A DNA stretch of 64,000 nucleotides from Oligoflexia bacterium (GCA_023701205.1 JAMPXJ010000015.1:1-64000); one strand, 5' to 3'; numbered from the stretch's first letter, positions 1 to 64,000 are shown. Numbers and translations are program-made. Notes: generated by a model from the sequence alone, not told the origin.

Positions 1-21
1 GCCCGGGCCCCCGCCACAGGA

Positions 22-2127
<2,106 letters not shown>

Positions 2128-2281
2128 TTTCTTAATTCTCCGTTATGACAAACTCAAAACGCCGCGTCCGCGGCAGGTGGAATCCACACTCCGAAATTTG
2201 AACTTGACGTTTGTAACCAAAAAAGACGGTTTCAATCAAGTGCTATTTGACGGGGGAAACACAATCTTCTATTTTCGCATC
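2128..2281. promoter_or_regulatory. Divergent fusA/orn intergenic region
   Basis: This 154-base gap separates two divergent genes and must hold both promoters. Two TTGACG hexamers are present on the plus strand, at 2204 and 2247. The second is followed, 17 bases on, by TATTTT (2270-2275), which would place the transcription start at or next to the orn ATG at 2282. On the minus strand a TTGATT with TACAAA 18 bases later could serve fusA. These are readings by eye of weak consensus matches. Confidence 0.35.
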
Positions 2282-2842
2282 ATGCCTACCGCCTCCTCGA
2301 AAAAGCCCCTTTTCTGGATCGATTTGGAAATGACCGGCCTGGACGACAACGTGGATCGGATCCTCGAGGTCGCGGTCGTCATCACGGACCAGTCGCTGAA
2401 GACGCTCGAATCGTATCATCGGGTCGTTTTCCAGGAGCCTGAGGTTCTCGCCCGGATGAACGACTGGTGCAAGAAGACCCATGGGGAGAGCGGCCTGACC
2501 GCGGCGGTTCCCTCGGGCGCTCCTCTTGCCGAGGTGGAGAAGGAATTACTGGAACTCATCGGTCGGCATTTCAGCGCGCGCGACCGCGTGGTCCTGGTGG
2601 GCAACTCCGTCGGAAACGACAAGCGCTTCGTCGACCGCTATCTGCCGGAGTTCGCCAAACGGCTGCATTACCGGGTCATCGACGTGTCTTCCTTCAAGGA
2701 GATCTTCCGCGAACGCTTCGGGATCGAGTTCGAGAAGAAGAACACCCATCGCGCGGTCGACGACATCCACGAGTCCATCGCCGAGCTCGCGCATTACCTG
2801 AGCTTCGTGAAAATCGAGGAGAAGGACGGAAAGGCGAAATGA
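2282..2842 (+). CDS. orn: Oligoribonuclease (DEDDh 3'-5' exoribonuclease)
   Basis: Degrades two- to five-nucleotide RNA fragments at the end of mRNA turnover, including pGpG from cyclic di-GMP breakdown. The 186 aa product matches the family length of about 180. Exo motifs are visible: D14 and E16 in WIDLEMTGLD, D113 in GNSVGND, and HRAVDDI at 156-162. An in-frame start at 2177 would add 35 residues with no family counterpart, so ATG 2282 is preferred. There is no Shine-Dalgarno sequence before it, which may fit a leaderless message. Its stop overlaps the next start (ATGA), so the deaminase gene is translationally coupled. Confidence 0.95.
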   Translation: MPTASSKKPLFWIDLEMTGLDDNVDRILEVAVVITDQSLKTLESYHRVVFQEPEVLARMNDWCKKTHGESGLTAAVPSGAPLAEVEKELLELIGRHFSARDRVVLVGNSVGNDKRFVDRYLPEFAKRLHYRVIDVSSFKEIFRERFGIEFEKKNTHRAVDDIHESIAELAHYLSFVKIEEKDGKAK

Positions 2843-3270
2843 GGCCCAGCTTCCATTCCATCTACATGGACCTGGCTCGCACGCTCGCGCGCCGCTCGAC
2901 CTGCCGGCGGCTCGGCGTGGGAACCGTGATCACGAGCACCGACTTCCGCAAGGTGCTGGCCGTCGGCTATAATGGCAACGCCACCGGCCTGCATAACGGC
3001 TGCGACCGCGAGGAACCGGGCAACTGCGGCTGTCTCCACTCCGAGGAGAACGCCGTCATCAACTGCGATTCCCCGCGCTTCATCGAGAAGATCGTCTTCG
3101 TGACCCACCTGCCCTGCGTGGCGTGCGCCAAGCGGCTGATCAACCTCGGGAACGTCAAGGCCGTCTACTATGCCGAGGATTACCGCCTCAAGGATTCGAT
3201 CGATCTCCTGCGACAGGTCGGGATCCAGGTACAGCAGCTCGTCGAGCCGCGAGCGGAGCCGGACGCGTGA
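2839..3270 (+). CDS. dCMP deaminase family protein (cytidine/deoxycytidylate deaminase fold)
   Basis: A 143 aa zinc-dependent deaminase, probably acting on dCMP to give dUMP for thymidylate synthesis. The zinc site is visible: H67-S-E69 (His ligand, Glu proton shuttle) and P-C93-V-A-C96. A Cys/His-rich stretch around residues 51-67 (LHNGC, NCGCLH) is like the second zinc-binding insert of dCMP deaminases and ComEB proteins. It overlaps orn by four bases and the following aminopeptidase start by four bases (GTGA), so all three genes are probably one transcript. A tRNA adenosine deaminase is less likely because the flanking sequence matches the dCMP type better. Confidence 0.85.
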   Translation: MRPSFHSIYMDLARTLARRSTCRRLGVGTVITSTDFRKVLAVGYNGNATGLHNGCDREEPGNCGCLHSEENAVINCDSPRFIEKIVFVTHLPCVACAKRLINLGNVKAVYYAEDYRLKDSIDLLRQVGIQVQQLVEPRAEPDA

Positions 3271-6074
3271 GCCGCCTTTTCCGGTCGCTCCTGCCGCTGC
3301 TGCTCTTGGCGTTCTCCTGCGCCTCCCCCTCGCCAGGGGGCTCTGACCGATCCAACGAGGCGAGGCCCCCCACCCCGGGCGCGTCCGCCCCGGCGCTCCC
3401 GGACACCCTGAGCTTCGAGGAAGCGCACGCGCGCGCACGCCAGATCCAGCGGCCGACCTATAACCTCTGGCTGGGGCTGGATGCCGAGCATTCCGACTTC
3501 GAAGGCCGCGCCGTAATCAACTTCGATCTTCGGAACAAGGCGAAGGACTTCGGTAAGACGCTCTTCCTGGAGTTCGAACAGGGAACGATCCGCTCGCTGG
3601 CGATCAACGGCACCCGCGTGGAGCGGCCCGACTACGACGGCTACCGGATCCGGCTCCGCCTGGCAGATCTCCAGCCCGGCACGAACCGCCTGGAGCTTTC
3701 CTTTTCCCGTCCTTATTCGGGCTCGGCCCCGGGCCTCCACCGGTTCAAGGACCCACAGGATGGCGAAGTTTATGTCTATTCGGATCTTGAGCCTTATGCG
3801 GCTCACAAGGTCTTTCCCTGCTTCGACCAGCCCGACCTGAAGGCTTCCTTCGAGCTGACGGTCGAGGCGCCGGAAGGCTGGCAGGTCGTCTCCAACACGG
3901 TCGAAAGGGAAGTCGTGACCGTGGGCGGCCGCAAGAGCTGGGCCTTTCCGCCCTCCCCGCTGCTGAGCCCCTACGTCTTCGCGATCCACGCGGGACCGTT
4001 CAAGAGCTGGAAAGCGAGCGCCGAAGGCATCCCGCTGCGGCTTCTTTCGCGCAAATCGATCGCCGCCCACGTGTATGCCGAGGACTGGCTCCGGGTCACG
4101 CGCCAGGGACTCGATTATTTCGCGGTCCAGTTCGGCTATCCGTATCCCTACGCCAAGTACGATCAGCTCATCGTGCCGGAATTCTCGCATGGCGGGATGG
4201 AGAACGCGGCTGCGGTGACCTTCTCGGAGAAGTTCGTCTTCCGGTCGCCCCCGCCCCGCGATGCCCGCCGGAGACGCGCCGAGACAATCCTCCATGAGAT
4301 GGCGCACATGTGGTTCGGAAACCTCGTCACGATGCGCTGGTGGAACGGGCTTTGGCTCAACGAGAGCTTCGCCTCCCTGCTTGCCGCGCAGGCGCTCACG
4401 GACGCCACCGAGTTCAAGGACGGCTGGGAGGACTTCACCGGCATGAAGCGGTGGGCGTACTGGGAAGACCAGCTCCCCACGAGCCACCCGGTGGAAACCC
4501 CGGTGGCGAACACGGCTTTCGCCGAAACGCATTTCGACGGGATCGCCTATGGCAAGGGCGCGGCCGTGCTCCGCCAGCTGCGGTTCCTGCTCGGCGCGGA
4601 CGATTTCCGCGAAGGGATCCAGCGGTACATCCTGAAGTACGCGCTCCGAAGCACCTCGATCCATGATTTCTTCAAGATGCTCTCGGAAGCTTCGGGGCAG
4701 GACCTGGCGCGCTGGGAGAAATCCTGGCTGCATACCCATGGGACCAACAGCCTGCGCGCGGACTGGGCCTGCGAAGACGGCCGGATCAGCCGTTTTTCGC
4801 TGATCCAGGGCGGCCCGGCGGAGCTGAAAACCCATAAGACCCGCGTGGGACTCTATCGCTTTCCGAGAGGCTCCCGCGCCGGCGGTTCGACCCTTCGGCT
4901 CTACGAAACCCTCGAGCTCACCTACTCGCAAGCCCAGACCCCGATCGCCGCCGCGCTTCGCAAGCCCTGCCCGGACTTCGTCCTCCCGAACCAGGACGAC
5001 CTCGATTACGCGCTCACGGAGCTCGATCCGGTGAGCCTCCGAACGGCCCAGACGGAGCTGTCCCGCATCTCCGACGACCTGGCGCGCGAGCTGACCTGGA
5101 ACTCGCTCTGGCAGATGACGCTGGATGCGAAGCTCGGAGCCCGGGATTTCGCCGAGCTCGCCTTCCGCAACCTGCCTTCCGAGAAGAACACGCGGCTGCT
5201 GAGCTCGGTGCTTTCACGCCTTCATGATCCTTCACCATCGTGGGACTCCGTGACGCGCTTCCTGCCGGAGACCGAGCGGGCCGCCTTCGCCAGGAAGCTC
5301 GACGCCTTCCTGCTTCGAAACCTCGAGCGCGCGCCCGCGGGCACGGATCTGCAGCTCGCCTGGTTCGAACGCTTCACCGAGGCCGCCTCGAGCCCCGAAG
5401 GGCTGGCACTCCTGCGTTCCTGGATCGCGGGCCAGCGAAAGCTCCGCGGGCTCGCTCTCGATCAGGACCGGCGCTGGGCCGTGGTTCGCACCCTCGCCCG
5501 CGCCGCGCGGACGCCCGAAGAGGCGGCAACCGCGCGCGAGCTGATCCAGCGCGAGTTCCGGAAAGATCCCGGCGACCGCGGCATCGCCTCGGCGATCACC
5601 TGCGACGCGGCGATCGCGTATCCCGAAAACAAGAAAAAATGGCTCTCCCGCATCCTGGCGGCGCTCGAGCGAGGCCCGGCGGACGCGCAGCCGCCACGAC
5701 CGGCGTCCGACTCCTCCGAAGACGTTCCGGCCGCGCCTCCGCCCGATCCTTCTTACGAAGACGGACCGCTTGGCCTGCACAAGCTCCGGAGCGCGCTCCG
5801 CGCGATGAACCTCCTTGGGCAGGAGGACTGGATGCGGGAGGTATTCCCGACCTACTTCGAGCTGCTTCCGAAGCTCGCCGACGGCTCCCAACCCGAGCTG
5901 GCCCGCGCCTTCGCCAACTCGCTCTTCCCGTTCCTGTGTGAAGCCACCTCGACGGAGCGGGCGGGTCAGACGCTCGCGAGCCATCCGACGCTTCCACCCG
6001 GCGTGGTTCGCGCGCTGAAGATCCAGAAGAGCCAGGAGGAACGCTGCGTCCGGGCGCGCGCCGCGATCCGGTAA
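3267..6074 (+). CDS. M1 family aminopeptidase, lipoprotein
   Basis: A zinc metallo-aminopeptidase of 935 aa, related to aminopeptidase N. The exopeptidase motif GGMEN is at 309-313 and the zinc motif HEMAH at 343-347, with the third ligand E366 in LNESFA exactly 18 residues further. Starting at the GTG that overlaps the preceding stop gives a clean signal sequence with lipobox LAFSC, so the protein should be lipid-anchored at the envelope. An earlier in-frame start would destroy the signal peptide. The long C-terminal helical half is weakly conserved. It may supply amino acids from peptides degraded in the periplasm or outside the cell. Confidence 0.93.
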   Translation: MSRLFRSLLPLLLLAFSCASPSPGGSDRSNEARPPTPGASAPALPDTLSFEEAHARARQIQRPTYNLWLGLDAEHSDFEGRAVINFDLRNKAKDFGKTLFLEFEQGTIRSLAINGTRVERPDYDGYRIRLRLADLQPGTNRLELSFSRPYSGSAPGLHRFKDPQDGEVYVYSDLEPYAAHKVFPCFDQPDLKASFELTVEAPEGWQVVSNTVEREVVTVGGRKSWAFPPSPLLSPYVFAIHAGPFKSWKASAEGIPLRLLSRKSIAAHVYAEDWLRVTRQGLDYFAVQFGYPYPYAKYDQLIVPEFSHGGMENAAAVTFSEKFVFRSPPPRDARRRRAETILHEMAHMWFGNLVTMRWWNGLWLNESFASLLAAQALTDATEFKDGWEDFTGMKRWAYWEDQLPTSHPVETPVANTAFAETHFDGIAYGKGAAVLRQLRFLLGADDFREGIQRYILKYALRSTSIHDFFKMLSEASGQDLARWEKSWLHTHGTNSLRADWACEDGRISRFSLIQGGPAELKTHKTRVGLYRFPRGSRAGGSTLRLYETLELTYSQAQTPIAAALRKPCPDFVLPNQDDLDYALTELDPVSLRTAQTELSRISDDLARELTWNSLWQMTLDAKLGARDFAELAFRNLPSEKNTRLLSSVLSRLHDPSPSWDSVTRFLPETERAAFARKLDAFLLRNLERAPAGTDLQLAWFERFTEAASSPEGLALLRSWIAGQRKLRGLALDQDRRWAVVRTLARAARTPEEAATARELIQREFRKDPGDRGIASAITCDAAIAYPENKKKWLSRILAALERGPADAQPPRPASDSSEDVPAAPPPDPSYEDGPLGLHKLRSALRAMNLLGQEDWMREVFPTYFELLPKLADGSQPELARAFANSLFPFLCEATSTERAGQTLASHPTLPPGVVRALKIQKSQEERCVRARAAIR

Positions 6075-6144
6075 GTTCACCACCCCCGGCTGACGACGCG
6101 CCATTTTTCCCGGTGTAAACTGGGTCTGGAAAGAGGCGATCCCC

Positions 6145-6366
6145 ATGACTCACTGGAACAAGCTCGACTGGTACTGTCCGCAGTGCAAGAAGAACCGCGT
6201 GACTACCGAGCACTGCTCACCCGCTTCCACGATCGAGATCGAGTGCGAGTGCGGGGGCCGCCATCATCACGAGCTCGCCGGCTGCCGCTGTCACGAGTGC
6301 GGCCAGGAGCTCGAGCGCGGCGCTTGCCCCTGCTACCATCTGGCCGAGAATTCCCAGGCGGTCTGA
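6145..6366 (+). CDS. Small Cys/His-rich zinc-ribbon-like protein
   Basis: A 73 aa protein with WYCPQCKKN near the N-terminus, then CECGG, HHH, CRCHECG and CPCYH, enough cysteines for two zinc sites. There is no signal peptide, so it is probably cytoplasmic. AGAGG lies eight bases before the ATG. It sits 76 bases upstream of the transglutaminase-like gene on the same strand. The function is not recognised; zinc ribbons of this kind bind nucleic acid or act as protein adaptors. Confidence 0.7.
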   Translation: MTHWNKLDWYCPQCKKNRVTTEHCSPASTIEIECECGGRHHHELAGCRCHECGQELERGACPCYHLAENSQAV

Positions 6367-6442
6367 CCGCGCTTTCGCGACGGCGCCCCATGGCGCGCGA
6401 TCACGGCCGCCTGTTGGACCGGGACTTGCCTTTGCTCCGGGA

Positions 6443-8020
6443 ATGAGAAACTTTACCGCTCCCGTTGTCATCCTGCTCTATCTCTGCTCCGTCCTCTCCC
6501 CCATGAGCGCTCAAGGGGCTCCCGCATCCGACGGGTCGCGCTTCGAGGCCGAAGTGAACGAGTTCCTGCGCCGCTGGTCCCAGGATCCGGCGCGGATGAT
6601 GAACGAAGCGCCGTCCCATTGGAACGCCGAAGGAGAGAGAATCCCGCCGGAGGATCCAAGGGAGCTGCGCTTTCCCCCGGAGGCCATCAAAAGCGGCGCG
6701 GCCCTTGCGGCGCGCGATCGCATCCGCGCGCGAAGCTGCATGGTCTGGCTTGGCAAAACGAAATGCCTGGACGACCGCGTGGGGATCCGCGCCGGGATCT
6801 CCGGCTCCGATCTGCCCGAGGCGCTGGTCGACAACGGGACAAGGCTCGTGCGCACGCTCGAGGAACTCGAGCGGCGCGGGCTCCAAAGCGCCTGGCTCTC
6901 CGCGAACCCCTGGTCCGGCGATTACTGGCCCACCTTCAAGGGACGCCTCGGCGCTCGCTACGGCGACGCGGGCTTTCCCGGATACGACTGGACGAGTGCG
7001 TACAACTACGTTCAGCAGCTTCCGGCAAGCTGGGTCTACCGCAACGCCTCGAGCGCCTCGGTCGACCTCCTGGCCCCATCCGAGAAATACGATCTCCTGG
7101 TCGGCGACCCTGACTTCACGCTCACGCAGGGCGAATGGCAGGAAGGCGCGCAAAAGTACGCGAACGACGGTTTAATCGAAACCTGGGCCGGGCTCTGCGA
7201 CGGCTGGGCCGCGGCCGCGATGATGGTTCCGAGGCCGGCCTCGGCGATCCGGGTGAGCGCCGGCGACGGCGATCGCTCCCTCGTCTTCTATCCCACGGAT
7301 CTGAAGGCCCTGGCGAGCGCCCTGTGGGCGAACGGAAAGTTCGAGCGCCGTTTCGCCGGCGGACGCTGCGAGGTCACGCAGCCCCGCACGGACGGCTACG
7401 GCCGGATCATCAGCGAGGAGTGCTTCGACACGAACCCGGCGACCTGGCACCTCGCGGTCACCAACCAGCTCGGCATCTCCGGCCGCAGCCTGATCCTCGA
7501 CTCCACCTACGACTTCCAGGTCTGGAACCAGCCCGTCGTGGGCTACACCTATCGTTACTTCAATCCACAAAGCATGTACCTGGTTTCCTCCATCGAGCAG
7601 GCGCGCGTCCCGCTGAGCCGTCTCGCGGACCGCTTCTCGAGCTATCGCTCTCCGGAAGCGGTGGCGGTGGTGGGAATCGCGATGGACGTGAGCTACATGA
7701 TCGGCACCGCTCCCGTGCAGGCGAATCGGGACTCCGAAGCTTACGACTACCTGCGCACGGTCCGCTATCTCTACGACCTTGAGCTCAACCGCACCGGCGA
7801 GGTGATCGGCGGAGAGTGGTACCAGAACGCGCATCCCGATTTCCTATGGGTACCGGCACCCGGTGAGCGCGCCTCCAGCTATCACGAGGACCTTGCCATC
7901 GGAAGCTGGGACCCCTCGCGCCCGATGCCGTCGAGCTGGCAGTCCGCGGCCCGCGGGGCCTCGGGCTCGGGCCTGCCGTTGGCCAAGGTGCTCGAAGCCC
8001 TCCTGCGCCTGTCCCGCTGA
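6443..8020 (+). CDS. Secreted transglutaminase-elicitor family protein with Pep-13-like motif
   Basis: A 525 aa exported protein (signal peptide of about 25 residues). A papain/transglutaminase-like catalytic Cys is suggested by WAGLCDGWAAAA (C252), followed by TWHLAV (H336) and LILDSTYD (D353), a plausible Cys-His-Asp triad. Directly after the Asp lies VWNQPVVGYTYRY (residues 360-372), closely matching the Pep-13 motif of Phytophthora GP42 transglutaminase (VWNQPVRGFKVYE). This supports membership of the transglutaminase elicitor family, known mainly from oomycetes with some bacterial homologues. It would cross-link or deamidate glutamine side chains, or act as a related cysteine protease. 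The upstream Shine-Dalgarno sequence is weak. Target and role here are unknown. Confidence 0.75.
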   Translation: MRNFTAPVVILLYLCSVLSPMSAQGAPASDGSRFEAEVNEFLRRWSQDPARMMNEAPSHWNAEGERIPPEDPRELRFPPEAIKSGAALAARDRIRARSCMVWLGKTKCLDDRVGIRAGISGSDLPEALVDNGTRLVRTLEELERRGLQSAWLSANPWSGDYWPTFKGRLGARYGDAGFPGYDWTSAYNYVQQLPASWVYRNASSASVDLLAPSEKYDLLVGDPDFTLTQGEWQEGAQKYANDGLIETWAGLCDGWAAAAMMVPRPASAIRVSAGDGDRSLVFYPTDLKALASALWANGKFERRFAGGRCEVTQPRTDGYGRIISEECFDTNPATWHLAVTNQLGISGRSLILDSTYDFQVWNQPVVGYTYRYFNPQSMYLVSSIEQARVPLSRLADRFSSYRSPEAVAVVGIAMDVSYMIGTAPVQANRDSEAYDYLRTVRYLYDLELNRTGEVIGGEWYQNAHPDFLWVPAPGERASSYHEDLAIGSWDPSRPMPSSWQSAARGASGSGLPLAKVLEALLRLSR

Positions 8021-8302
8021 AAGCCCACGCGTGACGCGGCTTCCGGGCTCCCGCGCGCGTCGCACCGACGCCTGGCCTTCGTGCGCTGACGCGCCTCCCT
8101 GCCCGCTCCCGAATTTCCTCAAGGATGCCTGAAGAGCCGCCGCCAGAGCCGGCATCCCGGCACCTGCGATTCCTTTTGGAATACATTGTCAACGTCGTTT
8201 CGCGCGCGGCCGCGACAAGCGCGCGACGGTCCGTGCCGACAGTTCCCGCTCGACAAGTGCGCCGCGGCTCATGTTTTCTCTGCCTCAAGGAGACTCTAAA
8301 AA
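8021..8302. other. Non-coding gap upstream of small secreted protein gene
   Basis: This 282-base stretch holds no convincing gene. It is GC-rich near the end of the transglutaminase-like gene and becomes less so around 8175-8200, where a promoter for the next gene probably lies. A Shine-Dalgarno sequence (AGGAGA) is present at its end before ATG 8303. No other structure stands out. Confidence 0.4.
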
Positions 8303-8746
8303 ATGAAAATGCTCACATTGGTTGCCATTGGAATCCTGACTGCGTTCTCAGCCGGCGCGGAAGAGGTGCGTCCCCCGAATAACAACAAAGAGCTCAAGTG
8401 CGTGTTCCACGGGGGCGCCGACCAGAACGGCGGCGTTCGCTGTCACCTTCGGGTCCAGCTCTGCGAGAAAAGCGGAATGGCCAACGAGGACTTCTGCAAG
8501 AATGACCGCGACCGGCGCGACGAGGCGTTCGAGCTCCGGTGCAATAACGGCTTCGACCTGGAGTCGCGCGACTTCGCGATTTCCCACGATCAGAACAACC
8601 TCTGGATCAATGCGGATGAGCGCGGCGCCTTTGCCACCCTCCGCGTGAGCGAAGGTGGCGATGCCCACCTGTTCGTCACCAACAGCCGCACCTTCCACAT
8701 GGAAGGCCGCTGCCGCCACGACGACGGTCACGATCGTCGCGACTGA
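8303..8746 (+). CDS. Small secreted protein of unknown function
   Basis: A 147 aa protein with an N-terminal signal peptide (MKMLTLVAIGILTAFSAGAEE, cleavage after SAGA), six Cys in the mature part and a His/Asp-rich end (RHDDGHDRRD). The mature chain looks like a small beta-rich periplasmic or secreted domain and matches no family that I recognise. AGGAGA precedes the ATG. It is monocistronic: the following intergenic space carries a strong intrinsic terminator. Confidence 0.75.
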   Translation: MKMLTLVAIGILTAFSAGAEEVRPPNNNKELKCVFHGGADQNGGVRCHLRVQLCEKSGMANEDFCKNDRDRRDEAFELRCNNGFDLESRDFAISHDQNNLWINADERGAFATLRVSEGGDAHLFVTNSRTFHMEGRCRHDDGHDRRD

Positions 8747-8772
8747 TCACGCGCATCAATCCCTCAGGACAG

Positions 8773-8815
8773 CCGGCGGTCTATCCAACAGTGATAGCCG
8801 CCGGTTTTCTTTTTT
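8773..8815 (+). terminator. Rho-independent terminator
   Basis: An inverted repeat CCGGCGG-TCTATC / GATAG-CCGCCGG (one bulged T, short CAACAGT loop) is followed by TTTTCTTTTTT. It ends transcription of the small secreted protein gene and sits just before the 3' end of the convergent oxidoreductase gene. Confidence 0.9.
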
Positions 8816-10260
8816 CAGGTACGCCCGAAATTGAAACCCTCATCCACCGCGCGGATATTCGTCTCCACGGCTTCCTTCTTCTTGAACGACGTACGGAGCA
8901 CCTCGAAGATCCGCTCGCGATCGAAGAGCGGCTCCTGCGCGAGGAACGCGCCCACGGCGACGGTGTTCGCGGCCGCCTTCAGGCCGAGCCCGGCCGCGAG
9001 CTCCGTGAACGGAACATAGACCGCCTTTATGTCGCTGCGGCTCACCTTGCGGTCGATCATCGAGCTGTTGACGATGATCATCCCGCCCGGCGCCACCTCC
9101 TGCTCGAACGCGTCGAGCGAAGGGCGGTTCATCGCGATCAGCACGTCGGGACGCATGACCAGCGGCGAGCCGATCCGCTTGTCCGAGATGATGACCGAGC
9201 AGTTGGCCGTCCCGCCCCGCATCTCCGGGCCGTACGAGGGCAACCAGGTGACCTGAAGCCCTTCGTTCATCCCGGCCGTGGCCAGCATCGCGCCCGCGGT
9301 CAGGGCGCCCTGCCCGCCGAAGCCCGCGATCTTGATCCGGCGCTCGCCGATGGAGGCTCGGGTCTTCGCCTCGGTCTTCCCCTTCTCGAGGCCCAGGATC
9401 CTGCGAAGCTCGTCGGGATCCGTGATCGGCGCGCTTTTGGGCAGCGGCTTCGCCTCGGCGGTCTTGTCCTTGTAGACGCCCGGCTTGTAGTAGGGCTCCA
9501 TCACCTCCTGGATCCACTTGATGGAATCCTGGGGATTCATCTTCCAGTTCGTGGGGCAGGTGCTCAGGATCTCCACGAACGAGAACCCTTTGCGCTCGAC
9601 CTGCAGCTGCAGCGCCTTGCGGATCGCCTTGCGGCATTTGTGGATGTTCTTCACGTCCGTGCAGCTCACGCGCTCGACGTAAACCGGCGCCTCGAGCGTC
9701 GCGATGAGCTCGGACATCCGCATGGGATATCCCTCGGTCGCGGCGTCGCGGCCGTAGGGGCTTGTCAGGGTCTTCTGGCCCACCATCGTGGTCGGCGCCA
9801 TCTGCCCGCCCGTCATGCCGTAGATCGCGTTGTTGATGAAGAACACCGTCATGTTCTCGCCGCGGTTGGCGGCATGGACGATCTCGGCCGTCCCGATCGC
9901 GGCCAGATCGCCGTCGCCCTGGTAGCTGATGACGATGCTGTCCTGCCGCGCGCGCGCCAGGCCCGTTCCCACGGCCGGAGCGCGGCCATGCGGCGCCTGC
10001 ACGTTGCCCGTATTCATGTAGTAGTACGCGAAAACCGAGCACCCCACCGGCGAGATGAAGATCGTCCGGTCACCGAGACCCATCTCCTCGAGCGCCTCGG
10101 CCACGAGTTTGTGCACGCGCCCGTGCCCGCAGCCCGGGCAGTAATGGGTCGTGAGCTTGTCCTTGCCGGCCTTGCGCTCGAAGGTCTCATAGAAGGTGCT
10201 GGGTTTGCCCTTGGTGATCGTCGTGGTCGTCGTCGTGGTCGTGATCGTCGTCGTCGTCAT
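8815..10260 (-). CDS. 2-oxoacid:ferredoxin oxidoreductase, fused beta and gamma subunits
   Basis: A 481 aa fusion. Residues about 20-300 are the thiamine-pyrophosphate-binding beta subunit (HYCPGCGHG at 39-47, QGDGD metal/TPP motif, [13 protein letters not shown]). Residues about 308-481 are the gamma subunit ([26 protein letters not shown]). With the alpha and ferredoxin subunits upstream it forms a CoA-dependent enzyme oxidising 2-oxoglutarate or branched-chain 2-oxoacids and reducing ferredoxin. The N-terminus is a run of threonines ([17 protein letters not shown]) encoded by an imperfect trinucleotide repeat. A strong GAGGAG just upstream of ATG 10260 and an 11-base gap to the alpha-subunit stop support this start. 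Substrate preference cannot be read from sequence. Confidence 0.93.
10213..10260 (-). repeat. Imperfect trinucleotide microsatellite encoding poly-threonine
   Basis: The first 16 codons of the beta-gamma fusion are almost all ACG or ACC, interrupted by two ATC codons. Such tracts can gain or lose units by replication slippage without breaking the frame. The start codon lies at the 5' edge of the tract and has a good ribosome binding site, so the repeat is translated. Confidence 0.8.
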
Positions 10261-10271
10261 GATCGCGCTCC

Positions 10272-11330
10272 TCAGGATTGGCGGTTGTAAGCGGTCTCGA
10301 CCGCATCGACGATCTCCTCGACCGCCGGGAGCTTCCCGCCGTAAGTCCCGTAGAAATCCACGGGCTTCTTGTGCTCGATCGCGAGCTTCACGTCATCGAT
10401 CATCTGGCCGTTGGACATCTCGGCCACCAGGAAGCGCCGGACCCTGCCCGCGGCCAGCTCCTGCAGGCGCTTCTTCGGGAACGGGAAAAGCGTCTTCGGC
10501 CGGAGCATCCCGACCTTGAGGCCCTTCCTGCGCAGCTCCTCGATCGCGTTCTCGGCCACGCGGCTGGTCACCCCGTAAGCCACGATCACGAGCTCCGCAT
10601 CGTCGTCACGATAGTCCTCCCACCGCTGCTCCCTGGCCTCGATCTCGGCGTACTTCTTCTGGAGCCGTTCGTTGAGCGCGCGCAGCGTCTCGGTGCTCAT
10701 GTAGATGGAGGAGACCAGATTCTTGCGCGTCTCGGCGTCCCCGCGCACCGCCCAGTCCTTCGCGGGAGCGGGTTTCACGTGGTCGGGAAACTCGACCGGC
10801 TCCATCGTCTGGCCGATGCTCCCGTCGGTCAGCACGACCGCGGTGCAGCGGTAGTGGTCCGAAAGCTCGAACGCCAGGATGGTGAAATCGCACATCTCCT
10901 GCGCGGAGTTGGGCGCGAGCACGATGTTCTTGTAGTTACCGTGGCCGCCGCCCTTGACCATCTGGTTGTAGTCGCCCTGCTCCGGCCAGATGTTGCCCAG
11001 GCCGGGCCCCGCGCGCATCACGTCGACGATCACCGAAGGGAGCTCGGCACCGGCAAGGTAGCTGATGCCTTCCTGCTTGAGGCTCAGTCCCGGCCCGCTC
11101 GACGCGGTCATCGTACGCCGGCCCGCGGATGCCGCGCCATAAACCATGTTGATCGCCGCGACCTCGCTCTCCGCCTGCACGAAGGTGCCGCCGATGAGCG
11201 GGAAGAAATGCGCCGCCGCCTGCGCGATTTCGCTCGCCGGCGTGATGGGATAACCGAAGTAATGCGTGCAGCCTGCGAGGATCGCGGCTTTCACGACGGC
11301 CTCGTTGCCTTTGATCAGCTCCTTTTTCAT
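10272..11330 (-). CDS. vorB: 2-oxoacid:ferredoxin oxidoreductase alpha subunit (VorB/KorA type)
   Basis: A 352 aa alpha subunit, the usual VorB length, with the N-terminal pyrimidine-binding domain ([28 protein letters not shown]) and [23 protein letters not shown]. It pairs with the beta-gamma fusion in the catalytic core. The start was set at the ATG overlapping the ferredoxin stop (ATGA); a longer frame upstream only shadows the ferredoxin gene. The choice between branched-chain 2-oxoacid and 2-oxoglutarate as substrate is not settled by sequence. Confidence 0.93.
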
Positions 11331-11566
11331 GCCGACACCGCTCCTTTTTTCTCTTTGGTGATCGAGATCGCGCCCGGCTCGGGGCAGGCGTAATAGCAGG
11401 CCTCGCAGCCGGTGCAGCCCGCGTTGGCGTACTGCGCGTACTGATAACCCAGGAGATTGAACGCCTTCGAAAGCGAAAGCACCTTGGGCTTGCAGCTGTC
11501 GATGCACAGGGCACAGCCCTTACACTGGTTGGACTTGATTTCTACGAAAGGAAGTTTCGCCTGCAT
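11327..11566 (-). CDS. 2x[4Fe-4S] ferredoxin subunit of 2-oxoacid oxidoreductase
   Basis: A 79 aa electron-transfer subunit with two cluster motifs, [13 protein letters not shown] and [14 protein letters not shown]. It is the first gene of the oxidoreductase operon and overlaps the alpha subunit gene by four bases. It should pass electrons from the thiamine core to a soluble ferredoxin or another acceptor. The gene is divergent from the histidine kinase, so the promoter lies in the 183-base gap 11567-11749. Confidence 0.95.
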
Positions 11567-11749
11567 GGGCCCCCCGGCTCGAAATTCGGGTTGAACGCGT
11601 TGCGCGTGATCGGGCCCAACTTAACACGCGTTGACGGGGCTCACAACGAATCAACCCTTTGAAATGACGGCACTTATTTAAACCCCGCGGGATGAGCTTT
11701 TGCCGCACTTGCTAAGACCGGCATCCAACGAGACAATAGCGACTTCACC

Positions 11750-13192
11750 ATGAATTCTCTCAGTCAGGATCAGTTACGGCGGTTGGCGGCCCATTACCCC
11801 GCTGGAGCAGTATTCGTGAATGGCGATCAATTGGAGGTCAATTCCCGTTTCCTGCAGCTCACAGGGTATGCCTCCGAGGAGCTCCGGACGCTCGACGACT
11901 GGTTCGGCCGCCTGTTCGGGCATCGTGCCGGAGAGTGGCGCTCCATTTACGACGAGTCGAAACTCCGTTCGAATACCGTGGAACGGATTCTGCCGTTCCG
12001 GATCAAGAACGGCTCGATCCGGCACTTTCATGTGGTCCGCTATGTCGAGCCCGGCGCCGAGATTTGGCTGCTTCATGACATGACCGAAAGAATCCTCGAT
12101 GAGGAGCGCTTCAGACTGCTCTTCCGAACCGCTTCCGATCCGATCTTTCTCCTGGCCGGAGACCGCGTGATCGACTGCAATCCCGCGGCCCTGTCCATTC
12201 TGGGTTTCGAAGAAAAAGAGCAGATCCTGGGTCACCATCCGGCGGAATTCACGCCCGAATTTCAGCCTGACGGACGCAGGACCGCGGAATATATCGAGGA
12301 GCTCGACCGCCTCCTCACCGAGCGAGATCATTACCGCTTCGAAGTGACTCACCGGAAAAAGGACGGCACCGAATTTCCGGTGGAAGTCACGATCAACGCC
12401 ATTCAGGTGAACGGCGTCAGGACCCAGCTGGCGTTCTGGCACGACCTCACGGAGCAGAAACAGCTTTCCCTCCAGCTCGCGCAAGCCTCGAAGATGGCGT
12501 CGTTGGGCGAAATGGCCGGAGCTTTGGCGCATGAGATCAATTCCCCTCTTGCGGTGATCCGCGCGAAGGCGCAACAGGTCCGGATTTTTTCGGAAATGGA
12601 CCAGCAGATCCCGGAGCTCGTACTTCGAAATCTCGAGTCCATCGAGAAGACGGTGGACCGGATCGCGGCTATCATCGGAGGACTGCGCTCCTTCGCCCGG
12701 GACTCTTCCAAGGATCCGCCCGAAGACTCCGAGGCCGAGGCCCTGCTCGCTGACGCGCTCAACCTCTGCGGGCAACGCTTCAAGCACGCCGGAATATCCG
12801 TCACTTTCGAGTCCCAGAGCCCGGGTGCCCGTATTTTTTGCCGCCGTTCCCAGATCACCCAGGTCCTCCTCAACCTACTGAACAACGCCTTTGATGCCGT
12901 GAAGGAGCAGGCCGAAAAATGGGTCCGCCTGGAGATCCGCGAAGCGGGTTCCGGGATCGAATTCCGCGTGACGGACTCGGGCCCCGGGATTCCCGGGCCC
13001 CTGCGGCCGAAACTGATGCTTCCCTTTTTCACGACGAAAGACTCGGGGAAGGGAAGCGGACTGGGGCTATCCGCCAGCAAAGGGATCCTCGAGCAGCACT
13101 CGGGAAAGCTCTTCCTCGACGAATCCTGCCCCAATACCTGTTTCATCGCCTGGTTGCCAAGACGTACGCATGGAGAGACTGCTGATGAATAG
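11750..13192 (+). CDS. PAS-domain sensor histidine kinase
   Basis: A 480 aa cytoplasmic sensor kinase without membrane segments. Two PAS domains (about 10-115 and 120-235; the second has the typical RFEVTHRKKDGTEFPVEV strands) precede a HisKA domain with phospho-acceptor H261 in LAHEINSPL. A HATPase domain follows (N-box LLNNAFDA, G1 DSGPGI, G2 GSGLGLS). The 3' end overlaps the response regulator gene by eight bases, so the two are coupled partners. The PAS signal is unknown. Confidence 0.93.
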   Translation: MNSLSQDQLRRLAAHYPAGAVFVNGDQLEVNSRFLQLTGYASEELRTLDDWFGRLFGHRAGEWRSIYDESKLRSNTVERILPFRIKNGSIRHFHVVRYVEPGAEIWLLHDMTERILDEERFRLLFRTASDPIFLLAGDRVIDCNPAALSILGFEEKEQILGHHPAEFTPEFQPDGRRTAEYIEELDRLLTERDHYRFEVTHRKKDGTEFPVEVTINAIQVNGVRTQLAFWHDLTEQKQLSLQLAQASKMASLGEMAGALAHEINSPLAVIRAKAQQVRIFSEMDQQIPELVLRNLESIEKTVDRIAAIIGGLRSFARDSSKDPPEDSEAEALLADALNLCGQRFKHAGISVTFESQSPGARIFCRRSQITQVLLNLLNNAFDAVKEQAEKWVRLEIREAGSGIEFRVTDSGPGIPGPLRPKLMLPFFTTKDSGKGSGLGLSASKGILEQHSGKLFLDESCPNTCFIAWLPRRTHGETADE

Positions 13193-13565
13193 GAAGCTCG
13201 CCGGCCGGCGCATACTGGTTGTTGACGACGTCGACGAGCTGAGGGAGGCCCTCGCCGGAAGCCTCCAAATGTTCGGCGCGGATGTTCTGACGGCCAGCGG
13301 GGCGCAAGAGGCTCTCGATATCCTCGAGAGCTCGCGCATCGATTTCGTGCTCAGCGACGTACGCATGCCTCGCGGCGACGGGGTCAGCCTTCTGCGGGCG
13401 ATGCGGGCGCGGCACTCCTCTCGTCCGCCGCTGATTTTCATGTCCGGCTTTGCCGATCTCTCCCTTCAGGAAGCCCTGGAAACCGGCGCCATCGGGCTGC
13501 TTAACAAGCCTTTTGACATCAAGGCGCTCGTCCAGGTGATCTGCGAGGCCACCTCCCGCGGCTGA
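13185..13565 (+). CDS. Single-domain response regulator
   Basis: A 126 aa receiver domain with no output domain. The acidic pair D14-D15, phospho-acceptor D58 in LSDVRMPRGDG, S87 in FMSGF and K108 in LNKPF are all present. ATG 13185 is preferred to ATG 13170 because GGAGAG lies at good distance before the former and nothing before the latter. Its partner is the kinase it overlaps; output is probably by protein-protein contact or a phosphorelay. Its TGA abuts the convergent pfkA stop with no gap. Confidence 0.92.
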   Translation: MNRKLAGRRILVVDDVDELREALAGSLQMFGADVLTASGAQEALDILESSRIDFVLSDVRMPRGDGVSLLRAMRARHSSRPPLIFMSGFADLSLQEALETGAIGLLNKPFDIKALVQVICEATSRG

Positions 13566-14666
13566 TCAATCGCCGAAACAGATTCCGAGATCCCGCCCCG
13601 TGAGGATCGTGTCGCAGTCGAGCGGAACCGTCTTCATCCGGCGGGTCGCCTCCTCGAGCGGGACATAGCGCACGGTCGGTGGATCGAGCGCGACCATTAC
13701 GCCGTCCTGTCCTTCGTCGATCGCGCGCACCGCCGCCGCGCCGAAGCGCAAGGCGAGCAGCCGGTCTTCGGGCGTCGGGCTCCCGCCGCGCAGCAGATGC
13801 CCGAGCACCACGACGCGGGTCTCCTTGCCGCTCATTTCCTCGAGCTCGCGCGCCACCTTCTCGCCGACGCCGCCCAGGCGCTCCGCGCGCCCGACCTTCT
13901 TCTCGATCACGGTACGGCCGCCGCCCCGAGGCGTCGCGCCCTCGGCGACGACCACGATCGACGAGGTCCGCCCCTGCGCCTCGCGCTCGCGGAGCTTGCG
14001 CACCACGCTCGTCAGGTCGTAAGGGATCTCCGGGATCAGGATCGCGTCGGCCGAGCCCGCGACTCCCGCGTTCAACGCGATCCAGCCGGCATAGCGCCCC
14101 ATCACCTCGACCACCATCACCCGATGATGCGACTCAGCGGTCGAGTGGAGACGATCCAGGCAGACGGTCGCGAACTCCACGGCCGTCTCGAAGCCGAAGG
14201 TCACGATGGTCTTGTCGAGGTCGTTATCGATCGTCTTGGGCACGCCGATGACCCTGAGTCCGCCCTTCCGGGCGAGGGCATGGGCGATCGAAAGCGAGCC
14301 GTCGCCGCCGATCGCGATGAACGCCTCGATGCCGATGCGCTTGAGCGCATCAAGGATCTCGCCGGAGCGGTCGACCTCGGTGAAGGTCCCGTCGGCCTGG
14401 CGCACGGGATAGCGCAGCGGGTTTCCGCGATTGGTCGTGCCTAGGATCGTTCCGCCCAGGTGCGTGATGCCGCGGACGCGATCCTGGGTGAGCCGGACGA
14501 TCCCGCCATCCGGGAAATTCTCGGTGTGCAGGATCCCATTGAAGCCATCGCGGATTCCGTAGACCTCCCAGCCCCGCCGGGCCGCCGAAAGCACCACTGC
14601 CCGGATCACCGCGTTCAAGCCCGGCGCATCGCCTCCACCCGTGTTGATCGCTATTCGCTTCATCAC
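13566..14666 (-). CDS. pfkA: 6-phosphofructokinase, group A
   Basis: Phosphorylates fructose 6-phosphate in glycolysis; 366 aa. GGDGS at 120-124 carries Gly at the position that marks ATP use (E. coli Gly104), while PKTIDND at 143-149 carries Lys144 where E. coli has Gly124. This Gly plus Lys combination is known in ATP-dependent enzymes related to the pyrophosphate-dependent branch, so ATP is the likely donor. It converges with the response regulator gene, the two stops forming TGATCA. Confidence 0.93.
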   Translation of the reverse strand: MMKRIAINTGGGDAPGLNAVIRAVVLSAARRGWEVYGIRDGFNGILHTENFPDGGIVRLTQDRVRGITHLGGTILGTTNRGNPLRYPVRQADGTFTEVDRSGEILDALKRIGIEAFIAIGGDGSLSIAHALARKGGLRVIGVPKTIDNDLDKTIVTFGFETAVEFATVCLDRLHSTAESHHRVMVVEVMGRYAGWIALNAGVAGSADAILIPEIPYDLTSVVRKLREREAQGRTSSIVVVAEGATPRGGGRTVIEKKVGRAERLGGVGEKVARELEEMSGKETRVVVLGHLLRGGSPTPEDRLLALRFGAAAVRAIDEGQDGVMVALDPPTVRYVPLEEATRRMKTVPLDCDTILTGRDLGICFGD

Positions 14667-14879
14667 GCCAGTTTATCCCAGTCCTCCGTCGACGTTGCAC
14701 CAAAAATACCGGGCCTGGAATAACGGCTGAAATCACCCCTGCCGGCGGCGTCAGATTCCTGACGAGCGGCCGCCGGGCCCGGGACACGCCTTCTCGAGAT
14801 TCGCCGCTTGAGTGGCTCCGCACTGTCCTTCACAATGATCAGACATCCCAAACGAAATCTCGGAACAGGAGAAACCCAG

Positions 14880-15773
14880 ATGAAAAAGCCGGTCTTGCTG
14901 GCATGCCTGCCTTTGATCGCCGCCGCGCTCGCGATCTCTTGCGGAAAGAAGAATGACAGCGCGAACACCCCCGATGCCGATGAGGTCGGACAGCAGGTCG
15001 GCGACACGATGGCCTCGATCGACGAGTCGGGAGGCAGCAGCGATGGCTCGATCGCCGCGCTCGAGCGCGAAGGCAATCGCGTGTTCGCGCGCGTAGCGCC
15101 CGCGGAGCTGCGCAGGCCCTGGATGGACTTCTTGATTCCGAACGCTTATGGGGCACTCTGCAAGACCACGATTTTCAACTGCACCAGCCCTGGAGTGCTC
15201 ACCAAGGACTTTGCCGGCTGCACGATCGGGCTCTCCACGATCACGGGCTCGGTCACCGTCACGAAGTCGAACAGCGACTGCGTCGCTCCCCTGTCCGCCG
15301 GTGACACCGTCACCCGCGTCCCGGCCTTCACGATCACCGGCCCGCACGGCGGCACCTACACGGTTTCCAAGACCGGTACCATCGGCCAGCGGGTCACCAA
15401 AGGCGCGAGCTCCTTCACCTTCTCGAACGATGGCATCAATCGCACCTTCGTGACCGGCGCAGGCACGACGCTCTTCAACTTCACGACGAAGACCACGGCC
15501 GACCTCACCTTCACCGGCACGAGCCGCCTCAACCGCACGCTCGTGAGCGGCACGATCTCCGTCACCGACAACATCAAGAACGTCACCTGCGCGTTCACGC
15601 CCTCGAACGTCACCTGGACGGATGCGTGCAACTGCCCGATGTCGGGAAGCTGGAGCGGCAGCTGCGGCGACGACGCCACGGCGTCGATTTCCCTCACCGG
15701 CTGCGGCACGGCGACGGTGACGGTCGGATCGGAGTCCAAGAGCGTCACCTTCGACCGCTGCTATTCCCTGTGA
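14880..15773 (+). CDS. Lipoprotein of unknown function
   Basis: A 297 aa lipoprotein with signal sequence and lipobox LAISC followed by GKKNDS. AGGAG precedes ATG 14880; earlier in-frame starts would add a non-signal leader. The mature part is rich in Ser, Thr and Gly with about ten Cys and alternating short strands (TITGSVTVTKS, TKTTADLTFTGTSRL, LVSGTISVTDN), suggesting a beta-sheet or beta-helix fold at the cell surface. No family is recognised. Confidence 0.8.
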   Translation: MKKPVLLACLPLIAAALAISCGKKNDSANTPDADEVGQQVGDTMASIDESGGSSDGSIAALEREGNRVFARVAPAELRRPWMDFLIPNAYGALCKTTIFNCTSPGVLTKDFAGCTIGLSTITGSVTVTKSNSDCVAPLSAGDTVTRVPAFTITGPHGGTYTVSKTGTIGQRVTKGASSFTFSNDGINRTFVTGAGTTLFNFTTKTTADLTFTGTSRLNRTLVSGTISVTDNIKNVTCAFTPSNVTWTDACNCPMSGSWSGSCGDDATASISLTGCGTATVTVGSESKSVTFDRCYSL

Positions 15774-15794
15774 TTTCCCGGGCGCTGCCCGGTC

Positions 15795-15818
15795 CGCTCA
15801 GTCGCTCAGTCGCTCAGT
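15795..15818. repeat. Three tandem copies of CGCTCAGT across the xthA stop
   Basis: Three exact head-to-tail copies of an 8-base unit lie between the lipoprotein gene and the convergent exonuclease gene, and cover the exonuclease stop codon. Unit loss or gain would change the exonuclease C-terminus. It looks like a slippage product with no evident role. Confidence 0.7.
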
Positions 15819-16578
15819 CGCGCAGCTCGAGCAGGACCGGGCAGTGATCCGATCCCTTCACGAGGGGCTGATGCCCCACGCCCGCCACCCGCTCCCGGAA
15901 CTCCCCGTTCAGCAGATGATAGTCCAGGCGCCACCCGATGTTCTTCTCCCGCACGCCCGGCCGATAGCTCCACCACGTGTAGTGATGCGGCTCGCGCACG
16001 CGCTCGCGGAACACGTCGGCGTACCCCGCCGCGAGGAACTTCGTCATCCACGCGCGCTCTTCGGGCAGGTAGCCGGCGTTGTTCTCGTTCGAGCGCGGGT
16101 TGCGCAGGTCGATCTCCTGGTGCGCGATATTGAGGTCGCCGCAAAGAACGAGATTGCGCCCCTGGCTCCGGAGCGCCTGGCAGTAGGTCAGGATCTCATC
16201 GCAGAAGGCGAGCTTGTAGCCCAGCCGCGCGTGATCGCGCTGGCTGTTGGGAAAATAGCAGTTCAGGAGCGTGAAATCGCGGTATTCCGCCACGAGCACC
16301 CTCCCCTCGCGGTCGATCGCGGGCGAGCCGAGCCCCTCGCGCACCGAGAGCGGCTCGGCTTTGGAGAAAATCGCGACCCCGCTATAGCCGGCCTTTTCGG
16401 CCGAATGCCAATAGGAGTGGTAGCCCAGCGGATGGTGCAGCTCCTGATCGACCTGTTCCACCGTGGCTTTGGTTTCCTGCACGCAGACGATGTCCGCCGC
16501 CTGCTCCTCGAACCATTTCAGAAAGCCCGTGCGATGGGCCGCCCGGATGCCGTTCACGTTCCAGCTGAGTAATTTCAT
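15814..16578 (-). CDS. xthA: Exodeoxyribonuclease III / AP endonuclease
   Basis: A 254 aa member of the exonuclease III family, cleaving DNA 5' to abasic sites and degrading 3' ends in base excision repair. Motifs visible are SWNVNGIRA, QETKA (metal-binding Glu), GDLNIAH (catalytic Asp-Asn), WRLDYHLL and the final GSDHCPV His. The length is typical. It stands alone, convergent with the lipoprotein gene. Confidence 0.96.
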   Translation of the reverse strand: MKLLSWNVNGIRAAHRTGFLKWFEEQAADIVCVQETKATVEQVDQELHHPLGYHSYWHSAEKAGYSGVAIFSKAEPLSVREGLGSPAIDREGRVLVAEYRDFTLLNCYFPNSQRDHARLGYKLAFCDEILTYCQALRSQGRNLVLCGDLNIAHQEIDLRNPRSNENNAGYLPEERAWMTKFLAAGYADVFRERVREPHHYTWWSYRPGVREKNIGWRLDYHLLNGEFRERVAGVGHQPLVKGSDHCPVLLELRD

Positions 16579-16692
16579 CGTGGGGACAATAGGGTTGGGT
16601 GGGCGGGGCTGTCAACCTTTGGGTGGAGCGACTGCAATGCGCGCGAGCGAGAATGGTGCCCGGCTGCGTGGAGAGGCACGCGAGCTGTTACC

Positions 16693-16962
16693 TCAGTCTG
16701 CCCAGACGCACTCGCTAAAGAACTCACAAGCGGCTTTTGAAGGCTGCACAGAGCAGAAGGCCTGGTAAGACAGCTCCTTGCCAGAGCAGGCGTTTTCGCC
16801 TGATCTCACCCAAATGCACTGGCTGTGAAAATTACAAGCGGCTTCAGACGGCTGGACCGCACAAAATGCCTCATAACCCGCTTCTTTTTCGGCACAGAGC
16901 TCCCCCGCGTAGGCGGACAATGAAAGCAGAATGACGGCGAAAACAAACTTAAGACAATTCAT
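16693..16962 (-). CDS. Small secreted protein with two tandem CX10CX8CX5C modules
   Basis: An 89 aa protein with a signal peptide (MNCLKFVFAVILLSLSAYAG) and a mature part made almost wholly of two repeats of about 34 residues. Each has four Cys with identical spacing, C-x10-C-x8-C-x5-C, and shared residues (GYEAFCAVQPSEAAC and SYQAFCSVQPSKAAC; QCIWV and ECVWA). The Cys pairs are probably disulphide bonded outside the cytoplasm. AGGAG precedes ATG 16962. The family is not recognised. Confidence 0.75.
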   Translation of the reverse strand: MNCLKFVFAVILLSLSAYAGELCAEKEAGYEAFCAVQPSEAACNFHSQCIWVRSGENACSGKELSYQAFCSVQPSKAACEFFSECVWAD

Positions 16963-17030
16963 TTGGACTCCTGATTGCGCCCAACTCGTAACATTCCGAG
17001 TCTCGCGTGTCGAGAGCGGCGCCCGGCCCA

Positions 17031-17198
17031 TCAAACCCTTACATACCTACCCAAAGCCTGCACGGCGTATTCAAAAAGAGACGAAAAACCCCGCTCGGCG
17101 TAGAGCCCGCGCTTCTGGATCTCGTGCAGGGGCAACAGGATCTCCGTGGTGAGCGTGCGCTCCTCCGCGGCGAGAGAGCGGGCGTTTCCTAAGCGGAA
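17031..17198 (-). pseudogene. Remnant of HNH-endonuclease family N-terminal domain
   Basis: Reading the minus strand from 17183 gives ARSLAAEERTLTTEI, LLPLHEIQKRGLYAERG and FSSLFEYAVQALG, then a stop. This pattern (AEER, ILxHLxEIxxRxLYxExGFSSLFEY) is what I recall for the helical domain preceding HNH nuclease domains in Bdellovibrio-like genomes. No start codon, downstream helices or HNH domain remain, and a stop lies in frame upstream, so this is a decayed fragment of about 45 codons. It fills most of the otherwise empty 328-base gap 16963-17290. Confidence 0.55.
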
Positions 17199-17290
17199 CT
17201 AAGTGGCTAGGAATGGCGAAGAACCGATCCCAAAGCTATAACTCATTGCGTCAAAGACGTGCCCATTGGGCCCATCGAAGGAGAGAAATC

Positions 17291-17611
17291 ATGAAAAAAC
17301 AAGTGATTGCAATTTGGTTTACGCTTTTCATAACGACCGCTGCGATACCAGTCGCCTTTGCCGACGAGGGCCCGGACGGCTGGGGCGATAACGATCCTTA
17401 TTGGATTCTTTCAAGAAGCGGCATGGCCATCTGCGGACGGCTCAGCGACTACCCGAACGGCTATCTCATCCGGCAAAACGGTATCGAATACTGCCGTAAA
17501 AGGCGGGGCTCGTATTTTCAATGGTCCCAGGATGGTCAATGCATGGAGTGGACGCGGACGGATGGATGGCCGGTCATGGAATTGCCACTTCGTTACTGTG
17601 AAGGGCGATGA
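17291..17611 (+). CDS. Small secreted protein of unknown function
   Basis: A 106 aa protein with a clear signal peptide (about 24 residues, ending PVAFA) and a mature domain with four Cys and many aromatic residues (YWILS, SYFQWSQ, MEWTRTDGWPV). GGAGAG precedes ATG 17291. It is followed after 52 bases by another small secreted protein gene and may share its transcript. No family is recognised. Confidence 0.72.
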   Translation: MKKQVIAIWFTLFITTAAIPVAFADEGPDGWGDNDPYWILSRSGMAICGRLSDYPNGYLIRQNGIEYCRKRRGSYFQWSQDGQCMEWTRTDGWPVMELPLRYCEGR

Positions 17612-17663
17612 TTCGCCTCAGTCGCTCAGAATCGGCGGATAACCTAAAACAATGGAGTTCTTT

Positions 17664-18167
17664 ATGAACAAAATAACGTTTCTCGGTCTGCTACCCCTCT
17701 CGCTTCTGCTGTCATCATTGACGGCCTACGCCGCTCAGCAAATTCCCAGTCAGCAGGAAATCGATAAGAGCTGTGACGATAACTTCACCTATCTGATGGG
17801 GCTGAGATTCTATGAGGGAGCCCCGAACGATTACTCAAAAGTCGGAAATTACATCACCAGAAAATGCGGCAACCGCTATGAGACGCTTTCAATTTCATTC
17901 GACGTCATCGATGAGGAATCCTGCGAAAGGCCTTCTTCCGAGGATCTGAAGCTCGCGCTCCTGGAAAGGTACAATAGCTCGATCCAGCGACCATTGAACT
18001 GTGCCGCATTTGTTTTCAAAACCTCCAAGATACGACTGATGCGAAGCGAAACTCATGAGCCGGATTCGATTGGGCGACTGACTGGACGCTCGAGCTACAG
18101 CTGTGGCGTATATTCGATGACCGCGACGGTAACCTACGCATGTAAGCATGCCATCATGTATAAGTAG
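17664..18167 (+). CDS. Small secreted protein of unknown function
   Basis: A 167 aa protein with signal peptide (MNKITFLGLLPLSLLLSSLTAYA) and six Cys in the mature chain. ATG 17664 has TGGAG at a good distance, whereas the in-frame ATG at 17652 has none. No family is recognised. Base composition is visibly less GC-rich than the housekeeping genes around it, which could mean recent transfer. Confidence 0.72.
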   Translation: MNKITFLGLLPLSLLLSSLTAYAAQQIPSQQEIDKSCDDNFTYLMGLRFYEGAPNDYSKVGNYITRKCGNRYETLSISFDVIDEESCERPSSEDLKLALLERYNSSIQRPLNCAAFVFKTSKIRLMRSETHEPDSIGRLTGRSSYSCGVYSMTATVTYACKHAIMYK

Positions 18168-18174
18168 CGGGCAT

Positions 18175-18205
18175 GGCTTGCACTCCTGCCAAAGGGGTGC
18201 AAGCC
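18175..18205 (+). terminator. Stem-loop, possible weak terminator
   Basis: A nine-base perfect stem GGCTTGCAC / GTGCAAGCC with a 13-base loop follows the stop of the preceding gene by a few bases. There is no T-tract after it, so it may be a Rho-assisted terminator or an mRNA 3' stabiliser. Confidence 0.45.
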
Positions 18206-18303
18206 ACCCTCACTCCGCCAGGCGAGCGGATCACTTCCGATATTGACATACCGCGTCACCTCAGATAAACCCGTCTCACCACTTTTATCTGAAGGAGAAT
18301 TCC

Positions 18304-18909
18304 ATGAAACGCCTGATCGGACTTTCGCTTGTTCTGCTCGCGGCGGCGCCTTCGGCTTTCGCCGCCGAGCGCCTGAGCTGCAAGAATCCCAAAGCGAAGC
18401 TTCCGCGCAATACCGAGCTTTACCAGGCCGTCGATCAGGCCGCCGAGCTGCACGCCTTCTACGGCGAACTGGACATGAAGAAGTACGGCGCCGTCTTCAA
18501 TACGGTTCTCCTGCAAGCCTGCACCAATCGCGCGCGCAACTTCGAAGCCTTCACCGCGCGTTTCCAGGTCCGCGCGAAATCACGAGGGAGCGAGGCAAAG
18601 GTCTTCAGCTGCGTGACGCGCCAGAAGCGCGCCATCGAGCAGTACAGCGAGTACCGTCGTCAGTGGAGCCGCTGGTACAACGTCGAGACCACCTGCCGCC
18701 CGGGCGCTGCGCCTCGCGCGAGTGGCGGCTACGGCTATGGCGATGACGACAGCGCGAACGGCTCTTCGGGCCACGACCGCGGCAGCCCCTCGCCTGACGG
18801 GAATACGCCGGCTGAATATCCGGATCGGAGCAACGACACCGGCCCGGATTCCGGAGATGACGGAAGCGGCAGCCCCCGTGACCCGGAGTTCGGAGACATC
18901 CAGTTTTGA
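18304..18909 (+). CDS. Secreted protein with disordered acidic C-terminus
   Basis: A 201 aa protein with signal peptide (ending SAFA), a helical domain of about 110 residues with four Cys (SCKNP, LQACTN, FSCVTR, TTCRP), and a Gly/Ser/Asp/Pro-rich tail from about residue 135. The tail is probably disordered and exposed. GAAGGAG precedes the ATG. Its last bases overlap the start of the phosphopantetheinyl transferase gene. No family is recognised. Confidence 0.75.
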   Translation: MKRLIGLSLVLLAAAPSAFAAERLSCKNPKAKLPRNTELYQAVDQAAELHAFYGELDMKKYGAVFNTVLLQACTNRARNFEAFTARFQVRAKSRGSEAKVFSCVTRQKRAIEQYSEYRRQWSRWYNVETTCRPGAAPRASGGYGYGDDDSANGSSGHDRGSPSPDGNTPAEYPDRSNDTGPDSGDDGSGSPRDPEFGDIQF

Positions 18910-19565
18910 GCGATTTCGGCCCGATCCAGCGTCGGTGGCGAGCCTTCATCGCCGCCCACGCGCCCGGAGCCCGCGCCGAGGCTTTGTTTTCTGCGGAGCC
19001 GCGCGCCGCGGACGAGCGCCTGCTCAGCAGGTTGCCGCCCCTGCGGATCTCGGAGTACCAGAGGATCAGCTCCGAGCCCCGCGCGCGCGAGTGGGCCGAA
19101 GCCCGGCGCCTGGAGCTTGAGCTTCGCGAGCGCCTGGGAGCCCGGGCTTCGCTCAGCATCGCGCACAGCCAGGGCGTGATCGCCGTCGGGGCCACGGGTG
19201 AGGAAATCACGGGCGTGGGCGTCGACCTTGAGGGCGCGGTGCGGCAACTTTCGGAAGCCACCCTGAGCCGGCTTCTCGACAGCGAGGAGGCCCGCCTCGC
19301 CAAAGACGCGCAGGCTTCAGGCCTTGAAATCTGGACGTTGAAAGAAGCCGCGTTCAAAGCCACGCCCGATAACACCGGAACGGTCCTCTCCTCCTATCTT
19401 TTGAAGCATTTGGAACAGGTGAACGAGGCCCAAACCCGATACCTCCAGGGCAATGTGCAAGGCCCCGCCGGAAGGACCCTTCCAGTTGAAGTTCATTTCT
19501 GGAACGGATTCATCATCAGTTTCGCCGTATGCGTTCGGGAGCACCTCGTTTCAACCCCGGGCTGA
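18906..19565 (+). CDS. 4'-phosphopantetheinyl transferase (Sfp type)
   Basis: A 219 aa enzyme that moves phosphopantetheine from CoA onto a carrier-protein serine. Signature motifs are SIAHSQG, GVGVDLE (103-109, with Mg-binding D107 and E109) and WTLKEAAFK (143-151). The start is TTG, overlapping the previous stop, with GGAG upstream. No polyketide, peptide synthetase or fatty-acid gene lies nearby in the window, so the carrier protein it serves is not visible; it could be the housekeeping enzyme. Confidence 0.85.
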   Translation: MSDFGPIQRRWRAFIAAHAPGARAEALFSAEPRAADERLLSRLPPLRISEYQRISSEPRAREWAEARRLELELRERLGARASLSIAHSQGVIAVGATGEEITGVGVDLEGAVRQLSEATLSRLLDSEEARLAKDAQASGLEIWTLKEAAFKATPDNTGTVLSSYLLKHLEQVNEAQTRYLQGNVQGPAGRTLPVEVHFWNGFIISFAVCVREHLVSTPG

Positions 19566-19607
19566 GAAAAATTTCAGCCATCTTCGCGTTGCAACTTGCA
19601 CGTTCAA

Positions 19608-19674
19608 CTGGTAGAGCTACGCAAAATTGGTATCCTCAGTATAAGCCGGGAATAAGGCCCGGCGTTTCTACCAG
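19608..19674. other. Nested inverted repeats, possible structured RNA
   Basis: An outer pair CTGGTAGA (19608-19615) / TCTACCAG (19667-19674) encloses an inner hairpin GCCGGG-AATAAGG-CCCGGC (19645-19663). It lies between the phosphopantetheinyl transferase and EndoU-like genes. It could be a terminator followed by a leader, or a small structured RNA. Fragments look tRNA-like but no full cloverleaf can be drawn. Confidence 0.35.
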
Positions 19675-19733
19675 GCACCGCGACAGGGAAATCGAACCTG
19701 CTCATAAAATGCCTGACTACAGGGGCGGAACGA

Positions 19734-20543
19734 ATGCACGGACGCGTGACAGGTTGGGTTTTTGGGGCTTTCACCGGGTTGGCTTTGGCGATTTCCGCTC
19801 AGGCGGAAATCACGTCACCTCCCGATCGCTGCCTTCCTTTCTTCGATTTTTCCAAAGACAAAGTGCTCACGAATGTGGCCCGTCCGGACGGATCCATGTT
19901 CGCCGGCGAGGCGGACATCACGCCCGAGCCGATGGCGCAGAGCGCCTTTAGCGAGATGGTCCTGAAGGCCTGCGGAAAATTCGGGAGCAAGGTGGACCCG
20001 CGCAACGTCCAAAGGCTCGTCGAAGCGATCAACCCCGAAGTCATCAAGGAGCTCGTCCGCGAGTTCCCGGATTACAGCTCCGCCCAGATGCGCGAGCTTC
20101 TCACCCGGATCTGGACGAACGCCAACGGCTTCGAACACGTCTTCTGCGGCCAGCCCAGCAATCAGAAGCTCGGCGGACTCCATTACGGGGCCCGCTACTT
20201 CGAACTGCAGCAAAAAGGCCTGCTTTGCCGTCTCGACAACAACCTTCCCAACGAGCAGGTTCTCCCGCAAAGCGTCTTCACGATCGGAACGATCAGCCCC
20301 GGCGGCGTGATGGATCGCAAGAAAGGCTTCTCGACCCGTCAAAGCGCCGAGGACCTGTTTTTCGAGGCTGGCCGCGCCTTCCTGCGCAACTGCCTCATCG
20401 AGTCCAAGGATCGCCGCGTTTGCGTGACGCCGTTCTTCAAGGACGGCTCTTTCGGCAGCCGCCTCGTCTGCCAACCCAATATCGGCATCATCACGTTTTA
20501 TCCGCTGGCGTCCGTGCCGAAAGGCTCGTCGATCTGCCGGTGA
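19734..20543 (+). CDS. Probable secreted EndoU-family endoribonuclease
   Basis: A 269 aa protein with a signal peptide (ending SAQA). The centre reads GFEHVFCGQ (H135) followed by GGLHYGARYF (H150), the two-histidine pattern of the XendoU/EndoU fold, where the eukaryotic motif is close to GFEHVFVGE then GFHNW. K196 lies 46 residues after H150, the spacing I recall between the second His and catalytic Lys of XendoU. QSAEDLFFEAGRAFLRNC then aligns with the SPEFExALYTxC helix. The family cleaves RNA at uridines by a metal-dependent or general acid-base route. A secreted stand-alone form suggests digestion of foreign RNA or a toxin. Confidence 0.65.
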   Translation: MHGRVTGWVFGAFTGLALAISAQAEITSPPDRCLPFFDFSKDKVLTNVARPDGSMFAGEADITPEPMAQSAFSEMVLKACGKFGSKVDPRNVQRLVEAINPEVIKELVREFPDYSSAQMRELLTRIWTNANGFEHVFCGQPSNQKLGGLHYGARYFELQQKGLLCRLDNNLPNEQVLPQSVFTIGTISPGGVMDRKKGFSTRQSAEDLFFEAGRAFLRNCLIESKDRRVCVTPFFKDGSFGSRLVCQPNIGIITFYPLASVPKGSSICR

Positions 20544-21158
20544 GTGAAGCCTGACGTGAAGAGCACCCGGGATCCTGAATACACTTCCCGGCTCCTGCGG
20601 CTTGAAAAGGCCTGGTGGAAAAGATGTTTCGACGTCCAGGCTCCCTATCGTTGGAATCTCCGCCGGCTTGAGCCGGGCTTCACGCTCGAGGTAGGCTGCG
20701 GCGTGGGGCGCAACCTGGCCCATCTCCGCGGGAATGCCGTGGGAGTGGATCACAATCCGACCTCCATCGAGGCGGCGCGCTCGCGCCAGCTCATCGCCTA
20801 CACTCCGACCGAGTTCCGCGCCTCGAAGCACTGCCTGCCCGGGAGCTTCGACTCGCTCCTGCTGTCCCATGTCGCCGAGCATCTCTCGGCCGAGGAGCTT
20901 GCGGCGCTTCTTCTCGAATACGCGCCTTTCATCAAGCCTGACGGAAAGCTCATCCTGATCACCCCGCAGGAAGCCGGCTATCGCAGCGACGCCTCCCATG
21001 TGCGGTTCCTGGGTTTCGAAGAACTGCGCGCAGCGGCGCGCGAGGCGGGCTTCGAACCGGTGCTCGAATTCTCCTTTCCGTTTCCCCGGCCGGTCGGGAG
21101 GCTATTCCTTTACAACGAATTCATCTCGGTCAGCCGGCGGACGCGAGCCTCGTCATGA
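20544..21158 (+). CDS. SAM-dependent methyltransferase
   Basis: A 204 aa class I methyltransferase. The SAM-binding motif I is LEVGCGVGRNLAHL, followed by an acidic end of beta 2 (GVDHN) and LLLSHVAEHL after beta 4. The start is GTG directly after the preceding TGA. It overlaps the next membrane-protein gene (ATGA), so it probably modifies a lipid or glycan made by that cluster. Substrate not identifiable. Confidence 0.85.
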   Translation: MKPDVKSTRDPEYTSRLLRLEKAWWKRCFDVQAPYRWNLRRLEPGFTLEVGCGVGRNLAHLRGNAVGVDHNPTSIEAARSRQLIAYTPTEFRASKHCLPGSFDSLLLSHVAEHLSAEELAALLLEYAPFIKPDGKLILITPQEAGYRSDASHVRFLGFEELRAAAREAGFEPVLEFSFPFPRPVGRLFLYNEFISVSRRTRASS

Positions 21159-23131
21159 TGCGCGTGCGGAAGAGCACGTTCGTTCTCGCCGCGCTCGCGC
21201 TCACAGGCTTCATGCTCACGCGGGAACCCTCGCCCATCGACGCTCCTTCGCACTGGGGCCCGGCGTTGGGAGCGGCGGCGCTCTTCCTGTTCTGGTGCGC
21301 TGGAGTGGTCGGCTGGGGCTCGTTCCTCGCCGATCGCCTGGGCTGGTCCGCCAAGGGGCACTTCGAGAGGCTCGCCGGCGCGACGGCGTTGGGCTCTCTT
21401 TTCGCTTATTTCTGCGGCTTTGTTCTGCTTTGGCTTATCCCCGGCGGAAGCCTCGCGAAACCGCTGCTCAAGGCCGCGGCTTATCTTTGGACCGCGTCGG
21501 GAGCGCTGGTGGGGAACGGGCCGCGGGCGAAGTTCGGGGCAGGCTCTGTTCAGGAATGGCCCATCCGCGGCCGTGCGGGCATCTTCTGGTTCTCGCTCGC
21601 GGCGCTGGCCGTGCTCCTGCGCGGGATCGGCGGCCTCTATCTTCAGGAGAACGGCGATCCGCTCACCTGCTATCTTCCCGCCTATCGGTCGTGGTTTGAT
21701 TCGCTCAGCCCTGTGGCCTTCCTGGAATCTCCGATCCGCTTTCTCGCTTCGGCCTGGGATAGCCTGGCGCTCTGGGGGCATTTCTTCCTGGCCGGCGCGC
21801 CGGGCGAAGGGCTGGCCGAGGGGCAGTATTTCGCGCAGTGGATCAGCGTGGGCTTGGGCTATGCCGGCGTGGGAATCACGCTGGCCGCGCTGCTGGAGCA
21901 GGAAGAGCCGCGCGCTTCCGAGGATCCCTGGCTTTGGCTCGCCGTGATCGCGGGACTCAGCGTGCCGTCGCTGCGCTGGACGGCGGGCCTGGCCAAGCAT
22001 GACCTGGGCGTTTGCTTCTGGGCGCTCGCGGCGCTGCTCCCGCTGCGCGCATGGCTCGCGTCGGGAAGCACGAAGCAGGCTCTGGTCGCGGGAGCGCTCG
22101 CGGGCGCGACGATCATCGCCAAGCCCACCGCGGCGATCTTCGTGCTCGCGCTCGGTGTCGTCGCCCTCTCCTCGCGAGCGGTGCGCGCTCCCGCGCCCGC
22201 GCTGCGCTTCGCCGGAGCGGTCGCAGCGGGCGGCGCGCTCGGCGCTTTGCCTGTCGTGGTTCGGAATCTCGTGCTCACCGGCAATCCGCTTTACCCGTGG
22301 CTTTCATCGGTTTTAGGCAAGTTCGGCAACGACCCGGCCGGTCCATGGCTCCGGCAGGGATTCGCGGGCGCCACCGCCGGGGGCCCTACCCTGGGCTTCG
22401 CGGTTTTCGCGGGTTACCTGAAAGAGGCCTTGCTGGAGAATCCGCTCAATCTTCTCTCGCTGGTGTTTCTGATTCCGCACGCACGCGGTTCGCGCGATTG
22501 GCCGCGGAAGCTCGCGATCATCGCCTGGGTCGCGGTGCTCGTTTTCTCTCTGACGCTCCGAAAGAATACGGAGATCCGGTATCTCGGGCCCGCGCTGCCC
22601 ATGCTCGCCGCCCTGGGCGTCTGGGGCACGCGCGAGCTCCTGCGGGAGCATCTGAAATTCCGCAGGGCGGCCTTCCCCCTTCTGGCCGTCTGGCTGCTGG
22701 CGATCTCCGACATCCCGCTCTTTCTCCTCGCACGGATGGCCCAGGGCCGCATCGAGCCCCCGGCGCGGCAGGTTCTCGGGCATTACGGCGGGCACGCGAA
22801 ACGCTGGCTCCGCGCGAACGCGAAGCCAGGCGAACTCATCCTCGCGCTCGGCGATAGCGAGACTTATTATGCTTCCGGGTTGCGGCTGCGCGAGATCCGC
22901 TTTTTTCCCGAGGCGGACCGGGCTTTCTCGCGTATCGGCGATCCAGCCGAGGCGGTGCGCGTCCTGAAGGAGCTGGGCGCGCGCTATTATTATCGCGGCC
23001 CCATCATGGTCACGCCCGAGAGCCATCCCTACGTGCGCCTGCTGGACACGGCGCTTGCGGGTCGGGAGAGCTGCGTGAGGTATCAGGAGCCGAGCGGAAT
23101 CCGCATCTACGACGTGAGCTGCCTGAACTGA
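21155..23131 (+). CDS. Polytopic membrane protein, probable GT-C-type glycosyltransferase
   Basis: A 658 aa inner-membrane protein with roughly eleven or twelve hydrophobic segments and a soluble C-terminal tail of about 120 residues. ENGDPLTCYLPAY in the first periplasmic loop and TGNPLYPWLSSV further on resemble patterns of GT39/ArnT-like lipid-linked sugar transferases. It is coupled to the upstream methyltransferase and converges with a family 2 glycosyltransferase, the two 3' ends overlapping by 25 bases. The assignment is by topology and neighbours, not by a complete catalytic motif. Confidence 0.65.
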   Translation: MMRVRKSTFVLAALALTGFMLTREPSPIDAPSHWGPALGAAALFLFWCAGVVGWGSFLADRLGWSAKGHFERLAGATALGSLFAYFCGFVLLWLIPGGSLAKPLLKAAAYLWTASGALVGNGPRAKFGAGSVQEWPIRGRAGIFWFSLAALAVLLRGIGGLYLQENGDPLTCYLPAYRSWFDSLSPVAFLESPIRFLASAWDSLALWGHFFLAGAPGEGLAEGQYFAQWISVGLGYAGVGITLAALLEQEEPRASEDPWLWLAVIAGLSVPSLRWTAGLAKHDLGVCFWALAALLPLRAWLASGSTKQALVAGALAGATIIAKPTAAIFVLALGVVALSSRAVRAPAPALRFAGAVAAGGALGALPVVVRNLVLTGNPLYPWLSSVLGKFGNDPAGPWLRQGFAGATAGGPTLGFAVFAGYLKEALLENPLNLLSLVFLIPHARGSRDWPRKLAIIAWVAVLVFSLTLRKNTEIRYLGPALPMLAALGVWGTRELLREHLKFRRAAFPLLAVWLLAISDIPLFLLARMAQGRIEPPARQVLGHYGGHAKRWLRANAKPGELILALGDSETYYASGLRLREIRFFPEADRAFSRIGDPAEAVRVLKELGARYYYRGPIMVTPESHPYVRLLDTALAGRESCVRYQEPSGIRIYDVSCLN

Positions 23132-23958
23132 TCTCGCCCGGCGCGCAGCACCCGGCGGTTGAAGAGCCAGATCACGAAGCGCCCGGGGAATGCCAGGAGC
23201 GCGGCCTGCGCGAGCCAGGTCAGCCAGTAATAGGGGCCTGCCGGATAGCCCAGGCGTACCGCCTCGAGCCGGGTACGCAGCGAGCGGCGATTCTGCTGGC
23301 GCGTGTTGCGCGCGGTGAACTGGCTGGGATGGATGCGATAGGAGGTCAGAGGCTCGGGATGATTCTCGATGTCCCCGACCTGCGCCATGCGAAGCCAGAG
23401 GTCGTAATCCTCCACGCCGTCGATTCCGGGTCGGTAGCCTCCGACCTTCAGAGCGGTCGGCCGATGGAAGAGCGCGGCCGGGTTCGCGACACAGTTCTCG
23501 ATCGGCAATCGTCGGCGGATCTCCTGCGCCCCTACCGGATACCGGCGCAGCCCGAGCGGCGCGCCCGACCCGTCGATGTATTGGAGCGCCGAACCGACGG
23601 CGACGAGCCTTGGATTCGCGGCGATCATCGCGACCTGCTTTTCAAGGCGGTCGGGCCGCATGAGGTCGTCGTGATCGAGGTGCGCGAGCCATTCCTCTTT
23701 CAAGGAAGCCAGCGCGAGCTGATGGGTCTTGGAAAGACCCAGATTCACGGGATTGTCGATCACCTTCAGGCGCGGATCCCCGCACTCCCGCGCGATCGAC
23801 CGCAAAAGCTCCGAGGTGCCGTCCTTCGAGCCATCGTTGAAGACGTAAAGCGTGAAATCCCGATAGGTCTGGTTCAGGACGCTTTCGATCGAGTGGCGGA
23901 CCGTGCGCTCCCCGTTGTAGGTCGGGATCACGACGGCCAGGGACGGGAGGGTAAACAT
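23107..23958 (-). CDS. Glycosyltransferase family 2
   Basis: A 283 aa GT-A enzyme: VVIPTYNGERTVRHSIESVLNQTY at the nucleotide-binding start, NDGSKDGT, LDHDD (the DxD metal site) and GVEDYDLWLRM with the catalytic acid pair. A C-terminal hydrophobic segment (YYWLTWLAQAALLAFPGRFVIWLF) probably anchors it to the inner membrane. ATG 23958 begins exactly at the conserved N-terminus. It is divergent, with a 45-base gap, from a second family 2 enzyme. Confidence 0.93.
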   Translation of the reverse strand: MFTLPSLAVVIPTYNGERTVRHSIESVLNQTYRDFTLYVFNDGSKDGTSELLRSIARECGDPRLKVIDNPVNLGLSKTHQLALASLKEEWLAHLDHDDLMRPDRLEKQVAMIAANPRLVAVGSALQYIDGSGAPLGLRRYPVGAQEIRRRLPIENCVANPAALFHRPTALKVGGYRPGIDGVEDYDLWLRMAQVGDIENHPEPLTSYRIHPSQFTARNTRQQNRRSLRTRLEAVRLGYPAGPYYWLTWLAQAALLAFPGRFVIWLFNRRVLRAGRDQFRQLTS

Positions 23959-24003
23959 AATTTTGGATGGCAATCTACCAGGGAACTGACTTACTGTCAC
24001 ACC

Positions 24004-24720
24004 ATGAATCTCGCTATCCTGATCGCCTGCTTCAACGAGGGGGAAAGGCTCGGGCGCTTCCTCTCGGAGCTGGCCGCCCATCTCGAGCGCACTCCCCTCA
24101 AGGGGATCGAGAAGGTCGACGTCATCGTCGTGGACGACGGCTCGCGCGAACCGGTAAAGCTGCGCGACACGCCCCTTCGGACCCATCTGCTGCGACACCT
24201 CGTGAACCTCGGCCAGGGCGCCGCGCTTCAGACGGGACTGGAGTTCGCGCGCGACGTGCTGCGAGCCGATCTCTTCGTCACGATGGATGCCGACGGCCAG
24301 CACCGCCCCGAGGACCTTCCGGAGCTGCTCGGCCCCGTGCTCGCGGGCACGGCGGAGTTCGCCTTCGGCAACCGCTTTTTGGGCGCGGTGCTGGAGGTGC
24401 CGCTCGCGCGCAAGCTGCTGCTGAAGCTGGCCATCGGCTTCGAGGTCGCGCTCACCGGCGTGCGCACCACCGATTCGCATAACGGCTATCGCGCGTTCTC
24501 GCGCGCGGCGGCCGGAAAGATCGAGCTCAAGCAGAACCGGATGGCCCACGCGACGGAGTTCAAGCAGCTGGTCGCCGCGCGCGGGATCCGCTATGTCGAA
24601 GTCCCGGTCTCGATCCGCTACTCGGAAGAGACACTGCGCAAGGGCCAGAGCAACTGGGGGAGCCTGCGCATCCTCCGCGACCTGGCCAAGCTTTATCTCT
24701 TCGACCGAGGCTCCTCATGA
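24004..24720 (+). CDS. Glycosyltransferase family 2 (polyprenyl/dolichyl-phosphate sugar transferase-like)
   Basis: A 238 aa GT-A enzyme with ILIACFNEGERLGRF, VVDDGSREP, LGQGAALQTGLEFA, MDADGQHRPED (DxD) and GNRFLG, typical of enzymes charging a polyprenyl phosphate with a sugar. It lacks trailing membrane helices. The next gene is a DUF2304 membrane protein starting in an ATGA overlap, a pairing common for this enzyme type, where the small protein probably acts as membrane anchor. Confidence 0.92.
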   Translation: MNLAILIACFNEGERLGRFLSELAAHLERTPLKGIEKVDVIVVDDGSREPVKLRDTPLRTHLLRHLVNLGQGAALQTGLEFARDVLRADLFVTMDADGQHRPEDLPELLGPVLAGTAEFAFGNRFLGAVLEVPLARKLLLKLAIGFEVALTGVRTTDSHNGYRAFSRAAAGKIELKQNRMAHATEFKQLVAARGIRYVEVPVSIRYSEETLRKGQSNWGSLRILRDLAKLYLFDRGSS

Positions 24721-25073
24721 CGGCTCCTCTTTTTCCACTTCTTTTCACGATCTTTCTTTTCGCGCTCTTCGCCTGGGATTTCCTCTTCCTGCCCCGGAAT
24801 TCCCGCCGGGTCCTCCATGTCCTGGCAGCCCTCTTCTTCCTCGGCGGCCTCGTGGCGCTTTACACGGAGCCCTTCTCGCGGCTCGCGATCGCGGTGGGCC
24901 TCGGCCGGCCCGTTGATGGGGTGCTTTACGTGGTGGTCGTCGTGCTGATCCGGGAGTTCTTCCTCTCGCGCATCCGGCACGCGACGCTCGAGCGCGAGAT
25001 GACCCTGCTCGTCCGGCGCCTCGCGATCCTGAACGCGAGCTCCGCGGATGGTGCTCCCGCGCCGCGGAGCTGA
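24717..25073 (+). CDS. DUF2304-type small membrane protein
   Basis: A 118 aa protein with three hydrophobic segments, then GLGRPVDGVLYVVVVVLIREFFL and a charged tail ending in LVRRLAILNA, which matches the DUF2304 pattern (GRgxDxxxYxxxxxL, then a helix with LxRxLA). Coupled to the glycosyltransferase upstream and to the large membrane protein downstream. It probably helps place the glycosyltransferase at the membrane. Confidence 0.8.
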   Translation: MTAPLFPLLFTIFLFALFAWDFLFLPRNSRRVLHVLAALFFLGGLVALYTEPFSRLAIAVGLGRPVDGVLYVVVVVLIREFFLSRIRHATLEREMTLLVRRLAILNASSADGAPAPRS

Positions 25074-25077
25074 GCCG

Positions 25078-26946
25078 GTGGAAAGCCTGGTACTCGCCCT
25101 GGCACTCCTGGCGCAGGCCGGGTTGTTCTCGGCCGGCGCGCGTTTTCTGACTGCGAAGGCGGGCCTTTCCTGGCGCTCCGCCTGGCTGCCGTTTTTCGCG
25201 CTCCTGGCGCTCTCGGCGCTCGCCGAGCTCGCGGGAGTCCCCGGACTCGCGTTCGGGCAGGCGCTCTGGTCCGCGACACTCCTGATCGGGGCCGGGCACC
25301 TGGGGGCGCGGATCAACAGAAGCGGCGTTCAGCTCCGCTTCTTTCCCGGCCTTGCCGACCCGGGCACCGTGCTGCTTTTCACCCTTTTCGGAGCCCTGTG
25401 GCTTTACTGGATGGGAGCGCTCGCCTGCCTTCCTTCCGGAAGCGATGGGATCCATCACCTGTTCTGGTACGACCGCATGCGCGAGACCGGTTCGGCGCTC
25501 GTCGGAAGGATCCCGTTTCTCCATGAGGAATTCGGCCGGCAGCTGCATCCGTATTATCCGACCGGGCTGCATGCCGCGGTGGCGATCGCGGTTTTCCCCG
25601 CGAGCGCGATCACCGGGGCGTTCCTGGGCACGCGGGCGCCCCAGGAGCTCCAGGCGGCGCTGCTCCTGGTGCTCGCCGCGTTTCCCGTGCTGATGTATCG
25701 GGGCGCGAAAGAGCTGCTCGCGCTTCGCTCAGGCCGGGAAAACCTCGCGGCCCTGGGCGCGGCGCTCTGGGTGGGAACGCTCGAGCTTTTCCCGATGAAC
25801 CCGATGGGCGAAGGGGGAGTCTCGCGCGTGGCCGCGCAGATCCTGGCCATCCCGTTCGTCTGGCGCCTGTTCGCGGCTCCCCTCGGCGGGCTCGAGGCTT
25901 TTCTTTTCGGCGCGGTCGTCATCCCCGTGCTCTTCTGGATCCATCCTTCGAGCGTCCTGGTCCCGGGCGTCGCCGCGGCGATCAATCTCGCGCTCCAGCG
26001 TCGCCAGGCCGCGCGTCCGCTCGGGCTGGCGGTGGCGGGCGCGTGCGTCGGAGGGCTGCTCGCGCTCGGTATCCTCAAGTCCGCGTGGACACCGCTCGAG
26101 AGCCAGGAGGTCGTCGACGGCTTCGTGCGGACCCAGCAGCTGAGCGCCGCCGCGCTCTTTGACCGCGTGAAGGGCCTGGTTCACTACCTGCTCACCGATC
26201 CCGCGGGCTTCGGGAAATTCCTCTCGCCGCGAAGCCTCGTCTTTTACCTGGGCTTCGGGCTGCTCTGCGCGCGGCGAGCGCAGTTCGGTCCGCGCGCCGG
26301 AAGGCTGCCCTTTTTCGCCCTCCTGCTGCTGCCGTTTCTTCTTTCGCTTCTGATCTTCGCGCCGGGAAAACTCCCCGTTTACCTGGGTCTGCTCTTCTAC
26401 CACTCCGTCAAGAGGATGGCGGAACAGCACATCTGGCCGCTGATGCTCGCCTGGACCGTCGGCCTGCTCTGGCTGGAAAGGCGCTTCAGCTCGCGGCGAT
26501 TCGTCCTGCCCGCCCTGGCAGCGCTCCTGCTCCTGCCCTTCACCGTCGCGGCGCCGAGACTCGCGGCCACCGCGCGAGACTTCCAGGCGCTTTATCCTGC
26601 CCTGAGCCGGAACGAGCTCCGGGAGATGGCCGCGCGCCTCGGCGAGCGGGACGATGCCGAGAGCCTGTGGATCTGCCCGGATGCCGCGCAGCCGCTCCTG
26701 GCCGCGATTCCCGGCTTGCCCGCATCGCCCGGACTCAAGACTCGTCTCTTCGTGCTCGGGACCGACTGCAATCCGGCGACGCTCGCGACGCCGCACTGCC
26801 GGGAGCGGCACCGATTCATGGAGGCGGCGCGCGCCCTGGGCACGGAGATCCGGCTGCGCGATGAGCCCGCGCTCGTCTGCGTGAAACTCAATCGCACCGC
26901 GGCTGGCAGCGCAGGCATCCTCCCGGTTCCCGCTCCCGCACGCTGA
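25078..26946 (+). CDS. Polytopic membrane protein, putative GT-C glycosyltransferase or flippase
   Basis: A 622 aa inner-membrane protein with at least ten hydrophobic segments and a final soluble part of about 100 residues. GTG 25078 is preferred because GGAG lies eight bases upstream and the gene then starts just after the DUF2304 stop; an ATG at 25048 would overlap it by 26 bases. It shares layout with the 658 aa protein upstream (loop with DGIHHLFWYDRM after the first helices; PTGLHAAVAIAVFP). Its last 59 bases overlap the convergent DUF2079 gene. Specific activity unknown. Confidence 0.7.
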   Translation: MESLVLALALLAQAGLFSAGARFLTAKAGLSWRSAWLPFFALLALSALAELAGVPGLAFGQALWSATLLIGAGHLGARINRSGVQLRFFPGLADPGTVLLFTLFGALWLYWMGALACLPSGSDGIHHLFWYDRMRETGSALVGRIPFLHEEFGRQLHPYYPTGLHAAVAIAVFPASAITGAFLGTRAPQELQAALLLVLAAFPVLMYRGAKELLALRSGRENLAALGAALWVGTLELFPMNPMGEGGVSRVAAQILAIPFVWRLFAAPLGGLEAFLFGAVVIPVLFWIHPSSVLVPGVAAAINLALQRRQAARPLGLAVAGACVGGLLALGILKSAWTPLESQEVVDGFVRTQQLSAAALFDRVKGLVHYLLTDPAGFGKFLSPRSLVFYLGFGLLCARRAQFGPRAGRLPFFALLLLPFLLSLLIFAPGKLPVYLGLLFYHSVKRMAEQHIWPLMLAWTVGLLWLERRFSSRRFVLPALAALLLLPFTVAAPRLAATARDFQALYPALSRNELREMAARLGERDDAESLWICPDAAQPLLAAIPGLPASPGLKTRLFVLGTDCNPATLATPHCRERHRFMEAARALGTEIRLRDEPALVCVKLNRTAAGSAGILPVPAPAR

Positions 26947-28576
26947 GGCTCCCGCAGCGGTAGGCCTCCCGATAGCCGAGGCTCGAAAGCTCCCGCTCGA
27001 GCGTGGCGACGCGCTCGGGCGACATCTGCCAGTCCGGCAGCTCCGGATCGTTGACCACGCAGGAAACCGGCGCGCCGTCGGCAAGCACGAGCCGGGTGAG
27101 ATCATGGATCCAGGGCCGCGCCGCCAGGTGCGGGATCAGCGCGTCCCGCGCCGCGATCGAAACTCCGGGCGCGACGCACGGGAGCAGCCGGCTCCTTACC
27201 CAGCTCCGGTGCGAATCGAAGGAAAGCTGGCGAACCTTGAACGGCTCGCTCCGTCCATGAAGCCCCAGCGCGAAGAAAAGCACCCAGACTCCCGCCAGCG
27301 CGGGACCGCGGAGTCTTCGTTCGAGGCTCGCCAGGCCCGCGGGCCACGCCCAGAGCACCCCGATCGCCGGCTCGATGCCGTAATGGAATTCCGGGTTCAC
27401 GCGAAGATCCCCGCGACTCAGCAGCAGCAGCGCGAGCGCGGGAACGCTCGCCGCCAGGGCGCGCGGGAAAAGCAGGGAAACGAACGCCAGCGGGCCGAGG
27501 AGAAAAACGAGAAACTTCAGCCGCGCCCCGCTCAGGAGCGCTCCGAAAAACTCCGTGGGCTTGCGAAACGGGCTCAGCAGGAGCTCCGGCACGCTATCGC
27601 CGAGATGGGAATACGCCGACTGATAAGCGTACTCGAAGCCGAGCCAGCGCGGCACGACCGCGAAGTTCACGAGGAACGCCGCGAAGCCGGCGAAGACGGC
27701 CGCCGCGCCGATCCTGCGGCAACGCGCGCGCGCCTCCACGGGAGCCGCGCCGAGAAGCCAGGCCGCGCCGATCCCCACCGCGACCGGGCCCGCCGATTCC
27801 TTGCAGGCCAGGGCAGCGAGGAAGGCCGCGGCTCCGGAAAGGCGCGCGGCGCTTCGCGGGGACTGCAGCCCCACGATCGCACCGAGGAAGAGCGGCAGCA
27901 TCGCCGCCTCGGGATGGAAGTCGAAAAGCACCGCGCTGCGCACGGGCGGATAAGCCCAGTAAAGCAGCGGAAGCGCGGCCGTACCCCAATGTCCGCGCGG
28001 CAGGTATTGCCGCGCGAGCAGCCAAGCGAGGACGCCCCCGGAAGCCAGGATCAGCGCCTGGGTGACCAGAAGCGTCTCCGGCCGCGGAAAGAGCGCAAAA
28101 ACCGGAGCCCACGCCCAGAAGATCGGGGACTGGTGATCGGCGAAGAGATTCATCCCGTGCTTGACGGAGGAGATGTAGCCGTTGCCCTGGATCAGGTTCC
28201 AGATCGCGTTGGTGAAAATGCCCAGATCATGTGAGCCCGTCTGGAAGGAGAGATGGCGGAGGACCGAGATCAAAGCCCAGAACGCCGCGACCGCGAAGCC
28301 CGCCGCGAGCAGCGCGGGCACTGGCCGCACGGAAAGCGCGCTTTTCCATTTCCCGAAAAGGCTCCCGAAGAGCCGCACGGCAAACGAATCCCGCAATGAG
28401 ATCCCCATTCGCCAGAGGAACAGGCCGAGCGCGCCCACGAGCAGCACCGGAATCCCGGGATCCGAAAGCTCAACGAATAGCCCAGGGCGACGAATCCAGA
28501 TTCCCCCGGTCACGACCGGGAGAATCACGAGCAGAAGAACGAGAAGATCCCAAAAAAGGAGGCTATTTTTCCGCAT
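26888..28576 (-). CDS. DUF2079-type polytopic membrane protein
   Basis: A 562 aa membrane protein. SHDLGIFTNAIWNLIQGNGYISS (from about residue 115) and the following NLFADHQSPIFWAWAPVF match the DUF2079 hallmark (DLGIFxQxxWN, then a DHxSP loop). About ten hydrophobic segments and a soluble end are present. The family is generally regarded as GT-C-like. It converges with the previous gene, sharing 59 bases of coding sequence at the 3' ends. Confidence 0.85.
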   Translation of the reverse strand: MRKNSLLFWDLLVLLLVILPVVTGGIWIRRPGLFVELSDPGIPVLLVGALGLFLWRMGISLRDSFAVRLFGSLFGKWKSALSVRPVPALLAAGFAVAAFWALISVLRHLSFQTGSHDLGIFTNAIWNLIQGNGYISSVKHGMNLFADHQSPIFWAWAPVFALFPRPETLLVTQALILASGGVLAWLLARQYLPRGHWGTAALPLLYWAYPPVRSAVLFDFHPEAAMLPLFLGAIVGLQSPRSAARLSGAAAFLAALACKESAGPVAVGIGAAWLLGAAPVEARARCRRIGAAAVFAGFAAFLVNFAVVPRWLGFEYAYQSAYSHLGDSVPELLLSPFRKPTEFFGALLSGARLKFLVFLLGPLAFVSLLFPRALAASVPALALLLLSRGDLRVNPEFHYGIEPAIGVLWAWPAGLASLERRLRGPALAGVWVLFFALGLHGRSEPFKVRQLSFDSHRSWVRSRLLPCVAPGVSIAARDALIPHLAARPWIHDLTRLVLADGAPVSCVVNDPELPDWQMSPERVATLERELSSLGYREAYRCGSLSVREREPGGCLRCQPRCD

Positions 28577-28673
28577 CAGAGGCCTGACTCCCAGGTCTAT
28601 AACCGGCCCAACGGTGCGTCAAGAAGAGCACTCCCCTGGACAAGCTCCCCGCCAGCGTGGCATAAGCGCGATC

Positions 28674-29111
28674 ATGATTTCCGCCATTCTGCTGCCGCTG
28701 CTTTTCTGGGTTTCAAACGCCTCCGTTACCGATGCCTTCGGCTGGGATATCCAGCCCAGCGCCCAGGAGAGCATCGAGCGTTTCCTGGCGCCTTTCGAGA
28801 AAACCACGCGCCTGGGTGATTGCCATATCTGGACCGAGAAGAAGCCGCGCAGGAGCAATCCGGAAGAGATGGCTTACACCCTGGCCGTTCAGAAGTACGG
28901 CGAAGAGACGTTGCGCGTCCGCATCCACCCGGACTACCGCCGGACCCGAATCGAGTTCGGCAGCGGGGAGGACTGGGTGGTGAACCGCCTGGAGACGCTT
29001 CACGCTCGAATCGAAATTCTCCGTCAGAGACACTCAACTACTGCCACACGGCTTCACCTCGTGCTTCAGAGCCAGCACGGAAAGATCAAGACCACTTTGA
29101 GCTGTGGATAA
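28674..29111 (+). CDS. Small exported protein of unknown function
   Basis: A 145 aa protein with an N-terminal hydrophobic signal (MISAILLPLLFWVSNASVTDA) and a mature domain of alternating strands and charged residues. The ribosome binding site is weak. The final codons and stop (TGT GGA TAA) form the first of three DnaA boxes. No family is recognised. Confidence 0.65.
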   Translation: MISAILLPLLFWVSNASVTDAFGWDIQPSAQESIERFLAPFEKTTRLGDCHIWTEKKPRRSNPEEMAYTLAVQKYGEETLRVRIHPDYRRTRIEFGSGEDWVVNRLETLHARIEILRQRHSTTATRLHLVLQSQHGKIKTTLSCG

Positions 29112-29132
29112 TCTGGGGATAACTGTGGATAA
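29103..29132 (-). promoter_or_regulatory. Cluster of three phased DnaA boxes
   Basis: TGTGGATAA at 29103-29111 and at 29124-29132 are exact reverse complements of the strong DnaA box TTATCCACA. TGGGGATAA at 29114-29122 differs by one base. The starts are 11 and 10 bases apart, so the boxes lie on one face of the helix. They sit about 70 bases upstream of the sucA -35 hexamer. No dnaA, dnaN or AT-rich unwinding element is next to them, so regulation or DnaA titration is more likely than an origin. Confidence 0.75.
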
Positions 29133-29202
29133 CTCAGCGCGCACAGGCGCGCCTTCGATGCATTGCGGCGAGCTGGCGAATTAGCCAAGCATCTCAAATA
29201 CC

Positions 29203-29231
29203 TTGACGCCCCCCCACGGGCGTCCTAGAAA
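29203..29231 (+). promoter_or_regulatory. Sigma70-like promoter of the sucAB-lpdA operon
   Basis: TTGACG (29203-29208) and TAGAAA (29226-29231) are separated by 17 bases, and GGAGAGG lies before ATG 29265, giving a leader of about 27 bases. The run of C in the spacer is unusual. Confidence 0.65.
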
Positions 29232-29264
29232 TGGAGAGCATCCACCTGGAGAGGCCCCCCGCCC

Positions 29265-32066
29265 ATGCACCCCACTTTCAGTTATCTCAAGATTTCGAAC
29301 GCCGATTACATCGAAGAGCTCCTCGCTCGCTATCAGCATGATCCTGAATCAATCGATCCCTCCTGGAGATATTTCTTCGACGGCATCGAGCTGGGAACGA
29401 CTGAATTTCAACAGCCTTCCATTGCCGTGTCCGCCGCACCAACCCCCGGGGCTGTCACCGGTCCTGACTGGAACTCCGAAGCGAAGGTCGCCGAGCTCAT
29501 CAACGCCTATCGCGAATTCGGAAAGGCGCTCGCGAATATCAATCCGCTCGAGCCGCCTCCCGCTTCCCATCCGATGCTCGAACTTTCGCGCTTCAAGCTC
29601 GAAGTGGCGGATCTTTCCCGCAGCTTCCACGCCGGCGCGCTGATCGGGCTCGGGACCGCGCGACTTTCGGAAATCATCGCGCGCCTCAAGGACATTTACT
29701 GCGGGACGATCGCGGCGGAGTTCACCCACATCCTGAATCGCGAAGAACGCGACTGGCTGCAGGCACGGATGGAGCCGACGGGCAACCGAACCGAGCTCGA
29801 TGCCGAGACCCGGAAAGCGATCCTCAAGCGCCTCACCGAGAGCGAGGGCTTCGAGCGATTCCTGCACACGCGCTACGTCGCGCAGAAGCGCTTCTCCGTC
29901 GAAGGCGGCGAAGCGGTCATACCCGCGCTGGACTGCATGATCGAAACAGGCGCGGAGCTCGGCGCCAAGGAGTTCGTCATCGGCATGGCCCATCGCGGCC
30001 GCCTCAACGTGCTGGTGAACGTGCTTCGCAAGAAGCCCGAGTACATCTTCACGGAGTTCGAGGGCGCCTACCAGGCGGATACCTCCACCGGCGAAGGCGA
30101 CGTGAAATACCACATGGGCTATTCCGTCGACGTGCAGTCCCGCCAGGGAAAGTCCGTGCACCTGTCGATGGCCTCGAATCCGAGTCACCTCGAGTTCGTC
30201 AATCCGGTCGTCGAGGGGATCGCGCGCGCCAAGCAGGCCTATCTGAAGGATGCCGCCCGCACCCAGGTGATTCCCGTCCAGATCCATGGCGACGCCGCGT
30301 TCGCGGGCCAGGGCGTCTGCTACGAGACGCTGAATCTCTCGCAGCTCAAGGGCTACGCCACGGGCGGAACCCTGCACATCGTGATCAACAACCAGGTGGG
30401 CTTCACCGCCGACCCGCAGGAGTCGCGCTCGACGCCTTACTCCACGGATCTGGCCAAGATGCTCGAGGCGCCGATCTTTCACGTCAACGGCGACGATCCC
30501 GAAGCGGTCTGGCACGTGGCGCGGCTCTGCACGGAGTACCGGCAGAAGTTCCGCAAAGACGCCGTCATCGACCTCGTCTGCTACCGCCGCCACGGCCACA
30601 ACGAGGGGGACGAACCTTCCTTCACGCAGCCGCTGCTTTACAGGAAGATCAAGGCGCACCCGACGACCCGGGACCTTTACGCGCGCAAGCTCGCGCAGGC
30701 TTCGGTCGTGAGCGCGGAAGAGGCGCAGGGTCTTCTCGAGGAGGTCACCGCTCGGCTTTCGGAGGCGCAGGCCCGCACGCGCGCGGAGGCCCCCAAGCCT
30801 TTCGTCTCCTCGCTCGAGGGTCGCTGGAAGCGCTTCCGCCGGCCCACCGCGGAGGAGCTTTTCAAGACGCTGCCGACGCAGGTTCCGGCGGAGAAGCTCA
30901 TCGCGCTCGCGGAAAAGCTCAACCGGATGCCCGAGGGTTTCCACCTGCATCCCAAGCTCGCGCGCTTCTTCGAGGCGCGCCTCAAGGCGGTGGTCGACGG
31001 GCGCGGCATCGACTGGGGCAACGCCGAGGCGCTGGCTTTCGCAAGTCTGCTGGACGAGGGCGCGCCGATCCGGCTTTCGGGCCAGGACTCCGAGCGCGGC
31101 ACCTTCACCCATCGGCATTCGGTTCTCAACGACGTGGAGACGGGCCGCAAGCACGTCCCGCTCAACCAGCTCCGCGAAGGCCAGGCCTTTTATGAAGTGC
31201 ACAACAGCCACCTTTCGGAGACGGCGGTGCTGGGATTCGAGTACGGCTACTCGCTCGCGGATCCCGAGACGCTCGTCCTCTGGGAAGCGCAGTTCGGCGA
31301 CTTCGCCAATGGCGCGCAGGTGATCATCGACCAGTTCATCGCGACTTCCGAGTCCAAGTGGCAGCGGATGAACGGACTGGTGCTCCTGCTGCCGCACGGC
31401 TTCGAAGGCCAGGGCCCCGAGCACTCGAGCGCGCGCCTGGAGCGCTTCCTCCAGCTCTGCGGCAAGCACAACCTGGCGGTCTGCAACTTCACCACGCCGG
31501 CGCAGTATTTTCACGCGCTTCGAAGGCAGATGAAACGCGATTTCCGCAAGCCGCTCATCGTGATGTCGCCCAAGAGCCTGCTGCGCCACCCGCAGGCGGT
31601 GTCGCCCCTCGAGGCGCTCTCGCAGGAGCAGTTTCACGAGGTGCTCGAGGACACCGCGCTCGCGGGCGCGTCCCGCGCGCAGGTGCGCAAGCTCCTGCTC
31701 TGCAGCGGCAAGATCTACTACGATCTCGCGGCCGAGCGCGCGGCACGGGGTCGCGAGGACGTGGCGATCCTGCGCCTGGAGCAGCTCTATCCCTGGCCGG
31801 CCGCGAAGCTCGCGTCGATCCTCTCGCAGTACAGGCACGCGCGCTCGATCGCCTGGGTCCAGGAGGAGCCCCGGAACATGGGCGCGTGGAGCTATGTTCA
31901 CGGCCAGTGGAGCGGCGCCCTGGGCGAGGCCTTCGCCGCGAAAATCGGAGACCGCCCCCTTCACTATGTCGGACGCGAAACCGGCGCCGCCCCGGCGGTG
32001 GGCTCCTCCAAGCTCCACGACAAGGAACAGCGCGCGTTGATCGAAGAAGCGTTCAGCGGAAACTGA
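29265..32066 (+). CDS. sucA: 2-oxoglutarate dehydrogenase E1 component
   Basis: A 933 aa thiamine-dependent decarboxylase of the TCA cycle complex. The N-terminal SNADYIEELLARYQHDPESIDPSWRYFF-type segment binds E2. GMAHRGRLNVLVNVLRK, HGDAAFAGQGVCYETLNLS and VINNQVGFT with CYRRHGHNEGDEPSFTQP form the TPP/Mg site. The second half holds the pyrimidine-binding and C-terminal domains (FEYGYSLADPETLVLWEAQFGDF). Length is normal. First gene of a four-gene operon with sucB, lpdA and an aldehyde dehydrogenase. Confidence 0.98.
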   Translation: MHPTFSYLKISNADYIEELLARYQHDPESIDPSWRYFFDGIELGTTEFQQPSIAVSAAPTPGAVTGPDWNSEAKVAELINAYREFGKALANINPLEPPPASHPMLELSRFKLEVADLSRSFHAGALIGLGTARLSEIIARLKDIYCGTIAAEFTHILNREERDWLQARMEPTGNRTELDAETRKAILKRLTESEGFERFLHTRYVAQKRFSVEGGEAVIPALDCMIETGAELGAKEFVIGMAHRGRLNVLVNVLRKKPEYIFTEFEGAYQADTSTGEGDVKYHMGYSVDVQSRQGKSVHLSMASNPSHLEFVNPVVEGIARAKQAYLKDAARTQVIPVQIHGDAAFAGQGVCYETLNLSQLKGYATGGTLHIVINNQVGFTADPQESRSTPYSTDLAKMLEAPIFHVNGDDPEAVWHVARLCTEYRQKFRKDAVIDLVCYRRHGHNEGDEPSFTQPLLYRKIKAHPTTRDLYARKLAQASVVSAEEAQGLLEEVTARLSEAQARTRAEAPKPFVSSLEGRWKRFRRPTAEELFKTLPTQVPAEKLIALAEKLNRMPEGFHLHPKLARFFEARLKAVVDGRGIDWGNAEALAFASLLDEGAPIRLSGQDSERGTFTHRHSVLNDVETGRKHVPLNQLREGQAFYEVHNSHLSETAVLGFEYGYSLADPETLVLWEAQFGDFANGAQVIIDQFIATSESKWQRMNGLVLLLPHGFEGQGPEHSSARLERFLQLCGKHNLAVCNFTTPAQYFHALRRQMKRDFRKPLIVMSPKSLLRHPQAVSPLEALSQEQFHEVLEDTALAGASRAQVRKLLLCSGKIYYDLAAERAARGREDVAILRLEQLYPWPAAKLASILSQYRHARSIAWVQEEPRNMGAWSYVHGQWSGALGEAFAAKIGDRPLHYVGRETGAAPAVGSSKLHDKEQRALIEEAFSGN

Positions 32067-32084
32067 GAAGAAAGAGAACCTAAA

Positions 32085-33368
32085 ATGAAACATGACGTGA
32101 AAGCCCCGAGTGTCGGCGAGTCCATCACGGAAGTCAGCATCCTGAAATGGCACAAGCAATCCGGTCAGCAGGTTCGCACGGGCGATCTCCTGCTGGAGAT
32201 CGAGACCGACAAGGCGACGGTCGAGATCGTCGCGGAGGCCACCGGAGCGCTGACCATCCTCAAGCCCGCGGGCGAGCGGATCCCCGTGGGCGAGCGGATC
32301 GCCTCGATCGACGACTCGGTGACCGGCACCGCGGGCGCCTCCCAGACGACGGCTACCACGCCGGCTCCTTCTGCCGCCGCTTCGGCGCACGTGGCGGCCG
32401 CGCCCGCGAGCGCCGGCCCGCAAGGCGCCGAAACAGCGCTGAGCCCCGCCGTGCGCAAGGCAGTGACCGAACAAGGTCTCGATGCCTCGAAGATCCCCGG
32501 CACCGGAAAAGACGGCCGCGTCACCAAAGGCGACGTGATCCAGTACGCCTCGGGCGCCGGCGCGGTCTCGGCAGGACAGCCTTCGGTCGCGCAAGGCGCG
32601 CCCGTCGCTCCGGTTATGCCCGCCGCCGCGCGCGGCCCGGCTCCGGCGGTCACTCCCGCTCCCGCCCGTCCGGGCGAACGACGCGTGACGATGTCGATGC
32701 TGCGCTCGCGCATCGCCGAGCGCCTCGTGCAGGCTCAGCACACGGCCGCGATCCTCACCACCTTCAACGAGGCGGACATGTCCGCCATCAACGCGATCCG
32801 CGCGAAGAACAAAGAAGCCTTCAAGGCGAGGCACGGCGTCTCGCTGGGCTTCATGTCGTTCTTCACCAAAGCCTCGATCGCGGCGCTCAAGGCGATTCCC
32901 GAGGTGAACGCCTCGATCGACGGGCGCGACGTCGTCTACCATGACTACTACGACATCGGGGTGGCGGTCGGAACCGACCGCGGCCTCGTGGTGCCCGTGC
33001 TGCGCGATGCCGACAAGCTGGGCTTCGCGGAGATCGAGAAAAGCCTCGCCGCGCTCGCCCTCAAGGCTCGCGACGGCAAGCTCTCCATCGCGGACATGTC
33101 CGGCGGCACCTTCACCATTTCCAACGGCGGCGTCTACGGCTCGCTGCTCTCGACTCCGATCCTGAACATGCCCCAGAGCGGGATTCTCGGGATGCACAAG
33201 ATCCAGGAACGCCCCGTCGCGGTGAACGGAAAAGTCGAGATCCGCCCGATGATGTACCTCGCGCTTTCCTACGACCACCGCCTGATCGACGGCAAGGGCG
33301 CCGTCACCTTCCTCGTGACGTTGAAGGATCACCTCGAGAACCCCGAGAAGCTCGGTCTCGACTTCTGA
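32085..33368 (+). CDS. sucB: 2-oxoglutarate dehydrogenase E2 (dihydrolipoamide succinyltransferase)
   Basis: A 427 aa core enzyme: one lipoyl domain with lipoylated K43 in [10 protein letters not shown], an Ala/Pro-rich linker, a peripheral-subunit-binding domain ([27 protein letters not shown]), a second linker and the catalytic domain ending with [10 protein letters not shown], which holds the active His and Asp. Lies 18 bases after sucA. Confidence 0.97.
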
Positions 33369-33382
33369 AAAGGGCCGCGAAA

Positions 33383-34801
33383 ATGGCAGCTGAGAACTTC
33401 GATCTGATCGTCATCGGCGGCGGCCCGGCGGGCTACGTGGCCGCCATTCGCGCCGCGCAGCTCGGCATGAAAACCGCCTGCGTGGAAATGCGCAAGGCTT
33501 ACGGCGGCACCTGCCTGAACGTCGGGTGCATTCCTTCCAAAGCGCTGCTGGAATCCAGCGAGCACTATCACGTGACCAAGACCAAGCTCGCCAAGCACGG
33601 CGTGCTCGTGGGCGAGGTGAAGCTCGATCTGCCCGCGATGATGAAGCGCAAGGACGCCGTCGTCCGTCAGCTCACTAACGGCATCGGCGGGCTGCTGAAG
33701 AAGAACAAGGTCGAGGCCATGATCGGCAAAGGGCGCCTGGCCGGAACCGAAGGCGAACTGAAAAAAGTGGAAGTGCAGGGCGAGGCCGGCACGCGCACCC
33801 TGCTCGCGCCGCGCGTGCTTCTCGCCACCGGGAGCGAGCCCGCGAGCCTCCCGTTCCTGCCGTTTGACGGCAAGACCGTGGTCAGCTCGACCGAGGCGCT
33901 CGCGTTGCCCGAAGTTCCCAAGCATCTGCTCGTCGTCGGCGGCGGCGTGATCGGGCTCGAGCTCGGGTCCGTATGGCTGCGGCTCGGGGCGAAGGTGACC
34001 GTGGTCGAGTATCTCGACCGCATCCTGCCGGCGATGGACCGTCAATGCGCCTCGGAGCTCCAGAAGGCGCTCGTGAAGCAGGGAATGGAATTCCGCCTCT
34101 CGCATAAGTGCCTGGGCGCCCGCAAAGAGGGCGCGGGACTGGTCGTCGAGGCGCAGGACATGACCGCGAACGCCAACGTCAGCTTTGAATGCGACGTCGT
34201 GCTCGTTGCGACGGGACGCAAGCCTTACTCCGTAGGACTGGGACTGGAATCCGTGGGCCTCGGCACGGACAAGGCGGGACGCGTGGAGACGGACGCTCAT
34301 TACCAGACGAAGGTGAAAGGCATCTACGCCGTCGGCGACCTGATCGCCGGGCCAATGCTCGCGCACAAGGCCGAAGAGGAAGGCATTGCCGCGGTCGAGC
34401 TCATGGCCGGACAGGCAGGACACGTCAATTACGAGGCGATTCCCGGGGTGGTTTACACCTGGCCCGAGTTCGCTTCCGTCGGGGCGACCGAGGAGGAGCT
34501 CAAGGCGAAAGGCATCGAGTTCAAGACGGGCACGTTCCCGTTCATGGCCAACGGCCGCGCCAAGACGATGGAGGAGACCGAAGGGCTGGTGAAAGTCCTC
34601 GCCGACGCCAAGAGCGATCGCGTGCTCGGAGTCCACATCGTGGGGCCGCGCGCGAGCGACCTGCTCCCCGAGGCAGTGGCCGTGATGGAGTTCGGCGGAA
34701 GCGCCGAGGACATCGCGCGGACCTGCCATGCGCATCCGACGCTTTCGGAGACGGTAAAGGAAGCGGCGCTCGCGGTGGACAAGCGCGCCCTGCACATGTG
34801 A
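33383..34801 (+). CDS. lpdA: Dihydrolipoamide dehydrogenase (E3)
   Basis: A 472 aa FAD flavoprotein that reoxidises lipoyl groups with NAD. FAD motif GGGPAGYVAAIRAAQLG, redox disulphide GGTCLNVGCIPSK (C44, C49), NAD motif GGGVIGLELGSVW, second FAD motif YAVGDL and the C-terminal base HAHPTLSE are all present. Lies 14 bases after sucB; its stop overlaps the GTG start of the aldehyde dehydrogenase. Confidence 0.97.
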   Translation: MAAENFDLIVIGGGPAGYVAAIRAAQLGMKTACVEMRKAYGGTCLNVGCIPSKALLESSEHYHVTKTKLAKHGVLVGEVKLDLPAMMKRKDAVVRQLTNGIGGLLKKNKVEAMIGKGRLAGTEGELKKVEVQGEAGTRTLLAPRVLLATGSEPASLPFLPFDGKTVVSSTEALALPEVPKHLLVVGGGVIGLELGSVWLRLGAKVTVVEYLDRILPAMDRQCASELQKALVKQGMEFRLSHKCLGARKEGAGLVVEAQDMTANANVSFECDVVLVATGRKPYSVGLGLESVGLGTDKAGRVETDAHYQTKVKGIYAVGDLIAGPMLAHKAEEEGIAAVELMAGQAGHVNYEAIPGVVYTWPEFASVGATEEELKAKGIEFKTGTFPFMANGRAKTMEETEGLVKVLADAKSDRVLGVHIVGPRASDLLPEAVAVMEFGGSAEDIARTCHAHPTLSETVKEAALAVDKRALHM

Positions 34802-36228
34802 AGCCGCGCCCGGGAGCTGTTCTCACTGTCCGGGATCCTTTCAACGGCGAGGAGCTCGCCAAGCTCCCGTTCGCCACCCGCGAAGAGCTCGCTTCAGTGC
34901 TCGCGCGCGCGGAAGGCGCCTTCGCGAAGTGGCGGAGCTCTCCCGCCTGGGAGCGCTCGCAGCTTTTGCTCGAAGCCGCTTCCCGGCTCGAGGCGCGCCA
35001 GGAGGAGTTCGCCGAGCTGATCCGCCGCGAGGTCGGCAAACCCATCGATTACGCGCGCGCCGAGGTGAAGCGCGCGCTCGGGGTCCTTCGCTGGGCCGCG
35101 GCCGAAGCCGTGCGCTTTTCGGGCGAGCTGCTCCGGCTGGACGCCGGCGCCGGGGGCCGCAGCGGGTTCGGGATCCACACGCGCTTCCCGCGCGGCGCCG
35201 TGCTCGGGATCACGCCGTTCAACTTTCCCCTCAATCTCGCGATTCACAAGATCGCTCCCGCGCTCGCGTGCGGCTCCCCGATCGTGATCAAGCCCTCGCC
35301 TTCGGCGCCGCTCACCGCGCGAAAGCTCGTGGAGCTTTTCGATGCCGTGCCGGGCCTGGTGCAGCTCGCGCTGGCCGATGATGAAGCCACGGCCGAGCTC
35401 ACGCGGGCGCCCGAGCTCAGGACGATTTCCTTCACGGGCTCAGCGCGCGTCGGCTGGCTGATCCGGCGCCAGGCGCCCGAGAAGCCGACCACCCTCGAGC
35501 TCGGCGGCAACGCGACCGTGATCATCGCAGAGGACACGCCGCGCGAGCTGCTTCCGGCGATCGCAAAGCGGATCGCCGCGGCCGGGTTCGGATATTCGGG
35601 CCAGTCCTGCATCTCCGTCCAGAACGCGTTGGCGGCGGCGCCGGTTTTCGACGAATTCCGCGACTTGCTGGCGGAGGCCACGCGCCTGGCACCCTATGGC
35701 GATCCGGCCCTTCCGGGAGTTCTGGCCGGGCCCGTGATCCATGCGCAGGCGGCCGCGCGCATCCGACGCGAGCTGACGCAGGCTTCTTCCAATTTCACCC
35801 GTATCGACTCAGGGGCTTTGAAGGGCGCTTCGGGCCAGGAAGCCTGCCTGCTCCCTCCTACGCTGCTGATCCAGGGGGCCGAGCAACGGGAAGAAGCGCT
35901 TCCCCCGATCGTCGCCGAGGAAATTTTCGGCCCCGTGATCTCCTTGGCAAAATTCGAACAGCTGGATTCCGTAATGAAAAGGGTCAACCAATCCCGTTAT
36001 GGACTTCAGGTCGGGCTATACACCCAGCACTGGCCCACGATCGAAAGGGCCTATCGGGACCTCGAAGTGGGCGGAGTCATTGTGAATGATGTGCCTACGA
36101 CGCGGTATGACCATCAGCCCTATGGCGGGACGAAAGATAGCGGGCAGGGTCGCGAAGGCGTCCGTTATGCCATGGAAGAAATGACCGAATCGAAATTCTT
36201 GGCGCTTTCCTCGGAGCTTCCCCTATAA
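34798..36228 (+). CDS. NAD(P)-dependent aldehyde dehydrogenase
   Basis: A 476 aa ALDH-superfamily enzyme. ITPFNFPLNLAIHKIAPALA, KPSPSAPLTA, FTGSARVG, the general base Glu in LELGGN and the nucleophile Cys in GYSGQSCISVQ are present, with EEIFGPV near the end. The GTG start overlaps the lpdA stop, coupling it to the 2-oxoglutarate dehydrogenase operon. The extended upstream frame is only a shadow of lpdA. Substrate is uncertain; succinate or glutarate semialdehyde would fit the context, and lactaldehyde- or glyceraldehyde-phosphate-type enzymes are alternatives. Confidence 0.9.
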   Translation: MKPRPGAVLTVRDPFNGEELAKLPFATREELASVLARAEGAFAKWRSSPAWERSQLLLEAASRLEARQEEFAELIRREVGKPIDYARAEVKRALGVLRWAAAEAVRFSGELLRLDAGAGGRSGFGIHTRFPRGAVLGITPFNFPLNLAIHKIAPALACGSPIVIKPSPSAPLTARKLVELFDAVPGLVQLALADDEATAELTRAPELRTISFTGSARVGWLIRRQAPEKPTTLELGGNATVIIAEDTPRELLPAIAKRIAAAGFGYSGQSCISVQNALAAAPVFDEFRDLLAEATRLAPYGDPALPGVLAGPVIHAQAAARIRRELTQASSNFTRIDSGALKGASGQEACLLPPTLLIQGAEQREEALPPIVAEEIFGPVISLAKFEQLDSVMKRVNQSRYGLQVGLYTQHWPTIERAYRDLEVGGVIVNDVPTTRYDHQPYGGTKDSGQGREGVRYAMEEMTESKFLALSSELPL

Positions 36229-36229
36229 T
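36199..36229 (+). promoter_or_regulatory. Candidate promoter overlapping the aldehyde dehydrogenase stop
   Basis: A perfect TATAAT (36224-36229) overlaps the TAA stop (36226-36228) of the aldehyde dehydrogenase, with TTGGCG (36199-36204) 19 bases upstream. It would drive the PilZ-like and receiver-TPR genes separately from the TCA operon. The long spacer lowers confidence. Confidence 0.5.
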
Positions 36230-36255
36230 GGGGAAATCCCGAAAGAAAGTGCGTA

Positions 36256-36693
36256 ATGAGCCGCGACGATCACAGGACATCAGCATTTTCCGATTTCCCG
36301 ACGGATGAGCTGATCCGGATTTCCGATTTCGAGTCGATGAGGATTTCCGTCGGCGTCCAGAACACCACGACCCGAACCGAGGTGCCGGCAGACGAAAAGA
36401 CGGAGCTTCTCGAAGTGCGGAACCGGGGCGTGGTGCTCGCCTTGCCCGCCCGCTCCTGCTCGCAGGGGCACAATCTCATGGTCCGTTTCAGCGGGACCTC
36501 CTCTTCCAAGGAGAAGTTCGAATTCGTGAGCACGGCGAAGGTCGAGAAGGCGCAAGCGCTTGAGGACGGACAGGATCGCGTCACGCTGGTGTTCCTCCAG
36601 TACGACGAGGCCGGGTGGCAGAAGTTCTGCGCGCGTTTCAGCGACCGCCAGAATGAGATCGAGGCATTCCTGAAAGCGGCGCGGGGACTTTAA
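36256..36693 (+). CDS. PilZ-like domain protein, paralogue A
   Basis: A 145 aa small beta-rich protein. It is clearly paralogous to the protein at 57789-58247: both have an S-x-G/Y-xxQN-TT-T-VP block, EL-EV, then a G-(V/L)-x-LxLP-R-(A/S)-C-S-x-GH-x-L block and a C-terminal V-x-F-x-QY-(D/N)-E-x-x-W-x-x-F motif. The layout is that of PilZ domains, but the RxxxR and D/NxSxxG residues that bind cyclic di-GMP are absent, so ligand binding is doubtful. Two bases separate it from a receiver-TPR gene, as in the second copy. Confidence 0.65.
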   Translation: MSRDDHRTSAFSDFPTDELIRISDFESMRISVGVQNTTTRTEVPADEKTELLEVRNRGVVLALPARSCSQGHNLMVRFSGTSSSKEKFEFVSTAKVEKAQALEDGQDRVTLVFLQYDEAGWQKFCARFSDRQNEIEAFLKAARGL

Positions 36694-36695
36694 GG

Positions 36696-38081
36696 ATGAG
36701 CGGCAAAGTGGATCCCAAAGCGCAGGCGAAAGCTTTTGAACGCTACATTTCGGACAAGAAGATCCTGATCGCCGACCCGAGCGGGGCTTCGCGCATTTCG
36801 GTGGCGAATATCCTCGCTTCGATGGGCGCCAAGGCCACGCAGTTCATCCTCGTGTCGAGCTATACCGAGGCCGAGGACGCCATCGAACGCAACCAGCCCG
36901 GGATTGTGATCACGGATTACGACCTCGGAAAGCGCTGCGGGCTGGACCTGCTGCAGAAGCAGCGGGCGCACAACCTCTTCCTCAAAGAAAGCCTCTTCGT
37001 CCTGGTCACCGGCAACACCTCGCAGAGTGCGGTGGCCAAGGCGGCCGAGGAGGACGTCGACACCTACATTATCAAGCCCTTCACCGCGGGGGTTTTCCGC
37101 GCCTCCATCATGAAAGCCGCTCTGACGAAGATCGACCCGCCTGAGTATCTCAAGGTGATCGATCGAGGGAAGGAGGAGCTGAGCGCCGGCAAGGCTGACG
37201 AGGCCCTCAAGACCTTCGAGTACGCGACTACCCTGGATTCGGCGCCTTCGCTGGGCTGCTTTTACAGCGGCCAGGCGCATAACGCGAAGTCGGCGACGGA
37301 CAACGAGGAGGTCTCCTACAATCGGGGCCTCGAGTACAACAAGATCCATTACAAGTGTCTCGTCGGGCTGTACGAGAACTTCGCGGCCCGAAAGAAGCAT
37401 CACGAGGCCTACGAGGTCATCAAGAAGGTCTCGCATTACTTCCCGGCCAATCCCCAGCGCCTTACCGCCGTGCTCCGCCTCGCGATCGTGACCAAGAGCT
37501 ACGAGGACGTCGAGCGCTACTACCGCATCTTCACCAGCATCGACGACCGCAACGAGGAGATGATCAAGTACATCTGCGCCGCGCTCGTGGTCTGCGGGAA
37601 GTACTATCTCCAGCAGAACTTCGGAAGCCGGGCGCTCGAGCTTTTCCAGAAGGCGGCGATCACCGCGAGCGGCCGCACGAAGATCCTGCGCGAGATCATC
37701 ACCTCGCTGCTGGACTTCGGGCTGGCCAAGCAGGCTGACGAGTTCCTGCGGCGCTTCCCGCCCGACACTCACAAAGGCGTCGATTACCAGGCGATGAACC
37801 TCCTGGTCATGGACCAGATGAGCCCGCGAACGCTGGTCATCGAGAAGGGGCGTGAGCTGCTCACGCAGAACCTGCACGACCCCATCATCTATCGCGTCCT
37901 GATCCGCCGGAACGCGGAGCACGGTTTGAAGCACGCCGTGGATGACCTGATGGCCGAGGCGCTCAAGCGCTTTCCGGATCAGAGAGCGGTTTTCGAAAAA
38001 GCACTGGGTTCCTCTCCCAACGCTGCAAGTCCGGTTCCGCCGCCCGCTACACAAGCCCCGCAGGCGGGGACGAAAAAGTAA
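36696..38081 (+). CDS. Receiver domain-TPR protein, paralogue A
   Basis: A 461 aa cytoplasmic protein. Residues about 22-145 are a response-regulator receiver (ILIADPSG with acidic D27, phospho-acceptor D74 in VITDYDLG, T in LVTGNTSQ, K in YIIKPFTA). The rest is a TPR-like helical array ending in a Pro/Ala-rich tail. It is paralogous to 56442-57773 over its whole length (CGKYYLQQ versus CGLYFLQR; RFPDQRAVFEKALGSS versus DFPQERAYFENALGAS). It probably relays a phosphorylation signal by scaffolding. It is directly upstream of the gliding-type cluster. Confidence 0.82.
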   Translation: MSGKVDPKAQAKAFERYISDKKILIADPSGASRISVANILASMGAKATQFILVSSYTEAEDAIERNQPGIVITDYDLGKRCGLDLLQKQRAHNLFLKESLFVLVTGNTSQSAVAKAAEEDVDTYIIKPFTAGVFRASIMKAALTKIDPPEYLKVIDRGKEELSAGKADEALKTFEYATTLDSAPSLGCFYSGQAHNAKSATDNEEVSYNRGLEYNKIHYKCLVGLYENFAARKKHHEAYEVIKKVSHYFPANPQRLTAVLRLAIVTKSYEDVERYYRIFTSIDDRNEEMIKYICAALVVCGKYYLQQNFGSRALELFQKAAITASGRTKILREIITSLLDFGLAKQADEFLRRFPPDTHKGVDYQAMNLLVMDQMSPRTLVIEKGRELLTQNLHDPIIYRVLIRRNAEHGLKHAVDDLMAEALKRFPDQRAVFEKALGSSPNAASPVPPPATQAPQAGTKK

Positions 38082-38149
38082 GAATCCTCACGCCTTTTCA
38101 TCATCACCTTGATTCTAACTCATTGTATTTACACGTATAAATATAGTGT

Positions 38150-38178
38150 TTGATTATTTTAATCCTGTTAATTACTAT
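38150..38178 (+). promoter_or_regulatory. AT-rich promoter of gliding cluster, first half
   Basis: TTGATT (38150-38155), 17-base spacer, TACTAT (38173-38178), within a strongly AT-rich block (about 38110-38190) that stands out in this GC-rich DNA. The block from 38147 to the ATG aligns without gaps to the block upstream of 47762: 32 of the first 42 columns are identical and both lie 67 bases from the ATG. The second copy has TTGATT-17-TAACAT. Confidence 0.7.
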
Positions 38179-38184
38179 TAACAG
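38165..38184. promoter_or_regulatory. Palindrome overlapping the -10 region
   Basis: CTGTTAAT-TACT-ATTAACAG is a perfect eight-base inverted repeat with a four-base centre and covers the proposed -10 element, the position of a repressor operator. The corresponding stretch in the second copy keeps GTTAA and ATTAA but is not a perfect palindrome. Confidence 0.45.
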
Positions 38185-38213
38185 TAGAACAGCCACTTTT
38201 TGAGGGAATTCAG

Positions 38214-39137
38214 ATGAGTCCATCGGGTGAAAAAAATCGGAAAACGCTGTTGGTGCTCGCGGCTCTCGTGGGTCTTCCCGTACTCCTGCTCGCGATCCGT
38301 TTCTCACTGATGCGCTCCGCTCCCAAACAAGAGGCGACGGAAACCGCCCAGGCCCCGAGCAGCAGCCAGCAAAGCCCTGCTTCCGAACAGGCCGAGAAGA
38401 CCCAAAGCGGAAACGTATCTGGCGACTCCTCCACCAAGCCGCAGGACTCCAGCTCCTCTCAAACAGCGCTTGAAAGCTCCGCTTCACCGGCCCAGACGCA
38501 AGCCCCGATGCAAGCCCAGCCCCCGCAGCCCCCGCGGACTTCGCAGCAGGCCGCCGCTCCGGCGGTCCCTCAGATCGTCGAGCCGCAGGGCTGTGTCACG
38601 CTGGCGTTCAAACACAAGAAGGCGACCGGCCACACCGATGAGGAAAGCTGCAGCCAGCACAAGAACCTGATCCGCCTCCCGCACGCGAACCCGACCTCGG
38701 TGTGCGTCCGGGTGAACAAGACCCCGGTACGCTTCCAGACCGTCGCGGGCAAGCCCAACGAGATCCTGCTCGGCGCGATCGCGGGCCCGAAATCCGAAAT
38801 CACCGCCCAGTACTGCTTCGGCAAGGCCAGCTGCGCCGACCTCAAGAAAGACTGCGTGATCCCGAAGGATGAGTTCATGGATGCCATCGGGGCCTCGGAC
38901 GACAAGCTCGCGCAGGCCGGCCGCTGGGACGCGGAGGGAGCCGGCAAGGACGCGGACGTGAACGCCCATCTGGATGCCGAGATGAAAAGGGAGCTCGACA
39001 ACCTGGACCGCCAGGTTCGGGGCGAAAACGGCGTGTTCAGCGACTGGATCGCCGGAACGCCCGCGATCTCCTGTGAAGGCAAGAAAGATCTCCTGGCCAA
39101 GACCACGGGCAAAGGAGCCGAAAAAGGAGCTCAATGA
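38214..39137 (+). CDS. Membrane-anchored periplasmic protein with Ser/Gln/Pro linker
   Basis: A 307 aa protein: short cytoplasmic N-terminus, one transmembrane segment (LLVLAALVGLPVLLLAIRF), a low-complexity linker rich in Ser, Gln, Ala and Pro to about residue 120, then a periplasmic domain with seven Cys (QGCVTLAF, EESCSQH, VCVRVN, YCFGKASC, KDCVI, SCEGK). The form, an anchor with a long tether, suits a part bridging inner membrane and cell wall. First gene after the AT-rich promoter; overlaps the vWA lipoprotein start. No family recognised. Confidence 0.7.
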   Translation: MSPSGEKNRKTLLVLAALVGLPVLLLAIRFSLMRSAPKQEATETAQAPSSSQQSPASEQAEKTQSGNVSGDSSTKPQDSSSSQTALESSASPAQTQAPMQAQPPQPPRTSQQAAAPAVPQIVEPQGCVTLAFKHKKATGHTDEESCSQHKNLIRLPHANPTSVCVRVNKTPVRFQTVAGKPNEILLGAIAGPKSEITAQYCFGKASCADLKKDCVIPKDEFMDAIGASDDKLAQAGRWDAEGAGKDADVNAHLDAEMKRELDNLDRQVRGENGVFSDWIAGTPAISCEGKKDLLAKTTGKGAEKGAQ

Positions 39138-40837
39138 TGTTTTACCTACGCTCCACCCTTCAGCTCAAGACCCTCTCCACGGCCGCGCTGGCGATCGGAC
39201 TCAGCGCTTGCACCGCATACGTGCCCGGCTCGTTCCGGCTGGCGCAGCAGGAGCAGAAATTCAGCTCCCAGCTCAAGGTCAATACCAAGATCGACCTGCT
39301 GTGGGTCGTCGACAACTCCTCCAGCATGGATGTCTCGCAGGAGAAGCTCCGCAACGGCTTCTCCGGCTTCGCGCGCAAGTACATGCAGCCGACCTGGGAC
39401 ATCCGGGTGGCGGTGATCACGACCGACACCTACCTGGCGAATCCCTCCTTCTCGAATTACCTGAATCGCACGATTCCGGGCACGACGGGCTGGACCTCGC
39501 CTTACGTGAACAGCCGGCTGGCGAGCTTCGCCAATCCCGCGAGCAATCCTTCGCTGGTCAACCTTTCGACGGGGAGATTCGACGCGGGCGTCCGCTATCG
39601 TGACCTCGTTCCCGCCTGGGGTCCCGACTTCTCGAAGCTGCTTCCGGGCAACCACGACGGCCCGATCGCCGGGTTCTGCTTCGAGGCGCTGCCGTATTTC
39701 CTTCTTGGCGTCACGCAATGCCCCGTCCGCGACGTCGCGGGCGCCCCGACGGGCGCCGCCCGGTGCCTCCGCCCCGAGTCCGGCGATTCCAGCATCAGCC
39801 AATGCGTGAACACCACGCAGAACGACACGATCCACAGCGGTCGCGCGGTCATCTCGACGATGCCTTCGGGCAAGCTCTCGGAGGCGGAGCTCACCGCCTG
39901 GACGAACCGCCTGGTCGACGACTTCATGATCAACGTCACGACCGGCAGCGTGGGCCACGGTTCCGAGCGGGGACTCGGCTCGATGCTTCAGCTGCTCGAC
40001 GACAACGAAACCAGCGAAAGCGCCTTCTTCCGCCCCGACTCCCTTCGCGGGATCGTCTTCGTCTCCGATGAGGACGACCAGACGCTTTCGCTCGACGCGA
40101 GCCCGGCCGCGGACTTCAATCCCTACAGCTCCTACCGCTGCGATCAGGCCTCCCTCGTCGCGCTCAACGGGGCCGCGCCGGTCACCGGCTCCAACGGGTT
40201 CTGCTGCTCGAACCCTTCCAATAACTGCCGTTTCGGAGCGGAGGGCACGAGCTGCGCCGCGAAGACGGTGGACGGCTTCACCTACACCTTGAGCGTCTGC
40301 CCGCGCGAAGACAAGCTGATGCCGGTTTCCGAGGTGAAGTCGAGGCTCGACAGCTTCTTCGCCCAGCTCGACGGCGGAACCGCCGATACCGGGAGCTATT
40401 TCGTGGTCTCGATCGTGGCCGCGACGGGCGAGGCGATCCAGAGCCTGCAGGCCAGCCGCGACCACGACGACACGGTCGCGGGCGGCTTCCACACCTTCGC
40501 CGTGGATCGCGGGGACCGCTACATCGAGCTCGGCAACCTCGTCGGCAACGGCAGCCTCACGCTCAACATCGCGGACCCCGACTACTCGCCGATCCTCGAC
40601 GCGATCGGGGCGGCCATCATCGCCAAGAAGAGCACCTTCTACCTGGATCGCGCGCCCACGGGCTCCGAGGACATGCTCATCAAGGTGCTCCATGCGGACG
40701 GAACCTCCACGGTGATTCCGGCCGACAAGTACGTGATCAGCGGCAAGACGATCGTGATCACCGACCAGAACCTGGTGCTCAGCCTGGCTGCGACTGACCA
40801 GATCAGCATCAACTACCAACCGAAAACGGTTTACTGA
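39134..40837 (+). CDS. von Willebrand A-domain lipoprotein
   Basis: A 567 aa lipoprotein (lipobox LSAC, Cys26) with a vWA domain from about residue 53. WVVDNSSSMD gives the metal-ion-dependent adhesion site D60-x-S62-x-S64, and FVSDEDDQ supplies a later acidic residue. Ten Cys occur after the lipid Cys, including GFCCSNPSNNC. The C-terminal 80 residues look like a separate beta domain. It lies 17 bases before the AglR-like motor gene. The combination of vWA lipoprotein and motor recalls CglB, the Myxococcus gliding adhesin. The start could be either of two adjacent ATGs. Confidence 0.85.
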   Translation: MMFYLRSTLQLKTLSTAALAIGLSACTAYVPGSFRLAQQEQKFSSQLKVNTKIDLLWVVDNSSSMDVSQEKLRNGFSGFARKYMQPTWDIRVAVITTDTYLANPSFSNYLNRTIPGTTGWTSPYVNSRLASFANPASNPSLVNLSTGRFDAGVRYRDLVPAWGPDFSKLLPGNHDGPIAGFCFEALPYFLLGVTQCPVRDVAGAPTGAARCLRPESGDSSISQCVNTTQNDTIHSGRAVISTMPSGKLSEAELTAWTNRLVDDFMINVTTGSVGHGSERGLGSMLQLLDDNETSESAFFRPDSLRGIVFVSDEDDQTLSLDASPAADFNPYSSYRCDQASLVALNGAAPVTGSNGFCCSNPSNNCRFGAEGTSCAAKTVDGFTYTLSVCPREDKLMPVSEVKSRLDSFFAQLDGGTADTGSYFVVSIVAATGEAIQSLQASRDHDDTVAGGFHTFAVDRGDRYIELGNLVGNGSLTLNIADPDYSPILDAIGAAIIAKKSTFYLDRAPTGSEDMLIKVLHADGTSTVIPADKYVISGKTIVITDQNLVLSLAATDQISINYQPKTVY

Positions 40838-40854
40838 ACGAAAGGGGAAACACT

Positions 40855-41595
40855 ATGTCCGGTATCTTCGAATTCCTGAGAACGAACTTCCTCCACGTGG
40901 CTCCGCTGCTGGTCGCCGCGGCCTTCGCGGTCGCGATCATCGCGGAGCGCACCAAAGCGCTCTTCGCGAGCTACCCGATCCGCGACTCCGAGTCGTTCTT
41001 CGACCGCATCAACGAGCTCGTCATGGCCGGCAAGGTGGCCGACGCGATCGCCCTTTGCGATCGCTATCCCGGCAAGCCGGCCGCCCGGGTCGTCAAGCAG
41101 GGCCTGCTCCGGGCCCACCAGCCCGAAGGCCTGATCGAAAACGGCCTGCAGCTCGCGGTGGGCGAGGCGACGCAGCTGATCCAGCGCCGGACCGGCTTCC
41201 TCGCGACCATCGCGAACGTCGCGACCCTGATGGGCCTCTTCGGCACCATCGCCGGCCTGATCCAATCGTTTCAGGCCGTCGGCCATGCGGATGCCCAGCA
41301 GAAGTCGGCCATCCTCGCGGCCGGTATCTCCACCGCGATGAACGCCACGATGCTGGGCCTGGCAGTTGCCATCCCTTGCATGATCGCGTTCAGCTTTCTC
41401 ATGAACCGGAGCAACCGGCTCGTGGCCGAGCTCGATCACTCCGCGGTGCGCACGCTCGACACGCTCAAGCAGCGTTACTACTCGGCCGAGACCGGCGCCA
41501 TCAGCGGCCAGGAGGAGCGCTTCGAGCAGGATGACGCTCCCGTGAGCAACGGCAAGCAGAACGGCAAGATCGTCAACCTGAGGAGAGCGGTATGA
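40855..41595 (+). CDS. MotA/TolQ/ExbB proton channel family protein (AglR-like)
   Basis: A 246 aa inner-membrane proton-channel subunit with three membrane segments (about 14-33, 115-140, 160-185) and the hallmark TIANVATLMGLFGTIAGLIQSF then AGISTAMNATMLGLAVAIP. With the two ExbD/TolR proteins that follow it would form a proton-motive-force-driven motor. One TolQ plus two TolR genes is the make-up of the AglR-AglQ-AglS gliding motor. AGGGGA precedes the ATG; it overlaps the next gene (ATGA). Confidence 0.93.
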   Translation: MSGIFEFLRTNFLHVAPLLVAAAFAVAIIAERTKALFASYPIRDSESFFDRINELVMAGKVADAIALCDRYPGKPAARVVKQGLLRAHQPEGLIENGLQLAVGEATQLIQRRTGFLATIANVATLMGLFGTIAGLIQSFQAVGHADAQQKSAILAAGISTAMNATMLGLAVAIPCMIAFSFLMNRSNRLVAELDHSAVRTLDTLKQRYYSAETGAISGQEERFEQDDAPVSNGKQNGKIVNLRRAV

Positions 41596-42053
41596 TGGTC
41601 AGCGGCGACTCGGGCCATGGCTCAGGCAGCCAGGACTTCGAGCTCAACCTCGCATCGATCATCGACTGCCTGACGGTGCTCATCACCTTCGTGCTCGCAT
41701 CGGCTTCCTTCCTTTCGATCGGCTTGCTCGATGCCGGCGTGGCCGCTGCCGGCGCGACCGCCGCGACGGACTCCAAGCCGCCCGAGGTGAATCTCACCGT
41801 CGAGCTGGGCAAGGATCACGCGATGACCGTGAAGATCGGCGGCAAGTCCACCTCGACCACCCAGATCCCCGCGAAGGCGGGCGCCTGGGACCAGGAGGCG
41901 CTGGCGCAGAACATCGCCACGCTCAAGCAGAAGTGGCCGGAGCTGAACGCCGCTGTGCTCACCGCCGGCGACGCGACCGAGTACCGCGACGTCGTGAAGA
42001 CGATGGAAACGATCCGAAAAACCGTGCCCGCCGTCCTGCTGGGCGGGTTCTGA
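41592..42053 (+). CDS. ExbD/TolR family protein 1 (AglQ/AglS-like)
   Basis: A 153 aa protein with one transmembrane segment containing the proton-carrying Asp (D25 in SIIDCLTVLITFVL) and a periplasmic domain of about 100 residues. Partner of the upstream TolQ-like channel. It differs from ExbD 2 in its longer hydrophobic segment (LASASFLSIGLLDAG). Confidence 0.9.
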   Translation: MMVSGDSGHGSGSQDFELNLASIIDCLTVLITFVLASASFLSIGLLDAGVAAAGATAATDSKPPEVNLTVELGKDHAMTVKIGGKSTSTTQIPAKAGAWDQEALAQNIATLKQKWPELNAAVLTAGDATEYRDVVKTMETIRKTVPAVLLGGF

Positions 42054-42075
42054 CAGATAACCGACGGGGACTCAG

Positions 42076-42579
42076 ATGAGAAAGCACAAGTTCAAGAGAC
42101 GCGCGCCGCAGAACGAGGAGATGAGCCTCCAGATCACCTCGATGGCCGATATTTTCACCATCCTGCTCGTGTTCCTCCTGAAGAGCTACGCGACGGGCGC
42201 CGTCAACGTGAGCCCGAGCGCCGGCACGCTGCTGCCCGAGGCGCAGGCGGGCGAAACCTCGGTCGAGGCGCTCAAGGTCGAGGTCTCCCAGGGCGCCGTG
42301 CTGGTCGAGGGACAGCCGGTCGCGAGCCTCAAGGAGTTCCGCTTCGAGAAGGGCGACCTCCAGGCCAACGGCTCTTCCGCGTCGCTCGGCAAGGCCCTCG
42401 AGAAGGAGCGGCAGCGCCAGCTCCTGATCGCGAAGGCGAACTCCGACGTGAAGGTCGACCCCAAGATCATCGTGGTTTCGGACCAGCGAGCCCCTTATTC
42501 CACGATCAAGTCCGTCCTCGCCTCCGCGGCCCTTCACGGCTACACTGATTTCAAGTTAGCCGTCGTCAAAGGGGAATAG
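42076..42579 (+). CDS. ExbD/TolR family protein 2 (AglQ/AglS-like)
   Basis: A 167 aa protein with a basic N-terminus, a transmembrane segment holding the conserved Asp (D25 in TSMADIFTILLVFLL) and a periplasmic domain. The second TolR homologue of the motor. A single base separates its stop from the next start. Confidence 0.9.
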   Translation: MRKHKFKRRAPQNEEMSLQITSMADIFTILLVFLLKSYATGAVNVSPSAGTLLPEAQAGETSVEALKVEVSQGAVLVEGQPVASLKEFRFEKGDLQANGSSASLGKALEKERQRQLLIAKANSDVKVDPKIIVVSDQRAPYSTIKSVLASAALHGYTDFKLAVVKGE

Positions 42580-42580
42580 C

Positions 42581-45500
42581 ATGGCTCTTGAGAAAGCAGT
42601 GGCGTTCGCCGCGATCGTCTTCGCCGGGACGGCGTTGGCAAATCCCGCAATGGAGGTCCGCGTCTCCCGGTCCGCGACGAGCGAGCAGCACGAGCGCAAC
42701 GTCGATGAAGTGGCGCTATCCGCCCAGGAAAAGGCGATCTCCCGGCTGCAGTCACTGCTCAGGAAATACCGCAATACCCGCCAGGAACCCGTACTGCTCT
42801 CGAAACTCGCCGACGTCCAGCAGCAGGCGGCCTCGATCCTCTTCCGCCTCTCGCTGGGAGGCAAGGCCGCCCGCGGCGCCGCCGGCAAAGCCCGATTCCA
42901 GAAGGCGATGAAGCAGGCCATCGCGAGCTACTCCACCCTGATCGCGAAGTATCCCCATTACGAGGAGATCGCGCACGCCTACTTCGCGCGCGGCAAGGGC
43001 TACGAGGAGCTCGATCAGAAGGCGCAGGCCACCAAGGACTACCTGCACCTCGTGAAAAACTTCCCGACCGCCGAGGAGGCGCCGTCGGCCTACATGTCCC
43101 TGGCCGAGTTCTCCATCCAGGAGAACAACCATGCCCGCGCGATCACCTACCTCAACGAGGTCGAGAAGCTCACGGAACATCCGCTGTATCCGTTCGCCCT
43201 CTACAAGCTCGCCTGGTCCCACTACAACCTCAAGAATATCCCGGCGGCGCTCTCCTTCGCCGAGCGCCAGGTCGCTTACTACAACGGGCGAAACAGCCCG
43301 GCCGACGGCACGGCGACTTCCGATGAAGCGCTGCGCGAGAATACCTTGCTCGATCTCGCCGTCTTCTACTTCGAAGGATACGAGCAGAAACGCGGGGAAT
43401 ACAGTCTTTCGAACGCCTATCCCTATTTCAGGAAAATCGAGGCCGGGCCCGTGCTCGGACGAATGCTGCATCGGTTCTCCAAGCTCCTGCGCTCGCATGA
43501 TCACGAGGAAGACCTCATGGCCTTCAAGGACGAACTCCTCAGGAAGGAGCCGGGCCGCGCCGAGACGCTCGAGGTCCTCCTGACGACCTACGAGTACCAG
43601 CTCAACAAGCGGCGCTACCAGCAGCTCATCCAGAGCTCGCAGGACCTGGTGACGCTGCATGCCCTCCTGCCGGAGGACCGCAAGTCGCCCGAGGCCGAGA
43701 AGCGCCACGCCACTTTCGCCCGCGCGCAGAAGCTGGTGCTGGATACCGCCGAAGGCCTGCAGGCGATGATCGTCAAGAACAAGGCCGCCGACGACGTCCG
43801 CTCCTATAGCGTGATCCTCGCTTCGATCTACGAGGCTTTCACCAAGATCGTCGACGAAACGGATCCTCGCATTCCCCGCGTGCATTACAACCTGGCGGAG
43901 ACCCTGTTCGCGATCAAGGACTTCAACGGCGCGACCACGCACTACCGCTGGGTGGTCGATCATGGCGACTGGGACGCCAAGACGAAGGATGGCCAGGCCA
44001 CCGTGCCGGACGCGAGCCTCAAGGCGATCGCGTCACGTTACGAGGTGCTCCGCGAGAAAAAGCTGATCCCCACGGAGCTCGCCGCCCGCTCGCCCGCCAA
44101 GGCCCGCGATACCGAGCTCGATCCGGCGCTCGCCGAATGGGTCCAATGGATCGATCGTCACGTGAAGCTCTCGGGCCGCGCGTCCGAATCCGCGGACAAT
44201 TTCGTCTTCGAAGCCAACCGCGCGCTCTACGCCCAGAACCATCTTCCCGACGCGCTCGCGCGGATGGGCGCCTTCGTCAAGCGCCGGCCGGGCTCGACCT
44301 TCGCCTCGCCTACCGCGAGCCTGATGCTCGATACCTATATCGCGGGCCAGGACTGGGAACGCACTCATGACCTCGCAGAGGAGCTCATGAAGTACAAGCC
44401 CCTGAACACGGGCGCTTTCCAGAAGAAGCTGCTTGCGGTCGCGGCAGACGCTTCCTACAAGCTCATCGAAGCCAGCCATGCGCGCCAGGATGCGGACGCG
44501 ACGATGGATGGCGCTGATGATTTCCTCGAGAAGTATCCGGCGAGCGACCGGCTATCCGACGTCCTCGCGCTCGCCGGCGCGGCCGGCCTTCGCGCCAATC
44601 AGAAGGCGCGGGCCGACATCTATTTCTCCCGCCTGATCAAGGAAGCCTCCAATCCCGGGAAGAGCATCAGTACGAGCAACCTGGGCGCCGCGCTGATCGC
44701 CCGTGCGCAGATGGCCGAGGAGCTCTACCGCTTTCCCGCCGCTGCAACGGATTACCGGGCCTATCTCGCGCTGCCGGCGAAGGCGCTGAAGCTCGAGGAA
44801 AGCAAGGCGGACGAACTCCGGAAGAAGACCCTCACCCTGATCTGGCTGGGTGGCGAGGACTCCGCTCTTAGCGCCGCCCTGAGCGACAAGACGCTCTGCT
44901 CCGAGGGGCTGGCGCAGGAATGCGACAAATTCTCCGCTCTCTCCGCGCTGAGCGCCTTCGCCCGGCTGTCCGACAACCAGAAAGAGGAAACCACCCGGAG
45001 CGCCTTCGAGCGGTGCCGGAAGAGCTCGGATTCAACCTCCAAGGAGAGCCGCGCGATCTGGGCCGCGGTCGCGCTGGAAGGGTCACGCGAGCTCGCCTTT
45101 CGCGACCGCAACGTCGCGCTCCGCAACCTCTCGGACAACTGGGACGAGCTGGATCCGCTCGTGCGCACCCACCTTCTCCCCTTCGTGACCGCTTCGATCC
45201 CGCGTGCGCTCGAGCAAAACCGCATCGCGATGAAGGACGTGGCCCCGCTGCGCGCCGACGAACGCTACATCACGAGGCGGGTCGAGGTGATCCGTGAGCT
45301 CGAGAACGCCACGACCAAGATCGTGAAGCTGCCCTGGGCGCGCATCCGGGCCGAATCCCTCAACGAGATCGCGGAAACCTACCTGGACTTCGCGCGCAGC
45401 CTCATGGGACTGAAGCCTCCCAAGGGCCTCAACGAGGAGGAGCTCGCCGCGTATCAGGACACGGTGAAAAAGCTCGTGTTCCCGTTCGAGGAGAAGGGAC

Positions 45501-46123
45501 AGGAGATGCGCTCGAAGTCCTTCGAGCTGGCTTCGAAGTTCGCCATCGAGGACGAGCCTTTCCGCAAGATCTCGGAGCCGTTCTTCGCCGAGAACCCGTC
45601 CCAGGCCAAGCGGCTGCGACTCCCGGCGGCGGTGAGCGCGCCCCCCGCGCTGGATCTGGCGTATCTCGCCAGCCTCGACCCCGATGGGAACTGGCAGGAG
45701 CTCGCCCGCCTGGCGGAAAGCGACTCACCCAAGCTCAAGAGCGCCGAGGCCAGGGTGAAAGCCTACTGGGCCAGGGCCCTGAAGAGCCGCCGGTGGCGCC
45801 AGGTCGCCTTTTTCCTTCAGGAGGCCCGCGAGAAATCCCTCATTCCCCCCGGCACCCTGGGCATAGTGCGCTCCGTCTCGCTCGCGGCGCTCGGCGCGCG
45901 GGCCGAAGGACTCACCGAGCTCGAGGACGCGCGCAAGAATCTCCCGCCCGAGGCGCGGATCGCGGCCTCCACCGTGCTCATGCAGCATTATCTCAAGGCC
46001 TTCGCCCGCGAGAAGACCCGCACGCTGTTCAAGGAGGTCGAGAGCGAGCAGGCCTCTCGAAACGAGAAGCCGAGCCAGGAGCAGGCCTCCCTCAACGCGC
46101 TCGCGACCACCGCGGTACAATGA
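42581..46123 (+). CDS. Large periplasmic TPR protein of gliding-type cluster
   Basis: An 1180 aa protein with a signal peptide (ending GTALA) and tetratricopeptide-like repeats over most of its length, clearest at about 110-235 (YFARGKGYEELDQKAQATKD, AYMSLAEFSIQENNHARAI, LYKLAWSHYNLKNIPAAL). It should lie in the periplasm as a scaffold, like AglT and the TPR Glt proteins of Myxococcus. AGGGGA precedes the ATG, one base after the second ExbD stop. Last plus-strand gene of the first half-cluster. Confidence 0.85.
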   Translation: MALEKAVAFAAIVFAGTALANPAMEVRVSRSATSEQHERNVDEVALSAQEKAISRLQSLLRKYRNTRQEPVLLSKLADVQQQAASILFRLSLGGKAARGAAGKARFQKAMKQAIASYSTLIAKYPHYEEIAHAYFARGKGYEELDQKAQATKDYLHLVKNFPTAEEAPSAYMSLAEFSIQENNHARAITYLNEVEKLTEHPLYPFALYKLAWSHYNLKNIPAALSFAERQVAYYNGRNSPADGTATSDEALRENTLLDLAVFYFEGYEQKRGEYSLSNAYPYFRKIEAGPVLGRMLHRFSKLLRSHDHEEDLMAFKDELLRKEPGRAETLEVLLTTYEYQLNKRRYQQLIQSSQDLVTLHALLPEDRKSPEAEKRHATFARAQKLVLDTAEGLQAMIVKNKAADDVRSYSVILASIYEAFTKIVDETDPRIPRVHYNLAETLFAIKDFNGATTHYRWVVDHGDWDAKTKDGQATVPDASLKAIASRYEVLREKKLIPTELAARSPAKARDTELDPALAEWVQWIDRHVKLSGRASESADNFVFEANRALYAQNHLPDALARMGAFVKRRPGSTFASPTASLMLDTYIAGQDWERTHDLAEELMKYKPLNTGAFQKKLLAVAADASYKLIEASHARQDADATMDGADDFLEKYPASDRLSDVLALAGAAGLRANQKARADIYFSRLIKEASNPGKSISTSNLGAALIARAQMAEELYRFPAAATDYRAYLALPAKALKLEESKADELRKKTLTLIWLGGEDSALSAALSDKTLCSEGLAQECDKFSALSALSAFARLSDNQKEETTRSAFERCRKSSDSTSKESRAIWAAVALEGSRELAFRDRNVALRNLSDNWDELDPLVRTHLLPFVTASIPRALEQNRIAMKDVAPLRADERYITRRVEVIRELENATTKIVKLPWARIRAESLNEIAETYLDFARSLMGLKPPKGLNEEELAAYQDTVKKLVFPFEEKGQEMRSKSFELASKFAIEDEPFRKISEPFFAENPSQAKRLRLPAAVSAPPALDLAYLASLDPDGNWQELARLAESDSPKLKSAEARVKAYWARALKSRRWRQVAFFLQEAREKSLIPPGTLGIVRSVSLAALGARAEGLTELEDARKNLPPEARIAASTVLMQHYLKAFAREKTRTLFKEVESEQASRNEKPSQEQASLNALATTAVQ

Positions 46124-46134
46124 GGGGCGACTGA

Positions 46135-46533
46135 TCAGGCGGCGCGCGGCGTCGTATTGACGGAACCGCCCGACTGGAGGATATCGTCCATGGAAATGAT
46201 ACCCACCATCCGCTTGGCCCGGTTCAGGACCGGCAATCGCCGGATATCCTGGTCCCGCATCTTGCGGGCGATATCCGAAACCGACTGATCCTCGAAGCAG
46301 TAGATCACGGGTGAGGTCATCGCATCCTGCACCTTCACCTCGTTGGGATCCTGCCCGGCCGAGACGGAGCGAATCACGATGTCGCGGTCGCTGATGATCC
46401 CGACGAGCCGATCCTGGCCGCAGACCGGGAGGATTCCGACATTGGCTTCATCCATCTTCCGGGCCGCCTCCTTGAGGGTCGCGTCCGGCCCGATGACCTC
46501 CACTCCCGAACTCATGATTTCCCTGACGTTCAT
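46135..46533 (-). CDS. CBS-domain pair protein
   Basis: A 132 aa protein of two tandem CBS domains (about 1-62 and 68-125), including VGIISDRDIVIRSVSAG and MVGIISMDDIL. CBS pairs bind adenine nucleotides and act as energy sensors. GGGAGA precedes ATG 46533. It forms a minus-strand pair with the BON-SRPBCC gene and interrupts the gliding-type cluster. Confidence 0.92.
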   Translation of the reverse strand: MNVREIMSSGVEVIGPDATLKEAARKMDEANVGILPVCGQDRLVGIISDRDIVIRSVSAGQDPNEVKVQDAMTSPVIYCFEDQSVSDIARKMRDQDIRRLPVLNRAKRMVGIISMDDILQSGGSVNTTPRAA

Positions 46534-46565
46534 CCGTTTTCTCCCTTCCTGTTGCTTCTCTCCCC

Positions 46566-46626
46566 GCGTGCATTCCGTCACGCGCCTTGCGCGTGCATTC
46601 CGTCACGCGCCTTGCGCGTGCATTCC
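46566..46626. repeat. 25-base tandem repeat, 2.4 copies
   Basis: Two exact 25-base units (46566-46590 and 46591-46615) plus 11 bases of a third. The array covers the stop codon and last codons of the BON-SRPBCC gene (MHAQGA then stop) and runs into the space before the CBS gene. On the minus strand each unit repeats the same short C-terminal coding sequence and stop. Confidence 0.9.
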
Positions 46627-47577
46627 TATGATCTGCCTGCGCGAAGGCCCTTCCTCGATCAGCGTCTTCATCTGCGCCAGCGCGCGCGCCACCTTCAGCT
46701 TAGGGCCGAAGCCGAAGACCTGGGCGGCGACGCGCCCCAACAGAGCTCCCGGCGGATGATACGACAGCTCCAGCTCCACCCGCGTTCCACCTTCGTCGTT
46801 CGCGCGGAACCTCACCCTGCCCGCATTGTGAATCACCGACCCGGGCATCGTGCGCCAGGAAAGATACTCGTTGGGCACCTTGCGCGTGACGACCGCATCC
46901 CAGCTCAACGGCGCGCCCCCGGGCCCGTCGACGACCCAATGCGAGCGCTTGCCGCCTGGCAGCGTCCTGACCTCGCGGACGTCCTTCATGAAACGGGGGA
47001 AATTCTCGAAGTTCGCCCAGAACTGGAACACTTGCGAAACGGGCGCCTCGATGTCGATGGACTTGCGGATTCGAAGAAAACGGGCCCGTCGGGCCCTAAA
47101 CCGCTTTCCCGGCTGACGCCCTCCCGTGGCGTCCATCGGTGTACTCAGAAGCTGATTGTCGACTTCGCGGACGCCGCGGACCCGATGCAGGGAGCTCACC
47201 AGGCGCGGCACCTCTTCCGGCGCGCAACGCCCCTTGAGAGTGACCCGACCCGCGTCGACGGAGACCTCGACCGAATGCGGATGCGATACAAGGCGTCCCA
47301 GGCGCGAGCGGACGCGCGCGACCAGAATGTCGTCGGCAGGGGTCTCCTGTTCGGCGATTCGGGCCCGTGTGTCGAGAATCAGGCCGCGCGACCGGTTGCC
47401 CAGGTCGGCCAAGCCCATCTTGATTGCGTTGCCGGACCGACGCGCAACATGCACGCCCCGCTGCCGCACCTCCGCGCGACGCCGACTTCCGCGCTGCGGA
47501 TCGAGGAAATACATGGCAGCAGCCCCGAGACCGAAGCCACTCAGGCTCCAAAACGTTCGCGATATGGCTTTCTTCAT
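46603..47577 (-). CDS. BON domain-SRPBCC domain protein
   Basis: A 324 aa protein with an N-terminal hydrophobic segment (FWSLSGFGLGAAAMYFLDP), a BON domain (about 82-143, VEVSVDAGRVTLKGRC, VRGVREVDNQL) and an SRPBCC/polyketide-cyclase-like domain (about 170-300, KSIDIEAPVSQVFQFWANFENFPRFM). The same architecture is widespread in soil and sediment bacteria and tends to be stress-linked. GGAGTG precedes the ATG. The C-terminal end lies in a 25-base tandem repeat. Confidence 0.88.
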   Translation of the reverse strand: MKKAISRTFWSLSGFGLGAAAMYFLDPQRGSRRRAEVRQRGVHVARRSGNAIKMGLADLGNRSRGLILDTRARIAEQETPADDILVARVRSRLGRLVSHPHSVEVSVDAGRVTLKGRCAPEEVPRLVSSLHRVRGVREVDNQLLSTPMDATGGRQPGKRFRARRARFLRIRKSIDIEAPVSQVFQFWANFENFPRFMKDVREVRTLPGGKRSHWVVDGPGGAPLSWDAVVTRKVPNEYLSWRTMPGSVIHNAGRVRFRANDEGGTRVELELSYHPPGALLGRVAAQVFGFGPKLKVARALAQMKTLIEEGPSRRQIIGMHAQGA

Positions 47578-47697
47578 AATTTCACTCCGTTGGCCAAGAC
47601 TGGTGCAAATCGGGTACCTCTTGCAAAGCCGTCAGCCCACGGTTCCATTCCTAACTATTGGTAATTACAAGATAATAAAAATACCTGATCGTATTGT

Positions 47698-47726
47698 TTG
47701 ATTTTTTTCATTTTGTTAAATAACAT
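47698..47726 (+). promoter_or_regulatory. AT-rich promoter of gliding cluster, second half
   Basis: TTGATT (47698-47703), 17 bases, TAACAT (47721-47726), aligned column for column with the promoter at 38150-38178. From TGTTTGATT to the ATG is 67 bases in both copies. Confidence 0.7.
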
Positions 47727-47761
47727 TAATCTTAGATATGCACTACCTCAGGGGATTTTCA

Positions 47762-48031
47762 ATGTGTCGGTTCTTGCGTCTGGCCTTCGCGATTCTGATC
47801 CTCAGCATGGCGGACCTCTCCGCCATCGCCGCAGGCCGCGACAGCAAACGCGCCAAAGTCATCGACTTCGAAGACGAGGTGGTCGAAGGCCTCAACCGTC
47901 GACCCCTGGACTCCCTGAGCCAGATCTCCGAACGCGACCGCAAGAGAAAGAAGCCGCACCTTTATCGCAAGCGCGCGAGCTTCAAGAGCGAAACCCGGGA
48001 AAGCCTGCGCACCGCGCGGTTCACGCCCTGA
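47762..48031 (+). CDS. Small basic exported protein of gliding-type cluster
   Basis: An 89 aa protein with a signal sequence (MCRFLRLAFAILILSMADLSAIAAG) and a very basic, highly charged mature part containing KVIDFEDEVVEGLNRRPLDSL and HLYRKRASF. AGGGGA precedes ATG 47762; an ATG at 47738 lacks a ribosome binding site. It heads the second half-cluster, 19 bases before the GltG-like gene. The family is not named to my knowledge, though the short mature chain looks under strong constraint. Confidence 0.7.
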   Translation: MCRFLRLAFAILILSMADLSAIAAGRDSKRAKVIDFEDEVVEGLNRRPLDSLSQISERDRKRKKPHLYRKRASFKSETRESLRTARFTP

Positions 48032-48050
48032 GGAAGAGGAGTAACGGTTG

Positions 48051-49589
48051 ATGAGCCACCCCAAGACTTCCAGCAGACATGACGAATACGTGGTGACGAC
48101 CTCGGCCCGGGGCAGCTCACGCACGCAAGTTTGGGACTCCGCGCGACCGTTGGCGATCGGCCACCCCCTGCGCTGGGTCGTCGAACGCACCGAAAAAGGC
48201 GTTCGTGTCCGGGACCTCTCCGCCCCCGGCCTGAAGGAGATTCCCGCCTCGCAGCTCGATGGAACCGAGCTGGATCTTCCGCGCGAGCCGGGCTCGCCCG
48301 ACAGCGATCGCGTCCGGCTCAAGATCCATCCCGTCCATCGCGTACTCCCCGCGTTCCACTCGAGCCAGGGCGGCGCGCTGAGCGTTTTCGCCTGCGCCGG
48401 CAACTGGGTTATCGACGCGCGCGTGCTCGCGGGCGCGGCCGCGACCTACGATGCGACGCTTTCGGGAAAGACGATCTTCTCGCTCACGAAGTCGGCCGGC
48501 GATGGCTGGGCCATCCTTCCGGTCGCCGAAGGCCTCGCATTGAAAGGCCCCGAGGAGAAACCCCTCGCCCCGGGCCAGCGCATCGAGCTGTCGCTTGAGC
48601 GGCTCAGCCAAAGCACCCTCACGCTTCAGACACCCGAAAAAGGCCTGCGCACGTGGCGCTTCGCGCTTTCGGAGAACCCCTCGCTCCCCGCGCCGAAACC
48701 CGGTCAGCTGCAGTTGGAGCCGGATGTCGAGCAGTTCCGCCTGGCCTTGAGATATTCGGGGATCGCCTTGGCCGCTTTCCTCGTGATGAGCTTCCTCTGG
48801 CCCAAGCCCAAGGTGGAGACCCAGGAGCTCATTCCCCCGCAGTTCGCCAAGATCGTGCTGTCGAAGCCGAAGACCGCGGATTCGCCGGCGCCCGGCGCCA
48901 AGGCCGACCCCAAGAGCACGGTGGCCGCCAACGCCCCCAAGAAAGTCCAGGAGGCCGCCGTGGTCCAGGCATTCCGGGCCAAGGCGCTTTCGAACGCGGT
49001 GAGCGGCCTGCTCAAGGGCGGCATGACCCGGCTTCTCGCGCAGTCCGATTTCGTCGCGGGCACCCGCAACAGCCAGGACGCGCGCCAGATGTTCGACTCC
49101 AAGTCCAAGTCGCTCCGGGCCACCGGCCCCGATACGGGGCTGATGGACGCGCGCAACGTCCAGGTCGGCGCGATCGGCGGCAGCGGCGCGGGCAGCGGCG
49201 GCGTAGGTTACGGCAAGGGCAACCACGCCGGCGTCAAGGGCCAGGGTGGCTCCTTCGTCACGATGGATACGACCGGCTCCACGGTCGACGAGGGCCTCTC
49301 CAAGGACGAGGTCGGCGAGGTCATCCATCGCCATATGAGCGAGGTTCGCTACTGCTACGAATCAGCGATGATCCGCACGCCCGACCTCGAGGGCAAGCTC
49401 ATCACGAACTTCGTGATCGGCGGCAACGGCATGGTGAAATCCACCGAGGTGAAATCATCGACCCTGCCGGATCCCCGGCTCGATGACTGCATCCTGCGGC
49501 GGCTGGCGACCTGGAAATTCCCTAACCCCCGCGGCGGCGTCGATGTCGCGGTCTCCTATCCATTCATCTTCAAGACACTGGGAAGGTAA
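48051..49589 (+). CDS. AgmX/GltG-like protein with TonB-like C-terminal domain
   Basis: A 512 aa inner-membrane protein. The N-terminal 240 residues are cytoplasmic and beta-rich, with an FHA-like look. A transmembrane segment lies at about 238-256 (YSGIALAAFLVMSFLW), followed by a periplasmic linker with a Gly-rich run (GGSGAGSGGVGYGKGN). The last 100 residues are an AgmX/PglI-type TonB-like domain (EVGEVIHRHMSEVRYCYE, LEGKLITNFVIGGNGMVKS, DDCILRRLATWKFPNP). It would carry motor energy across the periplasm to outer-membrane parts, as GltG and GltJ are thought to do. AGGAG precedes the ATG. Confidence 0.85.
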   Translation: MSHPKTSSRHDEYVVTTSARGSSRTQVWDSARPLAIGHPLRWVVERTEKGVRVRDLSAPGLKEIPASQLDGTELDLPREPGSPDSDRVRLKIHPVHRVLPAFHSSQGGALSVFACAGNWVIDARVLAGAAATYDATLSGKTIFSLTKSAGDGWAILPVAEGLALKGPEEKPLAPGQRIELSLERLSQSTLTLQTPEKGLRTWRFALSENPSLPAPKPGQLQLEPDVEQFRLALRYSGIALAAFLVMSFLWPKPKVETQELIPPQFAKIVLSKPKTADSPAPGAKADPKSTVAANAPKKVQEAAVVQAFRAKALSNAVSGLLKGGMTRLLAQSDFVAGTRNSQDARQMFDSKSKSLRATGPDTGLMDARNVQVGAIGGSGAGSGGVGYGKGNHAGVKGQGGSFVTMDTTGSTVDEGLSKDEVGEVIHRHMSEVRYCYESAMIRTPDLEGKLITNFVIGGNGMVKSTEVKSSTLPDPRLDDCILRRLATWKFPNPRGGVDVAVSYPFIFKTLGR

Positions 49590-49592
49590 ACC

Positions 49593-50384
49593 ATGAAAAC
49601 ACGACACCTGCAGCTGCTCCTCCCGATCTGCTCCATGCTCCTCCCGGGCGCGGCCCCTGCGGCCGAGGACGCCGACAAGGTCAACGTCGAGAGCATCAAG
49701 GAGAAATACTGGGCCCGCGGCGACGAGTCGGAGATCGGCGTCGTCCAGAACCGCCTCTATTCCAAAGCCTACAAATTCGAGTTCGGGATGTTCGGCGGCT
49801 CGCTCAATACCGACCCGTTCCTCGCGGTAAAGACCCTGGGCGGGAGCGTGGGATTCCATTTCAGCGAATACCTGGCCGCGAACGTCGTCGCCTGGAAGAC
49901 GTACGTCGGCCCATCGAGTGCTTACGATGGCTTCGTCGCGACGATCCAGGAGAGCGAGGGCGTGCCCGCGATCCCCACGACCAACGATCCGAAAGCCTAT
50001 CTGGGCGCCGAGGGTGAAGCCAGCATCCTCTACGGCAAGCTCAGCCTCCTCGGCAAGGCGATCATCTACTACGACCTGCACCTGCTGGGCGGCCTGGGCG
50101 TCACGAGCACGCAGAACGGGAACTACTTCACGCCTTCGCTGGGCATCGGCCAGCAGATCTACCTGAGTAAGGAAATCTCGGTCAGGCTCGATTACCGGGC
50201 GATGACTTATCGCGAAACCCTGATCGCGCGGCAGAGCGCGGCCGACCAGGCGGCGCTCGTGAACGCCGGCGAGGGCAAGCCCCGCACCAACTGGACCCAC
50301 GCGGTCACGCTGGGAATCAACTTCTTCTTCGGCTTCGAAAAGACCCCGGCGATCGAAGTGAGCAAGGAGGGGGTCAAGCCATGA
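49593..50384 (+). CDS. Outer-membrane beta-barrel protein of gliding-type cluster
   Basis: A 263 aa protein with signal peptide (ending APAAE) and alternating amphipathic strands (YKFEFGMFGGSL, GGSVGFHFSEYLAANVVAWK, NYFTPSLGIGQQIYLSKEISVRLDYRAMTYRE, VTLGINFFFGF), the pattern of the small outer-membrane barrels found in myxobacterial Glt clusters. It starts three bases after the GltG-like gene and overlaps the next TPR gene. Confidence 0.85.
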   Translation: MKTRHLQLLLPICSMLLPGAAPAAEDADKVNVESIKEKYWARGDESEIGVVQNRLYSKAYKFEFGMFGGSLNTDPFLAVKTLGGSVGFHFSEYLAANVVAWKTYVGPSSAYDGFVATIQESEGVPAIPTTNDPKAYLGAEGEASILYGKLSLLGKAIIYYDLHLLGGLGVTSTQNGNYFTPSLGIGQQIYLSKEISVRLDYRAMTYRETLIARQSAADQAALVNAGEGKPRTNWTHAVTLGINFFFGFEKTPAIEVSKEGVKP

Positions 50385-52243
50385 GACACGCCCTTGCCAA
50401 CGCATTTCTCGCCGTCACCTTGACCGCCGGTGCGCCGGCGCTCGCCGCCAACGACGTCGGTCCGGGCGAAAGCCATGCCCGCCACGCCTGCCAACCCAAC
50501 GAGAGCTGGACCCTGGGCTCCGGGTTCGTCAGCAAGCAGGAGGAGCTCGCCCGGGACTTCCGGTCCTTCATCTCCTCGCCGAAATCCCCGGTCCTGGGCT
50601 TCGCCCAGGCGCTGGCGATGCGCCGATATTCCCAAGGGGATGCGGCGCGCGCCCTCAGCGAGTACTGGATCTCGCGCTCGTTGTTCCAGGCGGGAATGCT
50701 GCACGTCGCGCACTCGGGCTTCGCGATCCTCGCGAGCCGGCCTCCCAGCCAGGAAACCGCCGGCATCCAGCTCGCCGCGCTCGAGTGTCTCCTTCGCATC
50801 GAGGAGCGCTATCCCGCGCTGACGATCCCGGCCCCGGTCGGCGGGAATCTCGCCACCCTGCGCGAGTTCAGCGAGATCTCGCCCCGGCACCGCGCGATCG
50901 TGCTCGAGGCGGCCACCCAGCAGCTGCGCGCGGATCTGGCGGCGGAGCAGCCCGATCCCTCGCGGCTGCAGAAGACCCTCGCGCTGCTCGCGGGCGGCGG
51001 CGTTTACGAAGCCCTTGGACGCGGCCTGGTCGCGGCCCGGCGCCACGAGCACAATCAGGTGGTGATCCAGCTCCGGAAATTCCTGGCCGAGCCCGTGATC
51101 CCGGCGCCCCTGCAGCGCTTCTCCGACTTCGCTCACATCGAGATCGCGCGCTCGCTCTACGCGATGGGCGACTACAATCGATCGGTGGAGCATTTCAAGA
51201 GCGTGAGCAAGAAGTCCAACGAGCTGGCACAGTCGCTTTCCGAGCTCTCCTGGGCCTACCTGCAGGGCGAACGCTACAGCGAGGCGATCGGCACCGCGAT
51301 GAGCCTCCAGGCCGGGGGCCTACGCAACACCTTCACGCCCGAGGCGGTGATGGTGATGGCGATGGCCCTCAACGAGCTTTGCCAGTATCCCGAGTCGGTC
51401 AAGGCGTCCAACCTCTTCAAGAAGAACTTCGAGACGCCGTACCGCTGGCTTTCCGCCTGGAAGGGCTCGCCGGAAAAGAAGCGCGACAACCTCTATCCGC
51501 TCGCGATCCAGTACCTGAAGAAGTCCGGCACGACGCCCCCGCGCGTCGCGAGCGAGTGGATCCGCTCGCCGCTCTTCATCTCCAACCAGGAGGAGCTCAA
51601 TCTCTTCCATGACGAGATCGAGGCGGCCGCCCGCCTCGGTAAGTCCGGCGGAATCGAGCAACGCCTCATCGGCCAGGGCATCGTGAAATCCATCCAGGAG
51701 CTCCGGCCCCGCATCCGCGTCGCCCGCGCGAAGATCGGCCCCGAGGCTCCGCTGCCGGAGAAGCTCGCCGTCCAGCTGCGCGGCCTGAAGACGGAGCTGA
51801 TCCGCTACCGCCGGCTGCAGGCCGCGGCCCCCGTCTGGAAGACCATTCTCCAGCGGCACGAGCAGGGCGCGGAACCCGCGCGCGCGCGCCTGATCGCCGG
51901 GATCAACGCGGATCTCAAGCGCCGCAGCTATCGCATGGGTGACCAGCTCGAGGAGATCATGGAAAACCTCCAGCTCGTCGAGGTCGAGATCTACAACGGC
52001 GCGAGCCAGGACATCATCTGGCAGAACGCCCACCCCGACTACAAGGTCATCGCGCAGAAGCTCAAGGACGAGAAGGACCGCGCGCAGGCCGGCAAGGTCT
52101 GGGACTGGGGCCGGGCCCCGGCGGGGACCGAGGACGCGGCCGAGATCTGGGAAGACGAGCTCGGCTCCTTCAAGGCCGATCTCTTCGACAACTGCTCGAG
52201 CAAGGACAAGTACCTCGCGCTTCGCATGAAAAGGAGAGAGTGA
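50381..52243 (+). CDS. Periplasmic TPR protein (AglT/GltE-like)
   Basis: A 620 aa protein with signal peptide (ending PALA), helical repeats through the middle (HIEIARSLYAMGDYNRSVEHF, SELSWAYLQGERYSEAIG) and a long charged helical C-terminal part (QLEEIMENLQLVEVEIYNG, KDEKDRAQAGKVWDWG). It probably scaffolds the periplasmic part of the machine. Starts in an ATGA overlap with the barrel gene. Confidence 0.82.
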   Translation: MRHALANAFLAVTLTAGAPALAANDVGPGESHARHACQPNESWTLGSGFVSKQEELARDFRSFISSPKSPVLGFAQALAMRRYSQGDAARALSEYWISRSLFQAGMLHVAHSGFAILASRPPSQETAGIQLAALECLLRIEERYPALTIPAPVGGNLATLREFSEISPRHRAIVLEAATQQLRADLAAEQPDPSRLQKTLALLAGGGVYEALGRGLVAARRHEHNQVVIQLRKFLAEPVIPAPLQRFSDFAHIEIARSLYAMGDYNRSVEHFKSVSKKSNELAQSLSELSWAYLQGERYSEAIGTAMSLQAGGLRNTFTPEAVMVMAMALNELCQYPESVKASNLFKKNFETPYRWLSAWKGSPEKKRDNLYPLAIQYLKKSGTTPPRVASEWIRSPLFISNQEELNLFHDEIEAAARLGKSGGIEQRLIGQGIVKSIQELRPRIRVARAKIGPEAPLPEKLAVQLRGLKTELIRYRRLQAAAPVWKTILQRHEQGAEPARARLIAGINADLKRRSYRMGDQLEEIMENLQLVEVEIYNGASQDIIWQNAHPDYKVIAQKLKDEKDRAQAGKVWDWGRAPAGTEDAAEIWEDELGSFKADLFDNCSSKDKYLALRMKRRE

Positions 52244-52244
52244 G

Positions 52245-52814
52245 ATGAGCTCCCAACGGAATTCCGCGATTTTCCTCGGCCGGGCCGGGAAGAAGTTCGG
52301 CCCCTACACGCATGCCGAGATCCAGGCTCTGCGCGAAAGCGGCGAGCTCGCCTCCTACAGCTGGATCTGGGAAGACGCCGCGGGCTGGAAGCCGCTGGAC
52401 TGCCCGCCGCCGGAGCCCGCCTCGGTTTCCGACGAAGAGGTACCCAGCCCTCCTTCCGACGCTCCGACGACGGCTTCGGCGGCTCCGACGCGGACTCCCG
52501 CGCCCGCTCGGGCGCCCGCGCCGGCCACTCGGGTCAGCGAGGCCCGGAGCCTCGCCTTCGACGTCATCTGTCATGACTTCCACCAGGTCCTGAGCGGGAA
52601 GCTTCAACGCGTCACCGACACCGGGTGCGAGCTCGTCTCAGAGGAGGAGAACGGTCCTCAGTTCAACCGGCGCGGCACTCTCGTCCTGAATATCCTGGAT
52701 CCCGCCACGGGTCGGGCCACCAACGCCCATGCACGGCTCTCGTCCGTGTCCCGGGTCGACGGCAAATGGGTCTGCCGGCTTCAGTGGGAACGCTGTCCCG
52801 AGCTCATCGCCTGA
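52245..52814 (+). CDS. GYF_2-PilZ-like domain protein
   Basis: A 189 aa cytoplasmic protein. Residues about 8-52 are a GYF_2 domain (KFGPYTHAEIQALRESGEL, WEDAAGWKPL), a proline-rich-peptide-binding module also found in GltJ. A Pro/Ala/Thr linker (55-95) leads to a PilZ-like domain (FDVICHDFHQVLSGKLQRVTDTGCEL, WVCRLQWERC). The RxxxR and D/NxSxxG residues for cyclic di-GMP are not intact. AGGAGAG precedes the ATG one base after the TPR stop. Last gene of the cluster. Confidence 0.78.
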   Translation: MSSQRNSAIFLGRAGKKFGPYTHAEIQALRESGELASYSWIWEDAAGWKPLDCPPPEPASVSDEEVPSPPSDAPTTASAAPTRTPAPARAPAPATRVSEARSLAFDVICHDFHQVLSGKLQRVTDTGCELVSEEENGPQFNRRGTLVLNILDPATGRATNAHARLSSVSRVDGKWVCRLQWERCPELIA

Positions 52815-52884
52815 CCGGCAGCCTGCCGATCTCGCGCTCCCAAACTCGCCCGTCTGATGGTACCGTGAGAGGCGGGGGGAAGGA

Positions 52885-54180
52885 ATGGAATACAGCCGAG
52901 GCAGCCGGGTTCACCGTTTCAAAATGATCATCAGCCTGCTGGGAGCCCTGCTCCTCGGAGCGCTGATCGTCACGGCCTGCATTCCGCCTGCGGCGCCCGG
53001 CCCTTTCTATTACCCGCGCATCACTCTCGAAGGCGACGCTTCGACCTCCGCCACGATCGGCTGGAGCACGCTCGAGGAGCCCGGCCCCGACCAGCGACTT
53101 TACTTCGGCACCGAGGATCATGGGGAGGATTTCGCGCGATACCCGCACTCCAGGTCCATCGACCGCGCCAATTCCGTGATGGGGATGAACAACGCGTTCG
53201 TTCGCCTCGAGAACCTGCGCCCCGGCACGATCTATCACTTCGTGATCGCAAGCCCGAGAAATGTCAGCCGCCGCTATTTCTTCCGCACCTCTCCGGGCGA
53301 CGAAAGCGAACGCCTCTCGATCATCGCGGGCGGGGATTCCCGCACCAACCGCAAGCCCCGCCAGAACGCCAACCTCCTGGTCGGCAAGCTCCGTCCGGAC
53401 TTCGTTCTTTTCGGCGGCGACATGACCGAGGACGGCGGGGAAGCGGAATGGAAGCAATGGCTCCAGGACTGGCAGCTCACCGTTCCCGGCGACGGAAGGA
53501 TCACGCCCGTGGTCCTCGCGCGCGGCAACCATGAGCGCGATGACCAGATCCTGAGCGACCTCTTCGCGGTTCCGCCGAACGCCTATTACGCCGTCAGCGC
53601 GGGCCGGAACCTGCTGCGCGCCTACACGCTCAACTCCGAGTTCCCGATCGCCGGATCGCAGACGGAATGGCTCCGCGCGGAGCTGGCCAAGGATTCCGGG
53701 GTGACCTGGAAAGTCGCGCAGTATCACCGCCCGATGCGGCCGCTGATCCGAAAAAAGCCCGAAGGCGAGACGATGTACCGCTCCTGGGCGCCCCTGTTTC
53801 ACCAGTTCGGAATGGACGCGGTGTTCGAGTCCGACGCGCACACGGTCAAGGCGACCTGGCCGCTCCGGCCCGATACGGGCCCGGGCAGCGAAGACGGCTT
53901 CATCCGCGACGACCGCGCGGGCACGCTCTATCTGGGCGAAGGAACCTGGGGCGCGCCCTTGCGGAAGCCTGACGACCTTCGCGGCTGGGTCAGGAACAGT
54001 GACTCCTTCAATCACTTCAACTGGCTTTTCGTCTCCTCGCACGAGATGGAAATCCGCACGATCAACGTCGACAACGCCGAGGAGGTCGAAGCGCTCACCG
54101 AGGCCGGACGCTTCGGGATGCCCCGCAAGCTGCGGGTATGGGCTCCGGCCCATGGGGACGTGATCCGCCTTGCGCGCTGA
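52885..54180 (+). CDS. Purple-acid-phosphatase-like metallophosphatase lipoprotein
   Basis: A 431 aa protein: signal with lipobox VTAC (Cys32), an Fn3-like N-terminal domain (about 40-135) and a calcineurin-like phosphoesterase with AGGDSR (D151), FGGDMTED (D179), RGNHE (N215-H216), YHRPM and SDAHTV metal ligands. It is probably an outer-membrane-anchored phosphatase for periplasmic or external phosphate esters. GGGGGAAGGA lies directly before ATG 52885. Confidence 0.88.
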   Translation: MEYSRGSRVHRFKMIISLLGALLLGALIVTACIPPAAPGPFYYPRITLEGDASTSATIGWSTLEEPGPDQRLYFGTEDHGEDFARYPHSRSIDRANSVMGMNNAFVRLENLRPGTIYHFVIASPRNVSRRYFFRTSPGDESERLSIIAGGDSRTNRKPRQNANLLVGKLRPDFVLFGGDMTEDGGEAEWKQWLQDWQLTVPGDGRITPVVLARGNHERDDQILSDLFAVPPNAYYAVSAGRNLLRAYTLNSEFPIAGSQTEWLRAELAKDSGVTWKVAQYHRPMRPLIRKKPEGETMYRSWAPLFHQFGMDAVFESDAHTVKATWPLRPDTGPGSEDGFIRDDRAGTLYLGEGTWGAPLRKPDDLRGWVRNSDSFNHFNWLFVSSHEMEIRTINVDNAEEVEALTEAGRFGMPRKLRVWAPAHGDVIRLAR

Positions 54181-55048
54181 GGCATCGGCCCCGCGTCTTT
54201 TCCTTGCCTTGGCCTGTGCGCTCTCGCTCGGGGGCTGGGCCGCGCAGCATTTTTTCTGGGAACTTCCGTATCGAGCGTTCTTCTGGAGCCAGGGACTGCT
54301 CGGTCCCGTGCCGGAACTGTTGGGGTTTTCCTGGGAAGACTATGCAAGCAGCGGCGGGCTCGCCTTTTTTCTCGAAGCGCTTTCGGCTACTGCCGGCGCC
54401 ATGCTCCTCACCGCCTCGGCGGCGACGCTAGCCGGGCTCTTGGCGCCTGGCACGTGGCTCGCCCGCAGGGCGCCGCAACTGCTCGCCGCCGCATCGATTC
54501 TCCTCGCCTTTCTCGCGCTGCTCTTTTTCAAGGAATCCGGCTTCCGCGCCGGCCCGCTCCTGGAGCTCAGCTCCCAGGTCGCCACCCCCGCGCTGCTCGC
54601 GCGCTGGCGGGCGCGGTCCGAGGGAACGCGCCTGGCGATCCAGGCGGCGGTCGCGCTCACCTTCTTCGGCCACGGGCTTTTCGCGGTCGGCTTTTATCCG
54701 GTGCCCGGAAATTTCGTGGATCTCACCCTTCAGCTCGTTGGCGGCACCGAAAGCCATGCACGATCCCTGCTTCGCGTGGTCGGGACGCTGGATCTGCTCA
54801 TGGCCCCCGCGCTTTTCATCCCTGGCCTGGGCAAGGCGGCCCTGACCTATGGAGTGCTTTGGGGTTTCCTGACGACGGTCGCCCGGCCCGCGGCGGCTCT
54901 CGCGATCGGAGCGGACGCTTCAGCCCTGGCGTATTCGATTTCGGAGATGTTGTGCCGGACGCCCCATTTTCTGCTGCCGGCGGCCTTAGCGTTCGGTTTC
55001 CGCTGGGAATTTCCCCCCACCCTTGCCCCCTCGGCACGAAAAGGGTAA
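54170..55048 (+). CDS. Polytopic membrane protein of unknown function
   Basis: A 292 aa protein with about seven hydrophobic segments, starting at a TTG that overlaps the phosphatase stop. Patterns such as TFFGHGLFAVGFYPVPGNFVDL and LRVVGTLDLLMAPALFIPG recall small quinone-oxidoreductase-like or DoxX-like membrane proteins, but no family can be named. Confidence 0.65.
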   Translation: MRAEASAPRLFLALACALSLGGWAAQHFFWELPYRAFFWSQGLLGPVPELLGFSWEDYASSGGLAFFLEALSATAGAMLLTASAATLAGLLAPGTWLARRAPQLLAAASILLAFLALLFFKESGFRAGPLLELSSQVATPALLARWRARSEGTRLAIQAAVALTFFGHGLFAVGFYPVPGNFVDLTLQLVGGTESHARSLLRVVGTLDLLMAPALFIPGLGKAALTYGVLWGFLTTVARPAAALAIGADASALAYSISEMLCRTPHFLLPAALAFGFRWEFPPTLAPSARKG

Positions 55049-55060
55049 ATAGGGATTCGC

Positions 55061-55387
55061 ATGAACGACCGCGAAACGCGCTCCACACGTACCGTAAACG
55101 AGGCGATCACCCCGGATCTGGTACTGGACTCCGAGGGCAAGCCACTGCTCGAGCCCGGGCGGGATTCCCGACCGCACACACCCAGGCGCTTGAACCTGGG
55201 CCCCCTGCTCGGAACGGCGCTCCTGGCAGTGCTCCTGGTCGCGGGATTCACCTTCTTCGGCGTCTTCCTCGCGCTTCTCATGGCTTTCTGGATTCTCAAG
55301 GGGATCTGGAACCTGCTCGGACTGCCCTCGGCGCGCACGGCGCGTCGGCGCTCCTCCTATCCCGTCTATTTCAAGATAATGAAATGA
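55061..55387 (+). CDS. Small single-pass or hairpin membrane protein
   Basis: A 108 aa protein with a polar N-terminus of about 45 residues and one long hydrophobic region (LLGTALLAVLLVAGFTFFGVF, LALLMAFWILKGIWNLLG) that may form a hairpin, then a short basic tail. Its 3' end overlaps the convergent GreA/B-like gene by 17 bases. Function unknown. Confidence 0.6.
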   Translation: MNDRETRSTRTVNEAITPDLVLDSEGKPLLEPGRDSRPHTPRRLNLGPLLGTALLAVLLVAGFTFFGVFLALLMAFWILKGIWNLLGLPSARTARRRSSYPVYFKIMK

Positions 55388-55775
55388 TCCGATACTCGCG
55401 GGTGCCGCCGCCGGTTCGGACGTTCACGCGCTCGCCGGTCTGATGACCGAGGACCGCCTCGCCGAGCGGGGAGTTTGGGGTGATCGCCTGCACGGGCTTT
55501 CCGTCGATGTTCGCCACGAAGCCGCCGCCCTGGGGCACGATCAGGTAGTGCGCGCACTTCCCGTTGAACTCGAGCTCCACCAGGGCCGAAGGGCAGGCGA
55601 CTTCCCCTTGCCCGCTGAAATCCCGGATCGGAAGCAGCCGCAGCATCAGCAGCTGGCGATGGATTTCCGCGGCCCGCCTGCCCGCGCTCGCGTCGGTGTC
55701 CGCGCGGGGCGCGAGCTCGGCGAGCTCCTCGGCGAGATATTGCTGCATCATTTCGATCACCCGACGCTTGAACAT
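55371..55775 (-). CDS. GreA/GreB C-terminal domain protein
   Basis: A 134 aa protein whose C-terminal half ([21 protein letters not shown], then REYRIISL) matches the FKBP-like domain of GreA/GreB that docks on RNA polymerase. The N-terminal 45 residues are helical but far shorter than the Gre coiled coil and lack its acidic tip, so transcript-cleavage activity is not expected. It may be an Rnk-like polymerase-binding regulator. Confidence 0.8.
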
Positions 55776-55876
55776 GCCCTGATCATACCCGAGATGGCGG
55801 TGAATCAGCCAGTCTCGGGCGAAAATCGCGCATTAAGTCCTTGTCGGCCGGAGCGGAGTCTTTTAATGGTGGTGTC

Positions 55877-56431
55877 ATGCGAGTGCTTTCCACCTTGAAA
55901 CGGTACCGGCGTTACGATCCCGCGGCGAAGGGCTACCTCGAAGTGCTCCTCCTTTATCCGGGAATCAAGGCGCTTTGCTTTCACCGCGTGGCGCACTTCC
56001 TCTCGCGGCTGGGGGTTCCATTCTTTCCGCGGGCCGTCTCCGAGCTGAGCCGTTTCCTCACGGGCATCGACATCCATCCCGGCGCCCGGATCGGCCGCGG
56101 CCTCATCATCGACCACGGCATGGGCACTGTCGTGGGCGAGACCGCGGTCATCGGCAACGACGTCATCATCTATCAGGGCGTGACCCTGGGTGGAGTCGAT
56201 CTGCGCCATCAGAAACGGCACCCCACGATCGAGGATCACGTCGTCATCGGGGCAGGCGCGAAAGTGCTCGGCAACATCGTGATCGGTGAAGGCTCGCGGA
56301 TCGGCGCGAACTCGGTAGTGGTGGATCCCGTTCCGCCCAATACCACCGTCGTGGGCATCCCCGCACGTCCGGTCACCAAAGGCATCGCCCCGGGCGAAGA
56401 GCTCAGCCATCAAAAGATCAAGGAGACCTGA
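55877..56431 (+). CDS. cysE: Serine O-acetyltransferase
   Basis: A 184 aa enzyme making O-acetylserine for cysteine synthesis. It has the left-handed beta-helix hexapeptide repeats ([40 protein letters not shown]) with the catalytic His and a C-terminal [15 protein letters not shown] cap. It is short, of the reduced CysE type lacking much of the N-terminal helical domain. ATG 55877 fits that form best. Confidence 0.92.
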
Positions 56432-56441
56432 GCTCCCAGGT

Positions 56442-57773
56442 TCAGCCCTTGTTCCTGCCGGAAGCTCCGAGCGCGTTTTCGAAATAAGCCCTCTCCTGCG
56501 GAAAGTCGCGCACGGCATCCTGGAACAGCCCCTCCAGGAGGGCATCGCTCAACGCGATCTGCTTGGATTTTTCCAGCAACAACGCATAGACTTCCTTGTC
56601 CTTGATCCCGTTGCGGACGAGCTCGCGCGCCCGTTCCACTACCTTCGCGGGGGAAGAGTTCTGCGCCAGCCGGCGCAACTCGGCAATGCGCACCTCGGGG
56701 CAGTTCTTCAATTCGGGCGGGAGCTTGGCGGCGTAGCTGTTGACCTCTCCTTCCAGTCCCGCCGAAACCAAGGCCATGAGAATCCGTTTCTGCACCTTCG
56801 GATTCCCTTGTGCCACCACATCCGCCTTGCGGAAAGCGTCAGTCGCGCCCGGAAGATCGCGCCGCTGAAGGAAATACAGGCCACAGACGACCAAACCCGC
56901 GGCGAGATAGATCGAGGCGCCTTTGTCAGCACGAGCCAAGGCGTCGGAGTATCCGAAGAAACCCAGGACGTCCTCGAACTTGTGATTGAGCACGGATAGC
57001 CGGATCATGTCCGGAACCCTTTTCATCGGGACGACATGGTGCTCAACGATTTTCCGCCCGACCTCGTAGGCCCGCTCGATCTCGTTTTTCCTGAGAAGGC
57101 AATCGAGAAGGCCCCCCAAGCAGCGGAAATGGACTGGATTGGAAGCAAGACCCTCCAGATAGGCTTCTTCGGCCTGATCCATTTCACCTTGTGCCTCGAA
57201 CGCCGCGCCCAAATAGCTGCAGGCGAGCGCGGGCCTGGGATCCAGGCGCATCGCCTCGCGGAAAGCCTCTATCGCCTCCTGATACTGCCCCCTTTCCAGC
57301 AACGCCTTGCCTGCCTGGACGGCGTCGGCATACGGGGTCGGGTTGATCTTTTCGGTAAGGACGCGATGGAACTGATGCGACAGCACATCGAAGGTGTAGG
57401 GCTTCACGAGCACGGAATCCACGTTTTCGACAGCCGCTCCGGTGACCATCGCGTTCGATTCCCTCGCGGTCATGAGAAAAAAGACCCGGAGCCGCTCGGA
57501 CTCCAGGGAACGCGCGTGCGTTTCAACGAGTCCGAGCGCGGCGCCATCCTCCCCGATCGAGTCGTCGGCGAACACGATATGAGGCCGTTTTTCCTGGAGG
57601 AGGCGCACGGCGTCGGCTGCCGTATCCGCAACCTCGATCAGATTGGCCTTGACCCGGAAATGGCTCAGCAGCTTGCGAATGCTCCTGCGCCCCGAGCTTG
57701 CATCCGCGATCAGGAAGCGCAGGTCTTGCAGCGACTTCGAAAACTCGATCTCTTCCTTAGACAAGTCATCCAT
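56442..57773 (-). CDS. Receiver domain-TPR protein, paralogue B
   Basis: A 443 aa cytoplasmic protein with an N-terminal receiver domain (about 18-140; FLIADASS with D24, D70/D71 in VFADDS, T in LMTARES, K in VLVKPYT) and a TPR array (YLGAAFEAQGEMDQAEEAYLEGLA). It is a full-length paralogue of 36696-38081, similar throughout. It follows a PilZ-like gene by 15 bases, mirroring the other copy, and ends the long minus-strand run beginning at ftsX. Confidence 0.82.
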   Translation of the reverse strand: MDDLSKEEIEFSKSLQDLRFLIADASSGRRSIRKLLSHFRVKANLIEVADTAADAVRLLQEKRPHIVFADDSIGEDGAALGLVETHARSLESERLRVFFLMTARESNAMVTGAAVENVDSVLVKPYTFDVLSHQFHRVLTEKINPTPYADAVQAGKALLERGQYQEAIEAFREAMRLDPRPALACSYLGAAFEAQGEMDQAEEAYLEGLASNPVHFRCLGGLLDCLLRKNEIERAYEVGRKIVEHHVVPMKRVPDMIRLSVLNHKFEDVLGFFGYSDALARADKGASIYLAAGLVVCGLYFLQRRDLPGATDAFRKADVVAQGNPKVQKRILMALVSAGLEGEVNSYAAKLPPELKNCPEVRIAELRRLAQNSSPAKVVERARELVRNGIKDKEVYALLLEKSKQIALSDALLEGLFQDAVRDFPQERAYFENALGASGRNKG

Positions 57774-57788
57774 GATGTTTCCGGAATT

Positions 57789-58247
57789 TCATTCGACAAT
57801 GGCCTTGACCAGCGCGTTCACGCGCTCCTGACGACCCGAGAACTGCCTCAGGAATTCTCTCCAGAGAAGCTCGTTGTACTGGTAAAAACGCACCTCCACC
57901 GAGCGAGTGTTCTCGTCAAGGTCTTCCGCCTGCACGACCTTGGCGGTCATCTGGATCTCCTCCTCGATCTCCTCTTCTCCGTCCTCCAGCGGGCTTCGGA
58001 CCCTTTTCCGCAGCGTAAGCACCAGCTGATGTCCGTTCGAGCAAGCGTTGCGCGGAAGCCGCAGGGTCAATCCCTGCTGCGCCACTTCCGTCAGCTCGAC
58101 CTCGGGGGAATCAGGCACTCGGGTTCCGGTGGTATTGTTCTGGATCGAGATCCAGTAGCTGGTCTCCACGAAGTCCTCGACCTTGATCCAGCTGCACGCC
58201 ACCGAGCCACGGCGTCGGACCTTTCGCTCGGCCCTGCGTCTTTTCAC
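57789..58247 (-). CDS. PilZ-like domain protein, paralogue B
   Basis: A 152 aa protein with a basic N-terminus (MKRRRAERKVRRRG) and the same blocks as paralogue A: ISIQNNTTGTRVPD, ELTEVAQQGLTLRLPRNACSNGHQL, VEVRFYQYNELLWREFLRQF. Cyclic di-GMP residues are again lacking in the domain core, although the basic N-terminus could take their place. It overlaps the M23 peptidase gene by four bases. Confidence 0.65.
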   Translation of the reverse strand: MKRRRAERKVRRRGSVACSWIKVEDFVETSYWISIQNNTTGTRVPDSPEVELTEVAQQGLTLRLPRNACSNGHQLVLTLRKRVRSPLEDGEEEIEEEIQMTAKVVQAEDLDENTRSVEVRFYQYNELLWREFLRQFSGRQERVNALVKAIVE

Positions 58248-59110
58248 CGCATCACCTTCGTGAGCTGCAGCGGATCGACCTTGGCTTTGTGAACCACCGC
58301 CATCCAGTGGAGATGCGGTCCGCTCACGCGCCCGGTGGCGCCCGAAAGCCCGAGCCGCGCGCCCGGTGTCACGCGCTGACCCTGCTTGGCCGTGATGCGA
58401 CTCAGGTGCGCGTAAACCGTCATCACCCCATAGCCATGATCCAGGATCACGGTCTTGCCCGTGAAAAACAGATCGCCGGTCAAAGCCACGACGCCCGCCG
58501 CCGGCGCCAGGACGGGAGTCCCCACCTTCGCGCGGAGATCCAGCCCCGCATGGAAACTCTGCATCTCGCCGTTGAAGACGCGCTTGGTACCGTAGATGCT
58601 CGTGATTTCGCTCTGGATCGGCAAGGCGAAAGGCCCCTGCCAGAGCTTCTCGGCGGTGATGGCCTCGTACACCTTGCGCACGCGCGCCTGTTCGCGCCGG
58701 ATCCGGACCAGGTCTTTCTTCCGTGGATTGATCTTGCGGGGATCGACCTTGAGGCGCTCCGAAGGATAGTTGCCGTCCTTCACCCGCAGCGGAAGCCGCA
58801 GCTCCTCTTCGCCCAGCCTGAGCGTCACGGCGAAATCGCCCGCCTTCTGCCCGAACGGGACTCCGAGGATCCCCTCGTAGACGCCCGGGCCGCGACTCGG
58901 TACCGCATACAGCGGAAATTCGACCTCGCCGAAACGCCCCTTGGGCGCGGCCGTCGCGCCGGCGACCCTTGCGGTCACGATGACGATCGAGCCATCAACG
59001 GCCTCGGGGCTCGAAAGCTCGCCTTCGAGCGAGCCCGCGTAGGCGGGCACGGCCGCCAGAAAAAAGAGGATCAGCGCCTCAAACCGTCTCGACCGCTGCC
59101 TGACCATCAT
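58244..59110 (-). CDS. M23 family metallopeptidase
   Basis: A 288 aa exported zinc peptidase with signal peptide (ending PAYA), an N-terminal beta domain and a LytM domain with all ligands: H187 and D191 in HAGLDLRA, H235 in YAHL, H268 in PHLHW. It should cut peptide cross-links in peptidoglycan. It overlaps xseA by 32 bases and the PilZ-like gene by four. In contrast to the EnvC-like protein upstream, this copy looks catalytically intact. Confidence 0.93.
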   Translation of the reverse strand: MMVRQRSRRFEALILFFLAAVPAYAGSLEGELSSPEAVDGSIVIVTARVAGATAAPKGRFGEVEFPLYAVPSRGPGVYEGILGVPFGQKAGDFAVTLRLGEEELRLPLRVKDGNYPSERLKVDPRKINPRKKDLVRIRREQARVRKVYEAITAEKLWQGPFALPIQSEITSIYGTKRVFNGEMQSFHAGLDLRAKVGTPVLAPAAGVVALTGDLFFTGKTVILDHGYGVMTVYAHLSRITAKQGQRVTPGARLGLSGATGRVSGPHLHWMAVVHKAKVDPLQLTKVMR

Positions 59111-60338
59111 GGAACCTGACCTCCAGGCGACGACCGGGCTTCAGCTCCGCCGCGCTTCTGATGACTTTTCCGCCCGCGCCGGGATCGCGTACGATCGAAT
59201 AGCCCCTCTCCAGCACCCGCAGGGGCGAAAGCGCGTCGAGGGTCCCGCACGCGCGCTCGAGCGACGCGCGCCGGCGCTCCAGCTGCGCGCGAAGTGCGCG
59301 CTCCAATCGCTGGGCGAGCTCGTCGCAGCGCTGCGCCTGCTCGCGCAGCCGGTCCCGGGGGCTCACCACGCGGGCCGCGATGTATTCGAGGATCCGCTTG
59401 CGATTCGCGAGCTCGCGCTGGATCGCGCCTCGCAAACGGCTCTCGTTCTCCCTGAGCCCCGCGGCCGCCTCGACCCATTTGCCCGAAACGATCTCGGCCG
59501 CGGCCGAAGGTGTGGGCGCGCGCAAATCCGACACGAAATCCGCGATCGTGAAATCGATCTCGTGCCCCACGGCGCTTACGACCGGTAGCCGCGAGGCGGC
59601 GATCGCGCGCGCGAGCGCCTCGTCGTTGAAGGCCCACAGATCCTCGATGCTCCCTCCGCCGCGGGCCAGCACGACGAGGTCGCCCAGGCCCAGGCGGTTG
59701 GCCTGCTCCAGCGCGCGCACCAGCTGCGCGGGGGCTTCCGGCCCCTGCACGAGCGCCGGCACGACCGTCACCCGCAGCTGCGGAGCCCGCCGGCGAAGGA
59801 TGTTGAGCATATCCTGGATCGCCGCGCCTCCGGGAGAAGTCACCACCGCGATCCGCTCCGGAAACGCGGGCAAGCTCCGCTTGCGCGCCGGCGCGAAAAG
59901 GCCTTCGGCCGCCAGCCGAGCCTTGAGCTGCTCGAAGGCGAGCTGCAGCGCCCCCGCGCCCAAGGGCTCGATCTGCTCGACCGCGATCTGGTAGGTTCCG
60001 CGCGGCGGATAAACCGCGATCCGACCGCGGCAGATGACCTGAAGGCCGTCCTGCAGGTCGAAGCCCCGCCGCGTGCGGCCCCAGCCGAAGATCGCCGCCG
60101 AGATCGCGGCCCCCTCGTCTTTCAGCGAGAAGTAGACGTGACCCGAGGCCGCCGGCCGGAGATTGCTGATCTCCCCCTGCAGCCAGACTTGGGTGAAGGA
60201 GGGCTCCAGCACGCCGCGGATCCGCGCGGTGAGCTCGCTGATGGTCCACGCGCGGCCGCCCGAAGCGGGCCGCTCCTCAGGGCGCCGAGCCGCAGCCTGC
60301 GCGAAAAGGGGAAGCTCCCCGGACTTCCGCTTCCCCAT
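59079..60338 (-). CDS. xseA: Exodeoxyribonuclease VII large subunit
   Basis: A 419 aa nuclease subunit: OB-fold (VWLQGEISNLRPAASGHVYFSLKDE), catalytic domain (ERIAVVTSPGGAAIQDMLNILRRR, DLVVLARGGGSIEDLWAFNDE, SAVGHEIDFTIADFVSDLRAPTPSAAAE) and a coiled coil, then the C-terminal LERGYSIVRD motif. It is six bases from ctpA. The small subunit xseB is not seen in the window. Confidence 0.97.
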   Translation of the reverse strand: MGKRKSGELPLFAQAAARRPEERPASGGRAWTISELTARIRGVLEPSFTQVWLQGEISNLRPAASGHVYFSLKDEGAAISAAIFGWGRTRRGFDLQDGLQVICRGRIAVYPPRGTYQIAVEQIEPLGAGALQLAFEQLKARLAAEGLFAPARKRSLPAFPERIAVVTSPGGAAIQDMLNILRRRAPQLRVTVVPALVQGPEAPAQLVRALEQANRLGLGDLVVLARGGGSIEDLWAFNDEALARAIAASRLPVVSAVGHEIDFTIADFVSDLRAPTPSAAAEIVSGKWVEAAAGLRENESRLRGAIQRELANRKRILEYIAARVVSPRDRLREQAQRCDELAQRLERALRAQLERRRASLERACGTLDALSPLRVLERGYSIVRDPGAGGKVIRSAAELKPGRRLEVRFHDGQAAVETV

Positions 60339-60344
60339 CCGGCA

Positions 60345-61865
60345 TCACTCTTTCTTCGCGGTTGCCGTGCCGCCCGGAACCGTGACGGCCAGCTTGCGGA
60401 AGATGTCGTAGGACTTGATATAGTTGAGGGCCTCGCGCACCTGGAAATCCTCCTTCGGATTCATCTTGGTGGGAGTCAGATCGTCCTCGTCCTTTTCCTT
60501 GTCCTTGTCCTTGTCCTTGACCGCGAGCTTCTCGGCGGCCTTGCCCTTCTTGCCGGACTTGGAGAGCGAGTCGAGCTCTTCCTTGCGGTACTCGTCTTTG
60601 GACGACTTGGAGTCGCCCTCATCCGTATTGACCATATGGCCCTTCAGGTCCTTCTCGCGGAAGTAATCCTGCTTGCGGCGGGCCTCGGCCAGGAGCTTCG
60701 GATCGAAATCATCCAGGATGATATCGGGCTGTACGCCTTTTTCCTGGATACTGCGGCCGCTCGGGGTGTAGTAGCGCGCGATCGTGAGCTTGAGGCCCAT
60801 CTCGGGACCGAGCTCGATGACCTGCTGCACGGAGCCTTTGCCGAAGGTCGGCTGCCCCATGATGATGGCGCGATGGTGGTCCTGAAGGGCGCCGGCGACG
60901 ATCTCCGCCGCCGAGGCCGTGGCCGAGTTCACCAGGATCGCGACCGGGAAGTCCTTGCGCGCGTCGCCCTTGCGCGCGTACTTCACCTCTTTCTGATCCT
61001 TGTTGCGCGGGATCGTCGAGACCACGACGCCGCTATCGATGAAGAGGGACGAGACCTCGACCGCCTGATCGAGCAGGCCGCCCGGGTTGTAACGAAGATC
61101 GAAGACCAGCCCGCGGAGCTTCTTGCCGCTTTCGAGCTTCTGGATCGCCTTCTTCACGTCGGCCGCGGCGTTCTCGTTGAACTGCGCGAGGCGGACGTAG
61201 CCGTACTCGGGCTCGAGCTCCTCGTGCTTCACGGCCTGGATCTTGATGATGTCGCGGGTGATGATGATGTCGCGCACGTTTTCCCAGCCGTCGCGGTACA
61301 CCGACAACGTCACGTCGGTGCCCTTCTTGCCCCGCATGCGGTTGACAGCCTCGACCAGGTTCATTCCCTTGGTGCTCTCGCTGTTGATCTTGACGATGCG
61401 GTCATTGGACTTCAGGCCCGCTTTCCAGGCCGGGGTGTCCTCGATCGGCGAGATGACCGTGAGGATGTTGTCCTTCATCCCGATCTCGATCCCGAGGCCG
61501 CCGAACTTGCCGCTGGTGTCGACCTTCATCTCCTTGAAGACGTCCGGAGGCAGGAAGTTGGAATGCGGGTCCAGCGTCTCCATCATGCCCTTGATCGCGC
61601 CATAGACGAGATCCTTGTTCTTGACGGGCTCGACGTAGTTCGCCTCGACGAAATGCAGGACCTTCTGGAAGAGCTCGAGATTCTCGTAACGGTCGTTCTG
61701 GCCGGTGACGACGGACGTGGCCGAGGCCGGCGGGGCGGCCTGCGCGGTGATCATGAACACCTGGCGCGTGATGTTCTGGCCCACGCCGATGCCGAGCCAC
61801 GAAACCGAAAGCACGACGCCGATGAGAGCCACGTTCTGCGAGATCTTCTTCAAGGTTTGAATCAT
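60345..61865 (-). CDS. ctpA: C-terminal processing peptidase, S41 family
   Basis: A 506 aa periplasmic protease with an N-terminal hydrophobic anchor, a PDZ domain (about 120-205, GLGIEIGMKDNILTVISPIEDTPAWKAGL) and the S41 domain with S318 in NSATASAAEI and K343 in FGKGS forming the Ser-Lys dyad (25 residues apart, as in characterised CtpB/Prc). A charged Lys/Asp/Glu run (about 455-470) precedes a C-terminal tail. It lies downstream of the EnvC-like gene, the usual ftsEX-envC-ctpA order. Confidence 0.96.
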   Translation of the reverse strand: MIQTLKKISQNVALIGVVLSVSWLGIGVGQNITRQVFMITAQAAPPASATSVVTGQNDRYENLELFQKVLHFVEANYVEPVKNKDLVYGAIKGMMETLDPHSNFLPPDVFKEMKVDTSGKFGGLGIEIGMKDNILTVISPIEDTPAWKAGLKSNDRIVKINSESTKGMNLVEAVNRMRGKKGTDVTLSVYRDGWENVRDIIITRDIIKIQAVKHEELEPEYGYVRLAQFNENAAADVKKAIQKLESGKKLRGLVFDLRYNPGGLLDQAVEVSSLFIDSGVVVSTIPRNKDQKEVKYARKGDARKDFPVAILVNSATASAAEIVAGALQDHHRAIIMGQPTFGKGSVQQVIELGPEMGLKLTIARYYTPSGRSIQEKGVQPDIILDDFDPKLLAEARRKQDYFREKDLKGHMVNTDEGDSKSSKDEYRKEELDSLSKSGKKGKAAEKLAVKDKDKDKEKDEDDLTPTKMNPKEDFQVREALNYIKSYDIFRKLAVTVPGGTATAKKE

Positions 61866-61880
61866 AGAGTTCAGGCTAAA

Positions 61881-63104
61881 CTAATTGGAGACCCACTGCA
61901 ACGGGTTGACTGCGACGTTTCGCGCGCGAATCTCGAAATAAACCGGAGTACCCGAGTCATCCGTTGCACCGATCGCGTCGCCGGCCGCCACTGGCTCGCC
62001 CGCCTTGCGCGTGAGCGCTCCGAGATGGGCGCAAAGGGAATAGTAATGCTCGCCATGGTCCACGATCACGACCTGGCCATAGCCCGGGAGCGCGCCCGAG
62101 TACGCCACCTTCCCGGCAGAAATTGCCCGGACCTCGGCCCCGCGCTCTCCCCCGATGTCCACGCCCTTGCGGAAGATATGAAGCTTGCTCGTGGGATCGA
62201 AGGCGCGGCCGAAGGCCGAGAGCACCTTTCCGCCCGCGAGCGGGAGCGGCAGCTTTCCCTTCAGCGTGGCGAACATGCCCTGGCTCATCGCGCGGCTCGC
62301 CGCTCGCTCCGTTTCCGTGGCGCGCTCCAGCTCGCGCCGCGCGTTGAACTCCTGGATGAGGTCCTCGACCTGCTCCTCGGCGCCCTTGAGCCGCCGGTAG
62401 TTCTCCAGCTGCGCGACCCGCTCATCGTGCTTGCGTCGGAGAATGTCGACCTGCAGCTGGCGATTCAGCTCGAGGACCTGTTCCTTTTCATTGAGATCCT
62501 GGAGCAGGTAGGCAAGCTGCTGCTTCTCGTCCTGGATGCGCTCTTCGAGCTTGTCGGCATCGGCCAGGTCGACGCGCAGGATCTCCATCTCGCGCAGGCC
62601 GCGGCTCGCCATGCGCCCGAGCACCATCCGGCGGGGAGCCTCGAGCTTCTCGCGCTCCATCAGCGGCAGCCGCGGGGCGGGACTCTCGTGCACGGATGCC
62701 TCCAGGCCCACGAGAAACTTACGGACGCCGTCGCGATGATTTCGGATCCGCTCGGCCAGCTCCTGGCGCCGCGACTCGAGCTCCCGGATCGTGCTCTCGA
62801 GCTCACCCAGCCGCCGGCGCCCGAGGACGCGCTCCTGCTGCCGCAGATCCATCAGGATCTGGATCCGCTGCAGATCCCCTCGCGCCTTCTTCTGCGTCTT
62901 CAGCGAATCGAGAAGCTCGCGCTCGACACCGATCACGCGGTGCCGCAACGTTTCGAGCTGCTCGATGAGGCTCTTCGGAGGCCCCTGGGGCGCGCCTTTC
63001 GCGGTCGCGATGGGCCGTGCCGGCAGCGCCCACGCGGGGCTCCCAGGCTCGAGCGCGGCCAGCGCGGCCGTTCCCAGCACGAAGAGCAGCCCCGCGCCTT
63101 TCAT
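61881..63104 (-). CDS. envC: EnvC-like protein with degenerate LytM domain
   Basis: A 407 aa periplasmic protein: signal peptide, long coiled coil (about 40-250, many LxxLExxxxELE heptads) and a C-terminal LytM fold (GAEVRAISAGKVAYSGALPGYGQVVIVDHGEHYYSLCAHLG, PVYFEIR). Two zinc-ligand positions are lost: RKGVDIGG has no His and PVYFEIR replaces HLHF. That is the state of E. coli EnvC, which activates amidases without cutting. It lies three bases after ftsX. Confidence 0.92.
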   Translation of the reverse strand: MKGAGLLFVLGTAALAALEPGSPAWALPARPIATAKGAPQGPPKSLIEQLETLRHRVIGVERELLDSLKTQKKARGDLQRIQILMDLRQQERVLGRRRLGELESTIRELESRRQELAERIRNHRDGVRKFLVGLEASVHESPAPRLPLMEREKLEAPRRMVLGRMASRGLREMEILRVDLADADKLEERIQDEKQQLAYLLQDLNEKEQVLELNRQLQVDILRRKHDERVAQLENYRRLKGAEEQVEDLIQEFNARRELERATETERAASRAMSQGMFATLKGKLPLPLAGGKVLSAFGRAFDPTSKLHIFRKGVDIGGERGAEVRAISAGKVAYSGALPGYGQVVIVDHGEHYYSLCAHLGALTRKAGEPVAAGDAIGATDDSGTPVYFEIRARNVAVNPLQWVSN

Positions 63105-63107
63105 GGC

Positions 63108-64000
63108 TTACCTGCCCTGGCCGGGCCGCGCGGCCGCGGCGGCGCTGCCGGCGATTCCGCCGAAGATCCCGGCCACGATTCCGATGAGGCCGCCCGCGGC
63201 GAGCAGCAGCCAGGCGAGCTCCCCCGTGAACAGGGGCATGTCCCGGAGCATCGGCGAGAGCGAACGGATATTCCGCGCCAGCCAGGCCCCGCCGGTGATC
63301 CAGCCCATGCAGGCCAGGAGCCCGCCGAGCCAGCCCACGGCCAGTCCTGAGAGGATCCCCGGGACCCTCAGAATGCCTTCGTTCGCCCCCCAAAGACGCA
63401 TGAGCGCGAGCGCGTCCCGATGCAGGTAGGCGTTCGAGCGCGCCAGATGGATCAGGCCCGTCAGCAACGCCAGGCAGAGCCCCCCGGCAAGAAGGCGCGC
63501 CACCCAGCGCAGCGCGGAGAACGCGCCCAGCACGTGATGATAGCGGTCCTTGGAGCTTTCGGCGGATTCGATCCCGGGGACCGCGCGGATTTCCGCGAGC
63601 ATGGAATCGGGTAGCACGCCCGAAACGGAAACATACCGCGGAACCACGTGTTCCATCTCGGGCCCCAGATCCTCCAGCTCGCGTCCGAGATCGGGGAACT
63701 GCGACTTGAGGTTGGCCACGAAGTCCTTGGGCTCCACGACCTTCACCTCGGCCGGATGTGCCCCGAGCGTCAGCCGGATCGAGTCGACGACGCTCGCCTG
63801 GATCGCGGCTTCCGCGTCGTGCGCGACGTAAGCGGTGATGACCTGTTCCGCGCGGAGCCGCTCGAGCACCGGCTTGAGGCCCGACTGCATCCAGTACATG
63901 AAGCCCGCGAGCAGGAGCAGGAAACCCACGGCGATCGACGAGAAAACCTGGCTGAACGCCGCCAGCCGCCAGGGCCGGAGCGCGATCTTCAGTAGTAGCA
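63108..64000 (-). CDS. ftsX: Cell division protein FtsX (5' end beyond window)
   Basis: The permease-like partner of FtsE, which gates EnvC-type activators at the septum. The frame is open past the window edge: reading upstream of the internal GTG at 63929 gives LKIALRPWRLAAFSQVFSSIA, a typical cytoplasmic lead-in, so that GTG is not the start. Four membrane segments are visible, with an extracytoplasmic domain between the first and second (EPKDFVANLKSQFPDLGRELEDL). ftsE is expected just outside the window. Confidence 0.95.
   Translation of the reverse strand, partial: LLLKIALRPWRLAAFSQVFSSIAVGFLLLLAGFMYWMQSGLKPVLERLRAEQVITAYVAHDAEAAIQASVVDSIRLTLGAHPAEVKVVEPKDFVANLKSQFPDLGRELEDLGPEMEHVVPRYVSVSGVLPDSMLAEIRAVPGIESAESSKDRYHHVLGAFSALRWVARLLAGGLCLALLTGLIHLARSNAYLHRDALALMRLWGANEGILRVPGILSGLAVGWLGGLLACMGWITGGAWLARNIRSLSPMLRDMPLFTGELAWLLLAAGGLIGIVAGIFGGIAGSAAAAARPGQGR

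Follow-up and report, generated by a model that had tools for sequence, protein, structure and literature searches.

Gliding of Myxococcus xanthus depends on GltH, GltI, GltJ and GltK, of which GltJ carries a GYF domain, and the Nfs machine of the same species works with the Agl motors on the spore coat. The Agl-Glt core complex is composed of AglR, AglQ, AglS, GltC, GltD, GltE and GltG (Luciano 2011). GltF of M. xanthus is a protein of 89 aa encoded directly upstream of gltG (PMC3169522 Table 1), and the Myxococcus Glt complex recruits the vWA adhesin CglB (PMC13104615). For Bdellovibrio bacteriovorus HD100, four agl/tonB operons were listed in 2010, and one of them, Bd1473-Bd1483, is elevated under host-independent growth and reduced 30 min into predation (PMC2797640). 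A 2011 study favoured another set, Bd0828-Bd0838, as the Bdellovibrio gliding machine (PMC3169522). In strain 109J, mutants with transposon insertions in Bd1481 (aglR) and Bd1483, published in 2008, showed a lessened biofilm reduction (36.2 and 38.4%) and still formed halos (PMC2277423). Deletion of bd1483 in HD100 gave predation indistinguishable from wild type and normal prey invasion (PMC11003981). Taken together, the 109J biofilm phenotype and the normal invasion in HD100 suggest that the set serves on surfaces or in biofilms and not in prey invasion.

The window analysed here, a stretch of 64,000 nucleotides (contig C48:1-64000 of a 4.1 Mb assembly in 51 contigs), comes from an uncultured member of the Bdellovibrionota and carries an operon of this known, incompletely understood type, here in an uncultured relative of Bdellovibrio. 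Eleven machine genes with coding-like codon usage occupy the plus strand at 38214-52814 (Table 1). They are arranged in two tight blocks, the first encoding, from 5' to 3', the protein starting at 38214 (P38), the vWA lipoprotein, AglR, AglQ, AglS and GltD, and the second GltF, GltG, the barrel, GltC and the GYF-PilZ protein; within each block, neighbouring genes overlap by 4 bp or lie 2-23 bp apart. All parts named in the first-pass annotation are real genes at the coordinates given there. Two genes on the minus strand (46135-47577) split the operon at the gltD/gltF junction; they encode CBS and BON/polyketide-cyclase proteins that stand outside the machine. Some relatives carry extra DNA at the same gltD/gltF junction, and in others the second block appears alone within the fetched stretch. 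The small protein and receiver-TPR protein encoded upstream are possible regulators; the pair adjoins the operon in two related loci (L048, L056), and the small protein alone does so in L047. A second small-protein and receiver-TPR pair (56442-58202, minus strand) lies on the other flank of the operon in the opposite orientation, and the two flanking receiver-TPR proteins look paralogous. On the same strand as the GYF-PilZ gene and beginning 71 bp beyond it, a purple-acid-phosphatase-like metallophosphoesterase is encoded at 52885-54180.

Table 1. Genes of the Agl-Glt locus in the window, with neighbouring and inserted genes.
Feature	Position	Strand	Supporting match or property
145-aa small protein + receiver-TPR protein (upstream pair)	36256..38081	+	Response_reg 7.2e-11
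P38, membrane-tethered periplasmic protein, 307 aa	38214..39137	+	helix at 9-33 near the N-terminus, then a low-complexity linker and a small beta domain with conserved cysteines
vWA/MIDAS outer-membrane lipoprotein, 567 aa	39134..40837	+	NF052240 1.8e-8, CglD 5.3e-6
AglR, TolQ/MotA/ExbB-type proton channel subunit	40855..41595	+	PF01618 (MotA_ExbB) 8.8e-27
AglQ, TolR/ExbD-type	41592..42053	+	PF02472 (ExbD) 2.1e-10
AglS, TolR/ExbD-type	42076..42579	+	PF02472 (ExbD) 2.3e-12
GltD, periplasmic TPR protein, 1180 aa	42581..46123	+	TPR_6 1.4e-7
CBS-domain protein	46135..46533	-	PF00571 4.4e-31
BON + polyketide-cyclase/START-like protein	46603..47577	-	PF03364 1.9e-17, BON 9.2e-7
GltF, 89 aa, signal peptide, basic	47762..48031	+	equal in length to M. 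xanthus GltF and likewise just before gltG
GltG, TonB-like energy transducer	48051..49589	+	NF033760 3.8e-37; NF033768 (AgmX/PglI) 1.3e-31
Outer-membrane beta-barrel, GltA/GltB-type, 263 aa	49593..50384	+	OMP_b-brl 0.03 only
GltC, periplasmic TPR protein, 620 aa	50381..52243	+	NF033756 3.6e-12
GYF-PilZ protein, 189 aa	52245..52814	+	GYF_2 8.7e-4; signal peptide/TM absent

The motor of one TolQ and two TolR proteins that had been proposed for this locus is encoded by real genes with clear family matches, and the transmembrane aspartate is kept in both TolR-type proteins (IIDCLTVLI in AglQ, MADIFTILL in AglS). In a tree of AglR sequences, the window protein falls within the Agl clade (100/100), separate from the genome's own TolQ/ExbB, and its lineage forms a clade of 14 (100/99) inside it. 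Bd0828 of HD100 is placed together with Myxococcota (96/98), and the HD100 Bd1473 set does not group with the window in the tree of AglR alone. The genome's own TolQ-type gene lies at 67.7 kb of C48 with a TolR-size gene beside it. The AglQ of the HD100 Bd1473-Bd1483 set (L147:13847-14401, minus strand) lacks the transmembrane aspartate that is present in the other aligned AglQ sequences; such a motor subunit may be impaired or coupled in a different way.

The TPR, TonB-like and barrel parts of the first reading likewise correspond to real genes with profile and HD100 matches; for GltD, GltF and the barrel, the assignment draws on protein size, gene position and matches to loci of HD100 and Myxococcota. 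GltD, close in length to the 1191 aa of its M. xanthus namesake, matches GltD of the HD100 Bd1473 set (5.5e-23) and of Myxococcota (5.4e-20). GltF is matched in 47 related loci and weakly by Myxococcota GltF (1.2e-4 to 4.4e-3). GltG comprises a cytoplasmic N-domain, a transmembrane segment at about 232-250 (hydropathy), a periplasmic linker and an AgmX/PglI C-terminal domain; this tail scores 108.6 bits against NF033768, above the cut-off of 40, and the protein matches HD100 GltGs at up to 8e-40. No FHA domain was detected in GltG, where profile similarity is weak (27% probability). GltC matches its counterpart in the HD100 Bd1473 set (2.3e-23) as well as Myxococcota proteins. Since GltG stays under the NF033760 equivalog cut-off (650 bits) and GltC under that of NF033756, both are relatives rather than Myxococcus-grade orthologues, and no Myxococcus GltG or GltC over the cut-off was found in the sampled genomes. 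The barrel matches that of the HD100 Bd1473 set (6.3e-18) and has 51 matches across related loci, inside or adjoining the operon; it is the only barrel in the locus, and profile search returned no match to a GltA or GltB model. The Myxococcota protein at the GltE position matches the HD100 Bd0828 set (2e-11) and no gene in the window locus. GltH, GltI, GltJ and GltK were not recognised among the profile matches of the locus, where GltJ gave only a low-complexity match to P38 (9e-4).

Three further proteins accompany these parts. The vWA lipoprotein, a candidate surface adhesin, is the counterpart of HD100 Bd1483 (1.4e-19 to the vWA protein of that set), and its lipobox C26, MIDAS DxSxS (D60, S62, S64) and downstream D312 are invariant in 18 sequences; a sequence search of the PDB gave no match. 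Its gene stands immediately before aglR in 17 fetched loci. The GYF protein of the first-pass annotation does contain a GYF domain, to which a second, PilZ-fold domain is now added: the AF2 model shows two domains (pLDDT 84), and the C-terminal one resembles PilZ structures with a Foldseek probability of 1.0, but at E-values of 2.5e-3 or worse. It is the counterpart of HD100 Bd1482, which matches GYF_2 (9.7e-9) and passes the Pfam cut-off for PilZ (1.8e-12). P38 is kept in 23 related loci, adjoining aglR or vWA, with invariant C127, C164, C207, C214 and W278 and a beta domain (127-201) modelled by AF2 at a pLDDT of about 78-95. It matched no known family, and no counterpart was found in the HD100 sets; its fold search against the PDB gave nothing below E 0.049, with TM-scores <0.2 on the query, and these matches were therefore treated as noise. 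Of the three parts first singled out as unfamiliar, only P38 is truly so and represents a new component; the 89 aa basic protein is GltF, and vWA lipoproteins occur in three of the four Glt sets of HD100.

The scan of genome contigs yielded assemblies of uncultured organisms alone, almost all of them under Bdellovibrionota titles; cultured Bdellovibrio and Myxococcus were not among them. The HD100 genome, reached through the MIDAS family, was recognised by residues of Bd0875 that agree with the published D66, E213 and Y349 at an offset of two. GltG-like proteins were present in 57 of the 58 genomes searched, and the fetched loci show the order P38-vWA-AglR-AglQ-AglS-GltD-GltF-GltG-barrel-GltC-GYF either in full or for part of its length. 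Its recurrence in dozens of Bdellovibrionota contigs argues against chance, and the genes are thus syntenic rather than scattered in close relatives. Two loci from records titled Nitrosovibrio sp. and Lysobacteraceae (L078, L087) carry a Bdellovibrionota-type operon, and these assemblies are probably misnamed or mixed. In a tree of concatenated AglR, AglQ, AglS, GltD, GltG and GltC, the HD100 Bd1473-Bd1483 set is sister to the window clade (97.8/99); the link between the two rests on this concatenation and on the common vWA and GYF-PilZ genes, as AglR alone does not recover it. The window genome encodes two further Agl-Glt sets with FHA-bearing GltG, C30 (L065) and C47 (L063), the latter with a GltF likewise of 89 aa, and an MglA-like small GTPase (L198, G000:C25, match 7957-8304), whose identity was read from the sequence, the Arf model PF00025 being weak for MglA in general.

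The neighbourhood comparison with Myxococcus and Bdellovibrio thus identified HD100 Bd1473-Bd1483 as the counterpart. Both sets encode vWA, GYF-PilZ, AglR, AglQ, AglS, GltD, GltF-size (82 aa in HD100), GltG, barrel and GltC proteins, and in HD100 no gene lies between GltD and GltF. They differ in that the HD100 set has a vWA protein of 353 aa (567 aa in the window) and the GYF-PilZ gene before aglR rather than at the 3' end. P38, the two inserted minus-strand genes and the intact AglQ aspartate are found only in the window, where no Bd1473-like coiled-coil gene was seen and where the PilZ domain lacks the recognisable c-di-GMP motifs RxxxR and SxSxxG present in Bd1482. HD100 Bd0828-Bd0838, which groups with Myxococcota, and the C30 set, weakly grouped with it in the concatenated tree (42.6/78), share AglRQS, GltC, GltD, GltF, GltG and a barrel with the window, but their GltG bears an FHA domain and vWA and GYF genes are absent. 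The HD100 operons Bd0412-0420 and Bd2368-2377 share AglRQS, GltD-size and GltF-size genes, GltG, barrel, GltC and vWA; in both, the vWA lipoprotein is encoded at the 3' end and an extra protein of 356-386 aa lies between GltG and the barrel, and neither is sister to the window set. With M. xanthus, the window has in common the motor stoichiometry, GltC, GltD, an 89 aa GltF, GltG, a barrel, the concept of a vWA adhesin and an MglA in the genome, whereas the locus has one barrel instead of two (GltA, GltB), adhesin and motor in one operon and the GYF domain on a PilZ protein. The core complex is represented by an Agl-clade motor, GltG with its TonB/AgmX C-terminus, GltC and GltD. The earlier identification of an Agl-Glt machine is correct: AglR, AglQ, AglS, GltC, GltD, GltF, GltG and a barrel are encoded, but GltE was not found and only one barrel is present. 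The proposal of a variant not described before is for the most part not supported, since the HD100 counterpart has been on record as an agl/tonB operon since 2010 (PMC2797640) and as mutants since 2008 (PMC2277423).

The locus is probably an Agl-Glt set of the Bd1473-Bd1483 type, most likely serving to glide on, or adhere firmly to, surfaces and biofilms. This reading is based on the family matches, the placement in the Agl clade, the concatenated tree and the common vWA and GYF-PilZ genes, and also on the conserved order, the intact aspartates, MIDAS and lipobox, the MglA, the 109J biofilm phenotype and the recruitment of CglB in Myxococcus. Counted against it are the tree of AglR alone, the HD100 AglQ without the aspartate, the absence of an HD100 counterpart of P38, GltE, which was not found, GltH, GltI, GltJ and GltK, which were not recognised, and the 2011 preference for Bd0828-0838 (PMC3169522). 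Surface gliding or adhesion is favoured over prey attachment, the other task first suggested, as the HD100 bd1483 deletion strain invades normally (PMC11003981). By analogy with Myxococcus (PMC3169522, PMC4488436, PMC13104615), AglR, AglQ and AglS would form a proton-driven inner-membrane motor in which proton flow moves GltG, a TonB-like arm through which force reaches the periplasm. This compartment would be spanned by GltC, GltD and GltF, and GltG would engage the GltC/barrel station at the outer membrane, together with the vWA adhesin. The vWA lipoprotein may then be loaded and pulled by the complex as a surface adhesin, comparable to CglB, while the cytoplasmic GYF-PilZ protein might regulate or assemble the complex; the roles of this protein and of P38 are guesses.

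An Agl-driven complex that builds or moves surface material in the manner of Nfs, rather than serving gliding, could account for several paralogous sets in one genome, as with the gliding and Nfs sets of Myxococcus, for the Nfs paralogues of GltA, GltB and GltC (PMC4488436) and for a locus in which GltE was not found. It is nevertheless unlikely, given the biofilm-predation phenotype in 109J and the co-encoding of a MIDAS adhesin lipoprotein with GYF-PilZ, which is conserved in the fetched loci. Somewhat less probable still is a TonB-like energiser of outer-membrane uptake or secretion that merely resembles a gliding machine: Lambert 2010 proposed secretion or uptake as an alternative (PMC2797640), core complexes occur in bacteria without documented gliding (PMC3169522) and the GltG C-terminus is a TonB-like domain, but no TonB-dependent receptor was recognised in the operon, an adhesin lipoprotein is present and GltC, GltD and GltF are conserved. 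An ordinary Tol-Pal or ExbBD-TonB system, to which the TolQ/TolR folds and the closest solved structures (TolQ, ExbB) might point, is highly improbable and is ruled out by the AglR tree, with its separate Agl clade, and by the gene content, Glt parts being present and the genome's own TolQ-type gene lying elsewhere.

A 2026 review names the identity of the motor, the adhesins and the force transmission behind Bdellovibrio gliding as a major open challenge (PMC13104615). Here, an operon of the Bd1473-Bd1483 type joins motor, transducer, barrel, candidate adhesin and PilZ-type regulator, which suggests a pairing of motor and adhesin; an HD100 bd1483 deletion strain already exists, and the tests published for it dealt with predation. 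A tentative extension, which we regard as possible but doubtful, is that such a locus encodes a self-contained Agl-Glt machine with a dedicated vWA adhesin loaded by the adjacent motor, a GYF-PilZ protein that takes over assembly from the GYF domain of GltJ and couples it to cyclic dinucleotides in some members, and P38 as a new transducer or anchor. If this is true, each paralogous set in a cell would amount to a motor of its own with its own grip.
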